Below, one piece after another: positions 1 through 38,143 of a stretch of 38,143 bases of DNA (positions are counted from its first letter, which is position 1; each line of letters starts with the position of its first letter). A program made the translations under genes and the position numbers. The stretch comes from Alphaproteobacteria bacterium (GTDB taxonomy: Bacteria > Pseudomonadota > Alphaproteobacteria > SMXS01). The stretch covers positions 1-38,143 of the forward strand of contig JAURPT010000151.1 in NCBI GenBank assembly GCA_030836535.1, in the 5' to 3' direction. Below the pieces are notes generated by a model that was not told where the DNA came from, ran no database searches, and saw only the letters and a list, made by a program, of their open reading frames with translations.

Positions 1-1
1 A

Positions 2-274
2 GCTGATGGCCCCGACGGCTGGGCTGAGGTCGCCCAGAGTGCCCTGGAACAATATATCGGTACCCAGCATCTCATTGGCACACAGCTGACAGACGTGAAT
101 GGCGACGAAGGCGAGATGGAAAGCTATCTGAATGCCTGGCACAAATTCCCGGACAATTCAGTTTACTACTTCCTGGGCACCTATATTTCCAAGGTGCGCC
201 GTGGCGAGAATGGCTGGCAGATCTATGATATGACCCTGCGGCTCGACACCAGCGGCGTCGCCCAGATGACGTGA
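2..274 (+). CDS. SnoaL/NTF2-like protein, C-terminal part (5' truncated by window edge)
   Basis: An open frame enters from the left edge and ends at a TGA, giving 90 residues of the carboxy end. The pattern of aromatic-rich beta strands (YYFLGTYISKVRR, then GWQIYDMTLRLD) resembles the last strands of SnoaL-like/NTF2-fold proteins, which include small-molecule isomerases, hydratases and many proteins of unknown substrate. The start lies outside the window, so full length and catalytic residues cannot be judged. Another NTF2-like gene lies at 27127-27648. The family call rests on residue pattern only. Confidence 0.6.
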   Translation, partial: ADGPDGWAEVAQSALEQYIGTQHLIGTQLTDVNGDEGEMESYLNAWHKFPDNSVYYFLGTYISKVRRGENGWQIYDMTLRLDTSGVAQMT

Positions 275-333
275 TGGGGCCTGCCAGATCCCCCTGTAAG
301 ATCGACCCGTTGCTATGCCAGCGCGGCGAGAAG

Positions 334-804
334 CTACTGCGTTGACTGTTGGGGTGTCTTTCCCGCTGTGTCGATGCGGATGATGTCACCGCACCAGGGC
401 TCATAATCATGCCGGGTTATGTCCTGCCATGTAGGCAGGGCCAGACCTTTGATGTCGACATGCCGGTTTTGAACGCGAGACTGGTGCTCTTCAATATCTG
501 AGCAGACGATCTCGACCTCTTTGAAGGGTGCATTTGCAGCCATTGCGACATCGCGCCAGGCCTGGCGGGTGAGGGTAATCGGGTTAACCGAATCTGCGAT
601 CACAATATGCCCCAGCATCAGATTGTCTGCAGCGAGCGCATAGGCAACTTCATAGCCTTGCCCCCTCGACACATCACACCCAACATCGCGCAAGCGTTGT
701 TCAATCGTATCGATGCGTAAATGTACTGCCCCCAGGGTGCGCGCCAATTCCCTGGATAGGGTTCTTTTGCCGGTGGCTGGCAGCCCGCCAAAAATGATCA
801 GCAC
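334..804 (-). CDS. P-loop kinase-like AAA family ATPase
   Basis: A 156-residue protein starting at a GTG (802-804) preceded by GGAGAG. The frame stays open for 45 more codons upstream, but these overlap the neighbouring oxidoreductase gene and look non-coding. Residues 6-15 (GGLPATGKRT) form a Walker A loop directly after a hydrophobic first strand, as in the AAA_33/zeta-toxin-like small kinase group (gluconate kinase, chloramphenicol phosphotransferase relatives). An acidic segment near residue 30 (RIDTIEQ) fits the usual substrate-binding strand. The specific substrate cannot be read from sequence. It ends with TAG and lies tail to tail with the partial NTF2-like gene. Confidence 0.75.
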   Translation of the reverse strand: MLIIFGGLPATGKRTLSRELARTLGAVHLRIDTIEQRLRDVGCDVSRGQGYEVAYALAADNLMLGHIVIADSVNPITLTRQAWRDVAMAANAPFKEVEIVCSDIEEHQSRVQNRHVDIKGLALPTWQDITRHDYEPWCGDIIRIDTAGKTPQQSTQ

Positions 805-865
805 TATACCTCTCCCTGATGTGCCCGCATGGGCAGGGAAAGGATAGTGTAGATTACAGCTTGTC

Positions 866-1285
866 TTAAAGACGATGGATGCGGAAAACGGGGATCTGGC
901 GCGGGGCGGCAGATTCCACATAACCTGCAAAGGTCTCATTGTTGGAGGCTGTCAGGTCGCAGGCGGCCTTGGCTTCGTCTGCGGGCAGTTCTTCAATGCG
1001 GGTGGCAAATTTCTCCGTGCCCACTTCCACATCAATTTCCGGGTTGGCGCGCAGGTTGTGCGCCCAGGCGGGGTCGTCCTTGGCGCCGGCGAAGGAGCCA
1101 AACAGGATCATTTCACCATCCTTGCGCACGGTCAGTACCAGGGGGATCTGCAGGATATTGCCGCTTTTGCGACCAATGGTGTGCAGAACGATCATCGGCA
1201 TGCCGGGGAACATGGCAACCTTGCCTTCATTGGCACGGAATTCTTCGATGATCTTGTCGTTAAAGGCTTGCATTTCGCTGGCCAT
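866..1285 (-). CDS. deazaflavin-dependent nitroreductase family oxidoreductase
   Basis: A 139-residue single-domain protein of the F420/FMN split-barrel family related to mycobacterial Ddn (DUF385, 'nitroreductase family deazaflavin-dependent oxidoreductase'). The hallmark GRKSG at residues 38-42 is followed by a strand with LVLTVRKDGEMILFGSFAGAKDDPAWAHN-type spacing typical of the family's cofactor pocket. Members reduce quinones or enones using F420, and some proteobacterial members may use other flavins. The ATG is preceded by AGGACA. It sits between the kinase gene and a broken VOC gene, all on the minus strand. Confidence 0.8.
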   Translation of the reverse strand: MASEMQAFNDKIIEEFRANEGKVAMFPGMPMIVLHTIGRKSGNILQIPLVLTVRKDGEMILFGSFAGAKDDPAWAHNLRANPEIDVEVGTEKFATRIEELPADEAKAACDLTASNNETFAGYVESAAPRQIPVFRIHRL

Positions 1286-1317
1286 GATATTTGTCCTCTA
1301 CTCGTTTGTGTGGTGAC

Positions 1318-1721
1318 TTACTGGTCCATCTGCAGGAACTCTACCCAGTTCCCGTCGGGGTCTTCCACCATGGCGATACGGACCCCGGCCTGAATTTCCA
1401 GCGGCGGGACCGCCACATTATAGCCGGCGTCTTAGCAGGTGCTGACAATCTCGTCGAGATTGCTCACCGTCATGGTCCAGTAACGATAACCAGTGCCGCC
1501 TGCCAGGCCGCCACCGGCTGCCTCGGTCGGGGGTTTTCATCGTGCTGGATAATCTTGATCATGCTGGTGCCGCACATCAGCCGCCAGGTGGTTGAACCAG
1601 GGCGTTAACCCTTGGAGTGGAAGGAAAAACCCAGCACGTCCTGATAGAACTTCAGGGATGCCTCGGCATCATTTGTTACAATGCCCAGGTCGATGGAGTC
1701 TTTGGTCAGGGATACGGTCAT
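1318..1721 (-). pseudogene. VOC/glyoxalase-family protein, disrupted by two stops and a frameshift
   Basis: Reading the minus strand from the ATG at 1719-1721 gives a typical VOC start (D-L-G-I-V-T-N-D, then SLKFYQDVLGF), which hits TAA after 38 codons (1605-1607). The same frame then continues through MCGTSMIKIIQHDENP, a normal second VOC strand. A shift of reading frame is needed near the G/C run at about 1525-1535 to continue into YRYWTMTVSNLDEIV, then another TAA (1432-1434), then the expected ending VEDPDGNWVEFLQMDQ and a final TAA at 1318-1320. Homology is preserved throughout, so decay is recent or the assembly contains errors. VOC proteins are metal-dependent dioxygenases, lyases or resistance proteins; substrate unknown. 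Confidence 0.8.
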
Positions 1722-1800
1722 GGGTTCAGCCTCAGATGGTGTTTTTACAACGTGTTATACGTAGTATTGATCTGCAGATCGGGCGTCAAGCGCGTTCGGC

Positions 1801-2319
1801 TCAACGGCTCTGTTCTTCCTGTGATGTGCCTTGCTGGGTGCCCAGACTGGCAATAACGCCGTCAATTTCGGCCTGAAAGCGGGCACTGTAATGGTGCCGC
1901 AATTCCGTCCAGATAGCCCGCCCCGCCGGGGCAGACATCAGCCAGACCGTATTGGCTTTCAGCTATTCCCATTGGTGGTCTGCTAGGTTGCCGTCGACCC
2001 AATTATAGTAGTTCACTTCGCCTTCGCGGATGACATTCTGCGACCATAGCAGCAGGCGCAGCCTGTCGGCGCCTTCGGGCATTGCCGCTGTACCGTCCAG
2101 CAACGGGGCCAGCAATTCGGCCATGTCCTTGTTGGCGATGATGTCGCGATTTGTGGCACTCCATGATGCCACCAGGCCCTGACCGGCAGCAATACGCAGG
2201 GCGTTGGTGTTCTGGCGCATCTGCAGACCGACAAATAGCAGCGATGCCACCACGGCAAAGGCGGCGACAATCTCTGCCAGCAGATAAAAATTCTGAAGAT
2301 TGATGCTCTGGGCGTCCAT
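1801..2319 (-). pseudogene. membrane-anchored hypothetical protein with in-frame TAG
   Basis: The ATG at 2317-2319 follows a strong GGGGAGGG ribosome site. Residues about 12-33 form one transmembrane helix (FYLLAEIVAAFAVVASLLFVG), followed by LQMRQNTNAL, the signature of a widespread uncharacterised proteobacterial family with an N-terminal helix and a soluble tail. A TAG at 1963-1965 interrupts the frame after about 118 codons. The same frame then continues for 53 sense codons (WLMSAPAGRAIW, then FQAEIDGVIASLG) to TGA at 1801-1803. The tail matches the usual end and length of this family (150-175 residues), so the TAG looks like a nonsense mutation rather than the native end. Confidence 0.65.
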
Positions 2320-2436
2320 AATTCCCTCCCCAATAGGTTGGGAAGAGCCTAGCGCAGGAAGGGTAGCCCTGGCCAATGTCTGGCGCAGTCGCTGGGCCTG
2401 TTTTTGACGATAAAAACGGGCGATGGTAGCCCCCGG

Positions 2437-3057
2437 CTAGCCCCAGGCGTAGTTGAAGCTGACACTGATGCGGTCTTCTTCGGCCATGTTCAGGGTGACT
2501 TCGTGTCGTAACCAGCTTTCCCACAGCAAAATATCGCCCGCCTCTGGCGTCACATAGTGAAAGCTGCGCAGGTCGGGCCGGGCGTCGGCCCGGCGGGTCG
2601 GGGCCGCCATCATCATCGGCAGGCGCGGGTCTTCAAACTTGATGGTGCTGGCCCCCTTGGGCACGCTGACATAGGTGGTGCCGCTGATGACGCTGTGCGG
2701 GTGCACATGCGATGTATGGATGCCGCCTTCCGGCAGGATGTTGATCCACAGGGAATCCAGCGTAAGGGGCCTGTCGTTCAGGTCGAATTGCAGGTCGTCC
2801 ACAAAGGCGGCGACATGCTGGTCGAGCACGCCCTGAAGGTCCTTGAAGATGGGTAAGCGCCAGGGCAGATCGTCGAGCGAGGCATAGCTGGTATAACCGG
2901 CATAGCCATTTTCCTCGCACCAGGTCTGGCCAGCCTCGTCGTCTTCGGCGATCGACAGGCAGGAGGCTTCAAGATCAGCCTGATCAAGGGGCGCGCCGTG
3001 TTCAGCCAATTTGGCCTGGTACAGGCGGGTAACGAAAAGCGAATCTATCTGTGACAT
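2437..3057 (-). CDS. TIGR02466-family 2OG-Fe(II) oxygenase-like protein
   Basis: A 206-residue protein. The core HTSHVHPH (metal-binding histidines around residues 117-121), the following SGTTYVSVP strand, DILLWESWLRHEV (His185) and RISVSFNY (Arg197 as likely 2-oxoglutarate anchor) are the order seen in the TIGR02466 'putative 2OG-Fe(II) oxygenase' family of the double-stranded beta-helix fold. Its substrate is unknown; relatives occur in marine bacteria and phages. The ATG is preceded by GAAGGGG. Neighbours are the cupin gene, also on the minus strand, and the disrupted membrane protein gene. Confidence 0.75.
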   Translation of the reverse strand: MSQIDSLFVTRLYQAKLAEHGAPLDQADLEASCLSIAEDDEAGQTWCEENGYAGYTSYASLDDLPWRLPIFKDLQGVLDQHVAAFVDDLQFDLNDRPLTLDSLWINILPEGGIHTSHVHPHSVISGTTYVSVPKGASTIKFEDPRLPMMMAAPTRRADARPDLRSFHYVTPEAGDILLWESWLRHEVTLNMAEEDRISVSFNYAWG

Positions 3058-3124
3058 GCCCCTTCATAGCACCCCGGCAATTTCTTCTGCACCAAGTTTC
3101 AGCGGTGACATTGCCGTGCGCATC

Positions 3125-3150
3125 CCATTGGTTCTGGCCATTGGTTCTGG
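3125..3150. repeat. perfect tandem duplication, 2 x 13 bp
   Basis: The unit CCATTGGTTCTGG occurs twice without a gap (3125-3137 and 3138-3150) in the short gap between the cupin gene and the oxygenase gene. It looks like a slippage duplication; no function is apparent. Confidence 0.9.
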
Positions 3151-3167
3151 AAGTGTGAGGCCCAGGC

Positions 3168-3485
3168 CTATTTCATCTCGACCATGATCTCGCGATACAG
3201 CCCGGGGCCAACATTATGCGCGTCATGGGTAGGGGTGGTCGCCAGCTCGCCAGCCCAGGCCGTGCCATCCTTGACCGTGAAGTAAAACGTGTCGTCTTTC
3301 TCCAACGGCGCGTAATTGACATTACCCTCGGCGTCGGTGGCACGCAGGGTCGAACCCTCGATCACATGAACCATATAGTCATATTCATGGGTGTGTATGC
3401 CGGTGCTTTCGCCCGGTTCCAGTACCAGTTCCCACACAATCATGCGGTCGTTTTCCAGCAATTTTTTGGTGGCAACATCGGCCAT
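3168..3485 (-). CDS. small cupin-domain protein
   Basis: A 105-residue single cupin. The first motif is LVLEPGESTGIHTHEYDYMVHVIEGS, with His and Glu ligands in the usual G-x5-HxH-x3,4-E arrangement; the second half contains GTAWAGELATTPTHDAHNVG. Such stand-alone cupins can be metal enzymes or sensors, and the substrate cannot be inferred. The ATG at 3483-3485 follows a GGGGGGA ribosome site. It is transcribed divergently from the esterase gene that starts at 3600. Confidence 0.8.
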   Translation of the reverse strand: MADVATKKLLENDRMIVWELVLEPGESTGIHTHEYDYMVHVIEGSTLRATDAEGNVNYAPLEKDDTFYFTVKDGTAWAGELATTPTHDAHNVGPGLYREIMVEMK

Positions 3486-3599
3486 GGTTCATCCCCCCTT
3501 TGGTCGTGGGGCAGTGTTTCGCGTGTTGCTACCAATGTGAATTCTGTTGCCTCATCGCCCAGCGGGCGGCAGGCTCATGCGCAAGAGGGGGAACGCTCC

Positions 3600-4544
3600 A
3601 TGCCGTCATTTGCAGAATTGGTCGACAAGGACATCATTGCCGCCATGCCCATGGGGATGGACCGTATGTTCGACGCCATCGGGCCGCACAGCATCGGGCC
3701 TATCCGCGCTGACCGCCGGCAAGCGCTGGAGGCCGCCATCGCTGAGATGCCGCCATTCCCGGGGCGGCAGGAAAACATCACCATGCCCGGGCTGGACGGC
3801 GAACCCGATGTGCCCGGTATCTTCTACCAGCGCGACGATGCGCTGCACCCGGAGGCTGTTTTTATCTGGCTGCATGGTGGTGGCTTTGTGATGGGTGAGG
3901 TGGAAGACCTGACCGTGCATCGCTACACCCCGCTGATGACCGTGCTCTCGGTCGACTATCGCCTGGCGCCGGAACATCGCTGCCCCGCAGGCGTCATGGA
4001 TGCGTGTGCGGCCATTGAGTTTGTTGCCAATAATGCAGCGGCATTGGGGATCGACCCGGCGCGTATCATTGTTGGTGGCCCTAGCGGTGGGGGCGGTCTG
4101 GCAGCCGGTGCGGTGCTGATGAACCGGGACAGGGGCGGGCCACAGCTGATGCATCAGTGGCTGCTCTACCCGATGATCGACGACTCGCACAACACGCCCT
4201 CGGGCCATCTGGACATTCCGGCCCAGTTCTGGACCCGCGAGGTCTCATTGAAGGCCTGGTCGCTCTATGTGGAAGAAGACGGCGCGTCGATTTATGCCGC
4301 TGCCAGCCAGGCCGAGGACCTATCCGGCCTGCCACCCACCTATATGATGACCGGCGGGCTGGATTTATTCCGCGATGAAAATATCGATTATGCGCAGCGG
4401 CTGATGGCCCAGGGCATTCCGGTCGACTTCGTGCTGTTCCCTGGCGCGCCACATGGTTTTGACATGCTGGTGCTCGATGCGCCGCTCGCCCAGCGCTTCC
4501 TCGTCCACCAGCAAGAGGCGCTGAGACAGGTATTGGCGGGGTAG
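3600..4544 (+). CDS. alpha/beta hydrolase, hormone-sensitive lipase (HSL) family esterase
   Basis: A 314-residue carboxylesterase. The start is the ATG at 3600-3602, 8 bases after GAGGGGGA; the frame is open further upstream but that part overlaps the cupin gene antisense and has no protein character. The oxyanion motif HGGGF is at residues 92-96. The nucleophile elbow is GPSGG (Ser162) rather than the usual GDSAG, still satisfying G-x-S-x-G. The probable triad partners are Asp255 (GGLDLFRDE) and His285 (PHGF). The family hydrolyses short-chain esters or lactones. No signal peptide is seen, so it is probably cytoplasmic. Confidence 0.85.
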   Translation: MPSFAELVDKDIIAAMPMGMDRMFDAIGPHSIGPIRADRRQALEAAIAEMPPFPGRQENITMPGLDGEPDVPGIFYQRDDALHPEAVFIWLHGGGFVMGEVEDLTVHRYTPLMTVLSVDYRLAPEHRCPAGVMDACAAIEFVANNAAALGIDPARIIVGGPSGGGGLAAGAVLMNRDRGGPQLMHQWLLYPMIDDSHNTPSGHLDIPAQFWTREVSLKAWSLYVEEDGASIYAAASQAEDLSGLPPTYMMTGGLDLFRDENIDYAQRLMAQGIPVDFVLFPGAPHGFDMLVLDAPLAQRFLVHQQEALRQVLAG

Positions 4545-4603
4545 GGGGTTTAGGTCGTTCATGCCACTTTGCCATTCATCCGTTCGTGCCGGTTATCCTG
4601 ATT

Positions 4604-4730
4604 TGTCACCCCGGACGCATGGCCACGTGTGGCTGATGCGAGCCGGGGTCCATTTGTCGGCAAAAAACAGGCAGCATGGTAATTGAGGCGATGTTTCATG
4701 GATCCCGGGTCAAGCCCGGGATGACGCGGG
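4604..4730. repeat. intergenic palindromic repeat pair
   Basis: The gene-free stretch 4545-4890 holds two degenerate hairpins. One is near 4604-4655 (CACCCCGGAC paired with AGCCGGGGTC). The other is a perfect hairpin at 4702-4722 with arms ATCCCGGG and CCCGGGAT around TCAAG. This sequence type, reading like 'ATCCCGGGTCAAGCCCGGGAT', is a very common dispersed repeat in alphaproteobacterial intergenic DNA. The rest of the stretch shows nothing recognisable apart from the argG ribosome site. Confidence 0.75.
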
Positions 4731-4890
4731 GTTGGAAAGCGATCTAACCTTTGAGACATGTCCTCCCCACACCCCCGCTACGCGCTATTTCCACTTTCCA
4801 AAACCGACCCCCGGCGCTACATAGTGGCCCAGGCAGGCGCCATACCGTTTTGGCAGGGCAGGCGCAGGCGCGATGAGAGGAAGAAAGACC

Positions 4891-6126
4891 ATGAATATCA
4901 ACGATTTGGTAGGCCGGAAGGTAGGCATCTGTGTCTCGGGTGGGCTCGACAGTAAAACGGTTGCCCATATCCTGCGCAGCAGGGGCGTTGACGTCCTGTG
5001 CTTTACGGCTGATCTCGGCCAGCCCGATGAAGATGATATTTCAGGCGTGATCGACAAGATGGCCCCCACCGGAGTAGAAACATTTGTTGTCGACCTCAAG
5101 GAAGATATTGCGCGCGGCTGCTTCGAGGTCATCAAGGCCCAGGCCACCTATGATGGCGGCTATTGGAACACGACCGGCATTGGCCGGGCGGTGATGCTCG
5201 AAGGGCTGATTGCAGCCATGCAGGCAAAGGGCTGCGACGTTTTGGCACACGGTGCCACCGGTCGTGGCAACGACCAGCTGCGGTTTGAACGCTACACCAA
5301 TGTGTTTGAGCCCGAGATGGATGTGTACGCCCCCTGGCGCGATGCTGAACTGCTGGAAAAATTCCCCGGCCGCACAGAAATGGTGGCCTATCTTGCTGAA
5401 CAGGGCATCGAGGCCGAAGTGGGGAACCGCAAGCGCTATTCGACCGACGCGAACCTGGCGGGCCTGTCGCATGAGGCTGAAGACCTCGAAGAGCTGGATA
5501 CATCCTGCCAGATCGTTGACCCTATCATGGGTGTGTGGCCGGAACAGGCGCCAGACGAAGTTGAAATCGTCACGCTGCGGTTTGAGAAGGGCGAATGCGT
5601 TGCCATTAATGGTGAGGCCGTCACCCCGCTTGAGGCCATGCTGGCCGCCAATGACATTGCGGGCCGTAATGGTATCTGGATGCGCAATGCGCTGGAAAAC
5701 CGGGTGATCGGCACCAAGAGCCGCGGCGTTTACGAAGCACCGGGCATGGAGCTGCTCGGCTTTGGCCTGAAGAACGTCTATGAAGCCACGCTTGACCGTC
5801 GAGCCGGTGCGCTGTTTGCCTATCTGTCAGACCTGGTGTCGAACCAGCTCTATGATGGCCGCTATTTTGATCCCGCCACCCGCGCCGCCCAGGCTGCCAT
5901 TAACGACTTGGCGGCAGACGCAACGGGCACGGTGGAATTGGGGCTCTACAAGGGCAACATCTATTCCCGCGCGCTGCGCGACTGCCCGGCCTCGCTCTAC
6001 TTCCCCGAACATGCCTCGATGGAAGCCTCCGACGGCCTTAACCCCGTCAGCTCTCAAGGATATGCGGAAGTCCAGAGCGTGGAAGCCAAGGCGCTGGCCC
6101 ATGCGGGGCAAATCCGCAAGTCATAG
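4891..6126 (+). CDS. argG: argininosuccinate synthase, divergent type
   Basis: A 411-residue enzyme that joins citrulline and aspartate using ATP in arginine biosynthesis. The ATG at 4891 is preceded by GAGAGGAAG; an ATG 18 bases earlier lies on top of that site and is less likely. The PP-loop SGGLDS (residues 16-21) and the internal GATGRGNDQLRFE segment, which matches the citrulline/aspartate-binding GxTGKGNDQVRFE consensus, identify the family. The first domain differs from the usual form (SKTVAHILRSRGVDV instead of TSVILKWL), placing it in a divergent branch whose members may be true ArgG or a paralogue. It is monocistronic and flanked by repeats. Confidence 0.8.
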   Translation: MNINDLVGRKVGICVSGGLDSKTVAHILRSRGVDVLCFTADLGQPDEDDISGVIDKMAPTGVETFVVDLKEDIARGCFEVIKAQATYDGGYWNTTGIGRAVMLEGLIAAMQAKGCDVLAHGATGRGNDQLRFERYTNVFEPEMDVYAPWRDAELLEKFPGRTEMVAYLAEQGIEAEVGNRKRYSTDANLAGLSHEAEDLEELDTSCQIVDPIMGVWPEQAPDEVEIVTLRFEKGECVAINGEAVTPLEAMLAANDIAGRNGIWMRNALENRVIGTKSRGVYEAPGMELLGFGLKNVYEATLDRRAGALFAYLSDLVSNQLYDGRYFDPATRAAQAAINDLAADATGTVELGLYKGNIYSRALRDCPASLYFPEHASMEASDGLNPVSSQGYAEVQSVEAKALAHAGQIRKS

Positions 6127-6137
6127 CGGGTGGGCGC

Positions 6138-6428
6138 TTAAAGCCCTTCTAGCACCAGTACTGTGCTGTCTGCATTCGCATGGCGGATGGGTTTAACCTC
6201 GGCATAGGCCGGGTCATCCAGAAAGCCGTGGGCATCCTCCATGCTGGGGAATTCAATCAGCACCATGCGGGTAGGGGCCCACAGGTCTGTCTCGCGAATA
6301 TCCATGGCCCCGCCACGGGCGCGGTAGACCCCGCCATATTTGGCCACAAGGGGCGCAGCCCCGACCTTGTAGGCTTCATAGGCGTTGGCATCTGTAATTT
6401 TGGTGTCGACTATCAGCCATGCGCTCAT
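6138..6428 (-). CDS. DUF1330 family protein
   Basis: A 96-residue dimeric alpha/beta-barrel type protein. WLIVDTKITDANAYEAYKVG at the start, GGVYRARGG in the middle and RMVLIEFPSMEDAHGFLDDPAYAEVKPIR near the end are the hallmarks of DUF1330. The function of the family is unknown. A good ribosome site (AAAGGACA) precedes the ATG at 6426-6428. It converges with argG, leaving only 11 bases between the two stops. Confidence 0.9.
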   Translation of the reverse strand: MSAWLIVDTKITDANAYEAYKVGAAPLVAKYGGVYRARGGAMDIRETDLWAPTRMVLIEFPSMEDAHGFLDDPAYAEVKPIRHANADSTVLVLEGL

Positions 6429-6563
6429 GGGGGTGTCCTTTATTAAGGTCTGGTCTGCGGAATGGATAATACGCCGCCACCTACCTGATTAAATAGTTTC
6501 TCCCGCCTGCCTTCAGCACTAGATTGGCGTGTGTTGCGTAATCAGCATGCAGAAGGGGAGACT

Positions 6564-7424
6564 ATGCAAGACTATACCGGTATTTGGCAGATTGGGGACA
6601 TTCGCGTCACGCGGGTGCTGGAAGGGGAAAGCCTTGGCCCATTGGTCATGTTGCCAGAGGCGACGCCAGAAGAAATCCTGAAAATGCCATGGCTACAGCC
6701 GCATTATGCCGATTAAGAAGGCCAGGCGCGCATCTCCATCCATGCGCTGGTGATCGAGGCTGGCGGCAAGGTCATCGTGGTCGATACCTGCCTGGGTAAC
6801 GATAAAACACGCATCTTCCCGCATTGGAACCAGCTGCAAACAGACTTTATGGACAAGATGCGCGCCGCTGGCTACCCGCCCGAAGCAGTCGATTACGTGC
6901 TGTGTACCCATATGCACACCGACCATGTTGGCTGGAACACCATGCTGGTGGATGGGGAATGGGTCCCGACCTTCCCGAAGGCGCGCTATCTGTTTGGCCG
7001 TGAAGAATGGGACTACACCAAGGAGCAGATGGATAACCCGATGATGGCGGAATTCATCGTCGACAGCCTGCAACCCATCGTTGACGCCGATTTGGCCGAT
7101 TTTGTGGAAATGGATGCCGATATCTGTGACGGCGTGCGGTTGATCCCCACACCCGGTCATACGCCGAGGCATGTTTCTGTCGTGCTGGAATCTGGCGGTG
7201 AAAAAGCGGTGATAACCGGCGACATCATGCACCACCCGTGCCAGGTCACCCAGCCGCGATGGAAGTGCGATTTCGACTGGCAGCGTGAACCCGCAGAGGA
7301 AACGCGCGAAACCATGCTCAAGCAGTTCGCCGAGGAAGGTACATTGGTGTTTGGCACTCACTTTGCCACGCCGTCTGCCGGCCGTGTGATCGACAAGGAC
7401 GACCATTACCGGTTTGAGGTGTAG
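6564..7424 (+). pseudogene. MBL-fold metallo-hydrolase interrupted by one in-frame TAA
   Basis: From the ATG at 6564 (AAGGGGAG upstream) the frame encodes 50 good residues, ends at TAA (6714-6716), and resumes in the same frame for 235 residues to a TAG at 7424. The metal site HMHTDH (codons 116-121), the strand GHTPRHVSVVLESGG, and later DIMHHP and GTHF are all intact, as in quorum-quenching-type MBL hydrolases. The TAA stands where relatives have an acidic residue before EG, so GAA to TAA is the simplest explanation. A restart at the GTG at 6750 has no ribosome site and would lose the first strands. Confidence 0.8.
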
Positions 7425-7447
7425 GCGATACAGAGCTCGGCGCTCAT

Positions 7448-7476
7448 TTGACATGAATAGAAAATGACACTATGTT
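7448..7476 (+). promoter_or_regulatory. sigma70-type promoter
   Basis: A perfect -35 box TTGACA (7448-7453), a 17-base spacer and TATGTT (7471-7476) form a good housekeeping promoter. Transcription would begin near 7483, directly ahead of two hairpins and a terminator. It follows the MBL gene by about 25 bases. Confidence 0.65.
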
Positions 7477-7482
7477 TTCGTC

Positions 7483-7542
7483 AATTCCGCTCGTTAGATT
7501 CGTCTACGAGTTGCAGGGCTCCGTAAGGAGCCCTTGCTTTTT
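7483..7542 (+). ncRNA. candidate small RNA or attenuated leader, about 60 nt
   Basis: Between the promoter at 7448-7476 and the terminator at 7513-7542 lies a short region with a hairpin at 7490-7510. CTCG pairs with CGAG, a single T is bulged, and TAGA pairs with TCTA around a TTCG tetraloop, an unusually stable RNA loop. No open frame fits. The transcript would consist of this hairpin plus the terminator hairpin. It could be a free small RNA, or a transcription attenuator for the downstream NYN-domain gene, whose remnant starts 13 bases after the terminator. Confidence 0.45.
7513..7542 (+). terminator. rho-independent terminator
   Basis: A near-perfect stem, GCAGGGCTCC with GGAGCCCTTGC around a GTAA loop, is followed by five T residues at 7538-7542. 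It ends either the MBL transcript or the candidate small RNA. Confidence 0.8.
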
Positions 7543-7554
7543 CTGGGGTATATT

Positions 7555-7809
7555 TTGAAAGCAATTGTATATGTCGATGGTTTTAATCTGTTTTATGGGA
7601 GTTTGAAGGGAACCCCACACAAGTGGCTCGACCTTTTGAGCCTTTTCGAAAAGGTTCTGGGGCTGATAACGCCGGGGGCAAGAAAAACTTCTCAGCAATT
7701 GCGGCAGCATGCGCATTTTGTGCGTACCATCAGACCAGCGGCATTGTCACATTCCCAGTTACCAGATCGAATTCCAGGAACAAGTTTGTATAAGCCGAAA
7801 AGCTGGTAG
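7555..7809 (+). pseudogene. NYN-domain protein, internally deleted remnant
   Basis: The first 35 residues (TTG start, then KAIVYVDGFNLFYGSLKGTPH and KWLDLLSLFEKVL) match the start of NYN-domain PIN-like ribonucleases, including the catalytic Asp of VDGFN. The last part (SQLPDRIPGTSLYKPKSW, ending in TAG) matches the characteristic end of the same proteins. The middle is only about 30 residues, while intact members have about 200 or more residues, so most of the nuclease core is missing although the frame is kept. There is no clear ribosome site. It is probably a dead gene left by internal deletions. Confidence 0.6.
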
Positions 7810-7894
7810 GCAGAATTGACGCTACCGTCTTTTTTGTTGCCACACATGGCCGTGGCAGCAAGGATTGCTGTTCCTCACAATGAAAGACGGTGGC

Positions 7895-8611
7895 ATGAAA
7901 TATCTGTTGGCGGCCCTGTGCCTTTTCTTTTCATCTTCTTTGACGGCGTTGGCGCAGGAAGACGAAGGCGATGGCCTGACGCCTGACCAGCACGTCGCCA
8001 AAATGTTGGTGATGATTGAGAACGGCATCATCAGCATCAGCTATGCTGCGCCCTGGTTCTACGAAGTAGGCACTTATTCTGCCAGTCTGGGTGACGTGCT
8101 GTGGGCGGAAATGGTGGTGGCAGATGCTGAATGCAAAGCCTTAACCGCCATGTTGGTCGCCAGCGACGATGCGGGCCTTGGCACAAAAACCGCAGCCATC
8201 ATCACCAGCCTGGGTGACAAGGGCACCATCAGCAATGACAGGGTGTTGAGTTCCCTGCTGGGGAAATATGCCAAGGATACGCCGGTGGATGCACAGACAG
8301 CCGCTAACAAGGGTACGTTTACGCCGATTACGGCCAATTTCTGTACCAATGCGCATAAGGACGACATGGGCATGCTGGAGCAGATGTTCCCGCAACCGCT
8401 CAACCCGTTTGCGGTGGGTGGGAGTGTCTGGAATGTGCGCACCTGTGATGCAATTGAGCAGGTGCGAAAATGCGTGCAAGGCGTGGCCGATACGCACCTT
8501 GCCAATCAGGCGTTAAGGAAGCTGAGCCCTGCGGATGAATCGGTGAATTTGGATGCCGCCACCCGGTTTACCCTTGTTCGAACCCATGTGGCGGGCCAGG
8601 TACCCAAATAA
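7895..8611 (+). CDS. exported hypothetical protein
   Basis: A 238-residue protein with a clear Sec signal peptide (MKYLLAALCLFFSSSLTALA, cleavage after ALA). The mature part is alpha-helical and contains several cysteines (near AECKA, FCTNA, RTCDA and RKCVQG) that could form disulphides in the periplasm. I recognise no family. The ATG at 7895 puts the signal peptide first; an in-frame ATG at 7880 would add five residues, and neither has a strong ribosome site. It is followed by an FNR-type box and structured DNA. Confidence 0.7.
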   Translation: MKYLLAALCLFFSSSLTALAQEDEGDGLTPDQHVAKMLVMIENGIISISYAAPWFYEVGTYSASLGDVLWAEMVVADAECKALTAMLVASDDAGLGTKTAAIITSLGDKGTISNDRVLSSLLGKYAKDTPVDAQTAANKGTFTPITANFCTNAHKDDMGMLEQMFPQPLNPFAVGGSVWNVRTCDAIEQVRKCVQGVADTHLANQALRKLSPADESVNLDAATRFTLVRTHVAGQVPK

Positions 8612-8641
8612 TCTGAAAATTTCAGCAAAAAAGTGACGGGC

Positions 8642-8655
8642 TTGATTTGAATCAA
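8642..8655. promoter_or_regulatory. FNR/Anr/FnrL-type binding site
   Basis: TTGATTTGAATCAA is a perfect match to the FNR-family consensus TTGAT-N4-ATCAA, the site for the oxygen-sensing CRP/FNR regulators of proteobacteria. It lies 31 bases after the exported-protein gene and 224 bases before the biotin-carrier gene, so the direct target may be a non-coding transcript starting near 8690 or the carrier gene. Confidence 0.65.
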
Positions 8656-8689
8656 GGCCCCGATAGGGGCGGTGTGAGATCTTCCAATT

Positions 8690-8787
8690 GTTCTCTTCAT
8701 CCGGTTTTTCACTGTGGCTGGATGTGGTAACTTACTCCTACAAGGGCGGTGTTCCTGAACAATCAGGGCGCCGCCCTTATTATTTGT
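8690..8787 (+). ncRNA. candidate FNR-controlled small RNA (or structured leader of the biotin-carrier gene)
   Basis: If the FNR-type box acts from -41.5, transcription starts near 8690. From there to 8787 there is no good open frame but there are two hairpins: CATCC/GGATG at 8698-8724, and a long one at 8742-8778 followed by an AT-rich stretch. The -10 element at the expected place (GATCTT) is weak. The arrangement recalls the general plan of FNR-activated small RNAs such as FnrS, without any sequence similarity that I can claim. It may instead be the 5' leader of the gene at 8879. Confidence 0.3.
8742..8778 (+). terminator. two-part hairpin, probable terminator
   Basis: The outer stem AAGGGCGG (8742-8749) pairs with CCGCCCTT (8771-8778), and an inner stem CCTGA/TCAGG closes an ACAA loop. 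The sequence after the hairpin is ATTATTTG, a moderate U tract. It ends a transcript coming from upstream or controls entry into the biotin-carrier gene. Confidence 0.5.
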
Positions 8788-8878
8788 GGTGTCGCAATAT
8801 TGACGGTTTGCGAAGGCTTTGACAGAGTAACGACCTGCGCCGATTTAGCGGCCAATACACGACCAAAGGGGAAAGCAC

Positions 8879-9100
8879 GTGGGCCAGATCAAGGTTGTAT
8901 CGGAAATTCCGGGCAAGGTTGTTTCCATCGACGTTTCTGTCGGTGAGGAAATTGAAGAAGATGATGATCTGATGGTGCTGGAATCCATGAAAATGGAAAT
9001 TCCCGTTGCGGCGCCTGAAGACGGCACGGTGGTCGAAATCCTCGTTGCTGTCGATGATATGGTCGAAGAAGGCGACGAGATCGCCATTATCGAAACCTGA
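8879..9100 (+). CDS. stand-alone biotin/lipoyl attachment protein (BCCP-like)
   Basis: A 73-residue single biotinyl domain with the attachment motif ESMKM (Lys38) in the hairpin turn of the two-fold barrel. The mirror-image half contains GTVVEILVAVDDMVEEGDEIAII. The GTG start at 8879 is preceded by AAGGGGAA. Biotin carriers shuttle carboxyl groups between carboxylase and transferase subunits, but no carboxylase gene is visible in this window, and the protein lacks the long amino-terminal part of AccB. It may serve an acyl-CoA or pyruvate-type carboxylase encoded elsewhere. An FNR-type box lies upstream. Confidence 0.85.
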   Translation: MGQIKVVSEIPGKVVSIDVSVGEEIEEDDDLMVLESMKMEIPVAAPEDGTVVEILVAVDDMVEEGDEIAIIET

Positions 9101-9114
9101 GGGTTAAACTCGCC

Positions 9115-9927
9115 TCAATAGATACTCATGCGGCTGAGTTTGCGGACCAGGTAAAAACCTGCGTCGTCCAGCCTGGTGTCGCCGGGCAGGGCCGCTACCG
9201 CACCGCCAGACGCAATAGACCGTAGCATACAGGGTTCGGTTTCATCGTCCCGTGGTCCTGAATCGGCGCAGTCCCCCAGCCAGTGACTGGCGATATAGGG
9301 GCTATCGATCGTCCCTTCCATGTTCAGAATATCATTGGCTTGCTGCCATTCCGCCACGGTTGGAAGGCGGTAAATCTTGCTGGATTCAAGGCTCAGCCAG
9401 TCTGCATAGGCCTGGGCGTCGTCCCAGCTCAGGCAATGCACGCCTTCTGCGGGTGACTTCATGGGGCAGGGGGGCAGCGCGCGGCCCGTATCCGCTGTGA
9501 AAGTATGAAATTCCGCAAAGGAAATCGGGCGCGTTGTAATGCCCAGGCGGTCAATTTCGCCGTGGCCTTCGCTTTCCATAATGGTCACGGGTGGGCAGGT
9601 GCGGCAGTCGATCAGTTTGGCGCCTCGCCATCCTTCCTTGGCTGGCTGTGGCGCGGTTGCGGCAGCGGGGTCTGGTGTTTCCGTCACAATATCCGGCGCG
9701 TCCGCCACATGTTCCGCGGCTGCCTGGTCCTGCACGGTGGCATCGTCAGTGGTGGCGTAGAACAATGCAAAACCAATCAGCATCGCAAAGGCAGAAATAA
9801 CCGCATAGGTTACCTGCCGCCGCTTGGCGCGCTGGTCGGCGCGCAGGCGGTAATAATACGGATAGGTGCGCTGTTCGGTCAGCGAACGGATGAAGTCCCG
9901 GATCATGCCCATGGGGGAATTGTTCAT
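9115..9927 (-). CDS. membrane-anchored FGE-sulfatase (SUMF1) domain protein
   Basis: About 270 residues from the ATG at 9925-9927; a TTG seven codons upstream is also possible. One transmembrane helix lies near residues 42-60 (TYAVISAFAMLIGFALFYA), followed by an Ala/Pro/Asp-rich linker and a periplasmic domain with CLSWDDAQAYADWLS and YRLPTVAEWQQA, the core of the formylglycine-generating-enzyme fold. The domain is shorter than catalytic FGE and diverges near the end (GDCADSG), so it may be a binding or structural version rather than a sulfatase activator. It converges with the biotin-carrier gene, 14 bases apart. Confidence 0.7.
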   Translation of the reverse strand: MNNSPMGMIRDFIRSLTEQRTYPYYYRLRADQRAKRRQVTYAVISAFAMLIGFALFYATTDDATVQDQAAAEHVADAPDIVTETPDPAAATAPQPAKEGWRGAKLIDCRTCPPVTIMESEGHGEIDRLGITTRPISFAEFHTFTADTGRALPPCPMKSPAEGVHCLSWDDAQAYADWLSLESSKIYRLPTVAEWQQANDILNMEGTIDSPYIASHWLGDCADSGPRDDETEPCMLRSIASGGAVAALPGDTRLDDAGFYLVRKLSRMSIY

Positions 9928-9990
9928 CAATTGCGCCGCCTGTGACAACCCAAAATATTATAGGCCTGCATATTGTTGGCTGAAACAAAA

Positions 9991-10017
9991 CGGCCCCTCC
10001 CATGACGGGAAGGGCCG
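9991..10017 (-). terminator. rho-independent terminator
   Basis: On the minus strand CGGCCCTTCCCG and GGGAGGGGCCG form a GC-rich hairpin with a short loop followed by TTTTG. It lies 56 bases after the stop of the exported protein gene at 10073-10612 and separates it from the FGE-like gene. Confidence 0.7.
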
Positions 10018-10072
10018 GTTAATCCCAGTCTAGCCAATCAGGCCGGTAGGGGGGAAGTTGTCGTTAGTTCAA

Positions 10073-10612
10073 TTAGTCCATGGGCACCTGGTGTTCGCTG
10101 CCACGAACAATATAGGCCACGCCGGACTGGTCGTAACACATGGTCGCTGCCATGCGGACAATATCGCCACCATGGTCTTCATCGCGATAGGCAATATGGC
10201 ATGGCTTGGTCGCAGAATACTCGCGGGCATCGCCGTAATTGCGGTCCTGCCGGTTGTCGTAGCGATTGTCATGCCGGTTGTCATAGCGACGATTATTGTT
10301 GCTGGTAATGGCATAGGTCAGGGCTGCTGTACCCAGTACGGCGAAGGGGATCCAGGCCCCGCTGCTGCGATGACGGTGGCGATAGTGGCGATGACCATGC
10401 CGATAACCGTGACGATAGCCGCCACCATAATAACCGTAACCACCGCCATAATAGCCGTGGCCGTGGCGGCCGCCTGCATAAGATTCCGTCGGCATCATGG
10501 TGGCCAACATGCCAAACACGGCCAAGCCGGCCAGCAGCTTCTTGGCAAAGCCGGGCGTCTTTTTGGTGGCCTGGCGGGCGGTATTATCGGTCGTCGTCAA
10601 GTCTGTGCTCAT
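10073..10612 (-). CDS. exported Gly/Tyr/His-rich protein, shares C-terminal module with 10821-11675
   Basis: A 179-residue protein from the ATG at 10610-10612, placed after GGAGAGAGACC. The frame extends upstream without coding character. A hydrophobic segment (LLAGLAVFGMLATMMP) ending in SYAGG suggests an export signal with a longer polar start. The mature part begins with a Gly-Tyr-Gly and His/Arg-rich run, then a hydrophobic stretch (WIPFAVLGTAALTYAI) resembling a glycine-zipper type anchor, an Asn/Arg/Tyr/Asp repeat, and a folded end with ATMCYDQSGVAYIVRGS. That end matches the neighbouring larger protein, arguing for a common cell-envelope role. Function unknown. Confidence 0.65.
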   Translation of the reverse strand: MSTDLTTTDNTARQATKKTPGFAKKLLAGLAVFGMLATMMPTESYAGGRHGHGYYGGGYGYYGGGYRHGYRHGHRHYRHRHRSSGAWIPFAVLGTAALTYAITSNNNRRYDNRHDNRYDNRQDRNYGDAREYSATKPCHIAYRDEDHGGDIVRMAATMCYDQSGVAYIVRGSEHQVPMD

Positions 10613-10670
10613 GGTCTCTCTCCGCGTATTTCGCGTCTGGGTGATCATTGCCTGAAACAATAACCATCTC

Positions 10671-10702
10671 AACCTGAATGAAATATGAACGATATTCAGA
10701 TT
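10671..10702 (-). promoter_or_regulatory. inverted-repeat element upstream of 10073-10612, copy 1
   Basis: On the minus strand the element reads AATCTGAAT, 14 bases, ATTCAGGTT. Its arms CTGAAT/ATTCAG are perfectly complementary. It ends 58 bases before the gene. The same outer words recur at 11779-11812 upstream of the sister gene, which points to one transcription factor acting on both. Confidence 0.5.
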
Positions 10703-10741
10703 AGCAGGAATAAGTGCTTAGTTGAACAAGTAGGGGCCTGA

Positions 10742-10772
10742 CAAAAAAAGCCGGCCTGTGTGGTACAGGCCG
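10742..10772 (-). terminator. rho-independent terminator
   Basis: A perfect 8-bp stem, CGGCCTGT with ACAGGCCG, is followed on the minus strand by GC and seven T residues. It ends the transcript of the Arg/Ala-rich exported protein gene, 49 bases after its stop. Confidence 0.85.
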
Positions 10773-10820
10773 AATCTTGGTTGTTTATGGTTTCCCGCTT
10801 TTGGCGGAGCTCAGGCTCTC

Positions 10821-11675
10821 TTAATAGCGGTAGAGAACCTGGCGGGTACCGCGAACAACATAGCTGTTACCCCAGTCGTCGTTGCACATGGTGGCACCAA
10901 CCAGGCGGGCATTGTGGCCATAGCCGCGAACCCGAACAACCGGGTGACATCCATTGGCGCGATCCCAATCAGAGATGTAGAAGCTGCTCCACAGGCCACC
11001 GAAATAGGGCTGCCACGTCTGGAAGTGGTTGTAGTTATTGTAGAAGTACCAGTGGTTCGAAAAGTGCCGATTGGCATGGTGCCAGTGGGACTTGCGATAG
11101 TGCTTCCGATAGTGGCGGTTATAGTGGCGGTGGTTATGCTTGGCGTAATACCGGCCATAGTTGTGCCGCTGCGCCTTGCGATAGCCCTTGTGGTAACCCT
11201 GGTGATAGGCCCGATCATAGTGGCGGTGGGCGCGCTTGTAACCCTTGCGATAGGCGCGTTCATCAGCACGGCGCTGTGCGCGGTTATACGCCCGGTTATA
11301 GGCACGGTTTTCCGCATGCTGGTGACGGCGGGCTTCGCGGCGAGCATCCTTGCGGGCATCACGGCGCGCTTCCTGACGACGGTCTGCACGACGCTCTGCG
11401 CGGCGATCGGCTTTGCGTTCAGCGCGGCGGTCTTCACGACGGGCTTCGCGGCGTGCGTCCCTGCGGGCATCTCTGCGCGCGTCCTGCCTGCGTTCAGCCC
11501 TGCGGTCGGCGCGACGTTCTGCCCGCTGATCTGCACGGCGTTCGGCGCGGTTCTCTGCCCGGCGCTCAGCGCGGTCGCCATCACCCGGGGCAGCGCCGGC
11601 ATCGATTGAAAGGCCGAGGCTGGCAACACCCAGGGTCATGACAGTGGCGAGGGTGGTTATCGGTCGTCTGATCAT
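10821..11675 (-). CDS. exported Arg/Ala/Asp repeat protein with Tyr/His-rich region
   Basis: A 284-residue protein with a signal peptide (MIRRPITTLATVMTLGVASLGLSIDAGAA). Residues about 33-120 are a highly charged repeat of the type RAERRADRRAERR and RRDARRDARREARRE, likely one long basic helix. Next come RAYNRAYNRAQRR and a Tyr/His/Lys/Arg-rich stretch (KGYKRAHRHYDRAYHQGYHKGYRK). The last 60 residues form a compact part with GCHPVVRVRG and GATMCNDDWGNSYVVRGTRQ, matching the end of the protein at 10073-10612. Repetitive DNA leaves long open frames on the other strand too, but the signal peptide, ribosome region, terminator and shared module support the minus strand. Binding to acidic polymers or metals is possible; not demonstrated. 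Confidence 0.7.
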   Translation of the reverse strand: MIRRPITTLATVMTLGVASLGLSIDAGAAPGDGDRAERRAENRAERRADQRAERRADRRAERRQDARRDARRDARREARREDRRAERKADRRAERRADRRQEARRDARKDARREARRHQHAENRAYNRAYNRAQRRADERAYRKGYKRAHRHYDRAYHQGYHKGYRKAQRHNYGRYYAKHNHRHYNRHYRKHYRKSHWHHANRHFSNHWYFYNNYNHFQTWQPYFGGLWSSFYISDWDRANGCHPVVRVRGYGHNARLVGATMCNDDWGNSYVVRGTRQVLYRY

Positions 11676-11778
11676 TTTCTTCTCCTGTTTGTTGGCCTTC
11701 GGTTTTTCGCTACGCGGTGTGCTAACGAATCACCAGGCCGTTTCAACAGGGCCTTTATGGCCTAGCAAACCTGCACGA

Positions 11779-11812
11779 AACCTGAACGGCATATTCATAA
11801 TGGGTTCAGATT
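11779..11812 (-). promoter_or_regulatory. inverted-repeat element upstream of 10821-11675, copy 2
   Basis: On the minus strand it reads AATCTGAAC, 16 bases, GTTCAGGTT. The arms CTGAAC/GTTCAG are perfectly complementary, and the outer words AATCTGAA and TTCAGGTT are identical to the copy at 10671-10702. It lies about 103 bases before the gene start. Confidence 0.5.
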
Positions 11813-11824
11813 GGATAAATGGGC

Positions 11825-12907
11825 CTAAACAGGGTGGTGCACGAGGTCGCGGTCCAGCGCGACAGACTTTACCAGCGCGTGGACATGCAGGCCTGGCTGC
11901 AGGTTCAGCACGGCTACAGCGCGGGGGGTGATACGGGCGCGCAGGGCCTGGCCGTCTGCTAGTCGCAATAATACATGCACGACGGGCGGGGTCTGTGGGT
12001 CAATCGCCTCCACCGTCGCGCTCAGGATATTCTGCACCGAGATATCATCAGGCCGGGCCAGCGCCAGGGCAACGTCCCCGGCATTGATAAACAGGCGCAC
12101 CTGGTTTTTTGGCGCCTCGCTGATCTGGGAGATGAACAGCGGGCCGGATGCCGTCTCCAGCTTCGTCAGGCCCGCCTCTGGCAAGTGCTCGCTGACCTGC
12201 GCCTCTATGACGGCGCCGTCGATCCCCATGGCGGCAGGGCCTGCTTGCCCGGTCAGCACATCGGCCAGTGGCCCCTGTGCTGTGATACGGCCATTTTCCA
12301 TCAGCACCAGTGTGTCGGCGAGACGGATGATCTCATCCCAGCTATGGGTGACATAGAGAATGGGCAGGTCGAAGCGGTCGCGCAATTGCTCCACCATGGG
12401 CAAAATGGCTGCACGGCGGGGTGCATCGAGATTGGCCAGGGGCTCATCCAATATCAGCAGGGACGGATTGGTTAGAATCGCGCGGCCCAGCGCAACGCGC
12501 CGTCGTTCCCCGCCCGAAAGCTGGTGAGGGCTGCGGTCCAGCAAGTCAGTGATGTCGAGCGTACTGGCAACGTCGTCGAGCGAAAAAGGGGCGGCTTTGT
12601 CGTGGCCATAGAGCAGGTTCGACCGTATAGACAGATGCGGGAACAGCAGGCTGTCTTGCAATACGTAGCCCAGCTTGCGCCGCTGCGGCGGCAGCCAGGT
12701 TGAGGCGTTGAAAAAGATGGTCTTGCCTAGGGATATATTGCCGCTGTCGGGCCGTGTTGCGCCGGCAATCACACCGGCTAGCGTTGACTTGCCGGCGCCC
12801 GATGGACCGGTCAGCACCGTGATGCCGGGGCCAATATCCAGCGTGGCCTGCAGGGAAAAGTCGCCCTGTTGCAGCGCAATGTCGAGTGAAAGCGTCTCAG
12901 ATGCCAT
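11825..12907 (-). CDS. modC: molybdate ABC transporter ATP-binding protein ModC
   Basis: A 360-residue ATPase that powers molybdate import at the inner membrane. Walker A GPSGAGKST lies at residues 34-42; next come the Q-loop (GYVLQDSLLFPHL), the signature LSGGERRRVALGRA, Walker B LLILDEPLANLD and the switch His in VTHSWDE. After about residue 230 comes a ModC-type regulatory tail with a molybdate-binding (MOP/TOBE) domain near the end (VLLRLADGQALRARITPRAVAVLNL). Its start overlaps the end of modB by 11 bases, indicating translational coupling in a modA-modB-modC operon. Confidence 0.93.
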   Translation of the reverse strand: MASETLSLDIALQQGDFSLQATLDIGPGITVLTGPSGAGKSTLAGVIAGATRPDSGNISLGKTIFFNASTWLPPQRRKLGYVLQDSLLFPHLSIRSNLLYGHDKAAPFSLDDVASTLDITDLLDRSPHQLSGGERRRVALGRAILTNPSLLILDEPLANLDAPRRAAILPMVEQLRDRFDLPILYVTHSWDEIIRLADTLVLMENGRITAQGPLADVLTGQAGPAAMGIDGAVIEAQVSEHLPEAGLTKLETASGPLFISQISEAPKNQVRLFINAGDVALALARPDDISVQNILSATVEAIDPQTPPVVHVLLRLADGQALRARITPRAVAVLNLQPGLHVHALVKSVALDRDLVHHPV

Positions 12908-13604
12908 GGACCGCCCTCGTTACGCGCCGGGCTGCCAGTTCCGACAGGCCCAATGCCATCAGTGCCAACAAGATAGAGATCACGACAATGCGCCCGGCTT
13001 CCGTCTCCGCCCCGGGTGTGTTGATGGCGGTGTAGAGCGCTAGCGGTAAGGTGCGGGTTTCACCGGGAATATTGGCAACAAAGGTAATGGTGGCACCGAA
13101 TTCCCCCAGACTGCGCGCGAAAGCCAGGGACAGTCCGGCAACGATGCCGGGCAGGGTCAGCGGCAGGGTGACAGTGGCCAGCACCCGCAGGCGCGAGGCA
13201 CCCAGGCTGCGGGCGACAAATTCCAACCGGGGATCGACGGCCTCCATCGACAGACGGATGGCCCGTAACATCAGCGGAAAGGCGATGACCGCAGCGGCAA
13301 TGGCTGCTCCACGCCAGGTGAAGGCGATGGTGATGCCAAAGACGTCCTGCAAAAACGGACCCAGCGCGCCATTCTGTCCAAACAGGACGAGCAACCCATA
13401 GCCCACGACAACAGGCGGCACCACAAGTGGCAGGTGCAGCAGGGCATTGAGGATGCTTTTACCCCAAAAGTCATGCCGCGCCAGTAGCCATGCAAAGCCA
13501 ATGGCGAAAGGCAGGCTGGCCAGGGTCGCCCACAGGGCAACCTTGAAAGACAAGCGCAGGGCCTCGCTTTCAAACGGTGTCAGACTGGTCAGCCAGAAAT
13601 CCAT
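12897..13604 (-). CDS. modB: molybdate ABC transporter permease ModB
   Basis: A 235-residue inner-membrane permease with about five to six hydrophobic helices. The conserved cytoplasmic coupling loop EFVARSLGASRLRVLATVTLPL matches the EAA motif of ABC permeases. The ending part ARSLGEFGATITFVANIPGETRTLPLALYT is diagnostic for ModB. It starts 6 bases after the stop of modA and overlaps modC. Confidence 0.95.
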   Translation of the reverse strand: MDFWLTSLTPFESEALRLSFKVALWATLASLPFAIGFAWLLARHDFWGKSILNALLHLPLVVPPVVVGYGLLVLFGQNGALGPFLQDVFGITIAFTWRGAAIAAAVIAFPLMLRAIRLSMEAVDPRLEFVARSLGASRLRVLATVTLPLTLPGIVAGLSLAFARSLGEFGATITFVANIPGETRTLPLALYTAINTPGAETEAGRIVVISILLALMALGLSELAARRVTRAVHGI

Positions 13605-13610
13605 TTGGTC

Positions 13611-14552
13611 TTACGGTTCCGTCAGCCCATTGGGGGGCAGGAACCCGGCCATGATCAACAGGCGTTGCGCGGGCGCGCTATCCAGGAAGGCCAGAAAGGC
13701 CAGCGCCTCATTATGGGCAGGGCCATCTTTCAGCGTTGAAATTTCGTAGATGATGGCATCGTGAAGCGCGTCGGGAACCAGCAGTACCAACTGTACTTTG
13801 TCGTTGCCGGTTGTCTCGCTGGCATAGACAAAAGCACCCGCAGCTTCGCCTCGTTCAACCCAGGCCAGGGTGGCCTGCGCATTGGCCGCGGGCAGGATAC
13901 GAGCCTGGTCCCAAATACCCAGTGCCTCCAATGTTTGACGGGCATAGATACCGCAGGGGACTGCCGTTGGCTCGCAGATGGCGATGCGTCCCCGATTGGA
14001 CAGGTGCAGGATCTGGTTTTTCAGTCGGTCATTCTCTGTCAGTTCATCAATGGTGAGGTGCAGATCGGGCACGTCTGACGGCTGTTCAGCACCGGCCGGA
14101 ATGACCAGTGCCAGCCGGTTTGTTAACAGGGCCTTGTGCTCATGATCTGCTACCAGACCCTTGTCGACCAGATAGTGGCCCCATTGCCGGTTGGCGGAGA
14201 TGAATAAGTCGGCAGGCGCCCCGTGTTCTATCTGCCGCGCCAGGGCCGAAGAGGCGGCGGTTATGATAGTAATGTCGACCGCGTGATTACTTTCATAAAC
14301 ATTGGCGATGTCTTCAAGTACCGGGGCGATTGAACTGGCAGCAAATATGCGGATATCGGGACCGTCGCCGACCGGCACATTTTGGGGTACTGCGTGCGGG
14401 TCTGGTAATTCGGCAATGGTAGGGGCATCTTTCTGCGGGTTGGCGGCCTGGGCACGGATCGCCTCGCGCTGAGGATCAATCTGCCACAAGCTAATGGCAA
14501 ATAGAGCAATTGCCAGGACAAGGGCCAGCACTATCCAGATACGGTGGGTCAT
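13611..14552 (-). CDS. modA: molybdate-binding protein ModA, with long N-terminal anchor and linker
   Basis: A 313-residue substrate-binding protein of the molybdate importer. Residues 5-23 form a hydrophobic helix (WIVLALVLAIALFAISLWQ) without a convincing signal peptidase site, and about 40 residues of Pro/Ala-rich linker follow before the binding domain begins (IRIFAASSIAPVLEDIA; Ser73 and Ser74 are likely oxyanion ligands). ASSALARQIEHGAPADLFISAN and the later VPCGIYARQTLEALG segments are typical ModA landmarks. Usual ModA is about 250 residues, so the protein may stay anchored to the membrane. It lies 27 bases downstream of hisI. Confidence 0.88.
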   Translation of the reverse strand: MTHRIWIVLALVLAIALFAISLWQIDPQREAIRAQAANPQKDAPTIAELPDPHAVPQNVPVGDGPDIRIFAASSIAPVLEDIANVYESNHAVDITIITAASSALARQIEHGAPADLFISANRQWGHYLVDKGLVADHEHKALLTNRLALVIPAGAEQPSDVPDLHLTIDELTENDRLKNQILHLSNRGRIAICEPTAVPCGIYARQTLEALGIWDQARILPAANAQATLAWVERGEAAGAFVYASETTGNDKVQLVLLVPDALHDAIIYEISTLKDGPAHNEALAFLAFLDSAPAQRLLIMAGFLPPNGLTEP

Positions 14553-14579
14553 TGCTTTTCCTCCAGCTCGACCAATGCC

Positions 14580-14996
14580 TTAGTCCTTATTGCCATAAAG
14601 GTCGTCCGGGTTGGTTTCTACCTCGGCAATGGTTTCCCATTCACCCGCGCGTGCGGCCAGGAAGAAGCAATTGCGCCGTCCGGTGTGGCAGGCCACCCCT
14701 TTCTGGTCGACCAGCAACAGAATTGTGTCGCCGTCGCAGTCGAGCCGCAGGTCAACAAGGGTTTGTACCTGGCCGCTGCTTTCGCCTTTGCGCCACAGAG
14801 CCTGGCGGGAACGGGAATAATAACAGACCCGCCCGGTCGCCAACGTGTCTGCCAGGCTTTCGGCATTCATCCAGGCCATCATGAGTACTTCGCCGGTGTC
14901 GTGTTGCTGGGCGATGGCGGGCACCAGCCCATCTGTATTGAAGCTGACTGCCTGCAGGGCTTTTTCACTCAGGGTTTGGCTTTGTAATTCGGTCAT
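14580..14996 (-). CDS. hisI: phosphoribosyl-AMP cyclohydrolase
   Basis: A 138-residue enzyme for the third step of histidine biosynthesis, opening the adenine ring of phosphoribosyl-AMP. YYSRSRQALWRKGESSG, the metal site with LRLDCDGDTILLLVDQKG, and CHTGRRNCFF are strictly conserved family motifs. It is the stand-alone cyclohydrolase without a fused HisE domain. It heads a possible hisI-modA-modB-modC transcript, an unusual pairing with no obvious metabolic logic. Confidence 0.95.
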   Translation of the reverse strand: MTELQSQTLSEKALQAVSFNTDGLVPAIAQQHDTGEVLMMAWMNAESLADTLATGRVCYYSRSRQALWRKGESSGQVQTLVDLRLDCDGDTILLLVDQKGVACHTGRRNCFFLAARAGEWETIAEVETNPDDLYGNKD

Positions 14997-15162
14997 TGTC
15001 CTGCCACGCTTTGGCGATAATTTGCTGTTTCTTTAAGACAGTCTAACCCAATTTGGTGCCGCCGTCTTGGACCTGCGTCTGGCTGGCCTACTTTTTGATG
15101 GCTCAAAAGGGCGCGCGTGCTAGTATAGGCACCAATTCACCAGCCTGATCGAAGGATAGGAC

Positions 15163-15555
15163 ATGAAAAGCCTTGCCAGCCTGCTCGCAATAGCGGCGTT
15201 GTCATTCATAGTGACCAACCCGACGCAGGCCTTTCAGGTATTCACGCAGGATCAGCTTGCCAATGGTATCGGCGTGCGTGGTGGAATGGGCTTTACGGAC
15301 CTGATGCCTGAAGAAGAAAGTAACTTTCAGGTGGAATTCAGTGCGGCTGACCGCGGTGGCATGAACCGTACGTCTCTGTTCGGTGGGTATTCTGACCAGA
15401 ACAATTGGTGGGGTCGGCGTGATGGCGGCGGCCGAAATTACGGTGATCGCAAGACCAATTGGCAAAGCTGCGGTAGCACAGACAGTCAGGTGGGTATGCT
15501 CAACGCCTTTGGCAGCGGCTCGGGTGGGTCATATCCGTGCCAACGATTTAGGTAG
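15163..15555 (+). CDS. small exported hypothetical protein
   Basis: A 130-residue protein with a clear signal peptide (MKSLASLLAIAALSFIVTNPTQA, cleavage after TQA). The ATG follows GAAGGATAGG. The mature part is rich in Gly, Asn, Arg and Trp (FGGYSDQNNWWGRR, RRDGGGRNYGDR) and has two cysteines near the end (SCGSTDS, YPCQRF) that could form one disulphide. No family recognised. It precedes the acetyltransferase pair by about 100 bases on the same strand. Confidence 0.65.
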   Translation: MKSLASLLAIAALSFIVTNPTQAFQVFTQDQLANGIGVRGGMGFTDLMPEEESNFQVEFSAADRGGMNRTSLFGGYSDQNNWWGRRDGGGRNYGDRKTNWQSCGSTDSQVGMLNAFGSGSGGSYPCQRFR

Positions 15556-15653
15556 CGGCCTCTCTGAAAACCTCGACAATCTTCTTTTAATCTTGGCTCG
15601 TTTGGCTATTCTGCACCCGCGCTGGTTTGGCGTTGGATAAAGGAATTTACTGC

Positions 15654-16319
15654 ATGATCACATTCGGGATGATTGGTGCCGGTGGCATGGGGTGCGAGAT
15701 GGTGCATCTTGTGCCCTATGCGCTGAAACAACGTTATCCCGATCTGCAGGATGATGACTATCGGATTGTCTTTGCGGAATCCGAGCCCAATAAAACCGAA
15801 TATGACGGCTATCCGGTTATCTCCGTCGAGGATTTTATTGCCGGCGCCGACGAAAATACCTTCTTCAACATCGCCATAGCAGACCCTTACGCCCGTGAAC
15901 GTCTCGCCGGGCAGCTCGAACGGGCTGGGCTAGAGCCCCTGGCGCTGCAACATCCGACAGCCGAAATTCGCGATGGCAATGATATTGGCGCAGCCAGTGT
16001 GTTCGGCTTTATGGCTCTGGTGACGGCGCGTATTAAAATCGGTAAATATTTCAACTGCATGCCCTTTTCCCAGGTCGCCCATGACTGCGAGATTGGTGAC
16101 TACGTCTCCTTCTATTCGCGGGTGGACTGCAATGGTCATATTGTCATCGAAGATTATGTGACCATCGGCAATGGGGCCTGCATTCGCAATGGCACACGGG
16201 AAAAACCCCTGCGTGTCGGCAAGGGGGCAACTATTGGTATGGGTGCTATTGTCACCAAGGATGTGCCTCCCGGCGCGACGGTGGTGGGGAACCCGGCCAG
16301 TGTGGTGGTGAAAGACTAG
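15654..16319 (+). CDS. NeuD/PglD-like sugar O- or N-acetyltransferase
   Basis: A 221-residue protein. The ATG at 15654 follows AAAGGAATTT; the frame opens nine codons earlier without support. An N-terminal Rossmann-like part (MITFGMIGAGGMG) binds the sugar substrate in PglD/NeuD-type enzymes. The C-terminal part is a left-handed beta helix built from hexapeptides, with the catalytic-type histidine in VAHDCEIGDYVSFYSRV, then GNGACIRNG and the end VGKGATIGMGAIVTKDVPPGATVVGNPA. Such enzymes acetylate nucleotide or sialic-type sugars for surface glycans; the actual acceptor is unknown. A duplicated copy follows at 16383. Confidence 0.82.
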   Translation: MITFGMIGAGGMGCEMVHLVPYALKQRYPDLQDDDYRIVFAESEPNKTEYDGYPVISVEDFIAGADENTFFNIAIADPYARERLAGQLERAGLEPLALQHPTAEIRDGNDIGAASVFGFMALVTARIKIGKYFNCMPFSQVAHDCEIGDYVSFYSRVDCNGHIVIEDYVTIGNGACIRNGTREKPLRVGKGATIGMGAIVTKDVPPGATVVGNPASVVVKD

Positions 16320-16382
16320 CGCTGTGGCTTTCATCGACTGGTTCTACGGATATAGAATTCAGGTAATTGGGGGAGGGACAGC

Positions 16383-17045
16383 GTGATCACATTTGGCATG
16401 GTAGGTAGCGGCGGCCTGGGGCGGGAGATGATGTATATCGCCATGCCCTCGCTTTTGCAGCAATTTCCCGGGTCGACGGAAAGCGACTTTCGCCTGGTCT
16501 GGGTAGAAAGTGAACCCCAGAAAAGTACGGTGCACGACCTCCCTGTTTTGTCGGTGGATGATTTTATCGCCGAGGCCGATGACAACACCTGTCTCAATAT
16601 CGGGATCGGCGACGGCTATATACGCGAGCGGTTGGCGAACTAGATTGAGGCGGAAGGCATTCGCCCCTTACAGCTGATGCACCCGAACTCTGAACTTAGG
16701 CCTGGGAATGATGTGGGGCCTGGCGCGACAATCAGTTTTCAATGCCTCATTTCAACTGACATCACTATTGGTGAGTACTTCATGTGTATGGCCTATTCTA
16801 TGGTCGTTCATGATTGTGTCATTGGCGACTATGTGACCTTCGCAACCCGCGTTTCCTGTAACGGCCATGTCCATATTGAAGACTATGTAGACGCTGGTAA
16901 CGGGGCCATGATCCGCAACGGGTCTTACGAGAAGCCGCTGCGTATTGGCAAAGGGGCCAAGACCGGCATGGGGGCTGTGGTGCTCGAAGATGTCCCCGCA
17001 GGGACAACGGTAGCGGGTAACCCGGCATGCATTCTCAGCAAATAG
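16383..17045 (+). pseudogene. second NeuD/PglD-like acetyltransferase with in-frame TAG
   Basis: A tandem paralogue of 15654-16319, the same length to within a codon, with a GTG start after GGGGGAGGG. TAG at 16641-16643 interrupts the frame exactly where the first copy has a CAG glutamine (ERLAGQLERAG against ERLAN-stop-IEAEG). The remaining 133 codons keep every landmark (MVVHDCVIGDYVTF, GNGAMIRNG, KTGMGAVVLEDVPAGTTVAGNPA). One C-to-T change explains the loss. Without suppression the product is a separate 86-residue sugar-binding part lacking the acetyl-transfer helix. Confidence 0.82.
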
Positions 17046-17144
17046 GCCAGGCCTTTGGGGCGGGCAACGGCTATGCATGAATTGCAATTGATTGTGCGCT
17101 TCAATCCTTTATCAAGGCGCTCAACAGTTTAGTCCTTTACAAGA

Positions 17145-18758
17145 TTGGTATCCGTCCCCGTGACAAAGTCGATGCTTGCCGCGTTCGCCGAACGCTTTTC
17201 CCTTGCCCCTGACCCCTCCAGCTATACCCCGTCGCGGATCAAGACGGAGTTGCTCTCTGGTCTGACTGTCGCGCTCGCGCTGGTGCCAGAGGCTGTGGCC
17301 TTTGCCTTTGTCGCCGGCGTTCACCCGCTGGTCGGGCTGTATGCCGCCCTCATCGTGGGGCTGGTCACCGCCTGTATTGGCGGGCGCCCAGGCATGATCT
17401 CTGGTGCTACTGGCGCCTTGGCTGTGGTGATGGTCGCCTTGGTGGCAACCCACGGGGTGGAGTATCTCTTCGCCACCGTGGTGCTGATGGGCATTCTGCA
17501 GATATTGGCCGGGGTGTTTCATCTGGGTAAATTCATCCGGCTGGTACCGCACCCGGTGATGCTTGGTTTTGTGAACGGGCTGGCGATCGTGATTTTCCTG
17601 GCGCAGCTGACGCAGTTCCAGATTCCCGGCGCTGATGGCACCAAAGAATGGATGTCGGGCATGCCGCTGGCCATGATGCTGGGGCTGGTATGCCTTACCA
17701 TGGCTATTATCTGGCTGATGCCGAAGATTACCAAGGTCATCCCTGCACCACTCGCTGGCATTGGGATTGTGGCCATCCTCGTGATTGCCTTTGGTATCGA
17801 TGTACCCCGCGTGGGCGATATGGCCTCGATCAAGGGTGGGTTGCCCGAATTTCATATTCCCATGGTGGAGTTGAGCTGGGAAACCCTGCAGATCATCCTG
17901 CCTTATTCGATCATCCTGGCCGCCATTGGCCTGATTGAAAGCCTGCTGACGCTGAACCTTGTGGGTGAAATCACCGGCAAGCGCGGTGGGGCCTCGCAGG
18001 AATGTGTGGCCCAGGGCATCTCAAACACCATCACCGGTTTCTTCGGGGGCATGGGCGGCTGTGCGATGATTGGCCAGTCCATGATCAATGTAAAATCCGG
18101 CGGTCGTACGCGGCTATCCGGCATTTCAGCGGCACTGTTCCTGCTGGTGTTCATCCTGTTCGCCTCCGGGCTGATTGAACAGATCCCGCTCGCGGCCCTT
18201 GTGGGCGTGATGTTCATGGTCGTGATCGGTACTTTCGCCTGGCAGACATTGCGGATCATGAACCGCATTCCGCGCATTGATGGTGCCGTGATCATCATCG
18301 TCACCGCCGTGACGGTTTATGCCGACCTGGCTATTGCCGTGGTCGTGGGTGTGATTGTCTCTGCCCTGGCCTATGCGTGGAACAACGCCACGCGCATCCA
18401 TGCCCGTCGGCAGGACTATGACGGCGGTACGCGCATCTATCAGCTTGAAGGGCCGTTGTTTTTCGGGTCAACCGATGGGTTTGCTGAACTCTTCGACCCG
18501 GAGTCTGATCCCAAGACGGTGATTATCGACTTCATGAACAGCCGCGTGGTTGACCAGTCTGCCCTGCAGGCGATTGAAGATTTGGCCGTTAAATATGAAG
18601 CCCATGGCAAAATGCTTCAATTGCGGCACCTGTCGCCAGACTGCCACCGGGTGCTCAAGCGCGCTGGCCAGTTGATGGTGGATTCCGACGACGATCCCGA
18701 TTACGGCCTCGTGGTCGATTATGGTGTGCGCACAGGCAGCTTCGGTGGCGCGCATTAG
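17145..18758 (+). CDS. SulP family inorganic anion transporter
   Basis: About 537 residues from a TTG at 17145; GTG at 17160 or ATG at 17172 are equally possible because no ribosome site is clear. About 10-12 transmembrane helices carry the SulP signature near the start (ALALVPEAVAFAFVAGVHPLVGLYAA) and GGMGGCAMIGQSMINVKSGGRTRLSGI. A cytoplasmic STAS domain follows from about residue 430 (LEGPLFFGSTDGFAELF, VVDQSALQAIEDL). Bacterial members carry sulfate, bicarbonate or dicarboxylates, often with sodium or protons. The sulfur genes downstream make sulfate attractive, but similar short SulP proteins transport bicarbonate. A perfect AATTGCAATT palindrome lies at 17080-17089. Confidence 0.88.
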   Translation: MVSVPVTKSMLAAFAERFSLAPDPSSYTPSRIKTELLSGLTVALALVPEAVAFAFVAGVHPLVGLYAALIVGLVTACIGGRPGMISGATGALAVVMVALVATHGVEYLFATVVLMGILQILAGVFHLGKFIRLVPHPVMLGFVNGLAIVIFLAQLTQFQIPGADGTKEWMSGMPLAMMLGLVCLTMAIIWLMPKITKVIPAPLAGIGIVAILVIAFGIDVPRVGDMASIKGGLPEFHIPMVELSWETLQIILPYSIILAAIGLIESLLTLNLVGEITGKRGGASQECVAQGISNTITGFFGGMGGCAMIGQSMINVKSGGRTRLSGISAALFLLVFILFASGLIEQIPLAALVGVMFMVVIGTFAWQTLRIMNRIPRIDGAVIIIVTAVTVYADLAIAVVVGVIVSALAYAWNNATRIHARRQDYDGGTRIYQLEGPLFFGSTDGFAELFDPESDPKTVIIDFMNSRVVDQSALQAIEDLAVKYEAHGKMLQLRHLSPDCHRVLKRAGQLMVDSDDDPDYGLVVDYGVRTGSFGGAH

Positions 18759-18798
18759 CCTCTGGCCGAACTGAGTGAAGGTGGCTAATCTGCATCCC

Positions 18799-19389
18799 AT
18801 GATTGATGTAGATTTTGTCATCTGGGACTTTGACGGCGTGATCAACGCCAATGTTGTCGACGGGCACTTCACCTGGATCGACACTTTTCAGGAAGATTTG
18901 GGGCATTCACCCGAGCTGTTCTTGGAACACATGTTCAATGACAGCTTCCGTGAGGTACTGCGCGGTGAACGCGACATCATGGACCAGCTGCGAAATTGGG
19001 CCAGCCATGTGCAGCTTTCGGGCTCCCTGCGCGAGATTTACGATTATTGGCTTAAGAAGGACTCCATGGTCGACGAGCGGGTGCTCGACGTGATGGCCGA
19101 GGTCAAAGCGCGCGGTGTGGGCAACGCCATCGGCACCAATAACGACCCCAAGCGTGCCAACTATATTGAGCGTGACATGGGCCTGGGCGCGCATATTGAC
19201 CATATGTTTGCCGCCGGGCGTATGGGGGTGCTGAAGCCCGATGCCGCCTTCTTCGAGCATATCAGCGAGGTGCTGGGCATTGCCCCGGACCGGCTGATTC
19301 TGATTGACGACTTCCCGGAAAACATCGAAGGCGCCGACGCTGCTGGTTGGCACACGCACCATTATACCAGCTTTGAGGGCCGACCCTAA
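18799..19389 (+). CDS. HAD-superfamily hydrolase (IA-like)
   Basis: A 196-residue phosphatase-type protein. Motif I is WDFDGVIN with the nucleophile Asp and acid/base Asp, motif II is GTNND, motif III is the Lys of GVLKPDAAFF, and motif IV is LILIDDFPENIEGA. A helical cap lies between motifs I and II. In-frame GTG codons at 18775 and 18781 are alternative starts; the ATG at 18799 begins just before the catalytic strand as usual. The substrate is unknown; it lies 40 bases downstream of the SulP gene. Confidence 0.85.
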   Translation: MIDVDFVIWDFDGVINANVVDGHFTWIDTFQEDLGHSPELFLEHMFNDSFREVLRGERDIMDQLRNWASHVQLSGSLREIYDYWLKKDSMVDERVLDVMAEVKARGVGNAIGTNNDPKRANYIERDMGLGAHIDHMFAAGRMGVLKPDAAFFEHISEVLGIAPDRLILIDDFPENIEGADAAGWHTHHYTSFEGRP

Positions 19390-19423
19390 GAGCGCGGCTG
19401 GGGTTGGGGTGAGATTATCCGTC

Positions 19424-19544
19424 CTACCCTTCGATACAATCCTTCCCTTTGGTCAGGATCACTCAGGGTGAACGGCTTTTTTTCTTTCCGTTCATGCTGA
19501 GTGATTTCGAGTGGAATGAGAAATTGTATCGAAGCATTGAACGG
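19424..19544. repeat. inverted-repeat element IR-A, copy 1
   Basis: Two roughly 47-bp arms in opposite orientation. One reads TTCGATACAAT through CACTCAGGGTGAACGG, the other CCGTTCATGCTGAGTGAT through ATTGTATCGAAG. They lie between two convergent HAD genes. The same arms recur at four other places up to 27.1 kb. The arms can form a long hairpin that could also terminate transcription. Confidence 0.85.
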
Positions 19545-19555
19545 CCAATGTCTTC

Positions 19556-20233
19556 CTAAACCCCGATCCGTACCAGCATGTCATGGACGGCCTTCAGGCT
19601 GTCGGCCTCAAAGCCCGGATTGGTGGGCGCATCGGTAGGCCAGGTTGCGCCATTGGGCACCCACATGCTTTGCATACCGGCCGTTTGCGCGCCGAGAATA
19701 TCGGCTTCCGGATTATCGCCTACAAACAGGCATTCTTCGGGCTTGAGGGAAAGCCGCGAGGCTGCGCGCCAGAAAATCTCTGGGTCGGGCTTGCGGATGC
19801 CTTCTTTCTCCGACACCAGAATGCCGTCGACCAGCAGGTCGAGCTTAAGCTTGTAGATATTGCGCATCTGGTGGTCTTCACGCCCATTGCTGATAATGCC
19901 CGTATGCAGGCCCTTCTGGCGTAAATACAGCAGCAATTCTTCTGAGCCTGCAACCAGTTGCACGAATTGCGGGAAGCCATCTTCATATTCGCCGTGCATG
20001 GTGTTGGCGAGGTCTTCATCCACCTGGCCAAGGTGGCCCAACAGGGCTGTATAAGTCTCCAGCTGCGGCTTGGTGCCACGGGCATCGAGCGTCAGGAACA
20101 GCTCGGTATAGTCCTCCACCGATACATGAGCGATAGCCTCGTGCCGCTTGTGCTGGTCGGTGAGGAACAGGCGCAACGACCCGGTGCGGTCTAACAGGGT
20201 TTCATCGAGGTCGAAAAGAATGGCGTTGATCAT
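19556..20233 (-). CDS. HAD-family hydrolase, YjjG-like subgroup
   Basis: A 225-residue protein. Motif I LFDLDETLLDR follows directly after the ATG at 20231-20233, motif II is IISNGRED, motif III is KEGIRKPDPEIF and motif IV is CLFVGDNPEADILGA. This arrangement is typical of YjjG/house-cleaning nucleotidase-like HAD-IA proteins. It would act as a cytoplasmic small-molecule phosphatase. The frame is open 12 codons further upstream, without a ribosome site in either case. Confidence 0.87.
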   Translation of the reverse strand: MINAILFDLDETLLDRTGSLRLFLTDQHKRHEAIAHVSVEDYTELFLTLDARGTKPQLETYTALLGHLGQVDEDLANTMHGEYEDGFPQFVQLVAGSEELLLYLRQKGLHTGIISNGREDHQMRNIYKLKLDLLVDGILVSEKEGIRKPDPEIFWRAASRLSLKPEECLFVGDNPEADILGAQTAGMQSMWVPNGATWPTDAPTNPGFEADSLKAVHDMLVRIGV

Positions 20234-20289
20234 GCGGTGGGTATAGCGGGGAAATTGTGCTCTGATCAATGGCTAAGAGTAGCGTTGTC

Positions 20290-20407
20290 ATCCCAGCGTA
20301 GGCTGGGATCCACTTTGGCGGTGGGGGGAAAGGAGCGGACTGCCGCGTCACAGTTAAACCAGCTATATGTCTCAAACCGATGAGTAGATTCCTGCCTTCG
20401 CAGGAAT
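20290..20407. repeat. two short intergenic palindromes
   Basis: A perfect hairpin ATCCCAGC-GTAG-GCTGGGAT at 20290-20309 and a second, ATTCCTGC-CTTC-GCAGGAAT, at 20388-20407, both with an adjoining ATGAC/GTCAT word. This pair of words is a common dispersed repeat in alphaproteobacteria. It lies between metC and a HAD gene and may act as a bidirectional terminator. Confidence 0.8.
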
Positions 20408-20419
20408 GACAAAGAGGTT

Positions 20420-21637
20420 TTAGATTTCTTTACCCAACCGCTCAAAACCGGCGTCGAGGTCGGCAATCAAATCATCTGTATCTTCCAGCCCGATATGGAA
20501 GCGGATCAGCGGGCCGGGGGCATCCCAGGGCACGGCCGTGCGTTCGCCGGTCGGGTCGGCGGGCAGCACCAGGCTTTCAAACCCGCCCCAGCTATAGCCC
20601 ATGCCAAATAGCTGCAGATCATCGACCATGGCGGTGACATTGTCGTCGGTATAACCCTCTTTCAACACGATGCTGAACAGGCCAGAGGCCCCGTCAAAGT
20701 CGCGCTTCCAGACGTCGTGGCCCGGGAAGCTTTCCAGGGCAGGGTGGCGCACATGGTCCACCTCGGGCCGGCCAGCCAGCCAGTTGGCAACCTTCAGGCC
20801 GTTTTCCTCATGCTGGCGCATCCGTACCGCCAGTGTGCGCAAACCGCGCGAGGCCAGATAGGCATCATCTGGCGCAACCGCCTGGCCCATTACAAAGCTT
20901 TGCCGCTGGAAGACATCCCAGCTCGCCTCATTACACACGGTAATACCCAGCATGGCGTCAGAGTGCCCGACGATATATTTCGTGGCGGCGTGGATGACCA
21001 TATCGGCCCCATGTTCCAGCGGGCGGAAGAACAGCGGCGTGCCCCAGGTGTTGTCGACCAGCACTTTGGCGCCGTGCTTTTTGGCAACGCGGGCGATGGC
21101 TGGCAGGTCTGAGACTTCAAAGGTCAGGCTGCCGGGCGTCTCCACAAACACGACCGAAGTATTCTCCTGCATCAGGGATTCCATCCCTTCGGCGGTGATC
21201 AGCGGGTCATAGAAGGTTGTTTCCACACCGATTTTGCGCAGCGCGATGTTGCAGAAGATGCGCGTGGGCTCATAGGCCGTGTCGGGCATCAGGATGTGGT
21301 CGCCCGCCCGGCAAAAGGCATAAAGCGCCGTGGTAATCGCCGCCAGGCCAGAGGGGTGCAGCAGGGCGTCATGGCCGCCATCCAGCTCGACCATGGCGTC
21401 GCGCAGGGACCACTGGGTCGGCGTGCCGCGCCTGCCATAATAGAAATTGCGGTTCTTGTGTTTAGTGGCGAATTGCAGGTCTTCGACGCTGTCATACAGG
21501 ATGGTCGACGCCCGGTAGACCGGCGTATTGACCATTTCCTTGTCTCGGCCACGATAGCCCGTCGCACCAGACTTTGGCCGCCCCGCATTGGTAATGGCGG
21601 TGTCTTTAGGCGGTGATTTTTTGGCGTCGTCACTCAT
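20420..21637 (-). CDS. metC: cystathionine beta-lyase
   Basis: About 405 residues from the ATG at 21635-21637; an ATG 16 codons upstream is possible. It is a PLP enzyme of the Cys/Met metabolism fold type I. The cofactor lysine is in HAATKYIVGHSD (about Lys220), with the preceding VLVDNTWGTPLFFRPLEHGAD and the phosphate-binding HPSGLAA. The beta-lyase group ending SWGGFESLVLP followed by RFHIGLEDTDDLIADL fits MetC, which splits cystathionine to homocysteine, pyruvate and ammonia. It can also act as a cysteine desulfhydrase. It belongs to a minus-strand sulfur cluster with sseA and cysK. Confidence 0.88.
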   Translation of the reverse strand: MSDDAKKSPPKDTAITNAGRPKSGATGYRGRDKEMVNTPVYRASTILYDSVEDLQFATKHKNRNFYYGRRGTPTQWSLRDAMVELDGGHDALLHPSGLAAITTALYAFCRAGDHILMPDTAYEPTRIFCNIALRKIGVETTFYDPLITAEGMESLMQENTSVVFVETPGSLTFEVSDLPAIARVAKKHGAKVLVDNTWGTPLFFRPLEHGADMVIHAATKYIVGHSDAMLGITVCNEASWDVFQRQSFVMGQAVAPDDAYLASRGLRTLAVRMRQHEENGLKVANWLAGRPEVDHVRHPALESFPGHDVWKRDFDGASGLFSIVLKEGYTDDNVTAMVDDLQLFGMGYSWGGFESLVLPADPTGERTAVPWDAPGPLIRFHIGLEDTDDLIADLDAGFERLGKEI

Positions 21638-21698
21638 GGCTGGGACGGTAGCAGGTGGCCCAAAGGGGGGCAATGTCATTGACATGGCTGGGAATATC

Positions 21699-21855
21699 GT
21701 TCGTGCCGAGTGATCCCGAACAAAGAGAGGGATTGTATCGAGGTGCGGGCAAATGAAGGTCGGCCAAGAATGACGCCTCTGTGTTCATCCCTCGATAAAA
21801 CGTCTCGTTCCACTTGCCGCCACTAGGGATGAACGGGATTGCATTGAGGAACGAC
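21699..21855. repeat. inverted-repeat element IR-A, copy 2
   Basis: The left arm reads CGTTCGTGCCGAGTGATCC through GATTGTATCGAGG (21699-21742). A more degraded right arm (TTCATCCCTCGATAAAAC through GGGATGAACGG) ends at about 21837, and a further fragment reaches the sseA stop. It separates metC from sseA. Confidence 0.75.
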
Positions 21856-22692
21856 CTAATTCTCTACCGGCAAGTCTTCCCGCGCGCCCCATTCCGACCA
21901 GGAGCCCTCATAAAGCGCCACGTTGCCATGCCCCAGCTCTGCCAGGCCAAGCGACAGCACCGCCGCCGTCACACCAGACCCGCAGGTGGTAATAATGGGC
22001 GCGTCCATGTTGACGCCTGCAGCCAGATAGGCCTTCCGCAGGGCGTCGCCTCGCAGCATCAACCCATCTGCGTCAAACAGCTTGTTGAAGGGCAGGTTCA
22101 GCGCCCCGGGCATATGGCCGCCGCGCAGCCCGGCGCGGGGTTCCGGGTCGGTACCGGCAAAACGACCGGCCGAGCGGGCATCGAGCACCTGTGCACTGGC
22201 ATTATCAAGCGCGGCTTTTACCTGTTCTGCGCTGCGGACCATGTTGTCCAGAAAGCCTGGTGTGAAATGCTTTTCGCGAACATTTTCCGGCAGGTTGGAG
22301 AGGGGCTTACCCTCGGCCAGCCAGCGGGGCAGGCCGCCATCGAGCACAAAGACATTTTCATAGCCAAAAGCGCGGAACATCCACCACACCCGCGCGGCAG
22401 AGGACAGGCCGGAGCCGTCGTAAATCACAATCCGGGTGCCGTCGCCCAGCCCCAGCTTGCGCACCCGCAGCGAGAACTTCTCGGCAGAGGGCAGCATATG
22501 CGGTAGGTCGCTGTCCGTGTCAGCAATCTCGTCGATATCGAAGAACACGGCGGAGGGAATGTGCCCCTCCGCATACTCTGCCAGCGGGTTGCGGTTCAGC
22601 CCCGGCAGGTACCAGCTGGCATCAACGACGCGAATGTCGTCAGCGTTCAGGTTTTCAGCAAGCCAGTCGGTAGAAACAAGGGGGCTGGTCAT
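21856..22692 (-). CDS. sseA: 3-mercaptopyruvate/thiosulfate sulfurtransferase
   Basis: A 278-residue protein of two rhodanese domains. The active loop CGSGVTA (Cys237) matches the 3-mercaptopyruvate sulfurtransferase form. The first domain carries a non-catalytic YDGSGLSSA loop, and the linker SAEQVKAAL and DARSAGRFAGTDPEPR are typical. It moves sulfane sulfur from mercaptopyruvate to thiols or cyanide. Its ATG lies 3 bases beyond the stop of cysK, so the two are almost certainly cotranscribed and coupled. Confidence 0.92.
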   Translation of the reverse strand: MTSPLVSTDWLAENLNADDIRVVDASWYLPGLNRNPLAEYAEGHIPSAVFFDIDEIADTDSDLPHMLPSAEKFSLRVRKLGLGDGTRIVIYDGSGLSSAARVWWMFRAFGYENVFVLDGGLPRWLAEGKPLSNLPENVREKHFTPGFLDNMVRSAEQVKAALDNASAQVLDARSAGRFAGTDPEPRAGLRGGHMPGALNLPFNKLFDADGLMLRGDALRKAYLAAGVNMDAPIITTCGSGVTAAVLSLGLAELGHGNVALYEGSWSEWGAREDLPVEN

Positions 22693-22695
22693 GGT

Positions 22696-23697
22696 CTATT
22701 CCATCCAGTGGGGGGCAGGCAGCCCCTGTTCGCGCAGGAAGGCGGGGTTATACATCTTGCTCTGGTAGCGGGTGCCATAGTCGCACAGCATGGTCACGAT
22801 GGTGTGGCCCGGGCCCATTTCCTTGGCCAGACGCATGGCCCCGGCGATATTGATGCCAGACGAGCCGCCCAGCACCAGGCCTTCATCTTCAATCAGATCA
22901 AAGCAGATCTGCAGCGCCTCAGAATCTTCAATCTGGAAGGGGTGGTCGATCTCGGCCCCATCAAGGTTCGCGGTGATGCGCCCCTGGCCAATGCCTTCGG
23001 TGATCGAGGAGCCTTCGGCTTTCAATTCACCATGGGCATAATAATTGAACAAGGCAGCGCCCATTGGGTCGGCCAGGCCGATCTGGATATCCGGGTCCAG
23101 CTCCTTAAGCCCCATGGAAACCCCGGCCAGCGTGCCGCCGGTGCCCACAGCGCAGGCAAAGCCGTCGACCTTGTGGTCGGTCTGTTCCCAAATCTCGCGG
23201 GCGGTGGTCACAATGTGAATATTGCGGTTGGCCACATTGTCGAACTGGTTGGCCCAGATGGCCCCATTCGGGTTTTCCTTGGCGATGTCTTCTGCCAGGC
23301 GGCCGGAATATTTCACGTAATTATTCGGGTCCTTATAGGGCACGGCGGGCACCAGCCGCAGGTCGGCCCCGCACAGGCGCAGCATGTCGAACTTTTCCTG
23401 AGACTGCGTCTCTGGCACCACGATGACGGATTTATAACCGCGCGCATTACCCACCAGTGACAGGCCAATGCCGGTATTGCCAGCCGTGCCTTCCACAATC
23501 ACGCCGCCAGGGGCAAGCAGGCCTTTTTCTTCTGCGTCCTTGATGATGCCCCAGGCGGCGCGGTCCTTCACCGACCCGCCGGGGTTGAGGAACTCTGCCT
23601 TGCCGAGAATTTCACAGCCGGTGAGCTCCGACGCCTTGTTCAGGCGAATGAGCGGCGTGTTGCCAATGGCTTCGACAAAATCTTTACGTATCTGCAT
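22696..23697 (-). CDS. cysK: cysteine synthase (O-acetylserine sulfhydrylase type)
   Basis: A 333-residue PLP enzyme from the ATG at 23695-23697; a TTG 13 codons upstream looks spurious. The cofactor lysine is in NPGGSVKDRAA (Lys44), with EGTAGNTGIGLS and VGTGGTLAGV binding the phosphate. The product is cysteine from O-acetylserine and sulfide. An insert-rich middle (RLVPAVPYKDPNNYVKYSGRLAE) and the ending CDYGTRYQSKMYNPAFL are shared with a subset of cysteine synthases annotated CysK/CBS-like in alphaproteobacteria, so a cystathionine beta-synthase-like activity cannot be excluded. Confidence 0.88.
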   Translation of the reverse strand: MQIRKDFVEAIGNTPLIRLNKASELTGCEILGKAEFLNPGGSVKDRAAWGIIKDAEEKGLLAPGGVIVEGTAGNTGIGLSLVGNARGYKSVIVVPETQSQEKFDMLRLCGADLRLVPAVPYKDPNNYVKYSGRLAEDIAKENPNGAIWANQFDNVANRNIHIVTTAREIWEQTDHKVDGFACAVGTGGTLAGVSMGLKELDPDIQIGLADPMGAALFNYYAHGELKAEGSSITEGIGQGRITANLDGAEIDHPFQIEDSEALQICFDLIEDEGLVLGGSSGINIAGAMRLAKEMGPGHTIVTMLCDYGTRYQSKMYNPAFLREQGLPAPHWME

Positions 23698-23914
23698 GGG
23701 TTCGCGTGCGTCCTGCTGCGCCTTCAGGCAGGCCAACAGCCCACCCGGATGGAATGGATATGATTGCGCGCTAACTTAGAGGAGGGGGGCAGCGGGGGCA
23801 AGGGGGTGTGAAAATGAGGACGTCTATCATTGATGGTGATAACGAGCCGGTTGCGCTCTTTGGGCCGCCCCCTTATCAAGGGAGTGGTATTCATAGTCAA
23901 AGTACGATTTTCTA

Positions 23915-24562
23915 ATGCCCCAAACACTCAAATTTGACCTTGATGGCACCATTTCTGACCCCTTGTTGGGGATTGTCAATTGCACCAACCATGCCTTTGC
24001 CAAGCTGGGGCATCCGACCTTTGATATGGAAGATATTCGCCCGTGGGTGGGGCCGCCGTTTGAAGTGATGTTTCGTGGTCTGCTGGGGCCGCTGTCGGAT
24101 GCGCAGGTGATAGACATCGTCACCCATTATCGAGCGCGCTATGGCAAGGTCGGCTATGCGGAAAACAAGCTTTATGACGGTATCCCCCAGGCGCTAGAGG
24201 TTCTGGCGAAGCGGGGCTATCGGCTCGGGGTGTGCACCTCCAAGAAGGTCGAGTTTGCAGAGAAAATTCTGGTGCATTTTGGTCTGCGCGACGCCTTTGA
24301 CTTTGTCGATGGCGGCGATGTCGGCATCAAGAAGGTCGACCAATTGGCCGGGTTGGTTGCCAGGGGTGCAGACAATGGCGGCGTGTCTGCAGCAGATGCC
24401 ATCATGATTGGTGACAGGGCCGTCGACATTACGTCTGCCCAGGCCAACGGCATTGCCTCTATGGGCGTGCTGTGGGGCTTTGGCGACCGCGCCGAGATTG
24501 AAGGTGCTGCCCCGGATATGATTGCCGAGGCACCGGGTGATTTGGTGGGGATGATTTCCTAG
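23915..24562 (+). CDS. HAD hydrolase, phosphoglycolate phosphatase-like
   Basis: A 215-residue protein. Motif I KFDLDGTISDPLLGI, motif II VCTSKK, motif III Lys in VGIKKVDQL, and motif IV IMIGDRAVDITSAQANG followed by SMGVLWGFGDRAEIE are typical of Gph/PgmB-like HAD-IA proteins. WVGPPFEVMFRGLL is the helical cap motif of the phosphoglycolate phosphatase-like subgroup. It would remove phosphate from a small metabolite in the cytoplasm. It is divergent from cysK. Confidence 0.87.
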   Translation: MPQTLKFDLDGTISDPLLGIVNCTNHAFAKLGHPTFDMEDIRPWVGPPFEVMFRGLLGPLSDAQVIDIVTHYRARYGKVGYAENKLYDGIPQALEVLAKRGYRLGVCTSKKVEFAEKILVHFGLRDAFDFVDGGDVGIKKVDQLAGLVARGADNGGVSAADAIMIGDRAVDITSAQANGIASMGVLWGFGDRAEIEGAAPDMIAEAPGDLVGMIS

Positions 24563-24563
24563 G

Positions 24564-24768
24564 GCCGTTCTACCCTTCGATACAAATTCTCGTTTCACTC
24601 GAATCCACTCAGGGTGAACGGTCATTATAGAAGCCGTTCGCGCCGAGTGATCCTGGCTAAAGGGCAGGATTGTATCGATGTATGAACGCCGTAGTGTGGA
24701 AGCTCACCTACATCACTGTGTTCATCCCTCGATACAATTTGCTCCGCAAATCACTCGGGACGAACGGA
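24564..24768. repeat. inverted-repeat element IR-A, copy 3 (three arms)
   Basis: The gene-free stretch 24563-24869 is filled mainly by this repeat. A right-facing arm (TTCGATACAAATTCTCG through CAGGGTGAACGG) is at 24574-24621. An opposite arm (CCGTTCGCGCCGAGTGATCC through GATTGTATCGATG) is at 24634-24680. A third arm (TTCATCCCTCGATACAAT through GGGACGAACGG) is at about 24721-24768. The remaining 100 bases before budA show only its ribosome site. Confidence 0.85.
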
Positions 24769-24869
24769 GAATGGGCGCTCAAAAATCCTTACAAAGCGGG
24801 CATTTCCCCGCCTGGCCCTTGTCGTTACACTGCGTTCAACATCATCATAATCGAGACAGAAGGCCATTC

Positions 24870-25664
24870 ATGTCGTTGGACGAAACATTCATTGCCGCCT
24901 TTCACGCGCACCAAAAGGCGGGGGACCTGCTGCACAAGGACGCGCACCCGAACCATCACCACGCGCATGAGGTATACCAGACCTCGACCATCAACGCGCT
25001 GCTGGCCGGGATTTATGACGGCCAGACGAGCTTTGGCGACATGGCCGCCCATGGCGATTTTGGCCTCGGCACCGCTAATGGGCTCGACGGCGAGATCACC
25101 ATTGTCGATGGCGAGGTGTATCAGATCAAATCCGATGGCAAGGCCTACCCGGTCGACCCGTCCCTGCAGACGCCCTTTGCCGTGGTGATGAATTTCTGCC
25201 CGTCGTTGCAGGTGGATATTGACGAACATCTGGATTTTGAGAGTTTCACCGCCGCGCTGGATGCCGCTGTGCCGTCGAAGAATGTGTTTTATGCCATCAA
25301 GGCGCACGGGCATTTTCGTGAAGTTCAGGTGCGCAGCGTACCCAAGCAGGAACCGCCCTATAAGCCGCTGGTCGAGGTGGTGGAAAGCCAGCACGTCTAC
25401 GAACACAAGGATGTTGAAGGGGTGCTGTTGGGCTTTCGCTTTCCCGACTATTCCCAGGGCATCAATGTGCCGGGCTGTCATCTGCACTTCCTGACGGATG
25501 ACCGCAGCGCCGGCGGCCATGTGCTGGGTTTTCACACCCACCATGCGCAGGTGGAAATCGACATCACGTCGGAATTCCACATGGAATTGCCGGAAACCGG
25601 CGACTTTCTTGAGGCAGCGCTGGCGGGCGACACGGGCGACGACATCAAGAAGGTTGAGAAGTAG
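24870..25664 (+). CDS. budA: alpha-acetolactate decarboxylase
   Basis: A 264-residue enzyme turning acetolactate into acetoin. The ATG at 24870 follows AGAAGG; the longer frame upstream runs through a repeat and is not coding. Zinc ligands are visible in GCHLHFLTDDRSAGGHV (His204, His206, His217), and the substrate-side glutamate region FESFTAALD and YAIKAHGHF are conserved. No acetolactate synthase or acetoin reductase gene is beside it, so it may remove stray acetolactate or overflow carbon. IR-A repeats border it on both sides. Confidence 0.93.
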   Translation: MSLDETFIAAFHAHQKAGDLLHKDAHPNHHHAHEVYQTSTINALLAGIYDGQTSFGDMAAHGDFGLGTANGLDGEITIVDGEVYQIKSDGKAYPVDPSLQTPFAVVMNFCPSLQVDIDEHLDFESFTAALDAAVPSKNVFYAIKAHGHFREVQVRSVPKQEPPYKPLVEVVESQHVYEHKDVEGVLLGFRFPDYSQGINVPGCHLHFLTDDRSAGGHVLGFHTHHAQVEIDITSEFHMELPETGDFLEAALAGDTGDDIKKVEK

Positions 25665-25674
25665 GAGAGAAGCG

Positions 25675-25813
25675 CCGTTCGTGCCGAGTGATCCTGACCA
25701 TTGGGAAGGATTGTATCGAGGTATGAACGTGTTGCGGTAGAGGTTAATCTGCCTGCAAGTATCCGTACCTCGATACAACGCGTCACTGCGTTCCGCGCCA
25801 CTCGGCACGAACG
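25675..25813. repeat. inverted-repeat element IR-A, copy 4
   Basis: The left arm CCGTTCGTGCCGAGTGATCC through GATTGTATCGAGG is at 25675-25721. The right arm (ACCTCGATACAAC through CACTCGGCACGAACG) is at 25768-25813. It is the cleanest copy, with matching outer ends, and lies between the convergent budA and the small exported protein gene. Confidence 0.88.
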
Positions 25814-25827
25814 TTTAACTCCAGCCC

Positions 25828-26151
25828 CTAGTGCTGGCGCTTGCCGGTGGCCATGCCGCTGGCGGCGTCGCGGGGGCGGGTGGCCGCACGGCTGTCACCC
25901 ATGGCATTGGTGGCGCGGGTGGGTGCCGTGTTCGGGTCGCCCGGGTTCACCACCGTACCATTCACCGAGCAGGGCGCGTTGGCGATGGTGCTGGTTTCAT
26001 TGCCTTCATCATCCAGCAAATACAGGCAAGGCGCGTCGGCGGGCTTCAGTAGCTGCATTTTCTTGCCTTCGGCCGTGGCACCTGTTGAGGCAATGCCCAA
26101 AGCCAGGCCAATGGCCAGGGCCGCGGTCATCTTTGATGTGTTGTGGCGCAT
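25828..26151 (-). CDS. small exported hypothetical protein
   Basis: A 107-residue protein with a signal peptide (MRHNTSKMTAALAIGLALGIASTGATA). The ATG at 26149-26151 follows AGGGGACA. The mature part has two cysteines (DAPCLYLLDDEG and NAPCSVNGTVVNPGD) likely to form a disulphide, then a polar low-complexity tail rich in Thr, Arg and Ala. No family recognised. Confidence 0.65.
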   Translation of the reverse strand: MRHNTSKMTAALAIGLALGIASTGATAEGKKMQLLKPADAPCLYLLDDEGNETSTIANAPCSVNGTVVNPGDPNTAPTRATNAMGDSRAATRPRDAASGMATGKRQH

Positions 26152-26298
26152 GATTGTCCCCTTTTCTGCGTCTTCCCGTGTTGAATATGCCTATCTTAGC
26201 CTGCTTTCCTGAACCCCCGCTGAATTTCTGCTAGAGGCGCGCGGCAGAATTGGTCATAAAGAGGGCCGTATAAATTCACAGCATGCAGGGAGTTTACC

Positions 26299-26970
26299 AT
26301 GTGTGAAACCGTTACCCTTACCGCCGCAGACGGCCACAGTTTTTCCGCCTACCAGGCCAGCCCGGCTGGCGCGCCCAACGGCGCCGTCGTCGTGATCCAG
26401 GAGATCTTCGGCGTTAACATCCACATTCGTGAAGTGGTCGACGGCTATGCCGCAGACGGCTATTTCGCCATTGCCCCGGCGCTGTTCGACCGTGTCGAAG
26501 CCGGTGTTGAACTGGGCTATGAAGACGAAGACATGGCCGCAGGCATGGGCTATGCCTTTGAAAAGCTGAAGCAGGAAGATGCCCTCAAGGACATTCAGGC
26601 CGCCATTGATGCGGCGTCTGCCCAGGGCAAGGTTGGCGTTGTTGGCTATTGCTTCGGCGGGCTGATGACCTGGATGAGTGCCTGTACGCTCAATGGCGTC
26701 TCCGCTGCGTCGTCATACTATGGCGGTGGTCTGGTGAATGTCGCTGATCTAACCCCGCAATGCCCGGTTATCATGCATTTTGGTGAGCTGGACGCCTTCA
26801 TTCCCATGGATGATGTTGAGAAGATCAAGGCCGCCAATGAAGGCACGCCGGTGTACACCTATAATGCCGACCACGGCTTTAACTGTAACCATCGCGGATC
26901 TTACGACGCCGATGCCGCCGCAACGGCCAAAGAGCGCACACTGGCCTTCTTTGCGGAGAATTTGGCTTAG
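26299..26970 (+). CDS. dienelactone hydrolase family protein
   Basis: A 223-residue alpha/beta hydrolase. The nucleophile is the cysteine of GYCFGG (Cys118), as in carboxymethylenebutenolidase. The partners are Asp165 (FGELDAFIP) and His192 (NADHGFNC). The IQEIFGVNIHIREVVDGYAADGYF segment is the family signature near the active site. These enzymes open dienelactones in chloroaromatic or phenol breakdown, but many members have other ester substrates. The ATG at 26299 follows AGGGAG. No aromatic pathway genes are adjacent. Confidence 0.9.
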   Translation: MCETVTLTAADGHSFSAYQASPAGAPNGAVVVIQEIFGVNIHIREVVDGYAADGYFAIAPALFDRVEAGVELGYEDEDMAAGMGYAFEKLKQEDALKDIQAAIDAASAQGKVGVVGYCFGGLMTWMSACTLNGVSAASSYYGGGLVNVADLTPQCPVIMHFGELDAFIPMDDVEKIKAANEGTPVYTYNADHGFNCNHRGSYDADAAATAKERTLAFFAENLA

Positions 26971-26991
26971 ATAGCTTTTTGTCGTTCAAGG

Positions 26992-27110
26992 CCGTTCGAT
27001 ACAATTTCTCGTTTCACTCGAAATCACTCAGCATGAACGGCCCATCAATCTATCCGTTCCTCCTGAGTGATCCCTAACGCAGTGAGGGATTGTATCGAAG
27101 GGTAGAACGG
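26992..27110. repeat. inverted-repeat element IR-A, copy 5
   Basis: The left arm (GTTCGATACAATTTC through ATCACTCAGCATGAACGG) is at 26992-27040. The right arm (CCGTTCCTCCTGAGTGATCC through GATTGTATCGAAGG) is at about 27054-27110. It lies between the convergent hydrolase and NTF2-like genes. Confidence 0.85.
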
Positions 27111-27126
27111 ATTCAGTAGGCGAGCC

Positions 27127-27648
27127 CTAATCCGCAATCGACCCGCCACCGTCGCCATAGACGCTGGGTTCGTGGCTATAGGCCTGGTTTTCTTCCACCG
27201 TCACCAAGAGGCTGCGGAAGAACCATTCGCCATTGTGGCGCTCATATTCTTCGTCATAACGGCCAATGATGCGGTGGAACTGCGTGTCACCGCCATTGGT
27301 CATGTCGCGGGCGTCTTCAGGCACATTGCCCGTATACATCATCACGAATTTCCAGCGGCCCGTGGCTTTGTCGCCCTCCACGTCGATAATCGGGTTGGTA
27401 AACTGGTGCGAAGACCGGCGCAGGCGGCCAGAATTGCGCACGCTATACATAAAGGCCTTGATCTCTTCATGGCCATTGCAGGGGGGCAGGGTGGTCTGGT
27501 GCCAGACGCCGTCCGGCATAAACAGCGCGGCTACCCGGTCGCCATTATGGTCGTCGTCGCAGGCTTCGGCATATCGGGCCTTCAGCTTGCGGATTTCTTC
27601 AATATCTTCAAGCCGTTGCAGGCGTTCTTCAACAGATAGATTTGACAT
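27127..27648 (-). CDS. SnoaL-like / nuclear transport factor 2 family protein
   Basis: A 173-residue protein. It opens with a helix typical of the SnoaL_4 group (ERLQRLEDIEEIRKLKARYAEACDDDHNGDRVAALFMPDGVWH), followed by the cone-shaped fold with SSHQFTNPIIDVEGDKATGRWKF. Conserved Tyr, Asp and His residues near RYAEACDDD and SHQFTN form the pocket seen in steroid isomerase- and dehydratase-like relatives. Substrate unknown. A strong AAGGGGGGAA ribosome site precedes the ATG. It ends 17 bases from an IR-A repeat. Confidence 0.85.
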   Translation of the reverse strand: MSNLSVEERLQRLEDIEEIRKLKARYAEACDDDHNGDRVAALFMPDGVWHQTTLPPCNGHEEIKAFMYSVRNSGRLRRSSHQFTNPIIDVEGDKATGRWKFVMMYTGNVPEDARDMTNGGDTQFHRIIGRYDEEYERHNGEWFFRSLLVTVEENQAYSHEPSVYGDGGGSIAD

Positions 27649-27714
27649 GGTTCCCCCCTTTTATGGGGGAAGTGTAGGGCAGGGCGTCAGCGACGCCAAG
27701 TGCTTCCGGCGTGG

Positions 27715-28488
27715 CTAGTAGCCGAAATGGGCAACATCTTTTTCGTAATCGGCGCGGTTAACCCAGTCCCAGGCAGAGAAGTCGCGCCGCACAGAGGACA
27801 CGCGTCGGAAGCCGGTTTTCAGGTTGACCGCCTTCTGGTGAAACAGGTGTTCCAGCAGCTCGATATTGTCGTCGGCTTCGCTGAGCCGGATGATATGGCC
27901 GTTGGGTAGCGTTTCTGCAGTGCGATAGACCTTCACCCAGAAACGCATCAGGTCTTCGACCAGCATCTGTCGTTTCTCGTCGTCCAGGTCATAGAAATGG
28001 TGCGTATTCACGCGCAGAATCTTTGACCAATAGTAAATGCCGCCATAATTAAAGAAAACCCAGGACTGAACAGTGCTGAAATAGTCAAAGATGGACCGCA
28101 TCCAGTCGCTGGGGTCGCGGATCATGAACACCATATTGTCGTCGGGGAACATCCTGGATAGGCGTTCTGCATGCAGGGCGTGATAGCCGAAGGATTCGCA
28201 TTTCAGGTTAAGCCAGGCCTTGCGGCGGTGCATAAAGTCCGGGTCATGGCCCCACCGCATGGTCGGGTAGGGGATAGGCTCATGGCGTGCATGGGCCGGG
28301 TCAAAGATGTTCGCCACAAAAGTTGTGCCGGTTTTGTAGGGGCTGATGCAAAACCCCGTGCGCAGGTTCGGGTTGGGTTCTGTTGCCATGATCTCCCGAT
28401 ATTGCCAGGCAGACTGCAGCTTGAGCAGCGGCCCGTGCAACGGGGTCTTGGCCAAACCCCTTTTTATTCTCCCGGTCAACCGTGGCAT
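27715..28488 (-). CDS. PAPS-dependent sulfotransferase-like protein, paralogue 1
   Basis: A 257-residue member of a four-gene family. The 5'-phosphosulfate loop is SPYKTGTTF (residues 49-57) and the 3'-phosphate site is IRDPSDWMRS; together these bind the sulfate donor PAPS in cytosolic and membrane sulfotransferases. KTPLHGPLLKLQSAWQ at the start and the ending with SAWDWVNRADY and a final FGY match the tandem paralogues at 33824-36210. It is the most divergent copy and stands apart, separated from them by the tetR-RND operon. The acceptor is unknown; sugars, lipids or small metabolites are all possible. Confidence 0.78.
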   Translation of the reverse strand: MPRLTGRIKRGLAKTPLHGPLLKLQSAWQYREIMATEPNPNLRTGFCISPYKTGTTFVANIFDPAHARHEPIPYPTMRWGHDPDFMHRRKAWLNLKCESFGYHALHAERLSRMFPDDNMVFMIRDPSDWMRSIFDYFSTVQSWVFFNYGGIYYWSKILRVNTHHFYDLDDEKRQMLVEDLMRFWVKVYRTAETLPNGHIIRLSEADDNIELLEHLFHQKAVNLKTGFRRVSSVRRDFSAWDWVNRADYEKDVAHFGY

Positions 28489-28624
28489 TTTTAGTCTATA
28501 TTTATCAGTCCATTAGGCGCTGTTCTTAACTTCGTATGGAAGCCCGAAGAACAGTCTCCTGCTCCATAGTAGGGCGGCTGCTGCCCCTGTCACGATATTT
28601 TTTGTAGGGGCATATCAGTCTTTA

Positions 28625-28653
28625 TTGACGCAGGTAACAGGGCTCTGTATAAA
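28625..28653 (+). promoter_or_regulatory. promoter of the tetR-efflux operon
   Basis: TTGACG (28625-28630), exactly 17 bases, then TATAAA (28648-28653): a near-consensus sigma70-type promoter. It lies 60 bases before the tetR start. Confidence 0.7.
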
Positions 28654-28656
28654 ATC

Positions 28657-28674
28657 TAAACGAACGTTAAGTTA
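28657..28674. promoter_or_regulatory. probable TetR-family operator
   Basis: An 18-bp dyad, TAA-N3-AACGTT-N3-TTA, lies just after the -10 box, covering the expected transcription start. A site in this position would let the repressor encoded by the next gene shut its own operon. Confidence 0.5.
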
Positions 28675-28712
28675 AATAATATACGATCAATTGGATCTTT
28701 CGGAAAACAGGC

Positions 28713-29360
28713 ATGTCACAACAGCCGGAACAGGACAAAAGGCGCACAGCAACAGGCGAGACAATTCTTGCCATTGCGGCCGAGCAATTTGCGGAACATG
28801 GCTATGCCTCTGTGTCCATGCGGCAATTGGCGCAGGCGATTGGCGTTACGCCGGCGGCGCTCTACCACCATTACCCGGACAAGGATGCGCTTTATCTGGC
28901 CGTTCTGCGGTCTGTGTTCGGGCGGGGTACGGATATGGCGCTCGATATGCTGCAACGTGAAGGATCGCCGCAGGACCGGTTGGCACGGGTCATGGGCGTA
29001 TTGGTACGCATGTTTGCAGAAGATGAGGTGATGATGAAACTGCTACACCGTGAGCTGTTGGACGGTGACGAAGAACGCCTGCGCACCCTGACAGAAGACA
29101 TCATGGTTGGCCCGCTCGAGGCCATTGAACAATTGGTTATCACCCTGTTGCCAGAGCGCGACGCACGGCTGACGACCATCTCGATCATCGCGGGCATTAT
29201 CGGGCACTTCCAATTGCGTCCCATGCTAGCGCATGTCCCCGGGGGCTGGACGGTCACAGACGACCCGGCAACCCTGGCGCGGCACCTTGTTAGCTGGGTG
29301 TTGGGGAATGATGCCCCCATACAGGCGCAGCTGAGCCTGGGGTTGGGAGAGGGCGAATGA
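28713..29360 (+). CDS. TetR/AcrR-family transcriptional repressor
   Basis: A 215-residue regulator. The helix-turn-helix covers about residues 15-60 (ETILAIAAEQFAEHGYASVSMRQLAQAIGVTPAALYHHYPDKDALY), closely fitting the TetR_N consensus. The helical remainder is the ligand-binding and dimer part and includes a segment typical of CerR-like regulators of efflux genes (EDEVMMKLLHRELLDGDEERL). Its stop overlaps the start of the adaptor gene (ATGA), so it heads the operon and probably represses it through the palindrome at 28657-28674. Confidence 0.9.
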   Translation: MSQQPEQDKRRTATGETILAIAAEQFAEHGYASVSMRQLAQAIGVTPAALYHHYPDKDALYLAVLRSVFGRGTDMALDMLQREGSPQDRLARVMGVLVRMFAEDEVMMKLLHRELLDGDEERLRTLTEDIMVGPLEAIEQLVITLLPERDARLTTISIIAGIIGHFQLRPMLAHVPGGWTVTDDPATLARHLVSWVLGNDAPIQAQLSLGLGEGE

Positions 29361-30469
29361 AGCGTTATGCATCCATCGCTCTGATTATGGCGCTGATCGT
29401 GGCCGGTTGTGGGGAAGATCCGGCCCCTTATGACGCGCCGGAACCATTTAGCCTGTCCATGCCGGTCAAGATTGTGGCGGTTGAAGACGTCCCAAGCCTT
29501 TATACGGTACCCGGCAAGGTTCGCTCGGACGAGCGCCTGGCGATCAGCTCCCGCATTACCGGCTTTATTCAGGCCATTCCCGTTGAAGAAGGCCAGCAGA
29601 TCAGCCGTGGTGAGGCCTTGGTGTCGATCGATGCCGATGAGGTTGAAGGTGCCATCGCCCGCGCCAAAGCCAGCCTGCAGGCAGCCCAAGCTGCGCATGG
29701 TGATGCAGAAGAAGATGTGACACGCCTGGCAGGTCTGCGCAAAAAGGGTTTTGTTGCCAACGAAACCTGGCGCAAGGCTACTGTGCGCCGCGATGTAACC
29801 GCCGCCAGCTTGCAGGAAGCCAAGGCTGCGCTGAACACCGCCCTGGCGGGTCGGCGCTATGCCAATATCACCAGCCCCATCGACGGGGTCATTGTTGCCC
29901 GCCACCAGCGGGTGGGGGATATGGCAGCACCCGGCATGCCAATCCTTACCATTGAAAGCCGTCAGCAACTGGTATTCCGCACGGCGGTGTCTGAAGACCA
30001 GATACAGCACATCAGTAAGGGTGATGTGGCCCGCCTGCAGATTGATGCCCTGGAGGGTGATGCTTTGGAAGGCGTCGTCATGCGGGTAGTGACGTCCGGT
30101 GATGCTGTGACCCATCGTTATGATGTAGATATTGCCCTGCCGGACGTGCCGGGCCTGTTGGCCGGTATGTTTGGCCGGGTGTCCTTCGTGATTGGGGCAG
30201 AACAGGCCACACTGGTGCCACAGAGCGCCATTGTTGAGCGAGGCGGGCTGCAAGGCGTCTTTGTATTAGATGCGCCACAAGGGGACACCAGCCTGTCCGA
30301 GGGCAGCCAGGCGCGATTCCGTTGGGTGCGACTTGGGGCGGCGGGTCCGGAAGGCGTCATTGTTACTGCCGGGCTTGAACCCGGTGAGGTCATCCTGACC
30401 GAAGAAGACCATCGTATTCGCGATGGCGACATGGTGCGGGTTGTCCTGAAAGCTGCGCTCTATGACTGA
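29357..30469 (+). CDS. RND efflux periplasmic adaptor lipoprotein
   Basis: A 370-residue membrane fusion protein. A lipoprotein signal with lipobox IVAGC (Cys18) anchors it to the inner membrane. The order is beta-barrel start, a lipoyl half (SRITGFIQAIPVEEGQQISRGEALVSID), an alpha-hairpin (EGAIARAKASLQAAQAAHGDAEEDVTRLAGLRKKGFV), the second lipoyl half (ITSPIDGVIVARHQRVGDM), beta-barrel and membrane-proximal domain. It links the RND pump to an outer-membrane channel; no TolC-like gene is in the window. It overlaps tetR by 4 bases and the pump gene by 8. Confidence 0.93.
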   Translation: MKRYASIALIMALIVAGCGEDPAPYDAPEPFSLSMPVKIVAVEDVPSLYTVPGKVRSDERLAISSRITGFIQAIPVEEGQQISRGEALVSIDADEVEGAIARAKASLQAAQAAHGDAEEDVTRLAGLRKKGFVANETWRKATVRRDVTAASLQEAKAALNTALAGRRYANITSPIDGVIVARHQRVGDMAAPGMPILTIESRQQLVFRTAVSEDQIQHISKGDVARLQIDALEGDALEGVVMRVVTSGDAVTHRYDVDIALPDVPGLLAGMFGRVSFVIGAEQATLVPQSAIVERGGLQGVFVLDAPQGDTSLSEGSQARFRWVRLGAAGPEGVIVTAGLEPGEVILTEEDHRIRDGDMVRVVLKAALYD

Positions 30470-33400
30470 GCAGACCCCGGCAGGGCAGGAATCCAGTCAT
30501 CACGGCACGCTGGCGTGGCGGCTGGCGAACACATTCACTACGTCGCGCCTGACCATGCTGGTCATTGTCGCTGTTGCGTTCTTTGGGTTGTTTGCGCTGG
30601 TAGAGACCCCGCGTGAGGAAAATCCGCAGATCGTCGTGCCGTCGGCTCAGGTGCGGGTGATGATGCCCGGGGCCAGTAGCGAAGAGGTGGAACACCTCAT
30701 CGTCACACCGCTTGAAGGCATCATGAGCGAGCTGCCGGGCGTCAAGAACACCTATGGCCTCGCGATGAATTCGGTCGGCGTGGTCACCGTCGAATTCTTT
30801 GCGGGGGAAGACAAGGAAGACAGCCTTGTCAAACTCTATGACCGCATCCAGACCAATATGGACCGTCTACCCGCCGGGGCATCGGAGCCGCATATCCGGT
30901 CGCTCGATGTGGACGATATGCCCATTGTCACGGTGACGCTCGCCTCGGCCATCTATGACGACTATGCTCTCAAGCGTGTAGCTGACCGGGTGGGCGAGCG
31001 CCTGCGCAGCCTGCCATCGGTTTCCGTTGTTTCTGTGCGCGGTGGGCGTGACCGGGAAGTACGGATCGATCTGGACCCTGAGCGCCTGTTTACCTATGGC
31101 ATCCCGCTGTCCAGCGTGCAGCAGGTTTTGGCGGCCAGCAATCTGGCCATGCCGGCGGGTAACGTCGTGCGCGACGGTCAGTTGGAAACGGTCTTTGTCG
31201 CGGGCCGCATGCGCGGGGTCGAAGACGTACGCCAATTGGTCATCGGCCAATATGAAGGCCGCCCGGTCTATTTGGGTGACATTGCTGATGTCGTCGACGG
31301 CCCGCCTATTGAACGGGACAAACACGGCTGGTTTACCTTTGGCGCGGGTGACCCGCGCTATGTCACCCACGGCCCAGAGCAGTTGGCCTCGGTGACCATT
31401 GGCGTCGGCAAGAAGCAGGGCTCCAATGCCGTGGTCATGGTTGATGAGGTTATGAACCGCATCCATGACATGGAAGGCAGCCTGATCCCCCACGATGTCT
31501 ATGTCGAGATCACCCGTAATGACGGCAAAAAGGCCAATGATGCGGTCAATTTGTTGGTCGAGCACCTCGGCATTGCCGCTTTCACGGTATTCTTGGTGCT
31601 GGTGGTGTTCCTGGGGTGGCGGGCGGCGCTGATCGTGACCATTTCTGTGCCTCTGGTGTTTTTTGTGACCATTGGTGTTGACCTGTTGGTGGGTGTCACC
31701 ATCAACCGTGTGTCGCTTTTTGCCTTTATCCTGGCGTTGGGCTTGCTGGTGGACGACGCCATTGTGGTAATTGAGAATGTCCATCGGCGCTATGAGATTG
31801 AAGGCCGCAAGGCCCGCAATATGGCTGAAAAGGCCCGGCTGACGGTAGAAGCCTGTGCTGAAGTAGGCGGGGCGGCCAATTTGGCGACAGCGGCCGTTGT
31901 AGTCGTGTTCCTCTCCCTGTTCATGATCGAAGATATGATGGGGCAATATTTTACGCCGGTGGGCGTCAATGTGCCGACAGCCATGATCGCCTCGCTCTTT
32001 ATTGCCTATACCGTGGTGCCCTGGGCGGCACGGCGGTGGCTACCGGTTCCTGAAACTGATGCTGAGGGGCATTCTGGGGAACATACCCATGAGGAAGGAA
32101 AAGTAGCCCGCCTGTTCCGTAAAATCGTGTCCTCTTCCATCAACAGGGCGGGACCGCGATGGATGCTCTATGGCGGGGTCATCGTCTTGATGCTGGCCAC
32201 GGCCATGATGCCGGCCTGGCAGTTCATGCGGTCGGAAGGCGTTGCCGGGCCCAAGTCACCCCTGGGGGTGGCGGTGGCCTTTCTGCCCAAGGATAATACC
32301 AACACATTTACCGTGGCGGTTGAAACGCCACATGGCACGCCGCTGGAGGAAACCAACGCCCTGGTGCGGCGGATCAACGCGTTCATTGTCGGCCAACCTC
32401 AGGTCGTCAATACCCAAAGCTGGGTTGGCCAGATGGGAGTAGTGGACTTTGTTGGCCTGCTACGCGGTTCTGGTGACCGGCAGGGTTCTCATGTGGCCGA
32501 AATTCGCGTCAATCTGGTCGATAAATCAGAGCGCGCCACCATCTCGGTTGACCTGGTGCGCCAGCTAAGGCCCGGCATTGTGGAGATTGCGCGAATGATC
32601 CCCGGCACGGACATTCAGCTGTTGGAAGACCCGCCCGGTCCACCGATGCGCGCTACCATCTATGCTGAGATATATGGCAAGGATTTATACATGTTGCGGC
32701 AGTTGTCGGATGAAGTGACTGAAGCTTTCCGCAACAGTTACGACATGGTCGATGTGCGCCCCGAACAGCCTGAAGACGTGCTTGAGCACCGCATTGTTGT
32801 GGATAAGGAAAAGGCGGCGCTTTCCGGTGTGTCACACCTGCAGGTCGCGCAGATGCTGCGCTTGTTGTTTGATGAAGCGGTGCTGGGCCATATCCACCCG
32901 ACGGGCGAACGCCACGGCGTGCCCGTGCGGGTGCAGGTGCCGCAACAATACCAGTTGGACCCCACACGGCTGGACCGGGTGTTTGTGGAGAACGCTGCCG
33001 GTGATGCTGTCCCCCTGGCCACACTGGTCAGGCTGGAACAGGGCGTGCAGGCCCGGCCGATATTTCACAAAAACAATGAACGCGTGACCTTCGTAGGCGC
33101 AGAACTGACACAGACCGCGCCGTTCTACGCGGTGGTTGACCTTGACCAGCGGCTCGACGGGCTGGACCTGTCGCATTTGGAAGGCGGGCAAGGACTAAAG
33201 CTGAAGACAGATAATCTGGGAACCGAACGCGCCGTGCCGCAGACCATCAACGGCTACACGCTGTTTTGGGAAGGCGAGCTGCGTTTCACGCTTGATGCCT
33301 TTGGTGACATGGGCTTGGCCACCATGCTGGCGATGATTGCCGTTTTTGCATTATTGGTGGGCTATTATCGGTCGTTCTCGTTACCCGCCGTGGCCATGGT

Positions 33401-33830
33401 GTCCATCCCCCTTGGGTTTATTGGCATCTTCCCCGGCCACTGGATTACGGGGCAGGATTTCTCGGCCACTTCCATGATTGGTATTATCGCGCTGGCGGGT
33501 GTGGTGATCCGTTCTTCCCTGTTGATGATTGATTTTGCGCGGGAAAATGTTGCCCGAGGCATGGATTTGGAAGAGGCCATTATTCAGGCCGGTATCATCC
33601 GGGCTCGGCCTATTCTACTGACCACATTGGCGGTGATATTGGGTACGGCGGTGATCCTGATGGATACAGCCTTTGCCGGACTGGCCGTGGCGCTGATGTC
33701 TGGCGCAGGCGTGTCGTCGGTCTTAACGGTGCTGATTGTGCCGGTGCTCTATTGCCGGGTGGAACGCTGGCGGCAGCGGCGCGACGCGAAGGCCGCCGAA
33801 AAAGATGCCTTACAGGCGAAAGCTCAATAG
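30462..33830 (+). CDS. RND-family efflux permease
   Basis: A 1122-residue inner-membrane pump with 12 helices and two large periplasmic loops (about residues 40-350 and 620-930). The proton-relay pair is in GLLVDDAIVVIEN (Asp431, Asp432) in helix 4. The motif after helix 1 (ETPREENPQIVVPSAQVRVMMPGAS) and the helix 11 region (LTTLAVILGTAVILMDTAFAGLAVALMSG) place it among AcrB/MexF-like exporters of the shorter, less-studied subfamily often paired with lipoprotein adaptors. It probably exports a small hydrophobic compound, identity unknown. Its TAG overlaps the stop of the convergent sulfotransferase gene. Confidence 0.93.
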   Translation: MTEQTPAGQESSHHGTLAWRLANTFTTSRLTMLVIVAVAFFGLFALVETPREENPQIVVPSAQVRVMMPGASSEEVEHLIVTPLEGIMSELPGVKNTYGLAMNSVGVVTVEFFAGEDKEDSLVKLYDRIQTNMDRLPAGASEPHIRSLDVDDMPIVTVTLASAIYDDYALKRVADRVGERLRSLPSVSVVSVRGGRDREVRIDLDPERLFTYGIPLSSVQQVLAASNLAMPAGNVVRDGQLETVFVAGRMRGVEDVRQLVIGQYEGRPVYLGDIADVVDGPPIERDKHGWFTFGAGDPRYVTHGPEQLASVTIGVGKKQGSNAVVMVDEVMNRIHDMEGSLIPHDVYVEITRNDGKKANDAVNLLVEHLGIAAFTVFLVLVVFLGWRAALIVTISVPLVFFVTIGVDLLVGVTINRVSLFAFILALGLLVDDAIVVIENVHRRYEIEGRKARNMAEKARLTVEACAEVGGAANLATAAVVVVFLSLFMIEDMMGQYFTPVGVNVPTAMIASLFIAYTVVPWAARRWLPVPETDAEGHSGEHTHEEGKVARLFRKIVSSSINRAGPRWMLYGGVIVLMLATAMMPAWQFMRSEGVAGPKSPLGVAVAFLPKDNTNTFTVAVETPHGTPLEETNALVRRINAFIVGQPQVVNTQSWVGQMGVVDFVGLLRGSGDRQGSHVAEIRVNLVDKSERATISVDLVRQLRPGIVEIARMIPGTDIQLLEDPPGPPMRATIYAEIYGKDLYMLRQLSDEVTEAFRNSYDMVDVRPEQPEDVLEHRIVVDKEKAALSGVSHLQVAQMLRLLFDEAVLGHIHPTGERHGVPVRVQVPQQYQLDPTRLDRVFVENAAGDAVPLATLVRLEQGVQARPIFHKNNERVTFVGAELTQTAPFYAVVDLDQRLDGLDLSHLEGGQGLKLKTDNLGTERAVPQTINGYTLFWEGELRFTLDAFGDMGLATMLAMIAVFALLVGYYRSFSLPAVAMVSIPLGFIGIFPGHWITGQDFSATSMIGIIALAGVVIRSSLLMIDFARENVARGMDLEEAIIQAGIIRARPILLTTLAVILGTAVILMDTAFAGLAVALMSGAGVSSVLTVLIVPVLYCRVERWRQRRDAKAAEKDALQAKAQ

Positions 33831-34588
33831 CCAAATTCGGCAATGCCGTCTGCAAAGTCCGCCTTGTTGACATAGTTCCAGGCAGAGAAGGACTTGCGGC
33901 CTTCATTGATCCGTCGGAAACCTGTCTTCAGGTTCACCGCCTTTTGTTCAAAAAGGTGTTCCAGCAGCTCGATATTGTCGTCAGCTTTGTTCAGACGAAT
34001 GATATGTCCGTTGGGCAGGTCGCGGGCTGCTCTATACACCTTGAGCCAGAAATTCAGCATGTCACTGATGTACTCATGCTGGTCCTTCTCGTTCAATTCG
34101 AAAAACTCACTGTGACCATGCCGACTGATCAGGTTCGGGTATTGCTTGTCTGAGCGGGTATACATCCGAGCTCTCACGACAGGCACATAGTCCAGCACCG
34201 AGCCAATCCAGTTGCTTGGATCTCGAATCATGAAAACCATGTTGTCCTTTGGGAACAGTTATCCGTATTCGCGGGCGATACTTGCCAGAAAACCCGATGC
34301 CTCTATGCGTGCGTCCAGGTAGCTTTTCCGGCGTCGCAGAAAGTCGTGGTTCGAAAGATTGCGAACCGTGGATACTCGGAGAGGTTCATGGGCCGTCACC
34401 GATTGGTCAAATATTTGAGAGATAAATGTCGTGCCAGTCTTATGGGGCGATATGCAGTAGTTCGTTCGGACATCCCGAATGTCTGTTCTTCTGATTTGTC
34501 TGGCTTGCCAGTCGGATTGTATCGCCAGCAGTGGGTTATACAGGGGCGTTCTGACAAGAACGGACTTGGTTTTGCGTAGCAGGCTCAT
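33824..34588 (-). pseudogene. sulfotransferase-like paralogue 4, interrupted by in-frame TAA
   Basis: This is the last of three tandem copies. The first 109 codons carry SPHKTGTTF and the family core, then TAA (34259-34261) falls exactly where the neighbouring copy has Glu of FGELFPED. The same frame continues for 144 codons (LFPKDNMVFMIRDPSNW, HIIRLNKADDNIELLEHLFEQKAVNLKTGFRR) to TGA at 33824, ending in the family's FGY. A single G-to-T change in GAA or GAG explains it. The part before the stop holds the 5'-phosphosulfate loop but lacks the 3'-phosphate site, so the truncated form should be inactive. Confidence 0.85.
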
Positions 34589-34649
34589 TGGATTATCTTG
34601 GCTTTATATATTCTGTTGGCCGGTTCACGCTAAATGGCCTCGTTAAAGA

Positions 34650-35417
34650 TTAGTAGCCGAATTCGGCAATGGCATCTGCGAAGTCTTCTTTATTGACATA
34701 GTCCCAGGCAGAGAAGGGTTTTTTCTCTTCGTTGACACGTCGGAAGCCCGTTTTCAGATTCACCGCCTTTTGCGCAAAGAGGTGTTCCAGCAGCTCAATA
34801 TTGTCGTTGGCTTCGTTCAAGCGAATGATGTGCCCGTTGGGCAGGTCGCGGGCTTCCCCATAGACTTTCAACCAGAAATGCAACATCGCAGTAACATAGT
34901 CATGCTGTTGTTGGTCGGTCAGGTCATAGAAGTCGTTGGCATCGTAAGGGGTTATCCGGCGCCAGAAGAAATTTCGGCCGAAAATATAGTTCACCCGGCG
35001 GGCGACAACAGGCGCGTAGTTCAGGTGTGAGCCGATCCATTCGCTGGGGTCACGGATCATGAACACCACGTTGTCCTCGGGGAAGAGCTCGCCAAAATCC
35101 TTGGCGACATACGCAAAAAAGCCCGATGCTTCCACCCGAAGGTCCAGATAGGCCTTGCGCCGCCGCAGAAAGTCTGAATCTTGGATATGCTTTAGCGTTG
35201 GGTGATGCAACGGTTCGTGGGCCGAGACAGCCTGGTCGAACATATGTGCAATGAAGGTAGTGCCGGTCTTGTGAGGCGAGATGCAGTAGGCCGTGCGCAC
35301 GTCGCGAATGGGCGTGCGTTTGACGCGTGCAGTTTGCCAGGCCGACTGCACTTCCAGCAAAGGCCGGTGAAGTGGCGTTCTAACCAGTACCTGTTTTGCT
35401 TTGCGAACGAGACCCAT
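34650..35417 (-). CDS. PAPS-dependent sulfotransferase-like protein, paralogue 3
   Basis: A 255-residue protein from the ATG at 35415-35417; the frame is open further but would run into paralogue 2. SPHKTGTTF (residues 47-55) and IRDPSEWIGS (RDPSEW at 122-127) are the two PAPS-binding motifs. LPNGHIIRLNEANDNIELLEHLFAQKAVNLKTGFRR and the terminal SAWDYVNKEDFADAIAEFGY are nearly identical to the adjacent copies. It begins 25 bases after the stop of paralogue 2, indicating one transcript. Tandem copies with altered central segments suggest related but different acceptors. Confidence 0.8.
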   Translation of the reverse strand: MGLVRKAKQVLVRTPLHRPLLEVQSAWQTARVKRTPIRDVRTAYCISPHKTGTTFIAHMFDQAVSAHEPLHHPTLKHIQDSDFLRRRKAYLDLRVEASGFFAYVAKDFGELFPEDNVVFMIRDPSEWIGSHLNYAPVVARRVNYIFGRNFFWRRITPYDANDFYDLTDQQQHDYVTAMLHFWLKVYGEARDLPNGHIIRLNEANDNIELLEHLFAQKAVNLKTGFRRVNEEKKPFSAWDYVNKEDFADAIAEFGY

Positions 35418-35442
35418 GGAAAATTGTTCCTGATATGTTTGG

Positions 35443-36210
35443 TTAGTAGCCGAATTCGCCAATGGCATCTGCGAAGTCTGCCTTGTTGACATAGTCCCAG
35501 GCCGAAAACGGTTTGCGCCCCGGGCTGGTGTTGCGGTGGGCGTGTTTCAAGTTAACAGCTTTTTGGTTAAACAGATGCTCTAACCATTCGATTTTCTCTT
35601 CCACCTCATGCAACCGAATGATGTGTGCCTTGGGCAGCGTGCGGGCGGTTCGATAAGTACGTACCCAGAAGTTCAACATATCGGTGACATATTCGCATTG
35701 GGCCTCATCACCAAGCCTGTAGAAGTCGTTGCTGGCATAGCGGGTGACCTTGCGCCAGAAAAGTTTGCCGCCGAAGTGGTAATGAATTCTTTGCTGCATG
35801 ACAGCGGCATGGTCGAGGCAGGACCCAAGCCAGTCACTGGGATCGCGGATAGTGAACAGCAAATCGTCGTCCGGAAACAGTGCGGAGAATTCCTTTGCCA
35901 TGATCGCGAAATGGCCGGAAGCTTCCACGCGCAGGTCCAGAAATGCCTTGCGCCGTTGCAGGAAGTCCGGGTTGTGCATGTGTTTGAGTGTCAGGTGATA
36001 GAGCGGTTCATGCGCGGAGACAGACAGGTCGAACATATTGGCGATAAAGCTCGTGCCAGTCTTGTAGGGCGATATACAATAAGCCGTCCGCACATCGCGA
36101 ATGGGCGTGCGCATCACCTGCCGATACCGGCGTGCCGAATTCAGCTCCAACAGCGGGCGGTGCAGGGGCGTTCTTGCCAGAAATTTTTTGGTTTTGACGG
36201 CTAGGCCCAT
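35443..36210 (-). CDS. PAPS-dependent sulfotransferase-like protein, paralogue 2
   Basis: This is the first gene of the tandem array, 255 residues. SPYKTGTSF (47-55) and TIRDPSDWLGS (RDPSDW 122-127, Ser130) are the PAPS-binding motifs. The start MGLAVKTKKFLARTPLHRPLLEL and the end SAWDYVNKADFADAIGEFGY are shared with the other copies. The middle (FGGKLFWRKVTRYASNDFYRLGDEAQCEYVTDM) aligns with paralogue 3. It lacks the NLKTGFRR motif of the others, having NLKHAHRN. It is divergent from the hypothetical gene at 36249, only 38 bases apart. Confidence 0.8.
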   Translation of the reverse strand: MGLAVKTKKFLARTPLHRPLLELNSARRYRQVMRTPIRDVRTAYCISPYKTGTSFIANMFDLSVSAHEPLYHLTLKHMHNPDFLQRRKAFLDLRVEASGHFAIMAKEFSALFPDDDLLFTIRDPSDWLGSCLDHAAVMQQRIHYHFGGKLFWRKVTRYASNDFYRLGDEAQCEYVTDMLNFWVRTYRTARTLPKAHIIRLHEVEEKIEWLEHLFNQKAVNLKHAHRNTSPGRKPFSAWDYVNKADFADAIGEFGY

Positions 36211-36248
36211 AACAGCTGGTTCGACGGTTTTGTTGAGGAAGAGGAAGA

Positions 36249-36695
36249 GTGACTAAGCAGTCCGCAACAATATCCAGATTGATTGATACCGTGCAACAGC
36301 TGCAATTTACGGCCACACCCTTGGCCGGGGATGACATGCTGGAAGCCGTCGGACTGTGTTTTGTTCGGGTGACACTGTGCGATCAGGCATTCGACCTGCT
36401 GCTCGACAATGAATATGGCGATGTCGATGACCTGGCCAATCTGCCGCTGGTGCTCAACATGGTGCTCATGGCCATGGACGATGTTGAAGAAGAAGGGGAT
36501 GCCTTTTCCTGGGCGCAGGCATTGGGCCTGCCGGCAGGGGACCCCAAAACAGAAGAATTGTGGGCAAACCAGCAAAAGGCCTGCGTGGCGATCAAGCCAT
36601 TACTGCCGCCAGGGCTGGAGCCTATTTCTTCATGGGATTGGAGCCTGGGGGCAGGTGATGCCCCCACACTCCGTGGTTTAAAGGGCGCTGACTGA
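36249..36695 (+). CDS. hypothetical acidic protein
   Basis: A 148-residue protein starting at GTG (36249) after a purine-rich GAGGAAGA site. It is strongly acidic, with a DNEYGDVDDLANLPLVLNMVLMAMDDVEEEGDAF segment and no signal peptide or transmembrane helix; it is probably soluble. I recognise no family. It is divergent from the sulfotransferase array and convergent with the HicA-like gene, 4 bases apart. Confidence 0.6.
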   Translation: MTKQSATISRLIDTVQQLQFTATPLAGDDMLEAVGLCFVRVTLCDQAFDLLLDNEYGDVDDLANLPLVLNMVLMAMDDVEEEGDAFSWAQALGLPAGDPKTEELWANQQKACVAIKPLLPPGLEPISSWDWSLGAGDAPTLRGLKGAD

Positions 36696-36699
36696 CTGC

Positions 36700-36966
36700 C
36701 TAGAGCGGATAGTCGACAGCCGGGTCTACGCCGCACAGTTCAATGAATTTGCGAACCTTGACGACCATGTCCTTCGGCAGGCTGTGGTGGACATGCTCGA
36801 AGTTGACTTCGTGGCCATTCATGCTGACATGCATCTTGCCCTTTTTAGCTTCAGAGATTTCTGCACCCATATTTCCCAGCACACTGATAACTTCGTGCAT
36901 GCCAAGATTGGCATTGATGGGGTGTGCAAAAATGGCATGAAGGATCTTCCTTTGACGATGGTTCAT
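36700..36966 (-). CDS. HicA-like small protein (toxin-fold), no partner
   Basis: An 88-residue protein. The start NHRQRKILHAIFAHPINANLGMHEVISVLGNMGAEISEAKKGKMHVSMNG and the following HEVNFEHVHH resemble the YncN/HicA-like double-stranded-RNA-binding-fold family in which a mid-protein histidine serves RNA cleavage. The usual HicB antitoxin is not next to it, so it may be a solitary regulator rather than a toxin. A strong AAAGGAGG site precedes the ATG, and an FNR-type promoter lies upstream at 37000-37040. The family call is from pattern only. Confidence 0.6.
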   Translation of the reverse strand: MNHRQRKILHAIFAHPINANLGMHEVISVLGNMGAEISEAKKGKMHVSMNGHEVNFEHVHHSLPKDMVVKVRKFIELCGVDPAVDYPL

Positions 36967-36999
36967 GCTGTCCTCCTTTCCTCTGAGTCTTACAGGTAA

Positions 37000-37040
37000 A
37001 GAATAGGCTTTTGGGCTCTCATCTCATTGATGCAAATCAG
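37000..37040 (-). promoter_or_regulatory. FNR-type class II promoter for the HicA-like gene
   Basis: TTGATGCAAATCAG (37027-37040) matches the FNR consensus TTGAT-N4-ATCAA at all but one base. On the minus strand a -10 box TATTCT (37000-37005) places the start near 36993, putting the box centre at about -40.5, the classical activation position. The gene itself begins at 36966. Confidence 0.55.
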
Positions 37041-37090
37041 TTTTTAGGGGTGATTTAGCTTGGTTGACTAGTCCAGAAGGCAACAAATTC

Positions 37091-37103
37091 TTTACGCCGT
37101 AAA
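37091..37103. promoter_or_regulatory. 13-bp palindrome upstream of the monooxygenase
   Basis: TTTACG-C-CGTAAA, perfect arms of six bases, 60 bases before the monooxygenase ATG. It may be an operator; no regulator gene is adjacent. Confidence 0.35.
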
Positions 37104-37163
37104 TAGATGGTGGAAACCACGCGTCTGCCTGCCTAAACTGGCTGCCAACAAACGAGGAACAGT

Positions 37164-38143
37164 ATGAATAATCCATCTTCAGGCGTGTTGGACGCCATTG
37201 TCGTCGGCGCCGGTTTCGGCGGCATGTACACCATGCATCTGCTGCAACAGAAGGGTTTTGGCGCCCGTGGTTTTGAGCGCGGTGGCGATGTTGGTGGTAC
37301 CTGGTATTGGAACCGTTACCCCGGCTGTCAATGCGATGTCGAAAGCATGGAATATTCCTACCAGTTCGATGACGATTTACAGCAGGAGTGGAACTGGTCG
37401 CAGCGCTATGCGGGGCAGGGGGAAATTCTCGACTATGCCAACCATGTGGCAGACCGATTCAACCTGCGTGACAACATCACCTTTAATGCCGAGGTAACCT
37501 CTGCCGACTGGCTGGATGATGAGCAGCTCTGGGAGGTTTCCACCAATGGTGGGGCAGGCGCTGGGGGTGAGACGGTCCGCAGCCGCTATTTCATTATGGC
37601 CACTGGCTGTCTGTCGACCACGAATATTCCGGATTTTGACGGGCTGGAAAGTTTTGAAGGCGACACATATCATACGGGTAACTGGCCGCATGATGGCGTT
37701 GATTTCACCGGCAAACGTGTCGCGGTGATTGGTACTGGGTCCTCTGCGATCCAGGCGATCCCGCTGATCGCCCAGCAGGCAGAGACGCTGACTGTCTTCC
37801 AGCGTACGCCGAATTACACCATTCCGGCGCGCAACAAGCCGATGGACCCGGCGGTCGAAGCAGATATCAAAGCCAATTATGCAGACTTCCGCGCCAAGGG
37901 GCGCCAGTCACCTTCGGCTTTTGGGGTGACCTATCCGCATCATATGGATTCAGTGCTGGAGGCCACACCAGAGGAACGCGAGCGGCGGTTCGAGGAATTC
38001 TGGGGCCATGGGGGCTTTGCCTTTCTGGCGGCGTTTGGGGACATTGCCTTTAATGAAGAGGCCAATTTCCATGCGGCTGAATTTGTCCGTAACAAGATCC
38101 GCAGCATTGTTGATGACCCTGCCACGGCAGAGTTGCTCTGCCC
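37164..38143 (+). CDS. Baeyer-Villiger monooxygenase (flavin, class B), 3' truncated by window edge
   Basis: 326 residues of an expected 500-600, open to the right edge. The FAD-binding GAGFGG is at residues 15-20, followed by FERGGDVGGTWYWNRYPGCQCDVES, the family's flavin segment, and the NADPH-binding GTGSSA with IQAIPLI. The fingerprint FEGDTYHTGNW (residues 164-174) fits F-x-G-x3-H-x3-W, which separates Baeyer-Villiger enzymes from N-oxidising relatives. It would insert oxygen next to ketones to give esters or lactones, a substrate type handled by the esterase and hydrolases in this window. The ATG follows GAGGAA. Confidence 0.93.
   Translation, partial: MNNPSSGVLDAIVVGAGFGGMYTMHLLQQKGFGARGFERGGDVGGTWYWNRYPGCQCDVESMEYSYQFDDDLQQEWNWSQRYAGQGEILDYANHVADRFNLRDNITFNAEVTSADWLDDEQLWEVSTNGGAGAGGETVRSRYFIMATGCLSTTNIPDFDGLESFEGDTYHTGNWPHDGVDFTGKRVAVIGTGSSAIQAIPLIAQQAETLTVFQRTPNYTIPARNKPMDPAVEADIKANYADFRAKGRQSPSAFGVTYPHHMDSVLEATPEERERRFEEFWGHGGFAFLAAFGDIAFNEEANFHAAEFVRNKIRSIVDDPATAELLC

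Follow-up and report, generated by a model that had tools for sequence, protein, structure and literature searches.

The window (the whole stretch of DNA that was analyzed, 38,143 nucleotides) carries on its reverse strand two adjacent genes, here called A and B, whose products are repeat-rich and, by eye, have the look of exported proteins, just as the initial annotation had put it, with export itself a prediction. Their coordinates, and those of the regulatory features discussed below, are collected in Table 1. B lies directly upstream of A in all ten genomes of the family, and an intrinsic terminator predicted between the two suggests that A probably needs a promoter of its own. A neighboring gene on the same strand (9115-9948) encodes a formylglycine-generating-enzyme-like (FGE-sulfatase) domain and, judged by eye, an N-terminal membrane segment.

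Table 1. Genes and candidate regulatory features of the window; export, terminator and -10 hexamers are predictions.
Feature	Position	Strand	Note
Gene A, 179-aa exported Gly/His/Arg-rich protein	10073..10612	-	10/10 family genomes (protein search)
Predicted -10 hexamer of A, TATTGT	10657..10662	-	11 bp after A box
Putative PhoP-type box of A, GTTCAT-N5-ATTCAG	10674..10690	-	upstream of A in 10/10 family genomes
Inverted repeat at A	10671..10702	-	right part overlaps A box; left arm CTGAAT not conserved in the sister species
Predicted intrinsic terminator between B and A	10751..10773	-	prediction
Gene B, 284-aa exported Arg/Ala/His-repeat protein	10821..11675	-	paralog of A in C-terminal domain
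Predicted -10 hexamer of B, CATAAA	11754..11759	-	11 bp after B box
Putative PhoP-type box of B, GTTCAG-N5-GTGCAG	11771..11787	-	upstream of B in 10/10 family genomes
Inverted repeat at B	11779..11812	-	outer half of reverse box and distal half of forward box
Second, reverse-oriented putative box upstream of B, ATTCAT-N5-GTTCAG	11793..11809	+	counterpart in G000, G001, G002
107-aa predicted exported protein downstream of third box	25828..26151	-	two cysteines
Third putative box, ATTCAG-N5-GTTCAG	26209..26225	-	found by matrix score in this genome

The C-terminal domain of A, which carries two cysteines (..MAATMCYD..G.AYIVRG..), is homologous to that of B (hhalign probability 95.7, E 9e-9), and on this ground the two genes are tandem paralogs. 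Neither protein gave a Pfam match over the cut-off or an NCBIfam match, and the common ‘cysteine-pair’ domain belongs to no known family. A model of this domain, calculated from 15 sequences (pLDDT 78), consists of three short helices and four strands; it returned no Foldseek match at E <=0.001, and VIA-align, with a best Z score of 4.3, offered no interpretable relative, a weak list of structural matches that does not show the modeled fold to be a new one. A supposed homology to the C-terminal region of the glycine-zipper lipoprotein described below, in which the cysteine spacing appears alike by eye, was not supported (hhalign probability 1.2). Seven relatives of A and B were found among the named genomes that were scanned, all of them metagenome-assembled and inconsistently labeled; the family records L080, L081, L082 and L084 bear the names Rhizobium sp. 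Q54, Sphingomonadales or Kuenenia despite a syntenic B-A pair.

Upstream of both genes the initial annotation had described an inverted repeat with identical outer 8-mers, AATCTGAA and TTCAGGTT, and had read it as the site of a single regulator controlling an envelope function. The pair is present on the reverse strand exactly as described, with arms CTGAAT/ATTCAG spaced 14 bases apart at A and CTGAAC/GTTCAG spaced 16 bases apart at B, and shuffling the window 100 times with dinucleotides preserved gave no match to the pattern. When the genome (2.68 Mb in 183 contigs) was scanned for it, as the annotation had suggested, it was found in a promoter position at A and B only; the sole additional match lies within the reading frame of an MFS transporter and has an 8-base gap, and was taken as a chance occurrence.

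Footprinting across the family (10 of 10 genomes) defines a different conserved element, which partly covers the inverted repeat at both genes: a direct repeat, RTTCAK-N5-RTNCAK, whose period is 11 bp and which is located 11 bp before the -10 hexamer. In the upstream regions of the family its conserved form is RTTCAK-N5-RTTCAK at A and GTTCAK-N5-GTRCAG at B, and in this genome the boxes themselves read GTTCATATTTCATTCAG and GTTCAGGTTTCGTGCAG, respectively. The 3' arm of the inverted repeat coincides with the promoter-proximal half-site at A and with the promoter-distal half-site at B; its left arm is absent in the sister species at A (upstream regions compared) and at B forms part of a second box of reverse orientation. 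The idea of one shared regulator site in front of envelope genes is thus supported, with the correction that its unit is a tandem direct repeat and not an inverted one.

A weight matrix built exclusively from 18 distinct boxes belonging to other genes (the operon and the lipoprotein gene discussed below), in which the spacer was ignored, recovers a box in front of both A and B in each of the ten family genomes, or 20 of 20 promoters, with each of these best scores being reached by no more than 1 of 300 dinucleotide shuffles. A score of at least 12.8 was found in 1 of 474 control tiles (200 nt each) and at 4 of 76,254 positions in the window, namely the box of A, both boxes of B, and the third box of Table 1. 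Across 55 boxes, a -10-like hexamer occurs at a single spacer length of 11 bp (mean score +1.8 bits; 35 of the 55 score best there), while at all other spacer lengths between 4 and 19 bp the mean is -5.5 or lower; this fixed spacing is weakest in the 10 promoters of A. One fixed distance to the -10 hexamer is typical of PhoP-activated promoters, and the 55 boxes examined here, with their peak at 11 bp, display just such a distance. The consensus of the Pseudomonas aeruginosa PhoP box, as given in the available part of PMC3156716, is GTTCAGNNNNNRTTCAG; the boxes of A and B each agree with it at 11 of 12 defined positions, and those of the lipoprotein gene agree exactly. The element itself is real and in all likelihood regulatory, and by these comparisons of sequence it constitutes a PhoP-type direct-repeat box.

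At gene B, two such boxes facing in opposite directions abut (11754-11809 with the -10 hexamer), providing four half-sites, two per orientation, with consecutive ones separated by 5 bp. A counterpart of the reverse box is present in all three genomes of the two nearest genera (G000, G001 and G002), and none was found in the other seven family genomes (g3). It serves no divergent gene, because the modC-like gene upstream runs in the same direction as B. The third box precedes, by 57 nt, the gene for a 107-residue protein that has no Pfam match, and the hexamer TAAGAT lies ten bp downstream of it (26193-26198, reverse strand). This box, together with the wider regulon elsewhere in the genome, had escaped the initial annotation.

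Over the whole genome, the pattern RTTCAKNNNNNRTNCAK has 20 matches, compared with 1 for a reversed control whose dinucleotide make-up differs. Seven of the 20 were judged to be correctly oriented in promoter positions, in front of A, B, the 107-residue protein, a glycine-zipper lipoprotein, an EF-hand exported protein, an AMIN/amidase protein, and rpoH; one of the remainder is the reverse box at B, and about 12 fall within genes or are unclear in position. The box of the lipoprotein gene recurs in 9 of 10 family genomes. That of rpoH, 60-71 nt before the start, is found in one rpoH clade, in all eight family genomes carrying that clade. Two rpoH clades exist in the family, and the boxed one forms a separate branch (L021 (G000:C83); L095-L102). 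For the other family clade (4 of its 9 genes scanned), three genes scored 5.3 or less and the fourth, in which a half-site is poor, reached 14.9, and of the rpoH genes of the class outside the family, 1 of 22 exceeded 12.8 (23 records, one of them lacking a readable frame). The edges of the regulon are soft, because the boxes of the EF-hand and amidase genes are not conserved across the family, and neither gene was retained as a core member: the former, scanned at the best locus in each of nine genomes (one partial; the tenth had no match), is boxed solely in this genome (1 of 9), and the latter reaches a box score of 13.8 in 2 of 9 genomes and 12.5 in a third.

A complete relative (G003) has 10 pattern sites and none for the control; these precede gene A, the operon, the lipoprotein gene, rpoH, a sulfatase-fold membrane enzyme, and genes for an Arg-rich exported protein (DUF6515), an exported DUF1236 protein and a small exported protein, with two sites unclear. 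A distant complete genome has 7 sites, again with none for the control. The box in front of the sulfatase-fold enzyme (L068, 1501-3017) is perfect; by NCBIfam this protein is LtaS-like, at a score far below the cut-off, and it is possibly an envelope phospho-group transferase.

A further bearer of the box is an operon elsewhere in the genome (L042), in which a small PepSY-like exported protein is followed by an OmpR-family response regulator (L042:6663-7334) and a kinase, and which carries a box of its own, GTTCATTTCAGGTTTAG; the box site of the lipoprotein gene adjoins the kinase gene. The order of small exported gene, regulator (RR) and histidine kinase (HK) is kept in 10 of 10 family genomes, as is the box at the operon promoter. 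At a threshold of E 1e-30, the kinase was matched in 22 of 60 genomes, comprising all 10 of the family and 12 others. In 8 of those 12 more distant genomes (G012, G013, G016, G018, G037, G042, G044 and G059) the operon is likewise boxed, and in 4 (G010, G017, G021 and G046) the box is absent or weak; another PepSY-RR-HK locus of the complete relative (L066), a more distant one, has none. Pfam PepSY was matched over the cut-off by 3 of 6 of the small proteins tested and just below it by 2, and the protein of this genome has no PepSY match over the threshold. For the kinase, the best curated family and the best solved relatives are PhoQ, and for the regulator the best curated families are PmrA and, in second place, PhoP. 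Because neither protein attains the curated (NCBIfam) cut-offs (PhoQ, 152 of 497 bits; PhoP, 217 of 336; PmrA, 224 of 330), the pair is best termed ‘PhoPQ-like’ rather than certified PhoPQ. PhoP-PhoQ proper responds to low Mg2+ or to cationic peptides. Five OmpR-family regulators were found in the genome, of which four were read: that of L042 and three that are PhoB-, ChvI- and CenR-like, labels which represent our own reading, with the CenR-like one assigned by the aspartate positions set out in the available part of PMC9275681. Among these regulators, that of L042 alone has a box scoring above 10 in its own locus; the fifth has no box in its locus.

A mechanism can be proposed from what is read directly from the genomes, namely the box with its conservation, spacing and distribution, and the operon. 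With an 11-bp offset that puts both RTTCAK half-sites on the same face of the helix, the box would be bound by a head-to-tail dimer of an OmpR-family response regulator, most likely the PhoP/PmrA-like protein of the PepSY-RR-HK operon. Lying 11 bp before the -10 hexamer, the box would take the place of a -35 element, and on that account binding of the phosphorylated regulator is proposed to activate transcription. The same box precedes the operon and the adjoining lipoprotein gene, so that the system would control itself. The catalytic half of the kinase is like that of PhoQ, and the PepSY protein in the periplasm probably holds the kinase in check as long as the envelope is undisturbed; the response to a disturbance would then raise the sensor system, A, B, other exported proteins, the lipoprotein, and the RpoH paralog of the family. 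For A and B, export, composition and co-regulation together suggest an envelope-protective function. In sum, we consider it probable that the element is a PhoP-type operator read by a PhoP/PhoQ-like, PepSY-guarded envelope sensor that drives A, B, itself, the lipoprotein and rpoH. The more elaborate version, in which such a sensor directly drives the RpoH paralog through a PhoP box and to which a new A/B family and a two-box B promoter are joined, appears to us evenly poised.

The main rival to this proposal makes CenR, an envelope regulator essential in alphaproteobacteria, the reader of the boxes in place of a PhoP-like protein. According to the available part of PMC9275681, CenR of Rhodobacter sphaeroides binds TGA-N8-TGA direct repeats and activates rpoHI, as a direct target, together with envelope genes; on the other strand (TCA-N8-TCA) that motif fits the box, and the present genome encodes a CenR-like regulator (L040) with aspartates at 11-13, 51 and 56 as described there. 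Yet the cenR-like gene has no box in front of it, in contrast to the PepSY-RR-HK operon, which has one in all ten family genomes; moreover, the strong GT that precedes TCA in the box fits the Pseudomonas PhoP consensus, and the CenR-like and PhoP-like regulators are distantly alike (102 versus 217 bits with the PhoP model). On balance, reading of the boxes by CenR seems unlikely.

Considerably less probable still is an operator for a symmetric dimer, in which the outer arms CTGAA..TTCAG of the inverted repeat are themselves the site. The exact outer 8-mers do occur at both genes and in no other promoter position of the genome, but the exact pair is found at A or B in 0 of 9 relatives while the direct repeat is present in 20 of 20 promoters, the distance between the arms differs by 2 bp between the two genes, and the shared arms occupy different registers relative to the -10 hexamers of A and B. 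The inverted repeat was therefore rejected as an operator on the ground of its lack of conservation; it is not the functional unit, and the interpretation first placed on it is partly supported. That the upstream similarity is a mere relic of tandem duplication with no current regulatory meaning is scarcely credible, for although A and B are indeed tandem paralogs in their C-terminal domain, the same box stands before unrelated genes of the family (the kinase operon, the lipoprotein gene and rpoH) and its 11-bp spacing to the -10 hexamer is kept amid surrounding sequence that is unlike, so that the earlier denial of a simple duplicated upstream region holds at least in that there is more here than a recent copy.

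The regulon governed by the putative PhoP-type box is new and of a known kind, its fresh parts being the family-specific branch of rpoH and the A/B family of exported proteins; no direct precedent for such a box in alphaproteobacteria was found in the literature searched, in which few subscription journals were covered. An eye-catching repeat becomes in this way a testable regulon, in which one box links a PepSY-RR-HK operon, a glycine-zipper lipoprotein, an rpoH paralog and uncharacterized exported proteins across an uncultured alphaproteobacterial family; in distant alphaproteobacteria, too, the kinase operon bears this box. Two orphan families of exported proteins acquire a likely context, that of envelope stress, and, if the proposal is correct, the PhoP box at the RpoH paralog would join envelope sensing to a heat-shock sigma factor.

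Among known systems, FeuP has ndvA as a known target. The FeuP-FeuQ-FeuN system of Sinorhizobium meliloti, as described in the available part of PMC12486126, joins two-component partners of an alphaproteobacterium to a small protein of the periplasm that inhibits the kinase, and it is probably another relative. CenK-CenR resembles the present case in its OmpR-family regulator, in a direct repeat of compatible motif and period, and in its rpoHI and envelope targets (PMC9275681, same portion); the difference is that the CenR-like regulator of this genome is a separate protein and that its gene is unboxed. The likeness to PhoP-PhoQ of P. aeruginosa extends to the box itself, to the pairing of an OmpR-family regulator with a PhoQ-like kinase, and to the position of a direct repeat near the -10 hexamer, whereas the operon described here opens with a PepSY-like gene and its candidate regulon includes rpoH; in addition, the retS and rsmZ sites of P. 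aeruginosa are repressing, as far as the available part of PMC3156716 goes, while the boxes here look activating. Finally, the DbfQRS system of Vibrio cholerae has a PepSY protein in the periplasm that binds the kinase, and its regulator becomes active upon damage to the outer membrane; DbfQ-DbfR-DbfS is described as a widespread module (PMC12714742, available part). Both systems have a small PepSY gene immediately before those of the regulator and the kinase, and both show apparent autoregulation; the targets of DbfQRS differ (biofilm and metabolism), and the same part of that report gives no DNA box for it. With the element described here, DbfQRS-like modules would gain a concrete candidate DNA site in alphaproteobacteria.

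Follow-up and report, generated by a model that had tools for sequence, protein, structure and literature searches.

Genes for sulfotransferases and for PAPS are a hallmark of gene clusters for sulfated polysaccharides (PMC11641403). Marine clusters such as that for the capsule of Vibrio sp. KMM 8419 (PMC11641403) share PAPS-dependent sulfotransferase genes with the locus described here, which lies in a stretch of DNA of 38,143 nucleotides, analysed as a whole and referred to as the window. The relatives of the window sulfotransferases adjoin glycosyltransferases and an initiating sugar transferase, as in clusters of the KMM 8419 type, the likeness being one of gene context. Unlike those of the Vibrio capsule, the window sulfotransferases stand outside a glycan cluster and are four copies of one clade. 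The Pfam families Sulfotransfer_3 (PF13469) and Sulfotransfer_4 (PF17784) have their PAPS loops and fold in common with these proteins, but the two profiles hardly cover the branch to which they belong. The best folds in the PDB are those of TPST1/2 and a tick homologue (8w5z, 5wrj), which have the sulfotransferase fold and PAPS site predicted for one of the window proteins (ST3), but differ from it in sequence (11–14% identity) and in superposition (TM 0.34–0.49).

For the efflux genes that the sulfotransferases flank, the comparable systems are the plasmid modules of Roseibium aggregatum RF14 and Sphingopyxis fribergensis pSfKp5.2. Both resemble the window in gene order (TetR-MFP-RND), in abutting or overlapping genes, in a permease of 49–52% identity and in a matching operator-like site, but neither has an adjacent sulfotransferase. 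The Sphingopyxis plasmid has an adjacent outer-membrane channel gene, whereas no TolC-like channel was recognised in the window between 28713 and 36210.

Four paralogous sulfotransferase genes (ST1–ST4), all on the minus strand, flank a TetR-MFP-RND operon on the plus strand. The parts of the locus are as follows.

27715–28488, minus strand: ST1, intact sulfotransferase of 257 aa, divergent from TetR, with a match to Pfam Sulfotransfer_3
28625–28653, plus strand: candidate sigma-70 promoter of the TetR-MFP-RND operon (TTGACG, 17 nt, TATAAA)
28656–28671, no strand assigned: candidate TetR operator CTAAACGAACGTTAAG, immediately 3′ of the −10 box
28713–29360, plus strand: TetR-family regulator (PF00440, 61 bits)
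29357–30469, plus strand: RND periplasmic adaptor, MFP (TIGR01730, 193 bits)
30462–33830, plus strand: RND inner-membrane permease (PF00873, 513 bits)
33824–34588, minus strand: ST2, sulfotransferase frame broken by an in-frame TAA, otherwise full length
34259–34261, minus strand: the premature TAA in ST2, codon 110
34650–35417, minus strand: ST3, intact sulfotransferase of 255 aa, with an AlphaFold model and Foldseek matches in the PDB
35443–36210, minus strand: ST4, intact sulfotransferase of 255 aa, with a sub-threshold match to Sulfotransfer_4

ST4 is the first gene of an ST4-ST3-ST2 tandem with gaps of 25 and 61 bp. The tandem is convergent to the pump genes, and the 3′ end of ST2 overlaps the RND gene by 7 bp. 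ST1 is divergent from the TetR gene, and one intergenic region of 224 bp separates the two. Because ST2–ST4 are convergent and ST1 is divergent, no sulfotransferase belongs to the pump operon. The initial annotation had described four genes, three in tandem after the pump and one before the operon; these positions are correct, but ST2 is interrupted. The paralogues carry Glu, Arg or Ala at the position of its TAA, and the frame is otherwise intact and keeps every family-invariant residue. Three of the four sulfotransferases are therefore intact, and ST2 is broken, polymorphic or misassembled. Stop-codon recoding in ST2 was rejected: only one codon is affected, it falls at a variable site, and table 11 gives a normal reading of the other genes in the window.

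That the four genes around the operon are paralogous sulfotransferases, as first annotated, is borne out by full-length identities of 49–65% (mean column identity 73% in the alignment of the four) and by the motifs KTGT[TS] and RDPS[DEN]W of the PAPS loops, which are present in all four, as are SAW-x-[YW]-VN and a terminal FGY. The initial annotation had given all four the same start, which does not hold fully: TPLHxPLL is found in three of the four paralogues and ST2 reads TPLYNPLL. The 5′-phosphosulfate loop has the form SP[YH]KTGT[TS] in each paralogue, and its KTGT is invariant in 21 relatives. In the AlphaFold model of ST3 (mean pLDDT 92.7, pTM 0.88), strand 43–46 and then helix 53–59 lie around this P-loop-like KTGT. 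RDPS[DEN]W, the 3′-phosphate-binding strand-helix, is part of a wider R-x-P-x-x-W-x-x-S pattern in which R122, P124, W127 and S130 are invariant, and S125 nearly so, across the 21 relatives. The same relatives also keep H67 and E68 without exception after the P-loop; either residue may be a candidate catalytic base.

Profile searches caught these proteins incompletely. The initial annotation had named matches to sulfotransferase HMMs as a check, and the outcome was mixed: ST1 reached 32.5 bits against the Sulfotransfer_3 cut-off of 27 and was the only one of the four above a cut-off, but ST4 matched Sulfotransfer_4 only below threshold and ST3 had no match in Pfam. NCBIfam profiles gave no match to the ST proteins. 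At E 0.001, Sulfotransfer_3 was reached by one of the 21 family members and Sulfotransfer_4 by two. The window sulfotransferases belong to a branch of their superfamily that is barely caught by the family profiles now available.

Foldseek comparison of the ST3 model with the PDB returned sulfotransferases as the leading matches (tyrosylprotein, schistosome, mycobacterial and SULT), with a best E of 5e-4, probability 1.00, 10–17% identity and TM to the query mostly of 0.33–0.53. A profile search of the PDB with the four-member ST profile gave marginal sulfotransferase matches, and one with the 21-member family gave chance-like matches only. As modelled, ST3 is a divergent member of the sulfotransferase fold. 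The sulfotransferase assignment of ST1–ST4 is supported by the PAPS loops, one above-cut-off Pfam match and the predicted fold. Furthermore, an APS kinase domain is encoded in a 685-aa frame in the genome, so PAPS can be made.

ST1–ST4 form one clade (100/99 support), with the Halospina sequence outside on a long branch; ST1 is the earliest split and the most diverged of the four. NG86 estimates among the paralogues gave dS from 1.6 to saturation and dN of 0.26–0.49, with dN far under dS in every pair for which both were computable. The saturated dS and low dN indicate that the duplicates are old and under purifying selection. Recent duplication or gene conversion was rejected on these dS values and on the lack of any near-identical tract. 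Correspondingly, codons at conserved residues are only 42–54% identical over the full length of ST pairs; with so few identical codons and a high dS, the high protein identity at the 3′ ends reflects conservation, not gene conversion. The observation that the central parts differ more than the ends was confirmed, pairwise identity being 21–47% in alignment columns 130–172 versus 44–81% elsewhere. This variable central segment would be a diversified, acceptor-facing part of the protein, and the paralogue set suits testing how acceptor specificity diverges. A foreign island was not upheld by composition: GC is 0.50–0.55 in the ST genes versus 0.56–0.60 in their neighbours, suggestive at most for ST2, and ST GC3 (0.61–0.72) overlaps that of neighbour genes.

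The genome has no further member of this kind besides ST1–ST4; five other contigs match Sulfotransfer_3, but with other sequences. A search with ST3 found no copy among 95 relatives, which included one same-genus and eight same-family genomes. In a profile search of 385 genomes of the class, the only matches outside the window's own genome were two weak, partial ones in one genome, and no full-length copy was found there; 399 genomes of the phylum, a sample that overlaps the first, gave no match at 1e-12. A collection of 84,980 species yielded 16 homologous loci, in Halospina denitrificans and Flavobacteriaceae, by a scan with two short peptide patterns that can miss relatives. These homologues are 22–32% identical to ST3 over the alignment and up to 36% locally. 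ST1–ST4 probably come from one old, lineage-restricted gene expansion. Searches of phages, plasmids and viral contigs gave no match to the sulfotransferases, and an origin from a phage or plasmid was rejected. Plasmid matches to cysK point to Alphaproteobacteria as the source of the DNA. In genomes of the same family the dienelactone hydrolase gene has no neighbours in common with the window, and synteny thus gave no anchor for mapping the insertion point.

Six or seven of the 16 loci have a glycan context. A Bac_transf polyprenol-phosphate sugar transferase lies within ~1.5 kb of the homologue in six of them (L013, L014, L018, L020, L024 and L026), and in a seventh (L016) the homologue sits inside a polysaccharide cluster. 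As L014/L018 and L024/L026 are related clusters, these amount to about four independent contexts. For several homologues in Winogradskyella, the surroundings are not glycan-related. No RND, MFP or TetR homologue was found within 10 kb of any of the 16 loci at E 1e-4.

The MFP and RND genes of the window overlap in one operon and encode the adaptor and permease expected of a tripartite RND efflux operon of the multidrug type; the TetR, MFP and RND proteins all have strong Pfam matches. An outer-membrane channel may be encoded elsewhere in the genome. The best RND match in the relatives is 33–36% identical. On plasmids, RND proteins of 51–52% identity occur in Polaromonas and Roseibium and one of 49% in Sphingopyxis; the latter two plasmids have the window's gene order, and on the Polaromonas plasmid the order is MFP-RND-TolC, accompanied by lipid and polyprenyl genes. 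No homologue of ST1, ST3 or ST4 was present in four plasmid pump regions, nor was such a sulfotransferase found near 11 more distant RND loci. Judged from sequence, TetR-MFP-RND is a separate, self-contained accessory module.

The promoter-like TTGACG-17-TATAAA was read by eye from the sequence; a consensus promoter scan missed 28625–28653 because it requires the second hexamer to end in T. The candidate operator at 28656–28671 is an inverted repeat located at this operon promoter; 168 bp separate it from the start of ST1. Operator-like sites also lie upstream of the orthologous plasmid tetR genes: CTTAACGAACGTTCAG in Roseibium matches the window's CTAAACGAACGTTAAG at 14 of 16 positions and CTTAACGGTCGTTCAA in Sphingopyxis at 13 of 16, whichever orientation is read (none of 1000 shuffles in each case). 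The assembly of 2.68 Mb contains a single copy of the core TNAACGNNCGTTNA, which is the one at the pump promoter; operator matches upstream of ST1 and ST4 were no better than shuffles. Divergent neighbours controlled by TetR-type regulators usually lie within 200 bp of them; where the gap exceeded 200 bp, Ahn et al. found that three of four regulators left the divergent gene unaffected and that the remaining one activated it (PMC3511530). The TetR-ST1 gap of 224 bp is beyond this limit. A candidate operator at the pump promoter, unique in the genome, together with a gap above 200 bp suggests that TetR regulates its own pump operon and not the sulfotransferases, although it may still act on ST1 weakly or indirectly.

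The locus is probably two independent units, glycan-type sulfotransferases adjoining a self-regulated efflux module, and chance adjacency most likely explains its 'make and pump out' look. The initial annotation had drawn from position a functional link between enzymes and pump, which comparison did not support: RND genes are absent from the surroundings of the sulfotransferase homologues, the pump orthologues have no such sulfotransferases, and the gene order, whose recurrence in related genomes had been named as a check, was found in none of the 95 relatives. It is accordingly unlikely that the sulfotransferases sulfate a small molecule or lipid that the adjacent RND pump exports under TetR control. 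They do adjoin the operon on both sides, and ST1 and TetR diverge from a common intergenic region; however, the arrangement was in no other genome searched, orthologous modules dispense with these enzymes, and the operator at the pump promoter is not repeated upstream of ST1 or ST4. Nor were polyketide, peptide or terpene scaffold-building genes recognised near ST1–ST4. A pairing for detoxification, in which toxic phenols or alcohols would be sulfated by the enzymes and leave the cell as conjugates through the pump, as in phase II/III metabolism, draws on the multidrug-like class of the RND protein and on SnoaL-like, dienelactone hydrolase and FMO genes nearby in the window, which suggest xenobiotic-like metabolism. 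The same separability of the pump and the confinement of the operator to its promoter speak against it, and homologues with informative context lie in glycan clusters rather than catabolic ones, which leaves this pairing distinctly unlikely.

The proteins might instead share the fold but have another or a lost activity, the break in ST2 being the first decay of an unneeded set. Pfam matches that are weak or absent in three of the four, moderate to low TM-scores of the leading Foldseek matches and the stop codon itself all accord with such a loss; conservation of both PAPS-contact loops across the 21 relatives, and dN far under dS in every computable pair, make it improbable. Least likely is a combined scheme, in which the diversified clade sulfates specific positions of a surface glycan that starts from a di-amino sugar, and a recruited pump moves a sulfated fragment of glycan, either lipid-linked or free. 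More generally, unrelated enzymes that adjoin a mobile efflux module can give the look of a biosynthesis-export cluster; here, checks of orthologous modules and of operator sites told pump and sulfotransferases apart.

On the favoured reading of two independent units, ST1–ST4 would transfer sulfate from PAPS to hydroxyl groups on a glycan, either lipid-linked or at the surface, and the variable central segment would tune each copy to a different acceptor. The pump would be a mobile, multidrug-type module repressed by its own TetR at the promoter operator, as the conserved motif suggests, and not a dedicated exporter of a sulfated product. No glycan-assembly genes lie within 10 kb of ST1–ST4 in the window. 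The genome's single Bac_transf is on another contig (C145) and is 57% identical to that of Halospina; with it are four glycosyltransferases, a flippase, a PglF-like 4,6-dehydratase, a DegT aminotransferase and a chain-length-type kinase. From the contexts of the distant relatives, this polysaccharide locus is the likely acceptor pathway. A same-genus genome has neither Bac_transf nor the sulfotransferases, which, with just two genomes compared, is no more than a hint. A pair of NeuD/PglD-like acetyltransferases at 15627–17045, 10–12 kb from ST1 and with scores under the curated cut-off, may belong to the glycan pathway of C145.

Tandem sulfotransferases of this family also occur in flavobacterial polysaccharide clusters, where two divergent paralogues lie side by side in each of two related loci (L014, 8779–10798; L018, 9941–11992). 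Tandem pairs have thus arisen outside the window genome too. Within the window, the reading frame of ST2, one of the four sulfotransferase paralogues (33824–34588), is interrupted by an in-frame TAA, which may represent a real nonsense codon, a strain variant or an assembly error.

On Polaromonas plasmids (regions L090 and L091), an orthologous MFP–RND–TolC set is embedded in a conserved gene run that also includes AarF/UbiB, a patatin-like phospholipase, a polyprenyl synthetase and a glycosyltransferase-like gene. This run is possibly a lipid export system. Further genes lie elsewhere in the window:

11825–14552, ModABC-like transporter genes (ATPase, permease and binding protein), assigned from sequence only
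15627–17045, two neighbouring NeuD/PglD-like hexapeptide sugar acetyltransferases
17145–23736, sulfur-related group (SulP-type sulfate permease, Cys/Met PLP enzyme, rhodanese-type sulfurtransferase and cysteine synthase)
36249–36695, 148-aa ORF on the strand opposite ST4, with 38 bp between the two gene starts

The 148-aa ORF had no match in Pfam or NCBIfam and was not found in nine close relatives. Positions 10821–11675 encode a 284-aa protein with a long repeat rich in Arg, Asp and Ala (RRAERRADRRAERR...), for which NCBIfam returned no match.

The second acetyltransferase is short (122 aa) and lacks the N-terminal half; the pair may belong with the glycan locus of C145, another contig of this genome. 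In two other genomes, too, a related RND gene has a rhodanese-type sulfurtransferase and a cysteine synthase within ~3–12 kb.
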